Shown here in pieces: positions 1 to 64,000 of a DNA stretch of 64,000 nucleotides (positions within the stretch are counted from its first letter, which is position 1; each line of letters opens with the position of its first letter). Below the pieces are notes generated by a model. The model made no database searches, was not told where the DNA came from, and saw nothing but the letters and a program-made list of their open reading frames with translations. Position numbers and translations under genes: made by a program. Origin of the DNA: Arabidopsis thaliana (lineage: Eukaryota > Streptophyta > Magnoliopsida > Brassicales > Brassicaceae). Location: the NCBI RefSeq assembly GCF_000001735.4, contig NC_003075.7, positions 9,053,001-9,117,000 on the forward strand, given 5' to 3'.

Positions 1-1
1 G

Positions 2-61
2 GTCAGTAGCATGCAAGTGACTGAGTTAGATATCGAATTGGGAGGAGAAGAGACTCGTTGA
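2..61 (+). CDS. C-terminal end of a protein, possibly a RING-type E3 ligase (partial)
   Basis: The first bases read open in frame 2 as VSSMQVTELDIELGGEETR and then stop at TGA (59-61). From the chromosome position the neighbour should be a RING/ATL-type gene (I recall At4g15975), and an acidic tail of this kind would fit, but no RING residues lie inside the window. The identity is inferred from gene order alone; only the open frame and stop are seen. Confidence 0.35.
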   Translation, partial: VSSMQVTELDIELGGEETR

Positions 62-2105
62 CTTATTCAATGTTACATCACGTGGATTGTATTAATGGTT
101 GTAATTTATCTCTTTCTTTTTTCAGTTTAGAGTTTAATATGCAACATGTTAATCAATTTCGTTCTAGACTTATTTTTTAAAAAATGTTTACTTATATATA
201 CAACATTAATATTTAAAAATGGTTTTTTTGTTTCTTCAAAACTTTATCCATAATATCAGTAAAGCTTTTGAGTTTTATCCAAATAGTATGTAACCTTATT
301 AAAGCATATAGACACTACTTTTCTATACGTGTAAAATTTTATAAATGCTTTACAAAATACTTTGTAAAATATTTTTAGCTATTTTGTAAACCTTATAAAA
401 TACCTTACAAATCTTAAGAATAATTGGATGAGTATCCAAGTAGTAATTACCATCAAGAAAAAACCTTACAAAACTTTATAAACTTTAAATTAAATGATGG
501 GTATTTTTGAAAGTAGACATCTAAAAAACAATTTTAAAAAGCGACACACTAAAATAGACATTTCTCAAATTCTCAACATTTAATATATTTTACTAACTAC
601 AAATAATCCTTTGTTCACATGTACGTAAGTCTATCAATTAAGTTAGTCATTTTGTAACAACACCATCAAAAATAAAATAGTCGTTTGTAGTTAATATATT
701 TATCACTCTTTCTAATAATATTTTAAATCTGGGATTTCTCTTAAGATATATCTTAGACATTATTTTATAATATGTAATAGAATATCTCATATATAAATTA
801 ATGTTTAAAAACTATTAACTATTAATATCTTAAGTATATGTGTATATTGGAAATTAATCACATTCTGTTAATATGCAAAAAAGTATCAAATCACATTAAG
901 TAAAATTTATTCTGTAATTTTTTTAATTCTGCAAGTTTTCAGTCTCTTGATTTTATTTGCCAATTTACTTATATTTTCGAAGCAATCCACAGTTTTTTTA
1001 GTGTAAAATTAAATCCATGTCTTTGTATTTCCTTGCTTTTGTTACTTTATATATCTATATGACTCTTTTGTAGAGACAAATGTTTTAACTGTAGTTATGG
1101 CTGCACTTGTACCAACTAAAAACTTGCATGTTCACAAAGATTGCATCGAATTGGTTACAAAAGTAGAGTAAATGGGAAGAACAAATAGAAGAAAACCAAA
1201 GTTACATCGAAAATTGTAGAAAATTATAATTACAAAAAATAATACAATTATAATTAACTTTTATTATGTTTTCTTACTATGTGTGAAAACTCTAAAATTA
1301 TATTATTCAGAAATATAGAGAGTATGTTTCAGTGAACAAAGTTGAAGATAAATACTTTTTAAAAGTACTATACTGAAATGCTATATTTATTATATATTGT
1401 TAACAATATTTAATTAAAAATCGAATGTAATTATTTTCTATAAATTTTTAGATTTAATTTATTAGAAATATTTTCTTATTTCATATCGATTATAGTAAAA
1501 AAACTTCACAAATTCCTCTTATATAAAATCACTTTTAGGTGTAATAAGTTAAACCAGTGAGTTATCAAAACTTAAAGCTTAATAGTGTCTACAGAAAAAA
1601 TAATTATGCAATAACATAATTTCTTATTCTTATCTCATATTAAAACTTCTGAACTAATTATCCCGTGCATTAACACGGATCATTACCAAGGTTTGTAATC
1701 AAAATTACCTTGTTTTAATTAAATTATAATTTTAGATTTAAAATAAATAGTCTAATACAGAACAATAAACCCACACGACAGTGCCATTATTCCAACGAGT
1801 AATTTATTATATGCGTATCCTTTTAGAAAAGAGAAAAAAGTTTGCAAAAATTGATGGTTAAGTCACAAGAATTTATTCGTTGATGATTTTTATTGACATG
1901 AATAACAAGACATGCATAATTCCATGAGTATCCTTCTCATGTAAACAAAGAATAGCTTACTAATGATTCAATATCTTATTCTATATAAAAAGTATATTGT
2001 ATATATAAACCAAAAGCTCTCATAATTGCGTTACGTGAAACCAAAACATAAAACAATTATAGAAAATAGTCAAAATACAAGTAAGAACATAGATCATATC
2101 CATCT
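62..2105. other. AT-rich intergenic region
   Basis: No convincing gene. It contains long A/T runs, degenerate repeats of TTTACAAAATA type at about 330-480, and a small GC-richer hairpin (CCCGTGCATTAACACGG, about 1663-1679) of the kind found at Helitron/ATREP-like ends. The right end serves as promoter of the DC1 gene. Confidence 0.6.
1983..1990 (+). promoter_or_regulatory. TATA box of the source DC1 gene
   Basis: TATATAAA lies about 115 bp upstream of the DC1 ATG at 2106. This promoter is absent from the DC1 copy inside the copia element, as expected if that copy came from RNA. Confidence 0.4.
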
Positions 2106-4028
2106 ATGGAAATTGATGATGTTTATACACTCTTTCAAACGCGTGGTCTAAAATGTGCTGGCTGCAATCTTGGTAAAGACTACTATAGTGATGGTTACTG
2201 TTGCTTTCGTTCTGGACTCTTCTTTCACAAAGAGTGCGCCGAATCCAATCCAAAAATTTCCAGCTTTTACCATCCACAACATTCTTTGTACATCAAGATA
2301 CTTGCAGAAAATGAAGAAGCCTATGGAAATTGCAAGCTTTGTAGAGGTAACTTGCCAAAAATATATTACTATTGTTTAATATGTGATTTTTCCATCGATT
2401 TGATATGTGCAAAAAAAGAAGTTATGGAAATAATTGAGGGTCCAAAAGCACATGAGCATCCTTTATTCCTTCTTCCAAAGATGACTATGTTTACTTGTCA
2501 TTTATGTGGGCTGCAAGATGACCGGTTCCCTTATGCATGTAACTTATGCAATTTGAGTTTTCACAAAGATTGTGCCGAATGCACACCAGAGATGAAGTAT
2601 TCTTGTCATCCTAAACACATTCTCAAGCGTCTCACACGTGTTCCAAGGTACACAGATGGAAAATGTTGTTTGTGTGAAAACAAACTTCATTACATATTTT
2701 TATCATTGTTCTATTTGCAATTTCAGTGTGGATATCAATTGTGCAAAGAATCCACTTCCTTCCACTATTGTTCACCTTAAGGCTCATGCATTTACTCACC
2801 CTTATGCCTCAACGGAATTTTGTTTGTGATGCTTGTGGAATGGATGACGACCCAAATCCATATGTATGTCTTCCATGTAATTTCATGATCCATCAAAATT
2901 GTATTGATAAACCAAGCATCATAAAGATTTATCGTCATGATCATCGTCTTTATTACAATCATTGCCTTGACGCTGGAGATTGGAAATGTGGAGTGTGTAA
3001 TAAAGAGATAAACTGGACATGTGGGGCTTATTCTTGTTCAAAGTGTCCTGATTTTGCCATTCATCCAAGATGTGTCAAAAGGTTTGGCATTTGGGATGGG
3101 ATTGAACTCGAAGGAATACCAGAAAATAATGTAGAGGTAAAGTCATACGAGGTGATAGAAGAAGGAGAAATAAGGCATTTTAGTCACGAGAAGCATAATT
3201 TAAAGCTTCAAGAAGAAAGTGATGCTAATAATGAATGCATGTTGTGTAAAGCATGCAATTATCCTATATATTCTAACTCATTCTACAGTTGCATGGAATG
3301 TGATGATTTCATCCTTCATAAAAAATGTGCACCTCCGGAAAAGAAAATAGATCCCTTCTACAACATGTTGACGAACTTTAATCACAAATGATATTCGCAT
3401 AAGCATTTGCAATGCTTGTCAAAACGTTTCTCAAGGTTTTACTTACGTAAGTGATGATCATAAGATTATCTTGGATGTGCGATGCGGTTCTATTTCGGAA
3501 CCTTTTGTCCATGAAAGTCATCCTCTTCATTCGTTATACATCAGCCGCTCAACAGAAGAAAAGTTTTGTATTGCTTGCGGAGATAAGGCTACTATGGTTT
3601 TGAGTTGCGAGGAGTGTGACTTTATTTTAGACATTAAATGTTCTAATTTGCCAAAGATGGTTAAACACAAAAATGATAAAGACCATTTGTTGTCCCTATG
3701 TTACGGAGAAAAAACAAGTGAGCAGTACTGGTGCGAGATATGCGAGGAAACACTAAAGCGAAAAGAAATGGTTTATTGCATGTGATGATTGTGACATTAC
3801 TTTTCATATCAAGTGTCGCTTGGAGACTTCGTAGGGATGTATCAGGAAGCTAAGGATGAGTCATTCCAAACTTATATGATTCTTAATAATCATATAAATC
3901 GACCAGTTTGTTGCTGTTGTGAGTCTCGCTGTCAATTCTCTTCCATCTTAAGGTTTTATGGAAAATTAATATGTTCTCTACAATGTTTGCAAAAGAAGTT
4001 CCAAGAATTACATGATGATATATCCTGA
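2106..4028 (+). pseudogene. DC1 (Cys/His-rich C1) domain gene, source copy, decayed
   Basis: DC1 proteins are plant-specific zinc-binding repeat proteins, often linked to stress or hormone signalling; the function of this one is unknown. The frame starts MEIDDVYTLFQTRG and then shows roughly ten Cys/His repeats of form CxxC...YxCxxCxFxxHxxC, with no introns. Compared with the near-identical copy at 19889-22031 the frame is lost several times: an extra T near 2700, two bases missing near 2790, small changes near 3330-3345 and 3374, a scrambled patch at 3748-3780, and one base missing near 3818. Outside those patches the two copies are almost identical through the 3' UTR to 4250. Each lesion is accompanied by adjacent substitutions, which is odd for random decay and leaves sequence error possible. 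An intact homologue would have about 640 residues. Confidence 0.85.
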
Positions 4029-4250
4029 GATTCAGATTGCTAGTGATTTACCTGAAGTGGGTTTGAAGCAAATTCATTATTGACACATGTTGCTTCGCCT
4101 CAAATGTTATGCACACAGAACATGTAAACATAAAATTATATTTGTAAAAGTTAAATATTTATAATGTTTGTTTTCATAAGATTTACTTTATTTTTTTTAA
4201 TAATCTCTTGAATGTCTGTACCTTTTCTTTTGTTAAAGATTGTTCTTTAT
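4029..4250 (+). other. 3' UTR of the source DC1 gene; right limit of the captured segment
   Basis: This segment is identical to 21810-22031 and stops matching at TTGTTCTTTAT (4240-4250). The shared limit probably marks the region near the natural poly(A) site of the DC1 transcript. Confidence 0.65.
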
Positions 4251-4465
4251 CTGTTGTCAAAGTTTGTTCAATATATATATAAAATTTGATCAATTAATTA
4301 AAATTTACTGAAACGGTTTCTTTGAAAGAAACACACCTATACTATAGATTTTCCCTCAAAAAATAAACACTATATACAAATCCTCTATTTTTTTTCTTCC
4401 CTCCGGATTTATATACAAACACCTTTTCCTTTAAAAAGAGTTGGACGATAGAGAGACAAGTATGA

Positions 4466-6983
4466 TCAGTTAGCATTGTATGGAATACGCGTTTGTGGGA
4501 TCCATGTGTTGCCACGTAAGAAATTCCCGGGAGCAAACTCCCTTGCGGCTCTATCAGAGATCCGCTTGATACCTCTCCACCTAACCCGACGACCCTGACC
4601 CGAACCACGACCTCTGTTGCGGTACTCAGTGTAGAACAACGTGTTGAGCGCAAACGTCTCGTTCCACTTCAACCAACCTTCCGGGTCTATCACATCATCA
4701 ATCTCTGTGTTCATTATAATTGTCCTCGAAAACTCTTTCCATGGCCGTCCCAAAAATGCTCTGTTCCTGTATATATAGAAGTCCATATATATAATGAGCA
4801 TTAACTAAAGTGATATCTAGCTAGTACTTATCCAAAGTTTATAGTAATTATCATTACTTGGCTTTCACGGGAAGATATGATGCATCACCGGTTATACGGC
4901 TATTGTGGATAACAATCCCAGTTGTCTCACGCCGGTCTTTTCGTCCTTGTGCTGTGACGATGCACTGTTGGTGTTCCATGGGACGGCGGATAACGAATTC
5001 GCAGTTCTGAAAAACGGCCTTGGCGTCACCGAAGACGAAATCGATCGTGCCTGAGACACGGCAGTTACGGTAGAATTGACGATGAGTATGGACGTAAAGC
5101 GTGTCTTGGTAACCATTCATATGACAGTTGAAGAACACAGCAAAGTCGGCTGAAACTCGGAGTGCGACTGCTTGATGGCGTGCAGCTCCTGCCGTGTTCT
5201 CGAACCCTATATCCTTTGCCATGAAATAGTCCCCATTCACCGCTTCAAACAACCACAACAACAAATAATTAGAATTTTACGTTAAAAATAAACTAGTTCA
5301 AATATTACGAAAACTATATATAGTAAAATCTACACATTGCAGATTATTTTTGAGATGAAATTCTATAGATAATTTTAAGAAAACATGCATAAATTATATT
5401 AAAACTTAAAACTATGTGTAAAATGTTTTTTATGATTTACCAACGGAGGCGGTGCGGTAGGTGCCGACTTGGTCTGGTAAGAAGGCAATGTCTCCAGTGA
5501 TAACCGTCTTTGTTGGTCCGTCTCCAACGAACATGACGTGTAGCATTTTTTTGGTTACCTCTACTTTCTCCTTGTAAACACCTTCCTTTATGTGAATCAC
5601 AAACTTCTTTGTGTTCTTCATTGGTACCATTGCCAATGCTTGTGCGATAGTCTTGCACTTACCACTCCCGTCCTTTGCAACCACAACATTCGCTTTGATT
5701 CCATTATTTCTAGGTCTACGTGCAAGAAGCCTCCGCGAATGCGGTGTTACCCATGGCGGGAACTCTCCTTCCTCCGATAAGTGTCGATCCTTCAAAGAAT
5801 CCAATTTATTAAGGGGATTCAATTTGCGAAGAGGATCCAACGGTCGATTCTCGCTAGAAGTTGATTTTTGAGGAGGGTTCTCGGAGGAATCCAACGGTTG
5901 GTTCTCAGAAGAAGTCGATTTTTGAGGAAGTTTATCGGAAGAGTCGTCTAATGGTTGATTCCCTGAAAATGCCGATTTTTTAGGAGTATCTTCGGAAGAT
6001 TCCATTTGTTGATTCTTGGAAGAATCTAATGGTCTATTATTTGAAGAGTCCGACGACTGATTTTCTGATGAAGAATCCACTGGTTGATTCTCCGAAGAGT
6101 CCACTGTGCTAGGAGAATCATCAGAAGAATCTTCATTTGGAGGGGAATCTTGGGAAGAACCCACCGATTCGTCTCGTGAAGAACCCGAACCTAAAATGCC
6201 GAGTCTGCCTCTTCTTGACTGTTAAAGACAAAAAAAAATCCAGTGTGGATTATTCATACCTAAGAAAATTAGTTTATAGAAAGTTAAAAGAAAACGGTAA
6301 CTATAGAAAAAATTATTTGATAGAGAGTGACATGAATGTACCCTAAGAAATGGAAATGGAATACGGAAAGCCTTCAATAATTTATCGAGATTTGCGGCAA
6401 TCGCCAATCCATTGCTAGTGAGATGCTGCCCCTTCCTCATGACTCTCTCCATCATCACGGCCGCTTCACTATCAATCCCTTCAAATCCATCAATGCACGT
6501 CTGTTGGTATGTGATTGATCCGCTAAGCCACACACAAAGATCCTCAACGAAGTCTGACAATCTAGTGAACAAAAATCCCCTAAATTTATCCCTCGTTTTT
6601 CGAAGATCATCAATCGCATCATCCATAAGCTCTCTACAAGTATTAAGCGCTTCTCTTGTGTGCATATCGGCATCTGCTCTACTCTTTAGATCAATCATCC
6701 CTCTGTCGATTCCACTTCGAATCGAGATGATAGCAAGGTCAAAAGCAGATCTTATTAGATTTCGGGGATCCGGCGACCTCACGGTTGCGAGACTCGTGGT
6801 GCAATCTTGTTTGTAATCGGTGGAGGCACATATAATACTCACCGTCGTCTTTGTTATCATCAGCTTGCTTTCACGGTGAACCTCTTCCATTTTCCTACTC
6901 GGGCTGTTGCCATCGTTGGCCTCTACACAAATGACCATTGCCATAATGAGAGCCGTGACGCCTAACAAGACATATTTATTCAT
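4466..6983 (-). CDS. PME43: Pectinesterase with N-terminal inhibitor domain (PME/PMEI type)
   Basis: A cell-wall enzyme that removes methyl esters from homogalacturonan. Four exons: 6342-6983, 5441-6218, 4858-5242 and 4466-4766, giving 701 residues from the Met at 6983; this start gives a clean signal peptide (MNKYVLLGVTALIMAMVICV), whereas the ATG 30 bp upstream would bury it. The order is signal peptide, PMEI domain (about 45-210, four Cys), a Ser/Asn/Gln-rich linker (about 215-370), the RRLL processing motif at about 376, then the PME domain with GxYxExV, QDTLY, DFVFG and GRPWKEFSRT motifs, which hold the two catalytic Asp and the Arg/Trp of the active site. Typical members have about 570 residues; the excess is the linker, which is built of degenerate SSENQPLD-type repeats. 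The gene lies tail to tail with the DC1 pseudogene. The symbol is from memory. Confidence 0.93.
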
Positions 6984-7013
6984 CTTGCTTGAATAATTCC
7001 ATCCATTCCACAT

Positions 7014-7970
7014 TCTTTTTTTTTTTTTCGGGGAATGTTTTGGGATTTTTTAGAATATCAATTGCTAAAAGTAAGTTGGTTTCGAAGTCAATACTTATAT
7101 GTGGAAGAAGGGAGGGAAAGTTAGGTTTTTACCGTTAAAAAACTTGAGGCAGTCATTAGTTTCTCAAAAATCCCAAAATATTTAAAATTTGTTTCCAGTG
7201 GATTTTGCTATACTTGCGGGGAAATTCATATTCTTTTTATACCATTGGAGGTGATTGGTCACAAAATTGAATGTATAAAACTCATCTTTAAAAAATTGTG
7301 TTTGCTAATTCTCTATCACATGGGACCCTTTTTTCTCTGTAAACTTAAGATATAATGACAAAAATGGAAACATTGAGAGAACAGGGGCACACACAAAAAA
7401 AAAAAGAGATAGGATTGAACAACATTTTTTAAAATTAACCATACCAAATAAATAAAAAAATTAGCACATGTCTTCTTTTCTAATCATTTATATTCATATT
7501 CATATTCGCTAATAACTAGTTCTTATTTAATAGTATAAGATATTTAAGAGTTCGGTGACCACATATTTTTCCTTTCAACTTTCTTGTCGTCGCCCAAATC
7601 TATTGTCACCTCATTTTCAAAACTACCATTTACTTTGGAAAATTCCTTCGACCATCATCCACGACTTGATGTTGGAATTCACACAAGATATTAGGGTATT
7701 CATGGTGCATGTGACTGTGATGGCTCCCGATTCATCCGCGAAAACATCATCTTATAATTATGTTAAAGCAAACTAAATTTAATGTGAGATGAAAAAACAT
7801 GATTAACTTATATCTGGTAATATGTTTTTATGATTTTTTTTGTTTGTAGTATATACAAATCATTTCATAATTCCGATAAGATTAGAATTTCTGTACACAT
7901 GATCCATATGCACAGCCGCCTTGAAGGGAGTCTATTATTGGTCTGCTTAGCGTTTCTAAAATATGACGTG
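7014..7970. other. Intergenic, pectinesterase promoter side
   Basis: AT-rich spacer with poly-A/T runs. A 73-codon open stretch at 7555-7776 has no recognisable domain and no gene context. From about 7975 the sequence matches the 3' flank of the small-gene family. Confidence 0.5.
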
Positions 7971-7974
7971 CTTA

Positions 7975-8268
7975 TTTATGTTTTTTTTAACATACGCTTA
8001 TTAAATTATGTTACAAAAAGTCAAGACACACATGTTTACATAGTACCGTAACATTTTACATTGCATAAGCTTCAACATAAAGTACTTCTAGATAGATAAC
8101 AGACACGCACACTTAGTTGTGCTCTAAAGCTTATTCTACGTCAAAACCGTTGCAACAAGCTTTCGCATATGTGTTGGTCTGAACTTTTTTCGCAAGCAGA
8201 AACAAAAACTATCACACTTATTTACAAACTCACCATGGATCTTCAACATAACTTGAGGTTTTCACCGC
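7975..8268 (-). repeat. Conserved 3' flank of small-gene family (copy 1)
   Basis: This block matches 10880-11162 at roughly 85-90 percent by eye and more weakly 27610-27839. Shared landmarks are CCGTAACATTTTACATT, ATGTGTTGGTCTG and CTCACCATG. It shows that the genes spread by segmental duplication. Confidence 0.7.
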
Positions 8269-8676
8269 TTATTTACGAAATTCCTTTATAAGCACCCCTC
8301 CATAGAGTTGGACCGCCTCATCGCAGTTAATAACCCGTCCTTTCGGCCTCTCAAACCTGTTGGGATTGGCAACAAAAGGACGGGTACCACCATAGTATTG
8401 AATATGTTCTGTGGGGTGAGAAACAACAGGTTCTTTTATAGTTGACTCAGGTGCGTACATATAAATAGCTCGACCATAACTATAAGTACTAGTCGCCTCT
8501 CTTACGGTATAGATTTTTGGACCACCATATTTGTAAGCACTTTGGGTAAAGCGAGAAGGGGACTCGTCTTTAGGATCATATGGTTTAGTGGTTAGGTTTG
8601 GGGACTTACCATACACCTTATCGACCATTTCAAAAGCCTTTTGAGCTATCCTTGTATTCCTATCCTTTTGAGCCAT
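8269..8676 (-). CDS. Small protein of unknown function, family member 1
   Basis: A single exon of 135 residues from MAQKDRNTRIAQKAFE to VLIKEFRK. No signal peptide or membrane segment is visible. It is rich in Tyr, Pro and charged residues, with the motif YKYGGPKIYTVREAT in the middle and a conserved C-terminal block, INCDEAVQLYGGVLIKEF. I do not recognise a domain. Two close relatives lie at 11163-11432 and 27840-28251, and a distant one at 14898-15134. A TATA-like element (TTTATATAG, about 8773) sits about 100 bp upstream. The family is probably restricted to Brassicaceae; I recall At4g15990 at this place. Confidence 0.75.
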   Translation of the reverse strand: MAQKDRNTRIAQKAFEMVDKVYGKSPNLTTKPYDPKDESPSRFTQSAYKYGGPKIYTVREATSTYSYGRAIYMYAPESTIKEPVVSHPTEHIQYYGGTRPFVANPNRFERPKGRVINCDEAVQLYGGVLIKEFRK

Positions 8677-10879
8677 TGGTGAAGCACAAAGAAGAGAAGA
8701 AAGGTCTTTTGGTTTAGTGTATTATCTTTGTTTCTTTGGTTTTAGTTTGATTTGAAAAGGAAGCCAATGCCGTTTATATAGAAAAATCTTCTAAAGAAAC
8801 CAACATATTCTTTTAACAAGAGCATTTCGTTACTTTTCTATCCACTTGCATTTTCTTATGAACACTCGTTTTCTTTTACTATATCAAATATTTAATATGA
8901 AGTTGTAACTTCTGATATATTCCTAATTATGAAAAATATCGATACGTGTAATCATCACAAAGATGGAATCAAATTTTAATAATCATTCGTATCAAAGAAT
9001 TTAAATAATCACTATTCCCTCAATAATGTATATCTCCTTCCAAAGCCATGGACGGTTTGACGGTCTGCCCTATCCTTTCCTTTCATTCCCATATATGATA
9101 TATTATGATTGCTTATATTTTACAGATTTAACATATCACATGTTAAATTTATCTCATATATATATTACTTAGCTGCAAATTGACTATTTGAACTCAATTT
9201 AAGATGACCATCATTCGCTCTATAATTAATAGTTTTGTTTCATACTGTTCTTCTATATGAACTTACTCATGGTTCTACCTGAAGGGAAAAATTTCAAAAA
9301 ACTATATCAATAAGAAAGAAAAAATCATAAACTATATTCCGTGTATTTCATAAGAGACGCCAACAGAAACAGAAACAAGAAAACTACTCAATCATGGCTA
9401 AAAAAACATCAACGTAAAAGAAACGAATTGTAGAAATATATATGGAAAAAAGTATGAAGAAAGTAAACAAGCAGGTTTAGAGATTACTTCTCGATAACAG
9501 ATACACAGATGTAAGATCTTATCCCTTGAAAGTAAAAGCAAAGTGAAAAAGAAATCTAAAGCTTGGAGGCGAGTTGCTTTGTTTGGAGACGTCCCTAAGG
9601 AGGCTCTTTGGTTGCTGCTTTCTATCTCTTCTGTTTGCTGGATTCGTTCTCCCTTAGAAAGTTCGTTTAAAACGTGTATATATTGGCTTCGGGCGTCGGT
9701 ATTAGGTTTAGGCCTTTAGGGTACTTAAAAGTCAAAACAAAACACTTCGTTTTACTTCAATGAGGGAATATTGGAGCTTGGCAGTGGCACCGGCCGCGAC
9801 GTGGAGGTGCGGCGATGAGGTTTTTGGCCATAGACGGATGCTTGCAGGACACGGCGATCAAGGCTTTGTCCGTTGTTGGTTTTCTTTCTCTGATGCGGCT
9901 GGACATGGCTCCATTCAATCGGGTATAAAAACGTTTGGATTGTCGGTTTGGATACTTCAAGGCGGATCCTGACTCTACTAGCTTTTCATAGACTCCAAGA
10001 ACGCTTTATTTGGTGGTCGAGAAGGCCTTCAACGGATGCAAACTTCTAATGGTACGAAACTGTCTTTGAATGCTCATCATAATTCCCTTCATTTATAATT
10101 TTTATCTTGTAAAAACTACTCTAATTAAAGCATAAAATGTGATAAACACTTAGTCACTTATTGAAAACATTAGAAAACTATAGCTAAAATAGACGAAAAT
10201 AAGATGTTATCATCACACAACTGTCCACATCATATATTCATATGGCTTGAGAGAAACTGAAGAAGACATGGTGAATTCCCCTTCAGCCTTCATCTGCGCG
10301 AATAGTCAGAAACCGACTTTAATCCCTCAAGAAACTAGGCTCGACGTATATGGCCGATGGCTTGATACTCTGGTTTGGTTCACGCAGGTAGTTGCTTATG
10401 ATAGGATCTGCTCTGTTTTAGCTCCCAATGCTGTGTGTTTTCACTTTGAGTCTTGTAGATATTTCAATTTAAAATGCATATTATGTAACCAAAGTTTTTG
10501 ACTGAATAAAGTTTTATATTCTCTTAAAAAAGAAATAACAACTGGTTTCTTAATCTACTAAACAAATAGGGAAAATATTATGCACTACATTTGAGGTTCC
10601 ATTATACATTAAAAATATATCATTTTCAGCATCAAATTATTGTTTGCTTTCATTCCTTGTTTCTATTAGTTAATACTATTGGATTCTATCAAATTACTAA
10701 ATTTCCTTATATTAATATATTTATTTTACATTAATACTTCAAAATATTTATTAAAAGTCTTAAAACATAAAATAATAATCAAATTTAGCTAATATATATA
10801 CATTTCTTTTTTACAAGAGTCTCTAAAATATTAGGCCCAGCTTGTTGCATATATGACATGATTATTAAAGTCTTTAAAT
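8677..10879. other. Intergenic with a GC-richer island at about 9570-10050
   Basis: The stretch 9000-9080 contains a block (GGACGGTTTGACGGTCTGCC) that recurs upstream of family member 2 at 11690-11710. The GC-richer island at 9570-10050 has overlapping short open frames on both strands (plus 9760-9972, minus 9757-9960) without recognisable motifs; it may be a gene relic or a noncoding transcript. A further 84-codon frame at 10247-10501 is also unrecognised. The rest is AT-rich. Confidence 0.45.
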
Positions 10880-11162
10880 ACATGCTTATTTATGTTTACA
10901 AAGAGTCAAAGACGCATATCTTTACATATATAGCACCGTAACATTTTACATTACATAAGCTTTAACATATAGTACTTCTAGCTAGATACATAACAGACAC
11001 AAACACTTGGTTGTGATCTAAAGCTTATTCTAAGTGAAAACCGTTACAACAAGCTTTAGAATATGTGTTGGTCTGCACTTTTTCCGAAAGCAGAAATAAA
11101 ACGTATCACACTTATTTACAAACTCACCATGCATCTTCAACATAACTTGAGGTTTACACCGC
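10880..11162 (-). repeat. Conserved 3' flank of small-gene family (copy 2)
   Basis: Counterpart of 7975-8268, with the same orientation relative to the gene. Confidence 0.7.
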
Positions 11163-11432
11163 TTATTTACGAAATTCCTTTATAAGCACTCCTCCATAGA
11201 GTCTGACCGCCTCGTCGCAGGTAATAGGCCGTCCTTTCGACCTCTCAAACGGGTTGGGATTACCTACAAAAGGCCGGGCACCACCAAAGAAGTGGATATG
11301 TTCCGTCTGGCGAGAAGCAACCGGTTCTCTAACAGTTGAATCAGGTAAGAATCGGTAAGGAAGCCGCTTATCAATCATTTCGAAACCCTTTTGAGCGACC
11401 CATCTATTCCTATCCTTTTGAGCCATTGCCAT
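11163..11432 (-). CDS. Small protein of unknown function, family member 2 (internally shortened)
   Basis: An 89-residue single exon, MAMAQKDRNRWVAQKGFEM to VLIKEFRK. It matches family member 1 at both ends (MAQKDRN, AQKxFEM, and the C-terminal VRLYGGVLIKEF block) but lacks about 45-50 central residues, including the YGGPKIYTVREAT motif, without losing frame. The start could be Met1 or Met3; Met3 matches member 1. The conserved 3' flank lies at 10880-11162 and a shared upstream block at about 11620-11715. Function unknown. Confidence 0.7.
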   Translation of the reverse strand: MAMAQKDRNRWVAQKGFEMIDKRLPYRFLPDSTVREPVASRQTEHIHFFGGARPFVGNPNPFERSKGRPITCDEAVRLYGGVLIKEFRK

Positions 11433-11950
11433 CGAAGCTTAAAGAGGATTAGAAAGGTATTTTGTTTTAAACTTTTAGTGTGTTATCTATGCATCTTCCG
11501 TTTTAGTTTATATAGCAAAAACTTTTAACAAGATCTTTTTTTTTGTGGAATCAAATTTAAAATAAATTTGTAAGTGCTGTTATATTCGTTACGAAAAGTA
11601 TATATGATAAGTGTAATTATCACAAACATTGAATCAAATTCAGTAAATCATTATTCCCTCACTAATGTATATATCCGTCAAAGATCACGGACGGTTGGAC
11701 GGTCTGCCCGATCCTTAATAGGTGATCATAAGAAAATCTTACCAATCGATGATAAAATTTTGCTCTGTTTTTTTTTATGTCAAGAACATGTAACCTAATG
11801 AAATTCATCTAAATGATCAGAAGGAAACCATAATACCACAACCCACTAAAAATAAGAGAATTTTTTGTCTAAAATAAACTTGTCTTTTATTTTTATTTTT
11901 ATAAAACTTAGGATCTTTATGATTACTTTCACGTGGGATTAAATAAAATT
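11433..11950. other. Intergenic, promoter side of family member 2
   Basis: Holds the family's shared upstream block near 11640-11715 (GGACGGTTGGACGGTCTGCC). Nothing else is recognised. Confidence 0.5.
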
Positions 11951-12452
11951 TAGGCTTTTTCCAAGAACTTAATGTTATTTAATAATGAATCTTTCCGCCT
12001 CTATCTGTTTTTAAAAGTATACAAAGATTCAAATATCTCAAATTATAAAATAGTTTTGGATGCTTTTTTGTTAAAGCAAAGATATATTTGGATTCGGGAT
12101 GCAGATTGATATATTTTCCTAAATTATATTATACCAAGTTCTTTAACACGAAAAGAAATTATACTATACCAAGTTGAAACTTCTTTCTATAGAGAACTTG
12201 ATTTCTTTAAAATTAAGGGTTTTTTCCAAGAATTTAATGTTGTTTAATAGTGAATCTTTCTGCCTTTATCTCTTAGAAAATATTAACAAGAATTCAAATA
12301 TCTCAAATTATATACAATAGCTTTAGATTCGGGACGAAGATTGATAATCTTCTTAGAAATTATATATATCATATCAAGTTCTTTAACCAAAAATATTATC
12401 TTATGCCATGTTGAAACTTCTTTAACAGAGAGACTGATTTTTTTATCAATTC
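11951..12452. repeat. Imperfect tandem duplication, unit about 250 bp
   Basis: Unit A (11951-12212) and unit B (12219-12452) share, in order, TTTTTCCAAGAA, TTAATGTT, GAATCTTTC, TTCAAATATCTCAAATTATA, GATTCGGGA and CAAGTTCTTTAAC, then GTTGAAACTTCTTT. The units are directly repeated with many indels, so the duplication is old. No coding frame is seen. Confidence 0.7.
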
Positions 12453-14897
12453 AATAATGAATTAAAAACCCACCGTCCACTGGATCGTTGATATGATTTT
12501 TTATATGTATGGTAAATAGATTCCGGGAGTCCACATAGCAAGTTTGTATCATTTCGTTTACAGTCTATTGCTTTAGTTTTCTTCTTTTTCATTTTCGGTG
12601 TATAGCTTCCTCTTTTTTTTTTTTATGGTTTATAATAAAGATGAAACACAATCGTTTTTAATTAATGATCAGTACGTTTGTGATTTAGGGGTTTATCTCC
12701 AGCCTTTGATGGGTTAGATTTCAAAAACTCTTTTAATTTGATCATCTGTTTCACTGTTTCAAGTGAAACATTGAATATTTAGGGTTTTTTTTTTTGCCAT
12801 AGAAATAGGGTAATCAAATCATTTCTAGCATTAAAAAGTTTTATAAAGATGAAAATGAATTTATCTATTATCCTTAACTCAAAATTCTTCTCACACGTAG
12901 CAATATGCTAAAAAGAAACAACGGATTTTAATACATAGTTAGAAACAACGTAATCGATTACGTGTAACCTGAAATTATTAAAACAAGTTCATTCATCTTC
13001 GCCAAATTGTGTATAAGGTATGAAATATCTCCCTTGTAAAGCTTACAATTTCCGAAACTATAGATGAAGAACTTAGAAAAATATAAGGTCCATGTAAAAA
13101 ACTAAGGTTTAAAAGCAAGAAAAATCAGATCTGATAGATTTGGGTCAACCCGGAATTAATTAAGTGGAATATTTGGTTTGCTGAAGTACTTAATCTTTTG
13201 TAACTCTAATTTAGTATTATTTGTAAAAGGATACAAATTATGTCAAAAATGATCTAGTATGATTTTTATTTAGCTTTTGAAGCTATTATTCATGTGATTA
13301 AAATCTGCTGCTAATCAATATTTTTTTATGTTGATAAAATTTAGTAAAATATGAAAATCAAAAATGTAATCTTATAATCTCATGATACAATATATTTTAG
13401 GAATGTTAGTTCATGGTCCATAAAATTAATATATAGAAAAATATTTTACTCACTTTCAAAAATTTTTTATAAATATTTTACTCTTTCGGTGGGGTTTCAG
13501 TCTTAATTAGTACTTGTAAGAAAGAAGAGAAGGTTTAAATAATTTAATACTGTACTCAGACGCCAGCCATTTGTAAACAGAAAAACTTCACGAGACCAAA
13601 AGAATCAAAATTTTCGTTTCAATATTATGTACCTAAAACATTATGTGTAGTTGAATATGAAGGAAAATAGTGGAAACTAGAGAAACCAATTGACTAGAGA
13701 AACAAATTGTTTATTCAAACCAATTAGTGACCACATATTTTACTGTCATGAATGAAATATAATTCGATAATAAGTAAACCAAATATCTTTTGGTAAAATT
13801 GGTAGACAACGAATGCTATGTTCTCTTACAAACACCGGTTCATGAATACCATTAGAAAAAGGGGCATACTTGGATATATGTTATATTCTGAGAACAAAAG
13901 ACTGAAAGAAGTCTTTAAAAATCAGATAGAGAGGAATATATAATTGTAGAGTTGAAATATACCAAATCTTAACCGACCTTTCTCTTTTTTCTCCCATTGT
14001 TGCTTTAACCTTCCGAAAGCAGGATTCCATATCCCTTCTCTCCCAAGATTTCTGAAGATTTTTTTCTTAGTCATGTACATTATTACCACATAAATATACT
14101 TACTTCCATTACACGATGCATATATATATGATATATTTAGATATATATTCCCTATAAAGAAGATCATGTTAAAAGTCTATGAAAATATTGCTACCAGAGT
14201 TTCAACTTGCATATTTGAAAGCTTGGTTGTCTTGTCGTAGAAGAGTCTTCTTGTATCTATTTTTCTAGGCTTATTAATGACAAATCAAGATCATTTTCAT
14301 CCCAACTTATATATATGCCAAAATGTTCAGCCGAATCCATCAAAGCCCTTAGTTTATTTATGTATTGGGCGTTAATCACAGGTTGGATACACTCGCAGGT
14401 TTCACTAACGTTAGTGAAAAGAACTGGGCTCTAAGAAATCATATCTTCACCAGCCACATGATCTGTCAAAACCTTACGGACCAAACTAGTATATTGCAAC
14501 CATTCTTATAAGAAAACCACCAATCTAACACTCTAGTCATAACATATAACACATACACAAAACTAACAAAATCTGGCAGATTTCATTTTGTTTTTACTTA
14601 ATTTTAAGTTTAATCTCTAAAAAGTTCGTCTATATATATTGATTAGATTTTCAATATCCTCCACCAATACGTTAATAGATAAAATGCATCAAATACATTC
14701 AAGAAAAGAACTAAAGTAGAATTTTATGAATATCGTATATTAATATAATGGTAATAATGTCCTGCCCTTATGACAATTACACCCTCAGTCTCTGTCTATA
14801 TAAAAGGCACTAACTCTGTTCTATCTCCTAACCACCCTAATCAGCAAACTCTCAATACATTCTTAATATCTCTCCTCCACTCGCTCTTTCTACTACC
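12453..14897. other. AT-rich intergenic region
   Basis: No gene seen. It contains a perfect 20-bp palindrome at 14400-14419 and, at its right end, the TATA region of the next gene. A minus-strand open stretch at 13922-14167 is not supported by any motif. Confidence 0.5.
14798..14805 (+). promoter_or_regulatory. TATA box of small gene at 14898
   Basis: TATATAAA just before AGGCAC, 93 bp upstream of the ATG, is a well-placed TATA element and supports the small frame being a real gene. Confidence 0.5.
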
Positions 14898-15134
14898 ATG
14901 GAACTTTCTCGAAAGGACCACCGTCATGTGATGATTGCAGAAGATGGGTCACAAAACCTCAACAGAAACACTTCCAAGTCAAATCCTAATCTTCCTTATC
15001 CTTATAACCCCAACCCCTCTTCTCTCTATACACATAATAGTTTCTACATCTACCACGGTCCACAAGTTCGTACCGTCAAAGAGTCCATAATATCTTCCAC
15101 CAATGCTTCTTTTTTGGTCTATCAATCCAACTAG
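14898..15134 (+). CDS. Small protein of unknown function, possible distant family member
   Basis: A 78-residue single exon starting MELSRKDHRHVMIAEDGS. It has a TATA box, a plausible 5' leader and the start context ACCATGG. Its segment FYIYHGPQVRTVKES resembles YKYGGPKIYTVREA of the small-gene family on both sides, with the same Tyr-rich lead-in, but the conserved LYGGVLIKEF end is absent. It is therefore either a diverged relative or a convergent Tyr/Pro-rich protein. Function unknown; I recall At4g16008 near here. Confidence 0.55.
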   Translation: MELSRKDHRHVMIAEDGSQNLNRNTSKSNPNLPYPYNPNPSSLYTHNSFYIYHGPQVRTVKESIISSTNASFLVYQSN

Positions 15135-15935
15135 TTAGTTCAATCCATTTAAAACAGCCGGTCATTTTGGTCAATCACTCTAAAAAGAAATAAAAAATAG
15201 AAAGCAATAAGCATCAACGTTCCAGTTATGCTGATTTTCGTAGCTAAGGGATGAAGTATGGTGTGTCTCTTTTGCAGTTTTTTTATTTATTTAGATATGT
15301 TGTGAGTACAGATCGGTTCAAACTTTACTCTCTTCAGAGACTTGTTGTAAGATTGCCACAACTTGAATTTGTAGCATGTAAAAGGTACATATATGAAACC
15401 CTTATCTTTATGTATATGAGTACAACTTTATATGTACTTTATATATGTAGCATGTAAAAAGTACATATATGTAACCCTTATCTTTATGTATATGATGAGT
15501 ATGTATGTTTCTATATCACTCCGATTTAATAAGAATCTAACAAAAAAATACGTACGCCAAATTTTTAAGGAAAAATTCCAATAACAAAAGTCAGAAATTA
15601 CTTGTACTGTACAATTTCCAAAACTATATATAACATAAGGAAATATACCATAACATATTTTCCAGTTAAATAAAGGGAACTATTTACCGGAGTATATAGT
15701 ATAACAACTTGCAACATAATCAGCTTATATTAATTCTGTGTGATATGACATTTCAAAAAAAAAAATCCTTATAAAACTATTTTTAGTACAGAAAGTTTAT
15801 ATTGTAGTTATATATTGATTTAAATATAAAAATACAAAATTCTCCTGCGTATGTTCTTTTTTCTTCTTTCTCCAAAATTTTTGAGTCGAATTTAAATTTG
15901 GGTGGATCTGAATGAGGTGATCCTAATCACTAGTT
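15135..15935. other. 3' flank of small gene and insertion-site upstream sequence
   Basis: AT-rich. It contains a direct repeat of about 49 bp (15371-15419 and 15449-15497) sharing GTAGCATGTAAAA and ACCCTTATCTTTATGTATATGA. No gene seen. Confidence 0.55.
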
Positions 15936-15940
15936 GAAGT
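15936..15940. repeat. Target site duplication, left (GAAGT)
   Basis: GAAGT immediately precedes the 5' LTR and is repeated at 25897-25901 just after the 3' LTR. A 5-bp duplication is the norm for Ty1/copia integration. It shows that everything between entered, or at least is bounded, as one insertion. Confidence 0.9.
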
Positions 15941-16355
15941 TACTAGACCACTGCTCCAAAACGACATCACTCCTGCAAGTGGACCTGCAACAGAAACAAA
16001 AGTGTTGGGCCAAAACACACTTAAGCCCAAACCATTTAAGTTCAAGACGGAAACGACGACGTCCAGCTCTCAACGTTCGTCTTCAATGTTCCTGCAAAAA
16101 GACAAAGGAAACAGAGAAACAGAGATGACGAAAGCAAAAGCTTGTACGGAGACGACCAAGCTTTCAAACCAATTCTCAGCCCTTGATGGGTTAGAGACAA
16201 CAGGATGAAGACACCTGTAAGGGTTTAGCTAGGGTTTCAGTTCTCAAGTGTTCTTGTATAAAAGCTAAAGCTTGAGCCGCTTGTAAAACTCTTAAGAATG
16301 AATGAAATCTGAAAGTTAAGTTACAAAGCTTCTCATAGATTCATAAATCTCTTCA
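15941..16355 (+). repeat. 5' LTR of the copia element
   Basis: 415 bp, beginning TACTAGACCACTGCTCC and ending ATAAATCTCTTCA. The start is TA rather than the canonical TG. A TATA-like TATAAAAGC lies at about 16257-16265. It matches the 3' LTR at all but about three positions. Confidence 0.93.
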
Positions 16356-16367
16356 TGGTATCAGAGC
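16356..16367 (+). other. Primer binding site (initiator tRNA-Met)
   Basis: TGGTATCAGAGC directly follows the LTR and is complementary to the 3' end of plant initiator methionine tRNA, the standard primer for plant copia elements. It fixes the LTR's right border. Confidence 0.92.
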
Positions 16368-16369
16368 TC

Positions 16370-17185
16370 ATGGAAAGAAGATCCATGGAGCTCTATACTG
16401 TTCCTCAACTCAACATTTCAAATTGCGTTACAGTCACTCTTACGCAGCAGAACTATATTCTGTGGAAGAGTCAGTTCGAATCTTTCCTTTCTGGTCAAGG
16501 CTTGCTTGGGTTTGTCACTGGATCTATTTCTGCACCGTCACCAACCATTCCTGTTCCAGATATCAATGGTGTCACCACAGACAGACCAAATCCAGAGTTT
16601 GATGTTTGGTTCAAGACAGACAAGGTTGTCAAGTCTTGGCTTCTAGGGTCCTTTGCTGAAGATATCCTGAGTGTTGTTGTGAACTACGTCACTGCTCATG
16701 AGGTATGGTCTACTCTTGCAAATCACTTCAATAGAGCTACTTCATCTAGGCTATTTGAGCTTCAAAGGCGTTTACAAACTCTAGAAAAGAAAGATAAACC
16801 TATGCAAGTCTATCTTAAGGAGTTACAAACCATCTATGAACAGTTAGCTTCTGTAGGGAGTCCAGTTCCTGAGAAGATGAAAATCTTTGCTGCTCTTAAT
16901 GGTCTAGGTAGGGAATATGAGCCTATCAAAACAAGTATTGAAGGTTCCATTGATATTCCTCCCACTCCTAAGCTTGATGAAATCATGCCTAGACTCAACG
17001 GTTATGATGATAGACTTCAGGCTTATGCAGCAAACTCTGATGTTAGTCCTCATCTAGCTTTCAATACAGTTCAAGCTAACTCTGTCTTCTACACCAACCG
17101 CGGCAGAGGTCAAGGGAACCGTCGGTTTGGTGGGTCACGAGGCCAAGGTTCCTTCTCCACTCGGGGTCGTGGCTTCCATCAGTAG
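16370..17185 (+). CDS. copia gag (capsid) region
   Basis: The frame begins close after the primer binding site and carries the typical plant copia Gag opening (TLTQQNYILWKSQFESFLSG) followed by the UBN2-type helical region and an Arg/Gly-rich tail (GRGQGNRRFGG). A CCHC zinc knuckle (CxxCGKxGHxxxxC) lies just downstream at about 17230-17300. Part of a broken fossil element. Confidence 0.8.
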   Translation: MERRSMELYTVPQLNISNCVTVTLTQQNYILWKSQFESFLSGQGLLGFVTGSISAPSPTIPVPDINGVTTDRPNPEFDVWFKTDKVVKSWLLGSFAEDILSVVVNYVTAHEVWSTLANHFNRATSSRLFELQRRLQTLEKKDKPMQVYLKELQTIYEQLASVGSPVPEKMKIFAALNGLGREYEPIKTSIEGSIDIPPTPKLDEIMPRLNGYDDRLQAYAANSDVSPHLAFNTVQANSVFYTNRGRGQGNRRFGGSRGQGSFSTRGRGFHQ

Positions 17186-17308
17186 CTCTCATACAATGAT
17201 TCTTCTTCCAACGCCTCTGCAGAACGTCCAACATGTCAGATTTGTGGGAAACATGGTCATCATGCTCTCAACTGCTGGCACAGATTTGATAATAGTTATC
17301 AGCTTGAT

Positions 17309-19879
17309 GTGTTACCACAGGCTCTCCCAGCAACGCAGATCACAGACATTACTGATCACTCTGGCAGCGAATGGGTCACAGACAGTGCTGCTACTGCTCA
17401 CATCACCAACTCGCCACGTCATCTGCAACAGACAAAGTCCTATGCTGGTTCTGATTCTGTAATGGTTGGCAATGGGAATTTTCTACCTATCACTCATACC
17501 GGTTCTACAAGTATTGGTTCTACTTCAGGTAAGCTTCATCTTAAAGATGTATTGGTTTGTCCTCTAATTACTAAATCTTTGTTGTCTGTGTCAAAAGTCA
17601 CAAAGGATTATCCCTGCATTTTTGAGTTTGATTGTGATGAAGTTCGTGTGCGTGATAAGGAAACCAAGAAGCTTCTTCTTCAGGGAAGTAATCGAGATGG
17701 ACTCTATGTGCTGGATGAACCAAAGCTTCTGGTGTTCTACTCTTCTCGCCAAGTTGCAGCGTCTGATGAAGTTTGGCACAGACGGTTAGGACACCCAAAT
17801 CCCCATGTTCTCCAGCAGCTATCCTCAACAAAGTCCATTCTTATTAATAAACACAGCAAGGCTATTTGTGAAGCATGTCAGTCTGGTAAAAGCTCAAGAC
17901 TGTCATTCTCTGCATCATCTTTTGTTGCTAGTAGACCCTTAGAGAGAATTCATTGTGATCTCTGGGGTCCTTCTCCTGTTATGTCAGTTCAAGGATTCAG
18001 ATACTATGTTATATTTATTGACAATTACTCTAGATATTGCTGGTTCTATCCTCTCAAGTTAAAGTCTGATTTCTACACAATCTTTGCAAAGTTTCAAGCT
18101 TTGGTTCAGAATCAGCTACAAAGCAAAATCTCAATTTTTCAATGTCATGGAGGGGGAGAATTCACCAGTAAGGTCTTTCTCAATCATCTTCAAGAACATG
18201 GGATTCAACAATACATCTCCTGTCCTTACACTCCCCAACAGAATGGTCTTGCTGAAAGAAAACACAGACACATTACTGATTTTGGTTTATCTATGCTTTT
18301 TCAAGGCAAAGTCCCTCAAAAACATTGGGTAGAAGCCTTTTATACTACAAACTTTCTCAGTAATCTGCTTCCTCATACTGCTCTTACTGATGCTAAAAGT
18401 CCTTTTGAGCTGTTAAACAAGAAGAAACCGGATTATCAGGCCTTGAGAATCTTTGGATGTGCTTGTTTTCCGACACTCCGAGATTATGCACAACACAAGT
18501 TTGATCCTAAGTCCTTAAAATGTGTGTTCTTGGGCTACAATGAAAAATATAAGGGCTACCGGTGTCTTCTTCCTACCACAGGCAGAGTCTACATAAGTCG
18601 TCATGTCATTTTTGATGAACACTCCTTCCCTTTCTCAGATACTTATATGCATCTGCAACCCACTGGTGTTACACCTTTGCTCTCTGCCTGGCAACAAAGT
18701 TTTATGCCTCAGACAACTGCTTCTTCTACAGCCTCTGCAACTGCAACCTCTCCATTCAATGCTGCAGAGATTCAGGTTTCTCCTGTGATTACCAGTAACA
18801 ACAACACAGGCGCTTCAGTGTTAGAAAATGGTTCATCTCAGCTGCCTATACAGAATTCATCAGTCTTGTCTACTGTGGCTAGTGAAGAGAGTTCTGAGTG
18901 TACGGAGAGCATCAATCTCTTACCTATTGGCAATAGCTCTTCTTCACTTGCTAACAGGACGGATAATGCTGATACTTCTCCTCTTCAAGAAGCTGCAACA
19001 GAAACAAACAGCTCTACTGTGCAAGAAGCTGCAGAATCAACAACTAGCTCTACAATGCAAGAACCTGCTTCAAATCAGTCTACTCATCCAATGATAACAC
19101 GGTCTAAGAAAGGTATTACAAAGCCTAATCCACGGTATGGACTTCTTACACACAAAGTTAAATATGCAGAACCAAAAACGGTTACAGAAGCTCTTAAACA
19201 CCCGGGATGGACTGCTGCAATGCATGAAGAGTATGATAATTGTACAGAAGCACAAACGTGGAGTCTAGTTCCGTATACTTCTGATATGAATGTCCTTGGA
19301 AGTAAATGGGTGTTTCGAACCAAGTTAAATGCAGATGGGTCTTTGGACAAGTTAAAAGCTCGCTTGGTTGCAAAAGGATTTGATCAAGAAGAGGGAATTG
19401 ATTACTTAGAAACATACAGCCATGTGGTAAGGTCTGCAACAGTCAGAATGGTGCTTCATGTTGCAACAGTCATGGACTGGGAAGTGAAACAAATGGATGT
19501 GAAGAATGCATTTCTTCATGGGGACCTCACTGAAACTGTTTACATGCTTCAACCAGCTGGCTTTGTGAATAAGGAAAAACCTACTCATGTCTGCCATCTA
19601 CATAAAGCTCTTTATGGTTTAAAACAGGCTCCTCGGGCTTGGTTTGACAAATTTAGCAATTACTTGCTTGAATTTGGTTTCAACTGCAGTATTAAAGATC
19701 CATCTCTGTTCATTTATTTAAAAGGGAATGATCTTATACTCTTACTTCTTTATGTTGATGACATGGTTTTAACAGGTAGTAACTCTGCAACTATGATCAA
19801 GCTGCTTGAGGATTTGAATACACAATTTCGTATGAAAGATCTTGGGCAAATGCATTATTTTCTTGGGACACAAGCTTAA
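17309..19879 (+). CDS. copia pol, segment A: protease, integrase, reverse transcriptase
   Basis: Domains in order: aspartic protease (WVTDSAATAHIT), pre-integrase zinc motif (HRRLGHPNPHVL), integrase core (IHCDLWGPSP, TPQQNGLAERKHRH), a Ser/Thr/Gln-rich spacer, and reverse transcriptase with YVDDM. It lacks RNase H because the DC1 segment begins here. The stretch 17313-19891 is repeated at 22042-24620. Confidence 0.88.
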   Translation: MLPQALPATQITDITDHSGSEWVTDSAATAHITNSPRHLQQTKSYAGSDSVMVGNGNFLPITHTGSTSIGSTSGKLHLKDVLVCPLITKSLLSVSKVTKDYPCIFEFDCDEVRVRDKETKKLLLQGSNRDGLYVLDEPKLLVFYSSRQVAASDEVWHRRLGHPNPHVLQQLSSTKSILINKHSKAICEACQSGKSSRLSFSASSFVASRPLERIHCDLWGPSPVMSVQGFRYYVIFIDNYSRYCWFYPLKLKSDFYTIFAKFQALVQNQLQSKISIFQCHGGGEFTSKVFLNHLQEHGIQQYISCPYTPQQNGLAERKHRHITDFGLSMLFQGKVPQKHWVEAFYTTNFLSNLLPHTALTDAKSPFELLNKKKPDYQALRIFGCACFPTLRDYAQHKFDPKSLKCVFLGYNEKYKGYRCLLPTTGRVYISRHVIFDEHSFPFSDTYMHLQPTGVTPLLSAWQQSFMPQTTASSTASATATSPFNAAEIQVSPVITSNNNTGASVLENGSSQLPIQNSSVLSTVASEESSECTESINLLPIGNSSSSLANRTDNADTSPLQEAATETNSSTVQEAAESTTSSTMQEPASNQSTHPMITRSKKGITKPNPRYGLLTHKVKYAEPKTVTEALKHPGWTAAMHEEYDNCTEAQTWSLVPYTSDMNVLGSKWVFRTKLNADGSLDKLKARLVAKGFDQEEGIDYLETYSHVVRSATVRMVLHVATVMDWEVKQMDVKNAFLHGDLTETVYMLQPAGFVNKEKPTHVCHLHKALYGLKQAPRAWFDKFSNYLLEFGFNCSIKDPSLFIYLKGNDLILLLLYVDDMVLTGSNSATMIKLLEDLNTQFRMKDLGQMHYFLGTQA

Positions 19880-19891
19880 TTTCACGAGAAT
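17313..19891 (+). repeat. Duplicated pol segment, copy A (2579 bp)
   Basis: Same length as 22042-24620, and I found no difference between them by eye; the six-frame translations agree on both strands. It runs from TACCACAGGCTCTCC to TTCACGAGAAT. Confidence 0.9.
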
Positions 19892-22031
19892 TGATGATGT
19901 TTATACACTCTTTCAAACGCGTGGTCTAAAATGTGCTGGCTGCAATCTTGGTAAAGACTACTATAGTGATGGTTACTGTTGCTTTCGTTCTGGACTCTTC
20001 TTTCACAAAGAGTGCGCCGAATCCAATCCAAAAATTTCCAGCTTTTACCATCCACAACATTCTTTGTACATCAAGATACTTGCAGAAAATGAAGAAGCCT
20101 ATGGAAATTGCAAGCTTTGTAGAGGTAACTTGCCAAAAATATATTACTATTGTTTAATATGTGATTTTTCCATCGATTTGATATGTGCAAAAAAAGAAGT
20201 TATGGAAATAATTGAGGGTCCAAAAGCACATGAGCATCCTTTATTCCTTCTTCCAAAGATGACTATGTTTACTTGTCATTTATGTGGGCTGCAAGATGAC
20301 CGGTTCCCTTATGCATGTAACTTATGCAATTTGAGTTTTCACAAAGATTGTGCCGAATCCACACCAGAGATGAAGTATTCTTGTCATCCTAAACACATTC
20401 TCAAGCGTCTCACACGTGTTCCAAGGTACACAGATGGAAAATGTTGTTTGTGTGAAAACAAACTTCATTACATATTTTATCATTGTTCTATTTGCAATTT
20501 CAGTGTGGATATCAATTGTGCAAAGAATCCACTTCCTTCCACTATTGTTCACCTTAAGGCTCATGAGCATTTACTCACCCTTATGCCTCAACGGAATTTT
20601 GTTTGTGATGCTTGTGGAATGGATGACGACCCAAATCCATATGTATGTCTTCCATGTAATTTCATGATCCATCAAAATTGTATTGATAAACCAAGCATCA
20701 TAAAGATTTATCGTCATGATCATCGTCTTTATTACAATCATTGCCTTGACGCTGGAGATTGGAAATGTGGAGTGTGTAATAAAGAGATAAACTGGACATG
20801 TGGGGCTTATTCTTGTTCAAAGTGTCCTGATTTTGCCATTCATCCAAGATGTGTCAAAAGGTTTGGCATTTGGGATGGGATTGAACTCGAAGGAATACCA
20901 GAAAATAATGTAGAGGTAAAGTCATACGAGGTGATAGAAGAAGGAGAAATAAGGCATTTTAGTCACGAGAAGCATAATTTAAAGCTTCAAGAAGAAAGTG
21001 ATGCTAATAATGAATGCATGTTGTGTAAAGCATGCAATTATCCTATATATTCTAACTCATTCTACAGTTGCATGGAATGTGATGATTTCATCCTTCATAA
21101 AAAATGTGCTGACCTCCCAAAAAAGAAAATAGATCCCTTCTACAACATGTTGACTACTTTAATCACAAATGATATTCGCATAAGCATTTGCAATGCTTGT
21201 CAAAACGTTTCTCAAGGTTTTACTTACGTAAGTGATGATCATAAGATTATCTTGGATGTGCGATGCGGTTCTATTTCGGAACCTTTTGTCCATGAAAGTC
21301 ATCCTCTTCATTCGTTATACATCAGCCGCTCAACAGAAGAAAAGTTTTGTATTGCTTGCGGAGATAAGGCTACTATGGTTTTGAGTTGCGAGGAGTGTGA
21401 CTTTATTTTAGACATTAAATGTTCTAATTTGCCAAAGATGGTTAAACACAAAAATGATAAAGACCATTTGTTGTCCCTATGTTACGGAGAAAAAACAAGT
21501 GAGCAGTACTGGTGCGAGATATGCGAGGAAGCACTAAACGCAAAGAAATGGTTTTATTCATGTGATGATTGTGACATTACTTTTCATATCAAATGTACGC
21601 TTGGAGACTTCGTAGGGATGTATCAGGAAGCTAAGGATGAGTCATTCCAAACTTATATGATTCTTAATAATCATATAAATCGACCAGTTTGTTGCTGTTG
21701 TGAGTCTCGCTGTCAATTCTCTTCCATCTTAAGGTTTTATGGAAAATTAATATGTTCTCTACAATGTTTGCAAAAGAAGTTCCAAGAATTACATGATGAT
21801 ATATCCTGAGATTCAGATTGCTAGTGATTTACCTGAAGTGGGTTTGAAGCAAATTCATTATTGACACATGTTGCTTCGCCTCAAATGTTATGCACACAGA
21901 ACATGTAAACATAAAATTATATTTGTAAAAGTTAAATATTTATAATGTTTGTTTTCATAAGATTTACTTTATTTTTTTTAATAATCTCTTGAATGTCTGT
22001 ACCTTTTCTTTTGTTAAAGATTGTTCTTTAT
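19889..22031 (+). CDS. Captured DC1 (Cys/His-rich C1) gene inside the copia element
   Basis: The open frame runs to the stop at 21807-21809 and encodes about ten DC1 repeats (CxxC...YxCxxCxFxxHxxC), zinc-binding modules of unknown role here. It matches the decayed gene at 2111-4250, including 222 bp of 3' UTR. The native start is lost: the copy begins inside the second codon. The nearest in-frame ATG is at 19842 in pol sequence read out of the pol frame, giving 655 residues with 16 foreign ones at the N-terminus (MGKCIIFLGHKLNFTR); the next is deep inside the domain array. No DC1 promoter came along, so expression would depend on the element. I recall a DC1 locus (At4g16015) annotated here. 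Confidence 0.85.
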
Positions 22032-22041
22032 ATAAAGATTG
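22032..22041 (+). other. Filler at right DC1/pol junction
   Basis: ATAAAGATTG fits neither the DC1 3' flank nor pol. It repeats the nearby TAAAGATTG of the DC1 3' UTR (about 22013-22021), as slippage or a repeated short copy at a strand jump would produce. Confidence 0.6.
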
Positions 22042-24608
22042 TACCACAGGCTCTCCCAGCAACGCAGATCACAGACATTACTGATCACTCTGGCAGCGAA
22101 TGGGTCACAGACAGTGCTGCTACTGCTCACATCACCAACTCGCCACGTCATCTGCAACAGACAAAGTCCTATGCTGGTTCTGATTCTGTAATGGTTGGCA
22201 ATGGGAATTTTCTACCTATCACTCATACCGGTTCTACAAGTATTGGTTCTACTTCAGGTAAGCTTCATCTTAAAGATGTATTGGTTTGTCCTCTAATTAC
22301 TAAATCTTTGTTGTCTGTGTCAAAAGTCACAAAGGATTATCCCTGCATTTTTGAGTTTGATTGTGATGAAGTTCGTGTGCGTGATAAGGAAACCAAGAAG
22401 CTTCTTCTTCAGGGAAGTAATCGAGATGGACTCTATGTGCTGGATGAACCAAAGCTTCTGGTGTTCTACTCTTCTCGCCAAGTTGCAGCGTCTGATGAAG
22501 TTTGGCACAGACGGTTAGGACACCCAAATCCCCATGTTCTCCAGCAGCTATCCTCAACAAAGTCCATTCTTATTAATAAACACAGCAAGGCTATTTGTGA
22601 AGCATGTCAGTCTGGTAAAAGCTCAAGACTGTCATTCTCTGCATCATCTTTTGTTGCTAGTAGACCCTTAGAGAGAATTCATTGTGATCTCTGGGGTCCT
22701 TCTCCTGTTATGTCAGTTCAAGGATTCAGATACTATGTTATATTTATTGACAATTACTCTAGATATTGCTGGTTCTATCCTCTCAAGTTAAAGTCTGATT
22801 TCTACACAATCTTTGCAAAGTTTCAAGCTTTGGTTCAGAATCAGCTACAAAGCAAAATCTCAATTTTTCAATGTCATGGAGGGGGAGAATTCACCAGTAA
22901 GGTCTTTCTCAATCATCTTCAAGAACATGGGATTCAACAATACATCTCCTGTCCTTACACTCCCCAACAGAATGGTCTTGCTGAAAGAAAACACAGACAC
23001 ATTACTGATTTTGGTTTATCTATGCTTTTTCAAGGCAAAGTCCCTCAAAAACATTGGGTAGAAGCCTTTTATACTACAAACTTTCTCAGTAATCTGCTTC
23101 CTCATACTGCTCTTACTGATGCTAAAAGTCCTTTTGAGCTGTTAAACAAGAAGAAACCGGATTATCAGGCCTTGAGAATCTTTGGATGTGCTTGTTTTCC
23201 GACACTCCGAGATTATGCACAACACAAGTTTGATCCTAAGTCCTTAAAATGTGTGTTCTTGGGCTACAATGAAAAATATAAGGGCTACCGGTGTCTTCTT
23301 CCTACCACAGGCAGAGTCTACATAAGTCGTCATGTCATTTTTGATGAACACTCCTTCCCTTTCTCAGATACTTATATGCATCTGCAACCCACTGGTGTTA
23401 CACCTTTGCTCTCTGCCTGGCAACAAAGTTTTATGCCTCAGACAACTGCTTCTTCTACAGCCTCTGCAACTGCAACCTCTCCATTCAATGCTGCAGAGAT
23501 TCAGGTTTCTCCTGTGATTACCAGTAACAACAACACAGGCGCTTCAGTGTTAGAAAATGGTTCATCTCAGCTGCCTATACAGAATTCATCAGTCTTGTCT
23601 ACTGTGGCTAGTGAAGAGAGTTCTGAGTGTACGGAGAGCATCAATCTCTTACCTATTGGCAATAGCTCTTCTTCACTTGCTAACAGGACGGATAATGCTG
23701 ATACTTCTCCTCTTCAAGAAGCTGCAACAGAAACAAACAGCTCTACTGTGCAAGAAGCTGCAGAATCAACAACTAGCTCTACAATGCAAGAACCTGCTTC
23801 AAATCAGTCTACTCATCCAATGATAACACGGTCTAAGAAAGGTATTACAAAGCCTAATCCACGGTATGGACTTCTTACACACAAAGTTAAATATGCAGAA
23901 CCAAAAACGGTTACAGAAGCTCTTAAACACCCGGGATGGACTGCTGCAATGCATGAAGAGTATGATAATTGTACAGAAGCACAAACGTGGAGTCTAGTTC
24001 CGTATACTTCTGATATGAATGTCCTTGGAAGTAAATGGGTGTTTCGAACCAAGTTAAATGCAGATGGGTCTTTGGACAAGTTAAAAGCTCGCTTGGTTGC
24101 AAAAGGATTTGATCAAGAAGAGGGAATTGATTACTTAGAAACATACAGCCATGTGGTAAGGTCTGCAACAGTCAGAATGGTGCTTCATGTTGCAACAGTC
24201 ATGGACTGGGAAGTGAAACAAATGGATGTGAAGAATGCATTTCTTCATGGGGACCTCACTGAAACTGTTTACATGCTTCAACCAGCTGGCTTTGTGAATA
24301 AGGAAAAACCTACTCATGTCTGCCATCTACATAAAGCTCTTTATGGTTTAAAACAGGCTCCTCGGGCTTGGTTTGACAAATTTAGCAATTACTTGCTTGA
24401 ATTTGGTTTCAACTGCAGTATTAAAGATCCATCTCTGTTCATTTATTTAAAAGGGAATGATCTTATACTCTTACTTCTTTATGTTGATGACATGGTTTTA
24501 ACAGGTAGTAACTCTGCAACTATGATCAAGCTGCTTGAGGATTTGAATACACAATTTCGTATGAAAGATCTTGGGCAAATGCATTATTTTCTTGGGACAC
24601 AAGCTTAA
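22042..24608 (+). CDS. copia pol, segment B: protease to reverse transcriptase
   Basis: Same domains and residues as segment A, from the protease motif through YVDDM. Sequence beyond the duplicated block (24621 onward) carries the rest of pol. Fossil; no functional claim is made. Confidence 0.85.
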
Positions 24609-24620
24609 TTTCACGAGAAT
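22042..24620 (+). repeat. Duplicated pol segment, copy B (2579 bp)
   Basis: Repeat of 17313-19891 in the same orientation. Unlike copy A it continues without interruption into the RNase H region. Confidence 0.9.
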
Positions 24621-24674
24621 GGCCTATTTCTATCTCAGCAGAAGTATGCTGAAGACCTTCTCACCATTGCAGCA

Positions 24675-25488
24675 ATGGACGAATGCTCCCCAATGCCAAC
24701 TCCACTGCCACTTCAGCTTCACAAAGTTCCTCATCAAGAAGAACTCTTTGCTAATCCAACTTATTTCCGGAGTCTTGCAGGGAAACTTCAGTACTTGACA
24801 TTGACAAGGCCGGATCTTCAGTTTTCTGTAAACTTTGTGTGCCAAAAGATGCATCAACCAACAGTTTCAGATTACAATCTTCTCAAGCGGATTCTTCGGT
24901 ATGTCAAAGGAACTCTATCAATGGGAATCCACTTCTCCAAGCACTCTGATTTCCAGCTCCGGGTTTACACTGAAAAAGACCCTGCTTTTAGTCTTCGTGC
25001 TTACAGTGATAGTGACTGGGGTGGTTGTAAAGATACTCGTCGTTCCACAGGAGGCTATTGCACATTTCTTGGCACTAACCTCATCTCCTGGTCGTCTAAG
25101 AAGCAGCCGACTGTTTCTCGAAGCTCGACTGAAGCAGAATATCGATCACTCTCAGAAACAGCTCAGGAAATGACTTGGATCTGTCATTTACTTCGAGAGC
25201 TTGGCATACCTCTTCCTGTCACACCCGAGCTCTATGGAGACAACTTATCTTCTGTGTACCTTACTGCCAATCCTGCCTTCCACGCTCGTAGCAAACACTT
25301 TGAATTCGACTATCATTATGTCCGTGAAAGAGTCGCCTTGGGATCTTTGGTCGTGAAACACATTCCTGCTCATCAACAAATTGTTGACATCTTCACGAAG
25401 TCTTTGCCTTATGAAGCTTTCTGTAATCTCAGGTTCAAACTTGGTGTGGATTTACCACCCACACCGCGTTTGAGGGGGAGTACTAGAC
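24675..25488 (+). CDS. copia pol 3' part: end of RT and RNase H
   Basis: Contains the RT thumb (YFRSLAGKLQYLTLTRPDLQ) and the copia RNase H signature (YSDSDWGGCKDTRRSTGGYC, SSTEAEYRSL), ending just before the polypurine tract. Confidence 0.85.
25469..25480 (+). other. Polypurine tract
   Basis: TTTGAGGGGGAG sits immediately before the 3' LTR, the normal position of the plus-strand primer in copia elements. It fixes the LTR's left border. Confidence 0.85.
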
Positions 25489-25896
25489 CACTGCTCCAAA
25501 ACGACATCACTCCTGCAAGTGGACCTGCAACAGAAACAAAAGTGTTGGGCCAAAACACACTTAAGCCCAAACCATTTAAGTTTAAGACGGAAACGACGAC
25601 GTCCAGCTCTCAACGTTCGTCTTCAATGTTCCTGCAAAAAAGACAAAGGAAATAGAGAAACAGAGATGACGAAAGCAAAAGCTTGTACGGAGACGACCAA
25701 GCTTTCAAACCAATTCTCAGCCCTTGATGGGTTAGAGACAACAGGATGAAGACACCTGTAAGGGTTTAGCTAGGGTTTCAGTTCTCAAGTGTTCTTGTAT
25801 AAAAGCTAAAGCTTGAGCCGCTTGTAAAACTCTTAAGAATGAATGAAATCTGAAAGTTAAGTTACAAAGCTTCTCATAGATTCATAAATCTCTTCA
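25481..25896 (+). repeat. 3' LTR of the copia element
   Basis: 416 bp, from TACTAGACC to CTCTTCA, followed directly by the GAAGT target duplication. It differs from the 5' LTR by about two substitutions (both C to T) and one homopolymer base. Confidence 0.93.
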
Positions 25897-25901
25897 GAAG
25901 T
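25897..25901. repeat. Target site duplication, right (GAAGT)
   Basis: Pairs with 15936-15940. Confidence 0.9.
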
Positions 25902-26689
25902 GGCCGTTTGTTATAACTTATTATGACTCTGTACAAGGAGCATTTTATCAGTTCTGCTTTAATATATACTAGATGATCACCCGCGCTACACCGCAGGTTT
26001 TTTGGATTTTTTTGTATTGTTTAATTTAAATATAAATTTTATTTATCTAATCGTTCACTCATGCAATAAATAATTACTTTTAGTATTAAAAATATTTTTT
26101 CCTAATAACATTCTCAACAATGCATCATACATATAATTCATAAATCATGTTTGTATTAAACCAATTTAAGAGAGGGTAGTGTTGGATTCTAGAAACCTAA
26201 AAATTTGATGATGGAACTCTTTACGTATTTTTCACCCTCAGAGATTTATTATATAAATATCCATTTAAGAGAATAATTAACTCAAATCATTAAGTAATCC
26301 ACGACTATTATACACTCATACTTTGAGTTTGGATTACAAAAAAATCATTAACCTATAAATTAGAAGTTGAAGAGCTTACATTAATTATTTAATAGACACA
26401 TGGCAAATGCTAAAGTGATGATGTGTCAATCTTATGAAAAGAGTTGGCCAACTTTCATATATATGATTTCGTCTAAATAATAAGATTTTATATATACAAT
26501 TGAGAATAATTGAACAATTATGTTTTTTTTGTTGCTAAGAGAGTGAATCTAAGATGAAAGTTTAGGTGTTACTTTGTTAGAATAATAGAAGACCTTAAGG
26601 GTTTGAACCTTGCCAAATATCATTAATTGAATTATAACGATGGGATTTAAATATACGTTTATAGAATATGAGATAGATAACAATAAGGC
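25902..26689. other. AT-rich spacer with a Helitron/ATREP-like end motif
   Basis: At about 25966-26000 the motif ACTAGATGATCACCCGCGCTACACCGCAGG closely resembles the one at 58578-58604 and the GC-rich terminal motifs of Arabidopsis Helitron-like repeats (key shared part: CTAGAT, then two copies of CCGC around CTACAC). No gene is seen in the rest. Confidence 0.4.
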
Positions 26690-27140
26690 ACAACATGCCT
26701 TTACAAACTCACTAAAAATGGAGCAATACTAGAGGGGATGCCAATTTTTAATCATAAGTAGAACCAAGCTTGAAGAATCGACTTGGCTAGAGCATATCAG
26801 CAAGTTGACCGTCAGATGATATAACGTGAGAGACTTGCATTGTGCCACCTTAAACTTTCACCTGAATAAAATGGAAAGGCAATATATATGTTTCAAATGA
26901 TACACAAAATTAGTTTTTTGAGAGATAATTGGCACCATGCATTGTCATAAAAGTTAATGGAACTAGCAAGAAAATTGGCTATAAAGCGATATACTTTGCC
27001 TCAGTGAAGGAGTGAGCAATATGTTTTTTGCTACTTGAAGACCAAAATATTGGATACTTTCCGAGGTCAACAATGTATGCACCAACGAGGCCGCCACTAA
27101 ACATCTGAGTATGGATACAGTGAGCGAAGAATTATGAGGC
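26690..27140 (-). mobile_element. Old copia fossil (RNase H region)
   Basis: On the minus strand the block at about 26980-27085 reads like the copia RNase H core (FWSSSKKHIAHSFTEAKYIA), and 26740-26830 like the C-terminal end of pol. It is short, has several breaks and no LTRs that I can see. Clearly older than, and of a different lineage from, the copia element next to it. Confidence 0.6.
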
Positions 27141-27609
27141 CATGATTAAACGGTGCAAGCAAGGGACCAAAACACACGTTTGATATATAGCGTCCCAATG
27201 TGTATTTGTCGGTTAGTGAATAAATTGGGAGAGTTTAGTTCACTAACCATAAAATACTATATCTAATAGTGTAATAGCAAAATTCTGAAGACTCTCAATT
27301 GCGGCTCGATATTCTATTGTATCATGGAGGGCCAAACTCATGTACCATATGGATGTCAGTTCGGCCTTGCATTGATCAGCTGGGTGCAAGCTAAGGAGGT
27401 ACTTATTTTTTTGTGAGGTAAACACTAGCAGAGGTGCAAGTGAACTCTATTTCAAGAATGTACAAGAAATCGCCAAGATCCTTTATAAAGAAGATAATGC
27501 TTGTGATTTCTTTTGTTTTTTACTTCGTAAATGATCATACATAAGATATAAGGATATGATGTTTACAGGAGTTAAGCCATACAATTTCGAGAGAAAAGCA
27601 TATTAGATT
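27141..27609. other. Intergenic, no recognised content
   Basis: A 60-codon minus-strand open stretch (27243-27425) shows no motif. It may be a continuation of the old copia remnant. Confidence 0.4.
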
Positions 27610-27839
27610 ACATACTAGCATTAACACCGTAACATGTTATCTTAGGTAAGCTTCAAATTATATTGCTTTTAATACATAGCAGACCCCAACACTTGGTAGT
27701 GATCTAAACCTTATTTTAAGTAGCAAACACATATGTCTTGGTTTGCACATTTCCCGAAGGCAGAAATAAATACTATATCATACATAATTAGCTTCTTATA
27801 ATTAATTGCATTTTCAACATAAATTGCATTTTATCCCCC

Positions 27840-28251
27840 TTAATTACGAAATTCCTTTATAAGAACCCCTCCATAGAGCTGAACCGCCTTATCGCAGTTA
27901 ATAGCCCGTTCTTGTGGCCTCTCAAAGCGGTCAACATGGCCAATAAAAGGACGAGCACCACTGAAGTATTGAATACGATCCGTGGGATGATAAACCACCG
28001 GTTTTACAATAGTTGACTCATATGAAAACTGAGAAATGACTCGGCGAGCAGTAATATCTAGTTGCCTCTTTTACAGTATAAGATTTTGGACCACCATATT
28101 CGTATGAATTTTGGTTAAAATACGAAGGAAACTCGTTTCTAGGAACATATGGTTTAGGGGTAAGTTTATGAGACTTACCATACATGTTATCGACTATTTC
28201 AAAAGCCTTTTGGGCAATTCTTGTATTCCTATCATTTTGAGCCATTGCCAA
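27840..28251 (-). pseudogene. Small protein of unknown function, family member 3 (frameshifted)
   Basis: It starts MAMAQNDRNTRIAQKAFEIVD and follows family member 1 through YEYGGPKSYTVKEAT, then loses frame at about 28020-28060. The C-terminal block reappears in another frame at 27840-28020 (ESTIVKPVVYHPTDRIQYF, then LYGGVLIKEFRN and a stop). One small indel is enough to explain it, so it is either a recent pseudogene or a sequence error. As it stands it would make a 77-residue truncated protein. The 3' flank at 27610-27839 is conserved with members 1 and 2. Confidence 0.7.
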
Positions 28252-30300
28252 GGAAGAACAAAAAAGAGAAGAAAGGTGTTTTTGTCTTAGTGTTATCTTT
28301 GTTTCTTCGGTTTTAGTTTGCTTTGGGAAACAAAGCCAATGAGCTTCCTTATATAAGAAAAGGATAATGAACCTACGTACTCATCTGTTGACTTATCTTT
28401 TAGGAATTATCCCTTCACTTTACATGTAGTCTTTTTTTTTGTCTAAATATTTAATTCATTAATCAAAAGAGGATGTACAAAGATTTTTTTTTTTATATGT
28501 ACAAAGTTACATAGTCATTTTTATTAGATTATCCCTTTTTTTAGTGGTTAATTGAACATAAACTTAAATTTGACATTACAAAGGGGTCCTTTTTTCCCAA
28601 ACAAATACTGTTTCGGTAAAGGAAGACAAGAATAGACAGTATATGTAGTAGATATAAATCTGACATTAAATTCCTTTTGACCCAAAAAAATGAACATTGT
28701 ATTACTTTATAAAGAATTAAGACAGTAGTAGGCGGTAGTGGCGACACCAATTTGCTTCTCATGGTACGACATATATATCTTGTCCGCATTTGACTTATCG
28801 ATATCAGAGAGTCATCACGGAACCATGTTCACTCTTAAAAATAGGGGGTTAAATAAGCGGATCCTTCACAATAAATTAGTTCAGTTCTATAGAGGCCTAA
28901 TTTAGTTTGTTTTTATTGGTGGTTGAATCATCTACCTTATGCAAATTATTTCAAAGCAAATGGTGTTTCCCCACTACAAGCAAATTCAACCATTCATAGG
29001 TTCTTGAAAATTTGATCCGAAGAGTAACCATGCGATGAATGTATTTTTTTAGAATTAACAAAAGACTAATAAATCAAATTTAAATGAAAGAAATTGCTCA
29101 AATATTATAAATTTCATGTTTGACAATTGATTATTCATATTCTTAAAAAAAAATAATAGGATAGTATAGTATAAAATTATAAATTATTTGAGTTGTTAAT
29201 TATAAATTATTTCGAAACGTTAGTTGTTCTGAAAATGATCTCTTAAATCTACGTAACTATCAATATTGACTCTATTTTTAATAGAGTCATAAGATTAGTT
29301 TAAAACGAATTATTTCAGCAAGAAAAACATTTTCCACAAATATGTAATAAAACTATGAAAGGCCCTAATCGTATTAAGAAAACAGATTTGAAATTATTTA
29401 ACAAGAAAAAACGTTTATGATTTCTGTTCCTAAAATATTCTCTTCAATTTTGGAGAGAAATGTTTTTGTTTTATAATCATCAAATGGTAAGCTTTTAAGA
29501 ATAATGTAGGGTCCTAATATCTGTCTAAAAATTGAAATATATATGGTGAAAATTTGGAGGAATAAAGAGAAATATCATTCTTTCTTATATTTTTTGAAAC
29601 GGCATGGGATGCTAAATGAAGTCTATACTCTATACATCAAGGATAAGCAATGTTGAGGAATAATAGAAGAAATTAACGGGATGCTAAATGGGAAGAAATA
29701 ATAGAGAATATAACAATGAGACCACTGGTCTTTTTTGCCTAGTGCAATTAACTTTCGCAAAATAGATTCCCTATCACCAAATTTGCATATATACTTCCAT
29801 TACACGTTTCATGCCTATGTAGACTGTTAGGATTACAAAGTCCAACAAAGTATCTTTTTAATTAAAAGTGCAGAGTCGAAGTAGCAGAGAGAGGAGATAC
29901 GGCTCCACTCTATCTTCTCATTCCTCTAATAATATTTACGCCACATTAGGCCACAAATATTTCCACGCATCTCAATACATAAAATTAAGGAAAATAAAAT
30001 TACGTACAACCTTCATTTTGTAAGAATTTACATCTCACTAATCATTTATACTATAAATCATATCATAAAATTCCCTTATAAGTATCAATTCCTCTATTTT
30101 TTTGCCATGATTTATTATATATTATATTCTATTTATACGATTTAATTAGTAATAATAAATATATACTTCTAGAATTTTTTTATATAATTCGAGAACCAAA
30201 AAGAGTACACATTTGTAATTTATTGTTCTTACATTATTATGAAAACTTTTTTTTTAGATTAATTTAAAGAGACGAGTTAGAGTAGGGCTTATAAACAAAT
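28252..30300. other. Long AT-rich intergenic region
   Basis: No gene seen. The first 100 bp are the promoter side of family member 3 and match the family (TTTGTTTCTTCGGTTTTAGT). The remainder is poly-A/T rich; a minus-strand open stretch at 28541-28789 has no motif. Confidence 0.5.
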
Positions 30301-30321
30301 ATAAAACAAAACAGGTCGTTT

Positions 30322-30393
30322 AGGCCCATTTATTTGTTAAGGAAACGGGTACCGCGAGAAACTAGGGGGAAAGTGATAGACCAAAAACCCTAA
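30322..30393 (+). promoter_or_regulatory. Ribosomal-protein type promoter: site II element and telo box
   Basis: AGGCCCA (30322-30328) is a site II element in reverse, and AAACCCTAA (30385-30393) is a telo box. This pair is characteristic of plant ribosomal protein and translation genes. They lie 90-160 bp upstream of the eL19-like ATG, so the promoter architecture of the parent gene appears to be kept. Confidence 0.6.
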
Positions 30394-30481
30394 ATCTATT
30401 ATAATCACTCTTTTATAAGTAGTCCATTTATTTCACCGCCGAATATGACAAAGAGGTGGAGCTAGGTCAAGGAGATAAGAA

Positions 30482-31103
30482 ATGGTGTCGATCCATTTCC
30501 ACTCACGCTCTCGTGCAAGGAGAAAGTGTCGTCACACTGGTTACGGTAAGTCCGAATGAAAATGAGTATCCAATAATCTTTGATAGGTCTCTTCATTTTG
30601 GTACTTTAATAAACAGTTTGTCTTCGGTACTACTCTAGTTTTTTGGACTGCAACGTACTCTGGTTTGGTGGTACTGTAATATTATTTATGATCGATGAAA
30701 ATTATTTAGAAAGTTTTTCTGGTTTTCAGGTAAGGATACAATGGAGGCTTTGCGCCGAATAATGAAACGTTTGACGAGAAGGCTGAAAATGTTAAAACGC
30801 TTGCTAAAAAAGTTCTGTTGGAACAAGAAGATCGACAAGCTTGTGTACTACCATGACATGTTCATGAAGGTGAAAGGAAAAGTTTACAAGAACAAGTGTG
30901 TTCTTATGGAAAGCATGCACAAGTCTAGCAGGGAGAGAAAGTTTTCCGGAAGCGAGATGCGTTTGGCTCTGGTAACAATAAAATCATGTTTTATTAAAAT
31001 CTGTTCTGTATTTATTTTTGTATTCTTTGTTAGTTTGGGTGATTATATTTTGGTCATCTCACAGGAGCCTGAAGGAGAGAAGACTGCATCAGCACCTCAA
31101 TAA
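30482..31103 (+). CDS. Shortened eL19 (RPL19) family ribosomal protein
   Basis: Three exons, 30482-30545, 30730-30971 and 31065-31103, with GT/AG borders, give 114 residues. It opens MVS as eL19 does, but then jumps directly to HSRSRARRK, so about 55 N-terminal residues are missing. The central part matches eL19 well ([33 protein letters not shown]), and the basic C-terminal helix is shortened. Normal plant eL19 has about 210 residues. The gene is expected to bind 25S rRNA if expressed, but it has lost much of the globular domain, so a role in the ribosome is doubtful. The intact splice sites and retained promoter argue against a processed pseudogene. I recall At4g16030. Confidence 0.7.
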
Positions 31104-32124
31104 GAAGAGTAAGAAACCCATCTTCGCATGGTGCATGTTCTTGGTCTGCGGTTAAGCAAAGAAGATGAGCTTTCCTAAAAAATGTTAAAGATCTCGATAT
31201 CTTAGTGTTGACGGGGTCCTTCATCCTTGGTACTCATTGTGAACCCAAAAGAAACCACAATGTGTTCCTCTACTTGATTCATCCGATCATTTTCACCAGC
31301 TTTCTTTCTTCATAAGGCGTTGAAGAGAGAAATATATATCCGATTCATTGGTCTTCTTTCTTTTTCGGCTCTAACGAAACCAAGAAGATTTGTTGTTTAA
31401 AGGATGAAGATTCTGGAGTTCTTAGGTAAAGCGTTGTGGCTTCAATTGACGACGACTTTTCGGCCTACTGGTTTGAAGCTCTGTGACATCGGAGAACGAT
31501 GCCGGCGATCTACCGCTTCCGGCAATCTACCGCTTCTCTTACGCGTGTTTTTGCTTTCTTTAGGAGGTGACAATTGCCTGTGTGCTGTCTTGCTTATCTC
31601 ATCCATGACGGTTTATTGTATTAGAGTTAATTTGTTTCTGTTGTTAGACTTAATTTGTTTTTTTTGGGCTTTGTTTAATTTGATTGTTTTCAAATAAAAA
31701 GATGAATGTTCAGCGTTATAAAAAAAAACATGTACATATAGTACTCTTTCTCCACATTTACTGCTCATAATGTCCACAGCTTTTGGCAAAGGTATCAAGT
31801 ATAGTTTGGACATCTCCACACTAACCAAAAGTAAACCCGTGACACATTTTGAAAGAAAATAAAAACATGGAAGAAATGGAATGATTATTAGGAAACATGG
31901 CACAAATGGCAAAATTCCACACAAAAAAATTAAAAAAACAAAGGTATTATAGTATATATTGTAGTTTATATATAGAATATCATCCATTTTTTGTTTTTTA
32001 ATTTTATTTTTATTGGTTAGTTTTGCAAATTTCCTATACTAGTTTTAAATTTCAAACAAATAAGAAAATAAAAACATCACCAATGATCTAACTTTAAAAT
32101 TCAAAAAAAAATAAAAATGGATTG
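31104..32124. other. 3' flank of eL19-like gene and spacer
   Basis: Includes an unrecognised 97-codon open frame at 31404-31697 with no start-context or domain support. The rest is AT-rich. Confidence 0.45.
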
Positions 32125-32530
32125 CAATATTCAGTCGTCGACTAAATAAATTTCAAGTTTATTTACTTACAGCCATGTTGGTTTATTATTTACAAAATAA
32201 CCTTTATTAAAAACTAAAAACTATATATATGCATCGATATTTAGGAGAATCTTAATGTTAATAATCATTATAACTTCACTATATTATATTCCATCTTCCT
32301 CTCCTTTCTTCACTGCATCCTTCGCCTGATGGTGGATTTACCATCGTTTTTGTCGACTGTCAATCGATCACAATAAGCCCACCGTTTGTGATACTCATTT
32401 TTGGCATATCCGGAGATTTCGTCTTCATGGAGATAAATTCAGGGGGTTTGTACTTCCTGACGTCTGGTAGGGTCGGAGGCTTCATTAGAGGAAGCATTGG
32501 AGTGATCTTATGGGCCACTGTGTCTAAATG
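32125..32530 (-). pseudogene. Micro-ORF family, unit 1 (interrupted)
   Basis: On the minus strand an ATG at 32428 opens MKTKSPDMPKMSITNGG and stops after 22 codons (32360). The in-frame continuation still resembles units 2 and 3. The left (3') flank, about 32125-32300, shares TGCAATATTCAGTC, AAATAAATTT and TATATATGCAT with units 2 and 3, and the upstream side (GTTTGTACT, GGCTTCATTAGAGGAAG) matches unit 2. Probably a dead member. Confidence 0.55.
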
Positions 32531-33840
32531 GTAACCGAGAAATCTGGCTGAATCTGGTTAAATTGATGAATCCGGCTGAATTGTTTAGTGAGTTTTGGCT
32601 GAATCTGACTAAAGATCTTTGAATTCAAATGTTAATGGCTGAATCTTGATGAATCAGGATCGTCGCTTGGGAGGAACACACTTCTGCTGCTGCGTTACAC
32701 TTTTCAGATCACCATTCACACTCTATGGCGAGAAAGGAATACTCGAAGACATGGAGAGGAGGAACCTATCACAGCATTGGCTCTTGGAAAAACCGTCGAC
32801 AAAAATATTCGCAATCGGATCATCGTTCTTCAGAAAAAAGGAAATCCAAAATATGATGATTTATTTGTGTTTTGGCTTTCCACTAGGTTCTAATTTGCTC
32901 AGGTTTAGATAAAGTATGAGTCAAAATATCTTAAACAAAGATGCACTTGTTGTAACCCAGGTTTTTTTTGGTGAATAAATTTTGCATTCATTCAAAAAAA
33001 AATAAAAAATTCAAAACATATTAATTAAATAAAGAAACATATGAACATATTAGTTACATAATTTTATTTTGTCAACAAGACCAAATAAAAAACAAATGAA
33101 AACATTACACTTGAAATATATGATTGAATAACTTTATTAAACACAAGGTAATAACTTAATTTAGGAAAAGTTCCAATTTGTAAAACATTAAGAATGTATT
33201 AATACATTTAATCTTTTTCGAATATAAATATCATATAAAAGCATAAACTAATAAAATAAAGTAGTAATTGTTAAATTAAACTATCTGTTTTGTCTAGTTT
33301 ATGAGTTTACTTACTAACAATTCTCTAGTAGAAGTCTCCTACTATTAAATTAAATATTGTAGTTTTAGTAATTATTTAGTTTTACTCGCTAATGATTAAA
33401 TTGATTAATTTAGTAAACAACTTACAAACAAATCTAAAAATTTGAAACATCAACAATTCCTCACAAAATCCTCAAGTATTCCTCAACATGCAAATGATGT
33501 TACCAATTTAAATTCTTAGAGAATTCCTCAAGAATTGCTCAAGAACAATGTTACCATTTACAACCATTGTCTTTCTTTGGTAAAAAACTTTTTGTTTTTG
33601 TTTTTCTTTGAATATTTTTGTGTTCTACATGTTTAGCATATTTTCGTAATCCCAACCATCAAAAAGAAACCAAATTTATTAGTAAAAAACAACGGATCCA
33701 TATGAAACGAGAGAGATAGAGACGAGAGAACTAAAAATTCATACGAAACTCATCGGATTTCGCCTTGGAGAGACGAGAGACGATAGACGAGAGACAAGAG
33801 ACGAGAGACGAGAGACGAGAGACGAGAGAGAACACTTCTA
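32531..33840. other. Spacer between micro-ORF units
   Basis: AT-rich, with an 88-codon plus-strand frame (32646-32912) that I cannot support, and a GAGAGAC minisatellite at 33767-33830. Confidence 0.45.
33767..33830. repeat. Minisatellite, 7-bp unit GAGAGAC
   Basis: About eight to nine direct copies of GAGAGAC with two variant units, ending just left of micro-ORF unit 2. Confidence 0.85.
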
Positions 33841-34013
33841 TTAAAAGCTCGTTTATTTATTATTTTACTTACAGGCGTAGTTTATAATATTTACAAAAAT
33901 AACGTCTGTTTTAAAAAATAAATAAGAAACTATAATAAGTATAAACTATATATGCATCTTAATATTATTACTTCTATAACTTTATTAGCTTCATGATTTC
34001 GTAATCATGTCTT

Positions 34014-34145
34014 CTACTTATTCTCCGCATCTTTCACCACCGGTGCCGGTGGATTTAACGGCCCCGTCACCGCCGTTCCGTCGACCATTATGGGTCCACC
34101 ATTGTCGGTGCTCATATTCGGTATCGGCCAAGGTTTCGTCTGCAT
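34014..34145 (-). CDS. Micro-ORF family, unit 2 (43 residues)
   Basis: Single exon from the ATG at 34145: MQTKPWPIPNMSTDNGGPI, then MVDGTAVTGPLNPPAPVV and a short acidic/basic end. The core NGGPIMxDGxxVTGPL is shared with unit 3 and partly with units 1 and 4. No hydrophobic signal is seen. The 3' flank from about 33840 is duplicated at units 1 and 3. Function unknown. The plus-strand frame over the same bases is its antisense shadow. Confidence 0.5.
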   Translation of the reverse strand: MQTKPWPIPNMSTDNGGPIMVDGTAVTGPLNPPAPVVKDAENK

Positions 34146-34181
34146 GGATACAGATACACCGAGTTTGTACTCGCCCACGGA

Positions 34182-34454
34182 TCAGGCTTCAATGGAGGAA
34201 GAAATGTAGGTGGTATCTTTACTAATAAGTAATATGTAGATCGAGGGGTTTATTAATAGCATCAGTGGTGTCACAAATAAGTAATAAAGTATTTGATCAT
34301 AATCAACTAAGTCCATCATATCTACATAAATCTGCGAAACTGGCTTTCCCGTCTTCACTGGATCCTTCTTCTTCACTATTGGATCCTGCGAAACTGGCTT
34401 TCCCGTCACTGCCTTGTCGTCGATCATGATTGGCCCACCGGGTGTGACACTCAT
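34182..34454 (-). CDS. Micro-ORF family, unit 4 (longest member)
   Basis: From the Met at 34454 it reads MSVTPGGPIMIDDKAVTGKP, then VSQDPIVKKKDPVKTGKPVSQ; an ATG at 34484 would add ten residues. The core GGPIMIDxKxVTG matches units 2 and 3. TGKPVSQ occurs twice, an internal duplication. The C-terminal half (DLVDYDQILYYLF onward) is hydrophobic and may be read-through of non-coding sequence. Function unknown. Confidence 0.5.
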   Translation of the reverse strand: MSVTPGGPIMIDDKAVTGKPVSQDPIVKKKDPVKTGKPVSQIYVDMMDLVDYDQILYYLFVTPLMLLINPSIYILLISKDTTYISSSIEA

Positions 34455-34491
34455 CTTTGCTATGAGCATAATTGATGAAAACAAAATTTAC

Positions 34492-36076
34492 ATCACTTAA
34501 ATAAATGGGGAGACAAAAATAGCAAAAAAAAAGTCTTCCAAAAATAGCAAAACAATCCACAAATAGCACTCAAAACATAAGTTGCTTTAGATGTTGAGAT
34601 CAACCATGAGAGAGAAACACAAATTTTTTCAGTTAAAAATTAACCGTCGGATTTCGCCATTGGATGGATGCCACATCATGGTTTCTTAAGAGCCCTCGAT
34701 TAAAAAATTTGTCAATGTTTTCATTTATTTTTGCTTGATGATTGCTTTTAAGGTTTTTTTTAATTTTTTAACTCCCCTCAAATTTTTCAGAGACACCATT
34801 GGAGACAAAGCCACTAGATAAAAGGGATCGAAATTAAGGATATTGCAATAGTCAGTCTCGTAGACCAAATAAATTTAGTTACTTGCTTACATTCATGGTT
34901 TCATATTTACAAAATATAAGCTTTATTAAAAATAATAATACTATAAACTCCCTTATATATATATATATGCTTATATATATATATGCTTGGAGTTCTTATT
35001 ATATACTATTAATAACTATCACTTCACTGTATTCTTGATTTTCCAATCATGTCTTCTTCAGAGCATCTATAACCACCGGTGAATCTAACGGCCCCGTCAC
35101 CGGCTTTCCGTCGATCATTATGGGTCCACCATTGGTGACGCTTATGTTTGGCGGCGTCATCTTAGTTCCCGTCTGCATGCAGAACCGGTCCGCCATGTAA
35201 GAATGCTTTATGCAAATAAAACATTTAGGCCTTCTAGTTCTTTTGTATAATCACAAATAATAATAATATATAAAAGTCATACTAAAATTTCTAGAACATT
35301 TTTTAATTATTTTTAAGCATTTTGTAAAGAAAAAAGAGGAAAAAAAAACAAAATTAAAATTTTTAAATATAGCTTTATTCAGATTTTTGTCTGTAAAACT
35401 ATTCATCAAATTCATGTAATCGAGCTTTTCAACCATTAACTTAATGGATAGCAAAGTCAACTCATTATTTGACCCAAAAAAAAAAGCCAACTCATTTATT
35501 TGATTAATTAAACAAAGTTTATATTTTGTAATCAAAGTTCAACCACCTTACATTAGAAAGTCTTTGATTTTTTATTTTGTAATCAAAGTTGTAAAGTTTA
35601 AGATTTTATTTTTCTTAAATTTAAAATTTTACTAATCTAAATTCATTAACACGATATTTTATAAAAAAATTCCCACAAATAGCACAATTTCAAGTTTTTA
35701 AGACAAAAATAGCACACAAATATTTTGAAAAAAAAATAGCTGTCAAATAATTATTTTATTTTCATTTATTAAAATTAACAATTAAGAAAAGTACAAAAAT
35801 ACACAAATTCATCACCAGAAATTCCCAACAATATTTTTCCGCCAAAACAATTTCCATCAAAAAATTTCCGCTAAAATATTTTTCGACAAAAAATCCTTCA
35901 AAATTTTAACAAAAAAAGTTGGAGAGAAATATTTACTTTTATTTATTTATTTTGATTAGTTAATTACTTATATTTAATATATTAAGTTTGAGTGCTATTT
36001 GTGGAATTTTTTGTTATTTTTGGAAGAAAAAACTTTTTGGGTGCTATTTTTGTCAATCCCCTTTTATTTTTAGTGT
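34492..36076. mobile_element. Inverted-repeat DNA element, MULE-like, enclosing micro-ORF unit 3
   Basis: The left arm (about 34492-34580) and the reverse complement of the right arm (about 35988-36076) share GGGGA, GACAAAAATAGCA, CTTCCAAAAATA, and CCACAAATAGCACTCAAA in order, at roughly 80 percent identity. A related internal piece lies at 35671-35740. The arms and AT-rich interior resemble non-autonomous Arabidopsis Mutator-like elements. No transposase frame lies between. I could not find a convincing 9-bp target duplication. Confidence 0.5.
35047..35196 (-). CDS. Micro-ORF family, unit 3 (49 residues)
   Basis: Single exon from the ATG at 35196: MADRFCMQTGTKMTPPNIS, then VTNGGPIMIDGKPVTGPL and PVVIDALKKT before the stop. 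It is the best-preserved member and keeps the core shared by units 2 and 4. The 3' flank (34845-35046) matches units 1 and 2. It lies inside the inverted-repeat element 34492-36076. Function unknown. Confidence 0.5.
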   Translation of the reverse strand: MADRFCMQTGTKMTPPNISVTNGGPIMIDGKPVTGPLDSPVVIDALKKT

Positions 36077-36117
36077 GTTTATCATTGTTTCTTTTGTTTT
36101 ATTTGCTTTGGAAACTA

Positions 36118-36352
36118 AGTTTTTGTTCTAAAAATACCATTACTACAAACTTTTTATGCTACAAACCCTAGAATGATTTTTAAGACTTTCTAATTTAATA
36201 GTTGGGGTTTAGGTTTAGTATTTTGGATTTATCTTTTAGGGTTTATATTTAGTTACTTAAAATTTAGTTTTAGTTTTGTGGTATTTTCAGAAAAAAAAAT
36301 AGTTTTATTTTTGAAAAAGAAACATAGTGATGGTATTTTTGGAACAAAAACT
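36118..36352. mobile_element. MITE-like element with 28-bp terminal inverted repeats
   Basis: The left end 36118-36145 and the reverse complement of the right end 36325-36352 agree at 26 of 28 bases (AGTTTTTGTT, AAAAATACCAT, ACTA). The interior is T-rich with GGGTTTAGGTTTAG-like motifs. 235 bp long, non-coding. Confidence 0.6.
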
Positions 36353-36905
36353 CATTTTACTAGTATTTTAAAATTAACCATATTTATATATGTCTAGAGA
36401 AAGAAATTTAAATTTGACGACGAAATAGGATTACAAAATGGAAGATTTCTTTTTCGAAAAAGATTTGTAGATCATGTTTATCATATAATAGTATAATGTT
36501 ATATTTAATAGATCTTTCTGTAACTGATTGAAGAATATTACTCTGTTATGCTAGTAACTTTTCTTTCCCTTAATTTGTTACTTCGTATATCTTTTTTTTT
36601 TATAAGATACTTCGTATATATCTTACACTACTGCGATTAAGCTTTTTCTCTCTGCTCTGCTCTTCGTGTAAGTGTTCTTTTCTAAATTTTAAAGATTGAC
36701 TTTTAGGGTTACAGTTTACTGGTAAGGTGATGTGAGATTTTTGGTGTTACGATTTAATCTATAGGTTTGTCTAATAATATTATGGTTTTATATTATCTTT
36801 GTTTGATAATTTGACCTGTGTCATGTCTATACGATTATTTGTGTCATCCTTAAGATCCGATATACTTGCTTAATCTTTAATTTCCGTAGTTTGAAGGAGA
36901 TAGAT
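36353..36905. other. Spacer and 5' region of the MATH gene
   Basis: AT-rich; it contains the likely 5' UTR, with a possible leader intron between about 36720 and 36890. Nothing else is seen. Confidence 0.4.
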
Positions 36906-38860
36906 ATGTCCGAGATCACTAATAATGAAACTTCTGGAGAAGGGACTTTAACTAACAACGTGAATGATTGTGGTTAGTATTTTGATTGTTTTATTCTCAA
37001 ATGACTCTAGTATTTTAGTTGATGTACCACAAGTATGTGTTTTCGTGGTGTTTAAATTACTTGATATCGTTACATTACATAGGATCAAATCCTTCTGAAC
37101 TATATGGGACATTTACATGGAAGATTCATAAATTTTCACAAATCAATGAGCGATCCGTAGCAATGTTTTTGAGATTGGTGGCCACCGATGGTAAATGACA
37201 TCATTTTCATAATAATAAAGTTGAAACTTTCTGAATATATATGTTTTTTGTTTGCTTTATTATAATCTTACCTATGACTATGATAGGTATTTGTTAATTT
37301 ATCCACGAGGGGTTGATGTTTCCAACTGTCTCTCTTTGTTTCTCTGTGTTGCAAACTACGAAAAACTTCTTCCAGGTGAGTATTGTAATGTATAATTTTC
37401 ACTTTCTTGATTTGCAAACCTTTATCATTATATAAGTTTAACATTTTGAGACAGGTTGGAGTCATTTAGCTCAGTTTTCTGTAGCTGTTGAGAATAAAGA
37501 TCCGAAGAAATCAAAGATTGCAGGTTATTTTCTGCATCTTTTACTTTAGCTTGAATCCGCAATAGCGCAAACAAACTGAACACGTTCCTTCGCAGATACG
37601 TTACACCAGTTTTGGAAGAAAGAGCATGATTGGGGATGGAAAAAGTTTATTGAGTTACCTAAATTACAGGATGGATTCATAGATAAGTTTGACTCTCTTT
37701 CACTTAAAGCTCAAGTTCAAGTGATTAGGTAAATGCCAAGATTTAGAGTCTCTTGAGTGATATATATATATATATAACCACATTTTTCCATGCAACCATT
37801 AACATACAACCAACTTTTCTCAACTCTTGTAGAGAGTGTGTGAACCGACCTTTTCGCTGCCTTGATGGTCAGTATAGGAAGGAACTTCTTACGGTTTATT
37901 TGGAAAAAGTGGAGAAAATGTTCATGAGCTTTGTGGAAGAGAAAAGAAGCAAGCTTATGAAGGTGATAGACGACAAAAAGAGATGGAAGAGGTCTTTTCC
38001 CTAATAGTTTGAGCATGTTGCGAATCATTACAAGAAAATAAGTTTTAGTTCATTTTTTCTGGTGCAGCTTATGTGTCTTTGGTTAGGGATGGACCATAAT
38101 GCGAGGCTCGAAATATCTAGCGAGAAAATGGATGTGATTCTGAAACAAGTTGTGAAACACTTCTTCGTCAAGAATGAAGTAACATCCACTCTTTTGATGG
38201 ATTTCTTGTTTTATAGGTTAAAGTCTCTTGAAGAAAAACGCAGAAGGCTCGAAACACTTGTAAGAGTGGTCGCAAAAGAAGTGATCAACAGTAACCAAAG
38301 TGAATCCGCTATGAAGAATCTTGAAGAGGAAACTAAGAAAGAGAGAACAAATGATGACAAAGAATTCGCTTTAAAGATTAATGAAGACGAAACTAAGAAT
38401 GAAAGAACAATTGACGCCATGGAATTTGAAGCTTCAATTGCTTATGTGGTCAACGATATGCTTGGTGTTACAGATCCGTTGTTACGTCTAGAGAGATTTG
38501 TTCTTGCACCATTGCCTGAAATGGGTTCTCCAAAGCTTCTGCAGGTTAGTCTCCTATGTCTCAACGTTAACGTCTATTAGAAGTTATTGGTAATGTTTTC
38601 TTTAAGGAATTTATTTCATGTGACTTTAGGTTTCCAATCTCCGTATACAGCATAATATGGAACCCGATGAGAAGCAATTAGCTGATTATGGTAGATGGGC
38701 CTTGGAGGTATTTGTTCTTGACCATATATTCTGCAACAAAATTGAATTCACATATGAAGAAACTATTGCATTGAAAAGGCAAGAAGAACTTATTCATGAA
38801 GAGGAAGCAGAGAAGAACACTAAACTCAAAAAAACATTTGTTGGTAAAAAAGTGAACTAA
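36906..38860 (+). pseudogene. MATH/TRAF-like domain gene with coiled coil, probably frame-damaged
   Basis: Exons seen: 36906-36972, 37083-37190, 37287-37375, 37455-37523, 37596-37728, 37833 to about 37960, 38068-38544 and 38630-38860. The N-terminal MATH domain is clear (YGTFTWKIHKFSQ, LIYPRGVDVSNCLSLFLCVA, GWSHLAQFSVAVEN), followed by the family's middle region (LWLGMDHNARLEISSEKMD) and a Lys/Glu-rich coiled coil. These proteins belong to the RTM3-like/MATH coiled-coil group, some of which act against virus movement. Exon lengths do not add up: reading across the 37190/37287 junction meets a stop, so about one base is missing near 37287-37294. It could be a young pseudogene, an unusual splice or a sequence error. 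Confidence 0.65.
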
Positions 38861-39242
38861 TTCTTTTTAGTGTTTTATTCCTAGGCTGCTCTGGTTTTAA
38901 GACTTTTTAATATAAGCTTTCTATCTTTTAACTATGTGATTAAAGATTATATATGGTGGTTGTGTTTCTTTTATTTTTCTTTAAATTAATGCTACATACT
39001 TATAAATTTAAGGTTATGTTCAATCTTGTCACTATCCTACTGGCGTTAAGTCTTCGCTCACACGTCACACACTGCAAAGCACTGAAATTATTTCTTAATT
39101 AGTGAAAAGGTTTGGGGTATGTTAACAAATACCAATAAATAAATAAAACATATATAGTACATGTTCCTCCACCTGTCACAGGCAACATTTGCTTTCAAAA
39201 GCAAAGAAGCATTTTTTCCTCCATTTTCTTCTTCTTCTCCAA
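38861..39242. other. Spacer and 5' UTR of the next gene
   Basis: AT-rich. An in-frame ATG at 39189 precedes the preferred start by 18 codons of Phe/Leu-rich sequence that looks like leader, not protein. Confidence 0.5.
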
Positions 39243-41243
39243 ATGGATTCAACATTTAGAGATGAAGATCTCGTTGAAGAGAGAGAAGAACTCATGGTGT
39301 CTTACAGTGAGAATAACAGTCGACCTATCATGAAAAAAGCTCACTTTTTAAAACCCTTTGTCACCTCCTCCATTGATGGGTTTCAAGGTATGCTTCGTCC
39401 ATCTCCTTCTCCTGAGTTAAAAGCTTCGTCTTTAAGTGTTTCCTTTCGTGGGTGGAGGTTACCAAACAAAAAGTTTCAGTTTTGGGTTAAAAAAATGGTA
39501 GCTTTACACAAACCCACTTGGTTAAAATCTGGGATTTTTGAAGCAATCAAAGCATCGACTTACAGAATCCACAAAAATCCGTCTTTGATTCTCTCTCTCG
39601 CTCAGAATTGGTGTCCTGAAACTAATACATTTGTGTTCCCTTGGGGTGAAGCTACCATAACTCTTGAGGATGTGAATGTGCTTCTGGGTTTTTCTATCTC
39701 TGGTTCTTCTGTTTTTGCTTCTCTTCAAAGCTCAGAGATGAAAGAAGCAGTGGAGAAACTTCAGAAACGATGTCAAGGGAGCATGAAGCAGGAATCATGG
39801 ATTTCAAGCTTTGTAGATGATGAAATGGAGCATGAAGCGTTTCTAGTGTTGTGGCTTTCGAAATTTGTGTTTCCAGACAAGTTTTGCAGTTCGATTTCCA
39901 GTGATGTTTTCCCCTTAGCTGTTCGTCTAGCTAGAGGTGAAAGGATTGCTTTTGCTCCTGCGGTTCTAGCAAACCTATACAATGATTTGGGTCATATCTG
40001 TGTTTTAGCCTCTATACAAAATGTTTTAGCTAGTTCTCTGTTTAAGCTTGTCCAAGTATGGATTTGGGAGAGGTTCAAGAGTATAAGACCAGAAGCTAAG
40101 GTGATACCAAGGGGTCAACCTAGAATTGCTCAATGGAGTGGTCTGAAACAGAGATTTAAGAATGTGGGACTGATTATTTTTCATGGTAATTTTGATTGGC
40201 GTCCTTATAGTGAACCTTTGGAGAATTGGAACCCACCTCGGTTTTATGTTGAAGAAGCTAAGTGGGTGAGGATTGATGAGAGTCTTGATGGTGATTATGA
40301 TGACGATGATGAGTTTGTGTCGTTTGCTAGATGTGTGAGAGTTTCTAAGCTTGTAGGTATTGGTGTAGTAGAGAACTACTATCCAAACCGAGTGGCGATG
40401 CAATTCGGATTGGCGCAAGATGTTCCTGTTTTGGGTACTAATCATAGAAGAAACTTCACAGAAGAAGAAGCATGGGATGATTACAACAAACCGCTTGTTG
40501 GTTTAAAGCTATATTTTCCTTCTCGCGTCGCCACAGCTTCGGTTACTACGAGATACAGAGACTGGTGGGCTAAATCAGTTTCAGAAATGCGGAAAGAATC
40601 AATGGAAACTTTTAATGTAAGCAGTACAGTTGATCATTATGATGATAGTGATGATGATATACCCCTTAAGATAGTACCATTGAGCCAAGTCTATCAGAAG
40701 TTGGACGATGAAATGAAGAAAGCCAAGCATTCGACAAACAAGAGACGCAAGCGAGCTCGTGAGGATGATGAGAGTGCTGCTGAGACAGAAGATGACGAGA
40801 GTGCTGACACGGAAGATGATGAGAGTGCTGACACGGAAGATGATGAGAGTGCTGAGACAGAAGATGATGATAACATGACCATTGCTCAGAGGATCAATTC
40901 TAGAAAGAAGTCTGATGACATAGAGAATACTGAAGGAGAAAGAAGTAGACTTGTGGCGGATAACAATGTTTCAGGCCTTCCTCAAAAGCTTGCTTATGGA
41001 GATGAGACAGTAGCAACAACACAAGAAGAAACAGAGCAAAAGAATAATGAAAACAAGTCTTCTAATGGAGTAGCTGCTGAGAAGGAAGAAGATGATGAGA
41101 GATTGAAACAGAGAAAGCTTGCAATAAAGGAACTAGCTTTGAAGACGGAAGCACGAATGTTGAAGGTAGAGAACACTTTGGCAAAGATTAAACAATGGAA
41201 ACTCACAAGACTTCACACCAAAAAACCTCTAGTTTCTTCTTAA
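39243..41243 (+). CDS. Plant mobile domain (aminotransferase-like) protein
   Basis: A single exon of 666 residues from MDSTFRDEDLVEE. Residues about 60-410 form a plant mobile domain: SFRGW, WVKKMVALHKPTW, FVFPWGEATITLEDVNVLLG, and WERF / RPEAKVIPRGQP. This is the domain found in MAIN/MAIL1 and in some transposons; in MAIN-like proteins it serves genome stability and silencing together with PP7-type phosphatases. The C-terminal third is acidic and disordered, with four ESADTEDD-type repeats (about 515-545) and a basic KRRKRAR stretch that could be a nuclear signal, and ends in a coiled coil. The ATG at 39189 is in frame but unlikely. I recall At4g16050. Confidence 0.88.
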   Translation: MDSTFRDEDLVEEREELMVSYSENNSRPIMKKAHFLKPFVTSSIDGFQGMLRPSPSPELKASSLSVSFRGWRLPNKKFQFWVKKMVALHKPTWLKSGIFEAIKASTYRIHKNPSLILSLAQNWCPETNTFVFPWGEATITLEDVNVLLGFSISGSSVFASLQSSEMKEAVEKLQKRCQGSMKQESWISSFVDDEMEHEAFLVLWLSKFVFPDKFCSSISSDVFPLAVRLARGERIAFAPAVLANLYNDLGHICVLASIQNVLASSLFKLVQVWIWERFKSIRPEAKVIPRGQPRIAQWSGLKQRFKNVGLIIFHGNFDWRPYSEPLENWNPPRFYVEEAKWVRIDESLDGDYDDDDEFVSFARCVRVSKLVGIGVVENYYPNRVAMQFGLAQDVPVLGTNHRRNFTEEEAWDDYNKPLVGLKLYFPSRVATASVTTRYRDWWAKSVSEMRKESMETFNVSSTVDHYDDSDDDIPLKIVPLSQVYQKLDDEMKKAKHSTNKRRKRAREDDESAAETEDDESADTEDDESADTEDDESAETEDDDNMTIAQRINSRKKSDDIENTEGERSRLVADNNVSGLPQKLAYGDETVATTQEETEQKNNENKSSNGVAAEKEEDDERLKQRKLAIKELALKTEARMLKVENTLAKIKQWKLTRLHTKKPLVSS

Positions 41244-41423
41244 GCTATATCATCTCTATTTGCAGCGTCTTCTCTTATCAAAGACAAAAGCTTTGTGTCA
41301 TAAAAATGGCTTTTACGTACATTCTTCTCTGCAAAAATGATAACTTTTGGAATTTAGAATTTTGTTGGAATTATATATATTCGTATTTACGTTACCAAAT
41401 TCACATTTTCGTCTTCGTCTCCA

Positions 41424-43147
41424 ATGATTGCTCTCTCACTCTCAGTCTCACTCACATCATTACCATTCTCCTTCGCGTTTTCATCGACTCCGTGCAAATC
41501 ACGCGCCTCTCCTCCACGTAGCACCGTCTCGTTGAGTTCTTCCAGGAGACGACAAGATCGCCGGCGATCAATTGAGGCTATGTCTCAGGTGATGGAATTG
41601 GAAGATGAATCCGATTTCGAGAAGCTTCTCTCATCGGATAATCGGATCTCGATCACTGGATTCGGTTCTCTTCTCTCCGGTTCGTACACATTTCAGCTCC
41701 TTCTCCTTCGTTTGTGTATAATTGATCCTCGAGAATGATTGATTGCTTTTGTTCTTATAATAGAGAGAAGCGCGAGGAGTACATTCCCAGATTTGGAGAA
41801 TTTCAGAATCGCGAAATTGCAAGGATTCAGAAGAGTTTTCGCTCATTCTGCTCCGATCTTCTTCGAGCGTGGCATCGCGAATCCTGAAACTAAGGTCTGA
41901 TTCGAGCTTGGAGTTTTTGGAAACTGATTATGAAACTTCTGTGAATGAATAATGTCAAAGGCTTAGAGATTATAGATATTGTGATTTGGAATTAGATATA
42001 CAAAGACTCTGCTTCTTAGGTAATGTAGATATACTCTGAGTGTGATGAATGAAACAGGAGATCTCAAGCTTGAGTGTTGAGCCATGTGAAGGAGAGAGCC
42101 TTGTGGTTACTGTCTTCGAGATCAAAAGCTCAGAGGTACACCAAAACATATCTCTGGAAACTGCTATAATCTTTTGATAGAAGTTTATGTATACTCTTTG
42201 ACGGTTTTGATACATCAAAATACAGATTCCGGCTTTTATTGGAAGGGAGCTTGAGTTCCGGTTTCTCGCTGTGAGTCACTAGTTCCTCTTTTTCCCCTAG
42301 TTTGAAGATATGCTTTACTTTGTGTCACACTGCTCATACTTTCCCTCCCTCACACATAGGTTGTTCCTGAAACATTGGAAGGCAAACCTTACACCAATTC
42401 TGCGGTTCGTCTAGTTTAAACAAGTCTTTGTTCTTAATGACATTTGTTCTGTTTGTTTACTCTTTGCCAAGTCTGAGTTTTTGAGGCTTGAACAGGTACT
42501 TTGTGGTCGATACAGTGATGAGGAGTTTTTCCAGATTAGATGCAAAGGTTAGTTAGGCCCCTTAACCTAATCTCTATGTCTCAAAAGTTAAAGCTATTAT
42601 AGATTTATAGGATTATTCATTTATTGTTTTCTGCAGGAAACAAAGGGATTTACTTTCAACATTATGGAAGATTCAAGATCGATAAGATATGGCGGGACGA
42701 CATCTTACCTTGTCGTCTCTATCTAAGACACTGGTAAACTCTCCTTAGTCCTTACTACAGGTTTTCTTTATTTAACTTTGATGCTATGATGCTAACTAGT
42801 TTCAAATGAAATGAGAGAAACATGTGTTGGCCGAAGCAACAACTAATTATTCTGTTACACCAAAACTTGGTTCTTGAATTATCTCTGAATAATTTTTGGT
42901 ACTTGGATGAGAAATTTCATGGTTTTCTTCTGGAACTTGATGAAAACTTCTTACATGTTGAAGATTCTCCTGTGTTTGCAGTGTGTTGGCTGCTAAGAAT
43001 CTGGGAGATGAAGCTTACAATAACTTTCTGGATCATACATTCTTGGGAGATCGAAAAACAACCATCAGAGAGTATTTAAGCAGCACAGGGTCTGGTATCA
43101 TGGAAGAAGAACCACCGGAGGCTCTAAAGTCTAGATATGGAGGTTGA
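41424..43147 (+). CDS. Plastid-targeted protein of unknown function, possibly GGCT-like fold
   Basis: Eight exons, 41424-41679, 41764-41894, 42058-42135, 42226-42270, 42360-42404, 42496-42547, 42637-42733 and 42982-43147, sum to 289 residues with all borders GT/AG. The first 50 residues are Ser/Arg-rich without acids (MIALSLSVSLTSLPFSFAFS), a typical chloroplast transit peptide. The body begins ISITGFGSLLSE, which resembles the YGS(L) substrate loop of the gamma-glutamyl cyclotransferase-like fold, and continues FRRVFAHSAPIFFERGIA. An enzymatic role is only an inference from that motif. I recall At4g16060, annotated as unknown. Confidence 0.85.
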
Positions 43148-43285
43148 TCAAAAACCAACAAAAAAAGTTAAACTGATTTTTATCAAGCTTCAAACGTTAT
43201 AAATAAAAACGAACTTATAGGTTGTGTAATGTTTAATTTGTTATCGAAGCTAGTTATAAAATTAAGAAAACAAAAATCAACAAAT

Positions 43286-43296
43286 GTCCCACATCG
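43286..43296 (+). promoter_or_regulatory. Upstream sequence element (USE) of plant snRNA promoters
   Basis: GTCCCACATCG is an exact match to the RTCCCACATCG element. A TATA box (TATATAA, 43330-43336) follows after 33 bp, the spacing known for Pol II transcribed snRNA genes (Pol III U6-type genes have about ten bases less). Confidence 0.8.
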
Positions 43297-43361
43297 GGAG
43301 TTTTAGAGGAGGGTAGCGTTTCTTTGGCCTATATAAGAGAATGAGTTTTGTCATATTATGT

Positions 43362-43534
43362 AACCCGTTTCTGTCAGAGGTGAAGGATGATCCGTCAATG
43401 ATCGTTTAGAGACGGCGGATCGTGCCGACACAGAATTTGACGAACATAATTTTCAAGGCGAGTGGGCCTTGCCTTACTTTGGTTGGGCCTGCCCGTCAAT
43501 TTTTGGAAGCCTCGATCTCTCAATCGAGGTTCTG
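43362..43534 (+). ncRNA. Candidate Sm-class spliceosomal snRNA gene
   Basis: The RNA should start about 30 bp after the TATA box, near AACCCG at 43362. An Sm-binding site, AATTTTTGG (43498-43506), is followed at once by a strong terminal stem-loop, CCTCGAT / ATCGAGG (43510-43516 with 43523-43529, loop CTCTCA). A sequence close to the plant snRNA 3' box CA(N)3-10AGTNNAA follows at 43536-43549 (AGTGGAT, one mismatch). The 5' half can fold (GATCC...GGATC). It does not look like U1, U2, U4, U5 or U12. AAGGAT at 43383-43388 is complementary to the U12-type 5' splice site ATCCTT, so U11 is my first guess, but I do not recognise the RNA with certainty. Confidence 0.65.
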
Positions 43535-43807
43535 CCAAACCAAAAGTGGATACTTTAAATTGAACAGGATCAAACCAATTAAACTGAACCATATGAACCA
43601 AATTTGATGTCAGTCGTTACCAAATCCAAGTGGGGGCTTCTGTTTGAGAATTAGATCATCACAATAAAGGTCTTCTGAGTGTTGATCAGCCAAGAATTCT
43701 GCTAGTCCACTAATACTCTTTCTACATTTGAAGAAAAAACAAGTAAACTCTGTGTATAATAAATATTTATAATGTACAGTTGATGAGGATGATGAAGCTG
43801 AGGGAGC

Positions 43808-46800
43808 TCATGACGAGTGTGAATCACACTCGAGCTCAGTAATTAAGAGTTCCATCATCTTTTTATACATTGGCATATAATGATCGTTTATCATTGTTCT
43901 CGATAGCCTAATCTTTCTGTACAGTTCTCTTGGCGTCTCATATATCCTTACACGCTCCACCGTCGTCGTTCCCACTACCACCACTTCGTCACGCTCTGTT
44001 TCAGACTCTGTCTCAGTTACTGACACTATGTGCATTATCTTACCCGGCGGGTAAAACCGCTGGTTCTCTATCAAATCCATTGAAGATGCTGATACCGGAC
44101 TCTGGTTCTGTCCTGTGGAGGAATCGCCCCCGCCAGTAATGACAGTCTCTTCCTCTGTTATCTCCTTTGCTGCTGCCGCTTCTTCCTCCATGGCTTCACT
44201 GTCTCTTTCGTTCTCCTGTCGAGTCAATTCTCTGTCCAGTTCGTCCCATAGCTCACCTTCTGTCACGTCTTCTTCTATTGAAGATGTTTCAGCGATGACT
44301 TGATCAATTGATATCAACGGCTCTTCCTCTTCTTCTTCGTCTGGTTCATCGCGATCAGATTCACTGCTGCTCGAAGAACTATGTTCTGTTCTCTTGTGAC
44401 CTTTACGGTCTATCGCTACAGTTTCAGCCAGTAGAGCTTCAGTGCTTCTTCTTTCAGCCATAATAGCTGATGCTTCCGGCATGTCTGTGACTTTGGAGTT
44501 AAGCTGAGAGCTAATAGCTCTACGGCGTGGTCCTATGCAAGACCATGAAGAGAGAGTTGAACGGGTCTGCACAACGGCTTGCGCTACATCCTGAGCACGC
44601 TTTAGCATGACCTGAACACATTTTCCAGCATTAATCATCATCAAGACAAAAGAAATACCTGTCCATGAATCTATACATTTAATTTTTCCACATCCATTCA
44701 CTAAAAAAGCCGCAACCTTTTTTCTCATGATATTACAGTATTTGCATTGTGAACCACATATGCTACCTGTGTGCCGCTTGAGACAGGCCGCAGAATCGCC
44801 CCAGCACCAGCCACTTTTGCTTTCGCGCTGGCTATAGAAGGCAAACGAGATCCTATAGCAGTTGCAGACCGATAAACAACACTAAGGACCCTGGTGTGTT
44901 CAACCTGATCACGTAGGTCATTTGACCATGAGGACGAGGTTACCTGCCAGTAAATAGACCAAACAAGGATCTTATCTGTGTCAAAAATGGGTGTACGTAT
45001 AATACTTACAAGAAAATTTGAACCATGGTTTGCAAAAGTGGATATAAACTGGAGAACCAGGATGGGAACAACCCACAGTAAGAGTTAAGACCATAGTTTC
45101 CCTTTTCCATTGAACACTTGTGGGAGAAACTTTTGTCAACTTGCCAAAGAGTGAATATATCTAAGTTGTCTGGAAAGACTGAATCATTTAGCAGGGGAAA
45201 GATCATATCTCTATACATTTTCTCTCTACAGAAGTACCAAGTTAAAATTGCAGGCTTGTATCCACTATTTGATATACCAAGGTTAGCAATATATTGTACC
45301 ACTACAGAATCAGGAAAATTTCTCCTAATGGTGGCAGAGATAAATCCTGTGAATGTAGCTTCACATATAAGCAAAGCAGGTCATATACCTCAGAACGAAG
45401 GTCATCGACTGAAGAAGCAGAGAATGTTGGGACTAGATCAGATCCATTGATAATAGTAGTAATGAAGTGCTTGCCTGATTCTGCTAAATCCCAAGTCATA
45501 CAAGCAGCTGCGAGTTGTTCAATTTGAAATTCAGTGCATATTAACAATTTTTGACCCAGAGAACTAATTGACATATAAAGAGTTGAGCATCACAATTAAG
45601 GGAGAGGAGCAGATAACTGAAGACAAAAAAATACCACCATTAATCATTAAATTGGGTGTACCTGGTGCAAAAGTGAAACAGGTAGCCGAGGCAAACTCTT
45701 TTTGCTCCCGAAGAATATACGTTAAAAGTGAAGCTGTCCCACCTCCAAGAGAATGACCTACAATCTGAAACAAAGATGCTCCTTAGATTCGATACAGTAG
45801 ATAAAGGACTTCCTATTTCAACAGTGCAATTCTCAAGACAAAATGTGTATCATGTAAAAAGTATCAATAATCTCTCCAATACGGATCTCTAAATGAATTA
45901 AGATTTGCGCGTTTACCTGAACCTTGAAACTAGGATTCTCATCAAGGGCCTTGAGGAGGCAAGGAACACTAAGTTTAGCAATCCATCGAGCTGCAGCAAC
46001 CATTCCACAATGTGCATAACCTAAAACTAAGTTGCTTAGTCCACCATCATGCAAAACTGAATGATGGAATGGGACAACTGCACCAGTTGCTGCTGTTAAT
46101 GTATCTTTAATGCTATGAGTGCCACGGATCAATAGCAGGATACATTTTGAATTGGTATCTCGTATAATCGTGAATGCAGGCTGCATAATCTGCAGGGTTC
46201 CCAAATTCAATTGTTTATGGTTCCGGATATAAACGAAAACAACAAAACAGAGCTCAAAAGTATAAAATATTCAACCACTGAGCTCTAATTAAGCGTCCTA
46301 ACCGTATCCTAATCAATCTAACCATAGTCTCGTATCACCACTATGATAACCATTTTATCAAATTTACAATTCAACTGATAAAACTCTTTTTAACAAGTTA
46401 CGTCCAATCTTTAATACAAGAACAGCACTGAGGATCAATCATTATGGGGAATATCTACTGTCATTCAAATATCTATGTGAGACAAACTCTTTTTAGCCTC
46501 CCAAAACATATGTTCCTAAGAGAAGCTATCCAAAAAGTAAGAATATATAATGCTTCAAAATTGGATTTCTAGTCTAACAAAGTATCTAGTCACTATAAAC
46601 AAGCTAATCACAAGTTATAGCACGAAGAAAATCACATTAACATGACCTACCCCTGCTTTAGGCTTCTGAAGAAGGACATCTTCGTGGGTATAACCAGCAC
46701 TCTCCAGAAACACTGCAAATGGCTTTTTGGAGAAGAGCATACAGAGGGTCAAAAATCTCAGTAACTCTGTCAAATCCATGATAATCTCTGGTCCTTTTAA

Positions 46801-47596
46801 CTCTATACAATTACTTCCAGCATAAACACTAGCAGTTGGAAAGTTTCCCTGGAAAAAAAAAAAAGAAAAACGCAAGCAAGCAATGTCACTAGCTACACAC
46901 AAAATTGTCCCATGAATCAGAAAAAAGAAACTCTGCATTGGAACAGCAACACACACATGAAAAGAGTAGATAATGACCGCATCACTATTCACTAGTCATA
47001 GATTACAAGTGTAAATTTTTTTCCACATGCAAAATAACCAAACAACCATCCTACACTGAAATGAACAGAGCACATATATGTCTTATCAGGAAAGTAAACA
47101 ATATAGGACTCATAATATCCCACCATAAAGATGAAAGCACACAAAGTACATTAGAAAAAACAACTCTTTATATGAAGCCCATTTGTATACATAGTCACAG
47201 ACTCACAGAAGATATATATACCAAAAGATCAAATCAAGTTCAATAATTTATGCATCCACTGATAAGATTCAAACCCAGAAGAAGTATGAGATAAAAAGCT
47301 CAAACCTGCCTACGCATCAAATAGTTAATACCAAAAGCGAGATCAGCAATAGGCCATTTGCCTAGAGTCTCTGAATACGTAAACCGTAACGTCTCTGACA
47401 AAGTTGAAATAGTCTCAAGCCAAGTCGCCGGTGCTTGAGCCGGTCTCCTAACAATCCTCCTCCTTCCAGATCTCCCTGATTTACCCAATTCACCTCCTGA
47501 ATCATCTTCTCCATTTCTCGCCCACACGATCCGACGGCTCAGTAAGTACAGAATCACCACTGCTCCCGTGGCCGTTACCATTACACCCGCCGCCAT
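43808..47596 (-). CDS. Alpha/beta-hydrolase, lipase class 3 family
   Basis: Seven exons, 47306-47596, 46651-46848, 45917-46189, 45662-45764, 45389-45507, 44767-44943 and 43808-44611, give 654 residues. The N-terminus has a membrane segment (VMVTATGAVVILYLLSR), so the protein is probably membrane-anchored. The hydrolase core follows, with ILLLIRGTHS and the nucleophile elbow IVGHSLGGGTA, whose Ser is catalytic; a likely Asp is in NGSDLVPTFS. The last 270 residues, encoded by the long final exon, are acidic and low-complexity (SSSSSSESDRDEPDEEEEEE) and end in a conserved YRKIRLSRTMINDHYMPMY block. Such proteins are predicted di-/triacylglycerol lipases. Convergent with the candidate snRNA gene. 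I recall At4g16070. Confidence 0.9.
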
Positions 47597-48462
47597 CTCC
47601 GATCCTCTTCCTCTTTATTCAGAAATCGATTCAAAAATCCAATTTCACTCCTCAGCCGAATCTAGAAAACGTAACACGATTCAGCGATTCGAAAGCAAGG
47701 ACGAAGATGTCTTCACGAATTTCGAAACTAATCATCAGAGATCCTCATAAATGAATGAATCGAAGCTCCAATTTCTCCAAAAATTTCAAGCCGATTTGGG
47801 AATTCCCCGGGAACGTTGAGAGAAGGAAAGCGAGAATCGTTATGATATCAATGTTTCATGATTTTTTTTTACTTTTTAAGGTTTAAAATTACTAATAAGG
47901 ACATGAACTCGTCGGCATCTACTCAGGTGAATCAAGGGTATTATCGTCATTATTTAGATAAGTAGGTAACCATTTAAGGTTAAGTTAAGAGGAAAGAAGA
48001 ACGTTAGGAATAATATATACGTAAAGCAATCCAATGATATTAACACTCTAATCAGGATTAGTACACTAATCATTTTATTCATATAACCTAAATAGTTAGC
48101 TCCACGAGCCAATAATATAATCGAATTTATGGTGGAAGATAAACACGATCAAACACGATGGCTTTTGAGTACGCAACGGTGTTTCTTGTTTAATGTATTA
48201 ACAAAAATATCCATTGCTTTCACGACTTTACTTCACATTTATATAAAACAACTAGCCAATAACAACAAAATGAAGAACTTAAATCTATTAATGTATCTAT
48301 ATGTTCTTGAGTCCACGACCACGACCAGTGCGTTGTTAAACAAAAATAGAACCTCATAATTTTCTTTTCCATGTAAGATAACATATAGTTTAACGACGAA
48401 TAATAAATTTGAGTACACACAGCATAATCTTGCATAACTAGTGAAGGACATGTAACTAGAGT
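47597..48462. other. Intergenic: lipase 5' UTR/promoter and DUF295 3' flank
   Basis: AT-rich from 47850. Short open stretches on both strands at 48129-48451 have no motif. Confidence 0.5.
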
Positions 48463-49739
48463 CTAGAGAGACATTGGGGGGATCCAGTAAGGGAGGACTA
48501 TTTGTTCCGAGGAGGAACTTGGTGTAGACTTGGGTGTGAAGGAACGTGGGGATCTAGTGGCGATATCATAAACACCGTAGCCTTCACCGAGGAAATAGAT
48601 GGAATTAGGGTTTAGTCCCGGGAATGAGCTGGCCTTGACACAAAAAGGCTCGTTGTTGCCGAGGAATATGCAGAGATCACCAATGTCTTCTGTGTAACAC
48701 ATGTTCATGTCTTCCTCTTCTCTAAACACCATGAACCGCTTTGTGCCGCCACAATTGAATACTAACGACTTGTTCGCAGGGCTTTCAACGTACCTACCAA
48801 GCAGAGCCAAAAAGAAAGAACATGTTATAACATGAAACCGCAAAAGCAAACAGACAACCCTAACATGAAACCTCGTACCATTTGAGTAAGAAACGTTGTC
48901 CTGAAGGAGACTCCACAAGCTCGTGTGCCCTGTAACAAGAATCGAAAAGCTGCAACTCGGAATGCGAAAACTGAGGAAGGTTATGAAACTTTAACTCATG
49001 GTACTGAGGCGTGGTGGATGGGAGACCAACCCAAGACCACAAGTGGTGGCCACCAGAACTTGGCATGTAGAACCTTTGATCTCTCTTGGAATACATCAAC
49101 TTAGATTGCTCAAAATAATCGAATAATCTAGTGGACATAGCAAGGAGGAACCCCTGACTGTCTTGACCAGGCGTATATATACTCACCGGACGTCCCATGT
49201 ATTTGACAGCAATAATGCATTCTTCCTCTTCAGGAGAAGAGGACATTGCCACACCACTTACCAATTCAGTTTGAGAACCATTTAGACTAGGACGAGGAGG
49301 CAGATCAATGATCTTGGGATTTGATTTAGACCTCGAGGGATAGTTGCTGATTAGTATGTAATCAGGGGAGCTGAGATAAACACCCCATCCATGGGAACTT
49401 CCCACTAGCTTAGACTTAATCAAATTTTTGGGAAGTGGCTTATCAACGGTGGTGAAATAATCCTCTTTGGCCGGGTCCAACATGAGGAACTCTGTTCTTT
49501 GGGCTTCTTCACCACAAGGGATGGCATGATGCAGCAAAAAAGGGTTGGTGGTTGAGGAGGAGAACATCCTAAAGGTGTTACATCTCTGTGGGATGAGTAA
49601 AGAAGTAGACATTAGAAGAAGAGGAAGAATAAAACAGAGATTATATAAAAACTAGAAACAGAGAGAGATTGAAGAGATTTACGAGAGCAAGTTTGTGGAG
49701 AGAGGACTTGGAAGAGAATCTGAGAAGCAGAGACGACAT
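48463..49739 (-). CDS. DUF295 protein with organellar presequence
   Basis: Three exons, 49683-49739, 48879-49585 and 48463-48793, give 364 residues. The first exon encodes MSSLLLRFSSKSSLHKLAL and exon 2 adds RMFSSSTTN, a basic Ser-rich presequence typical of mitochondrial import. The remainder is DUF295 (KSKLVGSSHGWGVYLS, VMYSKRDQRFYMPSSGG-like segments, GDLCIFLGNNEPFCVKASSFPGLNPN, DIATRSPRSF). It lacks the F-box of the related F-box/DUF295 proteins, which places it among the Brassicaceae-expanded organellar DUF295 group (DOA/DOB type). Its molecular role is not known. The paralog at 50078 lies head to head, 338 bp away. I recall At4g16080. Confidence 0.88.
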
Positions 49740-50077
49740 AGCTTTGCGTTGATAGTGAAGAATCAAAAAGAAATAAAGAAAGGGTTTTCGAGTTAGTCAA
49801 CCAAGAAAGTCCCTTCTTGACTCGATCTAAGACCAAAGTGCCTGGCCACAAGAATAATGTCTCTCTCGTTTTTATCTTTGTTTCCACGTTTCTCCACATT
49901 TCCTTTTTCCCTTATTATATAATCTTATGAAAATGGAAACGAAATATCTTTGTTATCAAATTTGTGCACAAGATTCTTTACTTTGCACCAATTATTTTTT
50001 CTTTACTTTTCCTTTGATGACCTATGTGAAAACCCTTTTGTTTCTTTTTGATTTTTTCACATATCAAAGCAAAAGCT
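49740..50077. promoter_or_regulatory. Bidirectional promoter region between DUF295 paralogs
   Basis: Only 338 bp separate the two divergent start codons, so both core promoters and 5' UTRs must fit here. It is T/A-rich, with TTTTTCACATATCAAAGC just before the plus-strand gene. Confidence 0.6.
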
Positions 50078-51301
50078 ATGTCGTCTCTGCTTCTAAGCCT
50101 CTCTTCCAAGGCCTCTCTCCGTAAACTTCCTCTGGTAAATCTCTTCTAGTTTTTGTATATAATCTCTGTTTCCTTCGTCTTCTTCTTCTGATGTCTATTT
50201 CTTACTTTTCACCAGAGATGCCACACTCTTCGGATGTTTTCCTCCTCTACCACCAACCCTTACTTGTTGTATCGTGTCATAAACTATGGAAGTTCTATGG
50301 ATGATATTCATGTAACAAGTAATATCCACTATTTTGACCCGGTGAAGGAAGATGAAGTTATTGTCCGAGACAAGGTATTACCAATGGAGTTGCGTAAAGG
50401 GTGTCTGGTCGGAATGTCCCATGGTTGGGGAGTTTTCAAGGCCGTGTGTGATTATAATGAATATAAAGCCATATATGTTACTGACTACTACAATCCATGT
50501 GGCTCCAAATCTGTCAAAAGCATTCCTTTGCATCCCCTTGGTAAACCTATAGCTATCCAACAACAAGCTATCACTAACGCCGCAATGACTTGTTCACCTG
50601 ATCAAAGCAAAGATTTTGCAGTTGCTGTCAAGTGTTTAGGACCTATGATCAATTTCAATAGGCCTGGTGGCACACACAAGGACTCGGGTTCGGTCATCTT
50701 TAAAACCCCTTTTCAATATTTTGATCAATCAAAGGTTATGTATTCAAAGAGAGATGAAAAGTTCTACACTCCTAGTTTTGGAGGGCACTTCTTGGTTTTT
50801 TGGGATTCTTTCTTCGGAGAGGATATGACCGGCTCTGAGTTGGTTGAGTTGCGGTTTTGCAACGTTCCTAAGTTGACCCAGTCCGAGTGGGAGCTCTTGG
50901 ACTCATGTTCCAAGACTGTATACCTTGTGGAGTCTCCCTCAGGCCAACGTTTCCTAATCAAGTAGTACGCTCAGAACCACCAACCAGGTGATTCGATGAC
51001 ATTCCTGTGTCGCGGAACAAAGCGTTTCATGGTGTTTAGAGAGCTGGAAGAAGATAAAAGGACCATGTGTTACACGGAGGACATTGGAGATCTCTGCATA
51101 TTCTTAGGCAATAATGAGCCCTTTTGTGTCAAGGCAAGCTCATTCCCTGGTCTAAACCCTAACTCCATCTATTTTGCAGGCGATGGCTTCGGTGTTTACG
51201 ATATCGCCACTAGAAAACCACGTTCCTTCCGTCCCAAGTCTCCCTCAGCCTTCTCGTCAGCATCACTCCTCCCTTACTGGATCCCTCCAATGTCTCTTTA
51301 G
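50078..51301 (+). pseudogene. DUF295 protein with organellar presequence, nonsense-interrupted
   Basis: Exon 1 is 50078-50134 (MSSLLLSLSSKASLRKLPL) and exon 2 is 50216-51301, starting RCHTLRMFSSSTTNPYLL. Presequence and DUF295 body match the divergent neighbour. Within exon 2 a single TAG at 50963-50965 falls where the neighbour has Trp (SPSGQRFLLKW); after it the same frame stays open for 112 codons to the family end YWIPPMSL. A truncated 268-residue product would lack the conserved C-terminus. The neighbour has an intron at this point, this gene does not. Either a natural null allele or a sequence error. The unbroken reading would give about 380 residues, the family's usual size. Confidence 0.8.
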
Positions 51302-51531
51302 TTTACTTGTTCTTCACTAGTCATGTTCTGTAACTTTTGTTTTTTATGCTTATAATTGTTCTTTTGCGAGCCCTTGGACGTTGGCCGCCATCTTCATACG
51401 AGTTAATAAATTTTGGTGTGAGGAAATATACGAGTCAATTTATGAAACGAAGGTAGTAACTTTCGTAATTCCTTTTTTTTTTTTTTTTTTCTCTGGTTGT
51501 ATGAATCATTCATCATCGATATCTTATACTT

Positions 51532-52237
51532 TTGTATCATGATCGTATGGATCATTCATCATGGACCTTGAGGGGTTACTCAATAGAGAGCAGTAGTGTG
51601 GAAGACCTTCTTGGTATGACTAAGCTCAGAACTCTCACGGTCCATTCCCTTGATGGTTGTACGTTAGAAACTCTGTCTGCATCTCTCTGTGAATCGAGAG
51701 AACTCGGGCAGCTTTCATTGTACGAGGTCATGCATGATAGGCATAATGAAGGAAAATTAGTTCTTGATTTGATTCAACTCAAATTTTTAACGGTGGGCAT
51801 GCATATGCCTAGGTTGCCTGATCAACATCGATTCCCTCCAAACCTTACGAACATATGTCTTCGGTATTGTTGCATGGAAGATGATCCAATGCCGATTCTA
51901 GAGAAGTTGCTCCACTTGAAATTGGTTGAATTATCATATGGTGCTTTCACTGGGAAGAAGATGGTGTGTTCAAAAGGTGGGTTTCCTCAATTGTATGAGC
52001 TAAATTTATGATTTGGAAGAGTGGATAGTAGAAGAAGGCTCCATACCATGTCTCCATACTTTGACTATAAATGAATGCAGAAAGTTGAAGGAGCTTCCGG
52101 ATGAGGTCATATACATAACATCCTTAAAACAACTGACAATTGGAGGAAGGAATAGTGAATGGGTGTGGAAATTGTCTGAAAGAGGACAAGATCACTACAA
52201 AGTTCACCACATTCCTTGTGTTCAGTTTATTTACTAG
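51532..52237 (+). pseudogene. LRR fragment of an RPP8-like CNL disease-resistance gene
   Basis: 51532-52011 encodes leucine-rich repeats (LLGMTKLRTLTVHSLDG, LKFLTVGMHMPRLPDQH, FPPNLTNICLRYCCMEDDPM, LKLVELSYGAFTGKKMVC). The C-terminal part continues one base out of frame at 52013-52237 ([29 protein letters not shown], ending [13 protein letters not shown]), just as RPP8/HRT-type receptors end. There is one extra base at about 52008-52012. No coiled coil or NB-ARC domain precedes it, so it is a 3' fragment. I recall At4g16095. Confidence 0.75.
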
Positions 52238-52808
52238 ACCTTTGTCTAATTTTATGTATAAAAATTATAACAATGTAGAAAACTACAACACAAATGAGAT
52301 CAAATTCTGATTTTTAAAATCCGGTTGTGATGATTATTAATCGTGGAAAAAAATCAGGGATTATAACTTTTGTTAAATTGTGAACGTACAATATTGAACT
52401 GAAAATGCCAAATGAATTGGTTATTATTACTTTGATGAAAATGAATTGATCGTTTAATTTTTTTTATATTTATAACAAAAATGCGATATGCTCTTTTTAA
52501 TTCTTTATTTCTATTTTTGCTTCAGAATTTTTTTTCATTTTATTTTTGGTCAAAAAGGTTATTAATTTCCTTTTCAATTTGTACGAATTTAAACGGTGAC
52601 GTTTTTGTTTAAATTATCAAACAAATCAAAACAAAATCAATAAAATCTAATCTCTCATCATGAGGCATCTTTGACTGCTCTTTAATTCACTAAAAAAGTC
52701 TAAAACCCTAACCATTGCCCTTTTTCAAACGAAGAAGAAGAAGACGAAACGCTACCATCATCTACACACACACACCCAACTACTTTTTTCCATCGCCGGC
52801 CTGTACAA
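52238..52808. other. Spacer and promoter/5' UTR of the DUF789 gene
   Basis: AT-rich up to 52690. AAAACCCTAACC at about 52701 resembles a telo box, and GAAGAAGAAGAAGA at 52732 is a typical 5' UTR purine repeat. Confidence 0.5.
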
Positions 52809-54986
52809 ATGTCGACTACCCGTAGGATCCGCGGCGAGAATCGGTTTTATAACCCACCTCCGATGAGAAAACTTCAACAAGAGCGTGAGAAGAAGAGACT
52901 TGAAGCGGAGGAGATAGAGAAAGAGAAGAAGAAGGCAAAGGAGATTCTCGATCGAAAGATTAAAGTCGAGGAGAAGGAGATTAAGCAACCTGAGGAGTGC
53001 TCGACCTCCGATTGCTCTGTGCCGAGTCGGGTCTCCTCCACCACCACCACCACCGGAACTACTTCTTCCAATTTGGGCCGGTTTCTGGATTGCACCACTC
53101 CAATTGTTTCTACGCAGCACTTGCCTTTGGTAATTACTCCGATTTTGAAGTTTTACTTGAATCGACGACTTGGGTTTGGGCAGTTTTAGAATGAGAACAT
53201 TAGCATCAAGCGTTGAAAATGGGAACTTTTTATCAATTCTTGGGAACGATTATGATCTCAGTCTCTTATTGAAGATAGAATTGGTTTCAGGTTTTAGAAT
53301 TTATCGCTATTTAGGATTGTAGATTTGAGAAACAGATTCAGTTAGTAGAACAATTGTGATGTTGTTGTGGTCAGTCATAGTTTCTGTGTTTTTGCTTCAG
53401 ACAAGTAGTAAGGGGTGGAGAACTCGTGAACCAGAGTACCGTCCCTATTTCTTGCTGAATGATTTGTGGGATTCATTTGAGGAATGGAGCGCCTACGGTG
53501 TCGGGGTTCCTCTTCTTTTAAATGGGATCGATTCGGTTGTTCAGTATTATGTTCCTTATCTCTCTGGTATTCAGCTTTATGAAGACCCATCTAGAGCCTG
53601 CACAACTAGGAGGTGAGTTCTTACATTCTGCTTATATTTTTGATTGTTTCCTATCAACCATTAGCAGTAGTGATCGGGTTCTTTGCTCGTTGATTGGTTC
53701 TTCTTCTGATAGAAAAAAGGATAGCAGTTGGCTTTTTTGTCAATTTATATATTTTGAGATGAAGCCACTTCTTTCTTGGGTTGTTCTTAATCTTCGGATG
53801 CACGTTCTTTAGGAGATAGGAAAACCAACTTCTAAGCGTTCTCTGCTACAATATCTAGAGATATTCATTTGGATGACTAATACACAACAACTTTTATGCT
53901 CTCAAATACTAGTCAGTGGTTCAAGTTTATCATGGTGTTGAATTCCAAATTTGTTTCATCTCGTTGGTTTTCTCTTTAATTCCCAATTCGTTTCTGCTTT
54001 CTAGAGTAAAATTCGTTGTTTTGATGTTTGTTCTTAAACAGGAGAGTTGGTGAAGAAAGTGATGGTGATTCGCCTAGAGACATGAGTAGCGATGGGAGCA
54101 ATGACTGTAGAGAGCTTTCTCAAAATTTATACAGAGCCTCTTTGGAAGAGAAACCTTGCATTGGTTCATCGAGTGATGAGAGTGAGGCCAGCAGTAACTC
54201 TCCTGGTGAACTTGTCTTTGAGTATCTTGAGGGTGCTATGCCATTTGGCCGTGAACCATTGACCGACAAGGTATGTTTATTATGTAATTAAAGTGGCTCA
54301 ACTTCTCACATTGGTGTTCAATTTCATAGCCGGCGAAATTGTTCTGTCCTGTGTCATAATAATGTTTAACCTTAATATTGCAGATCTCAAACCTGTCATC
54401 ACAATTCCCAGCACTCAGAACATACAGAAGCTGTGATCTATCACCTTCGAGTTGGGTCTCTGTTGCTTGGTACTGCATCTAACATGTCCCTTCCACATTT
54501 TCATGAGTATATTTTTTCCAATCACTCTCTATAAATATTGATTTCTTCTCGCATTCTTGAAGGTACCCAATATACCGAATACCATTAGGTCAATCGTTAC
54601 AAAACCTCGATGCTTGCTTTTTAACATTCCACTCGTTGTCAACACCCTGTCGAGGTAGGCCTGCTCTGCATATTTAAAACATAGTCTATACATGGGCTTA
54701 TTAGAAACATCGCAAATCAACTCTTGTATTACTGGTAAAAGGTACAAGCAATGAGGAAGGTCAAAGCTCAAGCAAATCGGTTGCATCGGCGAAGCTTCCA
54801 TTGCCCACTTTCGGTCTCGCATCCTACAAGTTTAAACTGTCAGAATGGAGCCCAGAGAGTGACGTAGACGAGAACCAGAGAGTCGGGACGCTGCTACGAA
54901 CAGCTGAAGAGTGGCTCAGGCGGTTGAAGGTGATTCTACCGGACTTTAGACACTTCATATCGCATAGTGGTTCGGCGTGGAGATGA
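52809..54986 (+). CDS. DUF789 family protein
   Basis: Six exons, 52809-53129, 53401-53612, 54042-54270, 54384-54469, 54563-54654 and 54742-54986, give 394 residues with all splice borders canonical. The N-terminus is a Lys/Glu-rich coiled coil ([20 protein letters not shown]), then a Ser/Thr linker and the DUF789 domain: [78 protein letters not shown] and [16 protein letters not shown]. The family is plant-specific with no established biochemical role. I recall At4g16100. Confidence 0.92.
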
Positions 54987-55307
54987 TGATATTTAGAGTC
55001 ATTTTCTAAACTCTAAATAAGGAGAGTGATATATAGCAAAAGTGAAATATCTTTCAGCTACTTTTGTTTGTTTTGTTGAAGGAAAATGAGAATCTGTATA
55101 GACACTGATCGTACATTTGTTTAATTACTGGGAAAACTTATGTAATTGAAACAGTTTGGAAAAAAAGAAAAAAAAAGTTGGTCGAAGAGAGTTTCTTCTG
55201 CTTTATGATCGTTATAGTTTCGTTATTGTGTATAATATATGAATGTGTAGACTGTGAGCGATTTGTATTTAAGTATAAGTAAATGATTAGGGCTTTAGTA
55301 ACAAGAT
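54987..55307. other. 3' UTR of DUF789 gene and tRNA upstream region
   Basis: Nothing beyond the expected 3' UTR. CAA motifs just before the tRNA fit plant tRNA initiation sites. Confidence 0.5.
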
Positions 55308-55381
55308 GCTCTCGTAGCTCAGTTGGTTAGAGCACCCGTTTAGTAAGCGGGAGGTCTTGAGTTCAACTCTCAACGAGAGCA
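55308..55381 (+). tRNA. tRNA-Thr (anticodon AGU)
   Basis: The acceptor stem GCTCTCG / CGAGAGC pairs perfectly, with discriminator A at 55381. The D arm carries TAGCTCAGTTGGTTAGAGC (A box). The anticodon stem CCCGT / GCGGG closes the loop TTAGTAA, anticodon AGT, read as ACU (Thr) after A34-to-inosine editing. The T arm GAGTTCAACTC is the B box. No intron. A T5 run at about 55412-55416 can serve as Pol III terminator. Confidence 0.95.
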
Positions 55382-58300
55382 TTTATTTATTATGTGTTGC
55401 TCATATTTATCTTTTTGTGTGTGTATACTACTATGTGTTTTGTCTTGAAGAGTTGCGTATGATAATTGTTCCACGTTAACGTACGGCCTCTTTTCTTCGG
55501 ACAAGACCGATGACACCTCAACCCCAAAAACATTTTTGCTGTTTACACAAGTGATATTTAGATATCTTGCTTCACTTAATTTTATCAATTGCCGACACTT
55601 GTATTAATATTGCTAATTATCACTTAATTATTAATTGCCAAAAACACGATTTAACTGCTCATTCACGTGAATATTTGATTACTCAAAAGTACTATTTAGA
55701 TGTGTAGAGAGAGTCGATTGACAAAAAAAAAAAAAAAAAAGATGTGTAGAGAGAGTTCAATGTCGATAATTGCAAATAACGTCAGTATTCCTAAAAAAGA
55801 GTTGGGTCAAAGATGGTTTCAATTGGCTAAAGAAGTGGCTGGTTTCACATGCGACACTTACATTTTTCAAATAATGTTATTTAATTCTTATCCACTTACC
55901 ATTAACACGTTGCATCACAGGGAAGCTCCTCCGCAAATTGACTCCACACCAACTATCAATTTTGTGGTCACTAACTTTGAGAAACAAGACTTTTAAATTA
56001 CAGGAAATATTTTTTTTTGTAATTGTTTTACCAAAAATAAGTTGCATAAAAATTGGTATCTATATATATATGAATACGTTATACGTCTACGGATTAGACC
56101 AAGTAAAATTTTAGAACTTTTGTATGCGTGTTATGGATATGGTATAGAAATATATTTTACAAATAATCAAAGTGGTTAACTTTATCTTTTGTAACTTAGA
56201 TATAATTTGAAAAACTTTCAGTTATCTTACCAGGTTGTATTCCAATAAGCAGGGATAATCTATATTTTTTTTTAAATGTAACTAAATATTTTACTTAGTA
56301 TTTGTGGCTAAAGAAAAAAGGTTGACGAGTAATGTTGTATAGTGGAAATCAAACATAGGAGGAGATCCACCAATATCACTTATCAAAGTGCGTTGTTGCC
56401 ACTTTTCCCCAATACTATTGGACGCGTTACAAACAAAAAAAAAGACATATGTGAATCATATGAATGTGTCTCTAAGGTTTATTGTTTCCTTTATTATAAG
56501 GTTTCGACCAGGCAAGTGGCAATGCAATTGTGCACTTCTTTTTGTTTCGTTTCCTTTTTCTTTTCCTTTGTCTTATGCTTGCTTAATAAGAAAAAGTTAA
56601 AAATGAAAACAGGGTGATGTTCGATAAATGACCACTAAACATTTGGTATTGTCAAACACAACAAATTGTTTTACACTTTAATTAGTTTCAAGGGCCGAAT
56701 CTGGTGTAATCTCTAAATGTTATCAGAACAATCATCGAGGGGAAGAGTTGCTGACATTATATGACTTTACTCGTGAAGTCTTTTGGGAGGCGTTTGTAGC
56801 GATCTTGATCCAAAGTCACTTAAGTTAAGGAATTGACTTTCACCTAAATGTTAGTATTTTTCTTCAATTTAAATGGGGCAAGTTTTGTGATCGGTTTAAA
56901 GAACTTACCAAGCTGGAGTTAGTAAACGATCTACAATTGATCCAACTAAAGGAAGTAATTGTTAATGGCTATGAACATATGAAAGAAAGGTCGAAACCCG
57001 TAAATCAAGGTTCGAGTACGGATTAACAAACGAGTGGCTCGGATTTACGAGGAGTGACTCGGATTTAAGGCGAGTGATCTAAGCCATGGATCAAGATTCA
57101 TATAAAGTATATATAGACTTGAAATGATCTTAGCTGATAAACCATATTCTATACTTTTAAATCTAAATTTGCTTCATAATCATAACTGCAAGAATTAAAA
57201 AGTAATTGGTATATTTTAATTATGGGATTTTGTTACAAAATATATGGTCAAATCGCTGATGCATATATATAGTTCAAAAAAAAAAATCTAATGCATAAAT
57301 TGTTTAGAAAAATGTATAAGTGCATGGAAGGAAGGCCACACATTTGATCTTTTACATGCTCCAACTAGATCAGTAACTTCTAAAGCAAACACCACTCTAT
57401 TCAGCTTCTAGCTATGCAAGAATTTGTTGCTATTACCTATTGGGGGTTATACCTTTCTAATATTTTTGTTAACGATTAAGTTTACGAGCGAATACACATG
57501 TGTACGTACATATATGATATATACTGTCAACATATAAATAGTTGTGTGTATACATGTAGTGTTGTTAGAAAATGCGTTGCCTTAATCATATGCTAGAATG
57601 TGCGTTGATGTATTATTCTGTTTTATTTAAGATAGCATATATTATAATGTATTTTGCCCAATAATTTAATACTTGTAGGTCATAGTCTCATAAGATGTAG
57701 GAGGCATGGTTTATACTTAATACTTTATAGTTTCCAAATAAAATCATGGTATAGACCTAAAATTTTGGGAGGATAATTTGATAATGTCATGCCTTTGGGG
57801 TTTCGTAACTAAAAAAAAACTTACAAGAAAATTATAAGATGATTAAAGAAAATAAGTAGAAAGAAAATATATTTTATATCTTTTAACAAAGTAAAAACAT
57901 ATTGAAGAACAAAATTAACAATATTTTGTTAAGGTTGAGTTTATAAAATGAGTTAATTTATGTTTTCATGTATGAGCTGGATCCACGTATCAAGGGTCTC
58001 TGGTCCAACTTTTTCTCAATTGTTATTTAGTTTCGTATCCTGTAGTTTAAAACAATATAAGATCAACCCTGCAAAGTTAAAAATCTTACAGAAAACCCCA
58101 TGTTTTGAGACATTACATTAATTGTTCCAAAAAAGGCTGTACTGTCCGAAAATGTTGCATTATTGCAACCAATTGTGTTATATATGTGTTTTACATATGA
58201 TATACTAGGAAAATTAAGGATACACATGATTTATCATAACAATACTTAAAAAATAAATAATATTATATTTTCATCTATTTATATCGCATTATTTAAAACT

Positions 58301-58577
58301 CATATACTGTCAAATTATATCGAATAAATAATAGAAATTTTGTAACATAACATTCAAAGTAGTACTATGACTAACTAAATACACACTACATAATAAGAGT
58401 CAAAACCCAATATATCTTGGCCAATGCCTTAGGAAAATGCACAAACAAACTCAAACACATTGAAGTCATTAAAAAAAAGTGGTACAGAGAATATTGGATG
58501 AGGAATATTCACCAGACAATGATCCTGAGTAGAAAGTTGAAGAACTAGAGCATGATTTGGACTAGTAGTATACATAA
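55382..58577. other. Long gene-poor AT-rich region
   Basis: A 98-codon frame at 55700-55996 starts with an A17 run and shows no recognisable domain. A block at 56700-57110 is GC-richer and contains faint coding-like pieces (FCDRFKELTKLELVND), perhaps an old transposon relic, but I cannot place it. No other gene is seen. Confidence 0.5.
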
Positions 58578-59112
58578 TAACTAGATTTTAACCTGCGGTA
58601 CACCGCGGGAACAATTTATTTTTTAAATTAATATATATAAAAGTTTGTAAATTGTATATAGTTATAAAATGTTTTTATTTTATAGTTTACAATTGTTATT
58701 AAGTAACGTCCTGCCAAACCCGTCCCGCCAACCCGTCCTCTTAAAAAAACTCATTTATTTTATTAATGTTGATCTTATTTATGATATGTTTATGAATTAT
58801 TGTCTAAATATTTTGTAATTTTGTAGTAATTAAATGCTATCAAAGATCTCTACGGTTTGATGATTATAATCATGTAGAAAAGCAATATCAAAAATGATAA
58901 TTTTGTAGTAATTAAATAATATTAAATATTTTGGAAGTTTTATTTTAATAATTAATCGTGTAGTTAAGGTAGAGAGATTTTGGGAAGATTATTAAATGTC
59001 AAATATTTAATTAGAAGATTTTCTTTCTAATTATCAAAAATAATTATTAAATGCCAGTGGCAGCCGCTGTAAATAAATCCCAACTCCAGGATTTATTTCA
59101 CAAAGTGGCTGC
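58578..59112. repeat. Helitron/ATREP-like repeat remnant
   Basis: It begins with CTAGATTTTAACCTGCGGTA followed by CACCGCGGG, closely resembling the motif at 25970-25996, and continues with CCCGTCCCGCCAACCCGTCC (58718-58737), a type of GC-rich block found in Arabidopsis Helitron-like repeats. It ends with a long hairpin at 59060-59112. No CTRR end could be fixed. Confidence 0.4.
59060..59112. repeat. Long imperfect hairpin
   Basis: GCAGCC and AAATAAATCC (59060-59080) pair with GGATTTATTT and GGCTGC (59089-59112) across the loop CAACTCCA. It could be a transposon-terminal structure. Confidence 0.7.
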
Positions 59113-59978
59113 AAAAATGTATATATAGATAATTTAAAAAGTTATCTTTATCAAATTTTAAAAATCAAAATTTTAAATTTATAATGTATTATAGAAATTA
59201 GTATAAATTTAATATACAATAGACCAAAACCATAAAAGGATACGAGAAAAGAAACTCAAAACAAAAAAAAAATCATGAAATTTAATATTTTAACGATTAT
59301 TATTTTAGACAAAATAAATCAAATCTGAAATTTATTTTATATCAGATTAAATAATAGTAATTATATAAAGTATGCGACAAAAAAAAAATCTACTTAAAGC
59401 ATATGAGTTGTAGACTTGTAGTGAAAGAAAATGTGTACCAATAATCTATTTTAAGTTTTCACTAGGTTTGAATTTAGGTTTGGTAATTTAGCATTTAGAA
59501 AAATGGATCTAAAAGTAAACTTGATAAAGTACATGGTCTATATCTGGAGAAAAGAAAAATGTAAAGGACATCTCTACACCAACGTATATACAACAAAGTA
59601 CAAACATAGACAGACATGTATAAACTATATTAATACTGTTTAACATTTTCACATTTAAACCTTTTTCAAATTATTAGTTCAACTTACTTCAAAAAAAGAA
59701 ATGTAACAGAGAAATCCGAGCTTTCAAGCTGTGAAACAATAGCCATGCCCTTCATAAATCTTTCTACTAATTATTTTTTTTCACGTAAGATTCTCAAAAC
59801 AAATCAAAATCTCATCTTCTTGGTATCAAAAATTTTCTTACTTTTTTTGGTTTTGTTATCCCGAATTTTTAGAATCAAAACCCACGTCAATTCTTTTTCA
59901 AAGGCATATATTCTCTCTGTTTCAAACTTTGTGTCTCTTCTTCTCCTTCTCTGATCGTTCGTTTTCTGGACGAGAGAG
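59113..59978. other. Spacer and ARR2 promoter/5' UTR
   Basis: AT-rich to about 59700. Pyrimidine-rich leader before the ATG (TCTTCTTCTCCTTCTC, about 59936-59951). A 69-codon frame at 59745-59954 has no support. Confidence 0.5.
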
Positions 59979-62785
59979 ATGGTAAATCCGGGTCACGGAA
60001 GAGGACCCGATTCGGGTACTGCTGCTGGTGGGTCAAACTCCGACCCGTTTCCTGCGAATCTTCGAGTTCTTGTCGTTGATGATGATCCAACTTGTCTCAT
60101 GATCTTAGAGAGGATGCTTATGACTTGTCTCTACAGAGGTAAAATTCAATCAAAATTTCGTTTTAATATTAATCTAAAATTTTATTAATTTACAAAGGTT
60201 TCATGGTGAAATTATGATCCAATTTGTGAAAATTTATTGTAATTTTTGTGGTTAACTATGGATTTTAATTACGGTGGTTGACTCTGCCAAAAATAGTAAA
60301 CAGAGCTTATGGAATTGACTAGAAGTTTTCATTGACTGTTGAATGAATCACTGTTAGATTCAGATATATATACATCGCTTAGTTCTCTGTTCTGTTCTAA
60401 TATTGTGATCTGCTTAAAGATTCTCCTTTTGAGGTTTATTTTCAATAGATCTTTTAGTTCTCAAGAAAAGTGTGATTCAAATTTCTTAAATTTTGTTCAA
60501 AGGTTTTAAGAGTTAGTTTGAGATTCTGGTATTTATTTTGATCCAGTTCTGTTTTCGATTATTTTCAAAATTTTGTTTTTTGATGCTTTTTGACTCTGAT
60601 TCTGTTATTACAGTAACTAAATGTAACAGAGCAGAGAGCGCATTGTCTCTGCTTCGGAAGAACAAGAATGGTTTTGATATTGTCATTAGTGATGTTCATA
60701 TGCCTGACATGGATGGTTTCAAGCTCCTTGAACACGTTGGTTTAGAGATGGATTTACCTGTTATCAGTACGTATCTTAATCGCTAAAAACTTATTATTAA
60801 CTCTAATTCGTTTTCTTGAGATCTGAATGTTTTGAAACCTTTGGTTATAGTGATGTCTGCGGATGATTCGAAGAGCGTTGTGTTGAAAGGAGTGACTCAC
60901 GGTGCAGTTGATTACCTCATCAAACCGGTACGTATTGAGGCTTTGAAGAATATATGGCAACATGTGGTGCGGAAGAAGCGTAACGAGTGGAATGTTTCTG
61001 AACATTCTGGAGGAAGTATTGAAGATACTGGCGGTGACAGGGACAGGCAGCAGCAGCATAGGGAGGATGCTGATAACAACTCGTCTTCAGTTAATGAAGG
61101 GAACGGGAGGAGCTCGAGGAAGCGGAAGGAAGAGGAAGTAGATGATCAAGGGGATGATAAGGAAGACTCATCGAGTTTAAAGAAACCACGCGTGGTTTGG
61201 TCTGTTGAATTGCATCAGCAGTTTGTTGCTGCTGTGAATCAGCTAGGCGTTGACAGTGAGTTAAAAACTTGCTTGCTTATGCATTTGTGTGTGTCGATGT
61301 TTGTTTTCTTGTCTAATCTTTACCGTATTGGGGCATTCAATGCAGAAGCTGTTCCTAAGAAGATCTTAGAGATGATGAATGTACCCGGCTAACGCGAGAA
61401 AACGTAGCCAGTCACCTCCAGGTATATATGTGATCGAATAGTATTACATTTTTTCATTGTTGATGTGTTCTAACAGTGGTAACATTGTGGAATTCCAGAA
61501 GTATCGGATATATCTGAGACGGCTTGGAGGAGTATCGCAACACCAAGGAAATATGAACCATTCGTTTATGACTGGTCAAGATCAGAGTTTTGGACCTCTT
61601 TCTTCGTTGAATGGATTTGATCTTCAATCTTTAGCTGTTACTGGTCAGCTCCCTCCTCAGAGCCTTGCACAGCTTCAAGCAGCTGGTCTTGGCCGGCCTA
61701 CACTCGCTAAACCAGGGATGTCGGTTTCTCCCCTTGTAGATCAGAGAAGCATCTTCAACTTTGAAAACCCAAAAATAAGATTTGGAGACGGACATGGTCA
61801 GACGATGAACAATGGAAATTTGCTTCATGGTGTCCCAACGGGTAGTCACATGCGTCTGCGTCCTGGACAGAATGTTCAGAGCAGCGGAATGATGTTGCCA
61901 GTAGCAGACCAGCTACCTCGAGGAGGACCATCGATGCTACCATCCCTCGGGCAACAGCCGATATTGTCAAGCAGCGTTTCAAGAAGAAGCGATCTCACTG
62001 GTGCGCTGGCGGTTAGAAACAGTATCCCCGAGACCAACAGCAGAGTGTTACCAACTACTCACTCGGTCTTCAATAACTTCCCCGCGGATCTACCTCGCAG
62101 CAGCTTCCCGTTGGCAAGTGCCCCAGGGATTTCAGTTCCAGTATCAGTTTCTTACCAAGAAGAGGTCAACAGCTCGGATGCAAAAGGAGGTTCATCAGCT
62201 GCTACTGCTGGATTTGGTAACCCAAGCTACGACATATTTAACGATTTTCCGCAGCACCAACAGCACAACAAGAACATCAGCAATAAACTAAACGATTGGG
62301 ATCTGCGGAATATGGGATTGGTCTTCAGTTCCAATCAGGACGCAGCAACTGCAACCGCAACCGCAGCATTTTCCACTTCGGAAGCATACTCTTCGTCTTC
62401 TACGCAGAGAAAAAGACGGGAAACGGACGCAACAGTTGTGGGTGAGCATGGGCAGAACCTGCAGTCACCGAGCCGGAATCTGTATCATCTGAACCACGTT
62501 TTTATGGACGGTGGTTCAGTCAGAGTGAAGTCAGAAAGAGTGGCGGAGACAGTGACTTGTCCTCCAGCAAATACATTGTTTCACGAGCAGTATAATCAAG
62601 AAGATCTGATGAGCGCATTTCTCAAACAGGTTTGATTATTACTCGAATACAGTGCACTCTAAAACAGCCATGAATTGATAGCTTGACACTTACTTCATTG
62701 TCATGCGTAAATGCAGGAAGGCATCCCATCCGTAGATAACGAGTTCGAATTTGACGGATACTCCATCGATAATATCCAGGTCTGA
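59979..62785 (+). CDS. ARR2: Type-B response regulator ARR2, with a one-base frame loss in exon 4
   Basis: A nuclear transcription factor at the end of the cytokinin His-Asp phosphorelay. Exons: 59979-60138, 60614-60766, 60851-61255, 61346-61421, 61499-62629 and 62717-62785. The receiver domain (about 28-145) has the acidic pair in VVDDDPT, the phospho-accepting Asp in [12 protein letters not shown] and the Lys in YLIKPVR. An acidic linker and nuclear signal (SSRKRKEEE) follow, then the GARP/Myb-like DNA-binding motif ([22 protein letters not shown] to [13 protein letters not shown]) and a Gln/Ser-rich activation region. Known ARR2 has 664 residues; these exons sum to 1994 bases, one short of 665 codons. 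The missing base is in exon 4 near 61388, where NVPG should run into LTRENVASH, and the frame meets a stop. It lies inside the DNA-binding motif. A natural knockout or a sequence error; the rest is perfect. Confidence 0.93.
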
Positions 62786-63590
62786 CTACAGAAACTCAGA
62801 CTAGACTGCAAGATTCTTTGTTTTTCTTCTCCCTCCTTCGAGGTACAAAGCTCAAAACATGGCAATAACCGAAGGGAAAGATAGAAACGATCATGTGTTG
62901 TATCTTTAGATGATAATCTGCAGGAAATTCCAAAAGCAGGTTTTAGAAGACAATAATTGTTTTCTTTTTGGTTATTAGGAGTAATGTGAATTTCCTTGTT
63001 TCTACATCTGTCTAGGTCTTACAACAAGACTCTTGACATTTAGGGTTCTTGATCGTCTAATTTCCTATAATTAGAAATGTTTTGCTTCTCTCTTTTTGAG
63101 TTTTAGGAACATTTTGTGTAAATATGTTTCTATGCGTTGTTGCTTCATAATAATAAAGATACGGTATTTGATCCGTTCAATCAACAAAAATCCACAAAAC
63201 TAGCCTTGACCAGTTCTGCTATTTTCTGAGCCTTTACCAGTTTTACTACAGTGTATTTGCTTCTCAGACAAGAACTGGTTGGTTCGGTTATTTGTGAACT
63301 TATATGAATACCGGTTTGGAGGATTAGGAACAAACCAATGGCGGAGAATGAGTAAACAAAATATAGTAATACATACTGATTAGTGATTACTGACATTCTC
63401 TAATCATAAACAATACAAGAATGGTAACATATCTTCATAGCACCTATATAAAGCTTGTTCCAACACTCATCAGGTTGAAAAAGAATCGAGTGATTCTCCA
63501 TCCATAAACTGCGGATTGGACCCGTTCTCGAGTAAGCCGGGGAAGAATCAAGAAACTGTATCGCCAACCCAACGGGAGGCTTCAGTGTAG
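62786..63590. other. 3' UTRs of ARR2 and COBL7 (convergent)
   Basis: ARR2 3' UTR with AATAATAAAG near 63149 as a possible poly(A) signal, then the COBL7 3' UTR. A 71-codon minus-strand frame at 63181-63396 is not supported. Confidence 0.5.
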
Positions 63591-64000
63591 TTACGCCCGC
63601 AGAATCAAGAGAGCCAAAACAGGTAATGCCAGGAGGAAAACAGAGATGTGTTTCCGGTGTTGGCTACTTCTCATTGGGAGTATGGTTGGGAGAGAGCACT
63701 CCTCACCGTTGAAGAACACTTTGCTCGGGAAGCCATCTCCACCAGGGACATTGATTCCAGGAGTCAGTTTCTTAGTAAAGGACATAACAGATTGTTGTTT
63801 TCCTGGAATCCGAGGATTCTTCAATGGATTTTCCCCGTCTCTTTCTGCGACGAGATAATTCAATCCAGGAAGGCCCTCCATGAAAATAGTATTGTTCTTC
63901 CCGTTGATACCAATTGTAGATGCATTGAATGAGTAGGCTTTCTCGAAACCCGGTGCAGCATTTTTCATCTGAACCGCGGTAAACCAATCTACAAAGTCTG
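63591..64000 (-). CDS. COBL7: COBRA-like protein 7, C-terminal part (cut by window edge)
   Basis: COBRA-like proteins are GPI-anchored cell-surface proteins that act in oriented cell expansion and cellulose deposition. The visible last exon reads [19 protein letters not shown], then [46 protein letters not shown] and a hydrophobic tail [18 protein letters not shown] before the stop, which is a GPI-attachment signal. No frame problem is seen. Its 5' part lies beyond 64000. It is convergent with ARR2, as I recall for At4g16120. Confidence 0.92.

What the first reader, a model, noticed from the sequence alone, without database searches (positions are those of the whole stretch)
15941..25896. A copia element that has captured a nearly complete host DC1 gene between two copies of its own pol
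Seen: one LTR pair, one primer site, one polypurine tract and a matching GAAGT duplication frame an interior in which a 2.14-kb DC1 gene segment sits between two same-orientation 2579-bp pol copies. The source gene, with its own promoter, is 12 kb upstream. Known: retroelements occasionally transduce host sequence (maize Bs1 is the classic case), but capture of a whole multi-domain open frame with flanking pol duplication is rare in Arabidopsis as far as I know. Inference: it arose by template switching between packaged copia RNA and DC1 mRNA, then inserted here as one unit.
Basis: partly seen in the sequence, partly recalled or inferred. Interest (0 to 1): 0.9.

Follow-up and report, generated by a model that had tools for sequence, protein, structure and literature searches.

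The report
Host gene copied inside a retrotransposon
A plant jumping element carries a nearly complete copy of a neighbouring host gene between two identical copies of part of its own code, and the sequence fits a local DNA repair or replication accident after the element landed better than capture of the gene's RNA.

Summary
A copia element (15941-25896; one LTR pair, PBS, PPT, GAAGT duplication) holds a 2.14-kb DC1 segment between two direct pol copies of 2579 bp. Its proposed origin, template switching in a particle followed by insertion as one unit, fits less well than a DNA-level event in an element already resident here. (i) The likely donor lies 11.7 kb from the element; a random re-insertion would land that close about 2 times in 10,000. 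(ii) The LTRs have diverged (2 substitutions, 1 indel in 416 columns) while the pol copies show 0 differences in 2579 (Fisher p 0.019, or 0.0027 counting the indel). (iii) One junction has 3 nt of microhomology, the other a filler with 10 nt recopied from the DC1 end; both are weak signs. Best reading: break repair or replication template switching copied the nearby gene, then re-entered pol upstream, leaving a tandem pol duplication with DC1 as templated filler. RNA capture is not excluded: the insert is sense, intron-free and starts inside the coding sequence. Nor is an assembly or clone artefact. A new member of a known kind, of moderate interest.

The parts
2106..4250 (+). Likely donor: DC1 (C1_2) gene; copied part 2111-4250; reading frame broken in this sequence
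   Evidence: BLASTN 99.2% to 19889-22031; difference clusters; C1_2 domains in both of the two ORF pieces scanned; three-frame reading
15936..15940 (.). GAAGT target-site duplication, left
15941..16355 (+). 5' LTR
   Evidence: 99.3% to 25481-25896
16356..16369 (+). primer-binding-site-like TGGTATCAGAGCTC (initiator-tRNA-Met type, recalled)
16355..17185 (+). gag ORF, ends at an in-frame stop; the same frame continues into pol
   Evidence: Retrotran_gag_2 2.4e-17; frames
17313..19891 (+). pol copy 1 (gag_pre-integrs, rve, SH3, most of RVT_2); in-frame stop 19877-19879
19889..19891 (+). 3-nt AAT shared by pol and donor at the pol-DC1 junction
   Evidence: 3 nt or more in 6.2% of random joins
19889..22031 (+). 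captured DC1 segment; open frame 19842-21809; no donor ATG; first in-frame ATG 20202
   Evidence: (C1_2 with 8 stretches)
22032..22041 (+). junction filler; TAAAGATTGT (22033-22042) repeats 22015-22024
22042..24620 (+). pol copy 2, identical to copy 1 (0 of 2579 columns differ); in-frame stop 24606-24608
   Evidence: domains
24621..25471 (+). remaining pol (rest of RT, presumed RNase H region), present once
   Evidence: ORF 24675-25655; no Pfam match to that ORF at E 0.001
25472..25480 (+). polypurine tract GAGGGGGAG
25481..25896 (+). 3' LTR
25897..25901 (.). GAAGT target-site duplication, right

Best explanation
A single, ordinary copia element of about 5.2 kb inserted at the GAAGT site (shown: one LTR pair, matching duplication; 9956 bp minus the 4729-bp spacing of the pol copies leaves 5227 bp). 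Some time later (inferred), a broken or stalled DNA end in its reverse-transcriptase region paired through AAT with the DC1 gene upstream in the same chromosome. It copied about 2.14 kb, slipped once and recopied 10 nt, and was then joined to, or resumed on, pol 2579 bp upstream of where it had left, probably on the sister chromatid. The result is a tandem duplication of pol with the DC1 copy as templated filler. The pathway (synthesis-dependent strand annealing, Pol theta end joining, or replicative template switching) is inferred and not resolved. No function for the product is implied; the inserted DC1 lacks the donor's start codon and upstream region.
For: The likely donor ends 11.7 kb from the element and 15.6 kb from the captured copy, in the same orientation; a random insertion falls within 12 kb of a given gene with probability about 1.6-2.0e-4 for genomes of 119-150 Mb (genome sizes assumed). 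LTR divergence is 2 substitutions in 415 (3 columns in 416) against 0 of 2579 between pol copies; 12-19 would be expected at the LTR rate; Fisher p 0.019 and 0.0027. Junction 1 has 3 nt of microhomology; junction 2 has a filler with a 10-nt copy of sequence 18 nt away, and matches of 10 nt or more occurred in 93 of 20000 shuffled fillers and 122 of 20000 random window 11-mers. There is no run of five or more A in 21990-22045. In human data none of 39 inspected duplications with a donor within 5 kb had poly(A)/T, against 17 of 29 with donors on other chromosomes (PMC2671141, section 7). Fillers copied from flanks are called a hallmark of Pol theta repair in Arabidopsis (PMC10923293, passages).
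Against: The insert is sense to the element, starts 5 nt into the coding sequence, ends about 222 nt past the stop, and shows no intron; an mRNA would give all of this, and a random genomic stretch often would not. Three-nt microhomology occurs in 6.2% of random joins, and junction 2 has only 1 nt. The filler lies in an imperfect 24-bp tandem repeat of the donor end (4222-4269), so simple slippage, by a reverse transcriptase too, could make it. Gene conversion between the pol copies could have erased their age. The LTR comparison rests on 2-3 changes. Donor and copy differ at 18 columns although the pol copies differ at none, which does not fit a single recent event unless the donor's clustered changes are sequence errors or later decay. 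The distance (15.6 kb) and length (2.14 kb) exceed the proximal class of PMC2671141 (<5 kb, at most 619 bp). That the copy at 2106-4250 is the true donor could not be checked against the rest of the genome.
Confidence: 0.66

Rival explanations
1. RNA-level capture. During minus-strand synthesis in a virus-like particle the reverse transcriptase left copia RNA at 17313, copied DC1 mRNA, and returned to copia RNA farther 3', duplicating pol; the chimeric cDNA then integrated here as one unit.
For: Sense orientation; the captured part begins inside the coding sequence and shows no intron; one LTR pair with matching target duplication; microsimilarity-guided switching between LTR-element RNA and cellular mRNA is a described route (PMC5408686, passages); abnormal template switching and the maize Bs1 capture are described in PMC13317346 (section 4).
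Against: Integration within 11.7 kb of the likely donor gene by chance about 2e-4; LTRs diverged but pol copies identical; no poly(A) trace; both pol copies carry the same in-frame stop, so if it predates the switch the RNA came from a defective element needing help in trans.
Confidence: 0.2
2. Artefact: a rearranged clone or misassembly around identical 2.58-kb repeats, or a wrong copy number of the 4729-bp pol-DC1 unit.
For: 0 of 2579 differences between the pol copies; the inserted DC1 has its near-identical copy only 15.6 kb away; no reads or second assembly could be examined.
Against: The junction carries about 10 nt of filler continuing neither parent, and captured and donor DC1 differ at 18 columns, so this is not a plain software duplication.
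Confidence: 0.1
3. A chimeric copia-DC1 cDNA recombined homologously into a resident plain copia element at this site.
For: Would explain identical pol copies next to older LTRs.
Against: Still leaves the closeness of the donor unexplained and needs two rare events.
Confidence: 0.04

Closest known systems
[quoted passage not shown]
   Same: Donor in cis, no poly(A), microhomology and filler at junctions
   Different: There <5 kb and at most 619 bp for the proximal class; here 15.6 kb and 2.14 kb, coupled with a 2.58-kb tandem duplication inside a retrotransposon
Maize p2/p1 filler-DNA chimeric gene (PMC2686159)
   Same: Plant break repair with filler copied from nearby, giving a chimeric gene
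   Different: 50-bp filler with deletion, not a gene-sized insert with duplication
Maize Bs1 and LTR-mediated retrocopies (PMC13317346, PMC5408686)
   Same: Host coding sequence inside an LTR element
   Different: By PMC13317346 Bs1 holds segments of three host genes, none with a full-length ORF; here one nearly whole gene, adjacent donor, duplicated pol
Copia (Ty1/copia) LTR retrotransposons
   Same: LTRs, 5-bp duplication, PBS, PPT, integrase before reverse transcriptase
   Different: Internal pol duplication and host insert; in-frame stops

Membership tests
Copia LTR retrotransposon | paired direct LTRs with 5-bp target duplication | tested here: met
Copia LTR retrotransposon | copia-type gag, and integrase upstream of RT (RVT_2) | tested here: met
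   Retrotran_gag_2; gag_pre-integrs, rve, SH3, RVT_2 in that order
Copia LTR retrotransposon | RNase H at the 3' end of pol | tested here: inconclusive
   ORF 24675-25655 gave 0 Pfam families at E 0.001
mRNA capture by template switching (LTR-mediated retrocopy) | sense insert lying within the donor transcript | tested here: inconclusive
   sense, and inside CDS plus about 222 nt 3'; transcript ends unknown
mRNA capture by template switching (LTR-mediated retrocopy) | intron loss relative to donor | not testable with these tools
   donor and copy are colinear without large gaps, so there is no intron to lose
mRNA capture by template switching (LTR-mediated retrocopy) | chimera formed before integration, so duplicated pol at least as diverged as the LTRs | tested here: not met
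   0/2579 vs 2/415 or 3/416, p 0.019 / 0.0027; gene conversion could mimic this
mRNA capture by template switching (LTR-mediated retrocopy) | donor unlinked to the integration site, as random integration predicts | tested here: not met
   11.7 kb apart
Repair-mediated proximal duplication | donor close in cis | tested here: inconclusive
   linked at 15.6 kb, but beyond the 5-kb cut-off of PMC2671141
Repair-mediated proximal duplication | microhomology or filler at junctions, no poly(A) | tested here: met
   3 nt AAT; 10-nt recopied filler; no A run of 5 or more; each sign is weak by itself
Repair-mediated proximal duplication | plain acceptor site without insert in relatives | not testable with these tools
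   no whole genome is held for this window

The most novel reading that the evidence does not exclude
An RNA-born chimera: a copia particle captured an almost full-length DC1 mRNA with an open multi-domain frame through two template switches, and the product, LTR-gag-pol-DC1-pol-LTR, could be mobilised in trans as a gene-carrying retrotransposon.
Probability: 0.18. Interest if true: 0.65.

Novelty: new member of a known kind. Interest (0 to 1): 0.42.

Why it matters
A host gene inside an LTR element is easily read as RNA capture. This locus suggests that a DNA repair or replication accident in a resident element can produce the same picture, target duplication included. Donor distance and the relative age of LTRs and internal duplicates offer a simple way to tell the two apart.

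Tried and rejected
Rejected: two separate copia insertions flanking a DC1 gene (the outer LTRs share GAAGT, and no 20-mer of the LTR lies between them). Rejected: transduction by read-through (the donor is 11.7 kb upstream, with a pectinesterase gene on the opposite strand between). The filler as proof of Pol theta was weakened after finding that it sits in an imperfect tandem repeat. A span test on the donor's difference clusters was not significant (13%).

Searches that gave no relative: pol in viral contigs (no pattern match) and genome contigs (1 pattern match, not confirmed by tblastn); DC1 in viral contigs (2 pattern matches, not confirmed); the pol-DC1 junction in viral contigs (0 matches). 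Papers naming AT4G16015 or AT4G16020, both codes recalled: 0 each. In the listings for DC1 with copia (9 of 9 listed) and for template-switch capture (25 of 30 listed, 20 of 30 listed) I recognised none as this locus from titles and abstract starts; those papers' texts were not searched further, apart from the ones cited. Further listings were seen.

Full report
OBSERVATION. Self-comparison of the window found the three matches that define the structure: LTRs 15941-16355 / 25481-25896, pol 17313-19891 / 22042-24620, and DC1 2111-4250 / 19889-22031. Column-by-column alignment gave 3 differing columns of 416 for the LTRs (two C/T substitutions and one indel in an A run), 0 of 2579 for pol, and 18 of 2147 in 7 clusters for DC1. 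GAAGT borders both ends, TGGTATCAGAGCTC follows the 5' LTR, and GAGGGGGAG precedes the 3' LTR. Pfam gave copia-type gag, then gag_pre-integrs, rve, SH3 and RVT_2 in each pol copy, and C1_2 with 8 stretches plus C1-like_CT in the captured frame (nine proteins scanned, of which one, 24675-25655, had no match).

STATE OF THE PARTS. gag and pol lie in one frame interrupted by a stop at 17183-17185; both pol copies also share an in-frame stop (19877-19879, 24606-24608). The captured DC1 frame runs open from 19842 to 21809, but without the donor ATG; its first in-frame ATG is at 20202, leaving 535 residues. The donor frame is broken by several small indels in this sequence. All 7 difference clusters lie between 2581 and 3816, and none in the other 904 bp. 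Seven random points fall in so short a span 13% of the time, so the span itself is not significant. Five changes packed within about 30 bp (3750-3778) look to me like a stretch of poor base calls rather than decay, but that is inference. As I read the three frames, the neighbouring pectinesterase exons show no obvious breaks.

JUNCTIONS. Pol to DC1: AAT (19889-19891) is shared by both parents; 3 nt or more occurs in 6.2% of random joins between the element and the upstream region. DC1 to pol: DC1 identity ends at 22031 and pol identity starts at 22042; the filler contains TAAAGATTGT, an exact copy of 22015-22024. A match of 10 nt or more to the flanks arose in 93 of 20000 shuffled fillers and 122 of 20000 random window 11-mers. 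Without the filler this junction has 1 nt of microhomology. The donor end is itself an imperfect 24-bp tandem repeat, so slippage is a sufficient cause and the filler is only weak support for a repair pathway.

RNA OR DNA. For RNA: the insert is sense, intron-free (as the donor is) and begins just inside the coding sequence, which a random genomic stretch would rarely do. For DNA: first, the likely donor is 11.7 kb from the element. Second, an element that integrated as a finished chimera should show pol copies at least as diverged as its LTRs; at the LTR rate 12-19 differences were expected and 0 seen (Fisher p 0.019 for substitutions only, 0.0027 with the indel). Gene conversion between the copies, or the small LTR sample, could undo this. 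Third, there is no poly(A) trace. I judge the DNA-level event at 0.66 and RNA capture at 0.20; the weighing is mine.

PUBLISHED PARALLELS. PMC2671141 (abstract, passages and section 7): 824 of 1,136 human duplicons had donors within 5 kb, and none of 39 inspected proximal ones had poly(A)/T, their junctions being of repair type; but proximal inserts were at most 619 bp, so this case is larger and farther. PMC10923293 (passages): templated fillers mark Pol theta repair in Arabidopsis. PMC2686159 (passages): filler DNA made a chimeric maize gene. PMC13317346 (section 4) and PMC5408686 (passages) describe RNA-based capture by LTR elements, including Bs1.

LOCUS. The window holds PMEI/pectinesterase exons, a plant mobile domain gene, a class 3 lipase, KIB1-4 propeller genes and an ARR1-like response regulator. 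I recall this order from A. thaliana chromosome 4, from At4g15980 to ARR2 (At4g16110); At4g15980 is listed as AtPME43 in PMC8990755 and as PME43 in PMC4844286 (one passage each). The species was not confirmed by any tool. If this is the reference Col-0 sequence, the locus will be in public annotation, possibly with the inserted DC1 listed as a gene; I could not check.

VERDICT. Structure real in the sequence given; origin more likely post-insertion DNA copying than RNA capture; artefact possible until spanning reads are seen.

Noticed in passing
window 2581-3816: All 18 differing columns between donor and captured DC1 fall here in 7 clusters and break the donor frame; possibly poor base calls or real decay of the donor.
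   Followed up: partly
window 4222-4269: Imperfect 24-bp tandem repeat at the donor end, where the copied segment stops.
   Followed up: partly
window 8006-8769, 10890-11469, 27622-28341: Diverged repeats (73-86% identity), one overlapping ORF 28018-28380 on the minus strand, which has no Pfam match.
   Followed up: no
window 30699-31103: Short ORF with a partial ribosomal L19e C-terminal match, perhaps a remnant.
   Followed up: no
window 48463-51301: Two KIB1-4 propeller genes in inverted orientation, 79-81% identical over two stretches.
   Followed up: no
window 40764-40870: 24-bp tandem repeat, 4.3 copies, coding an acidic stretch of the plant mobile domain protein.
   Followed up: no
window 55307-55382: tRNA-Thr (AGT) gene.
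   Followed up: no
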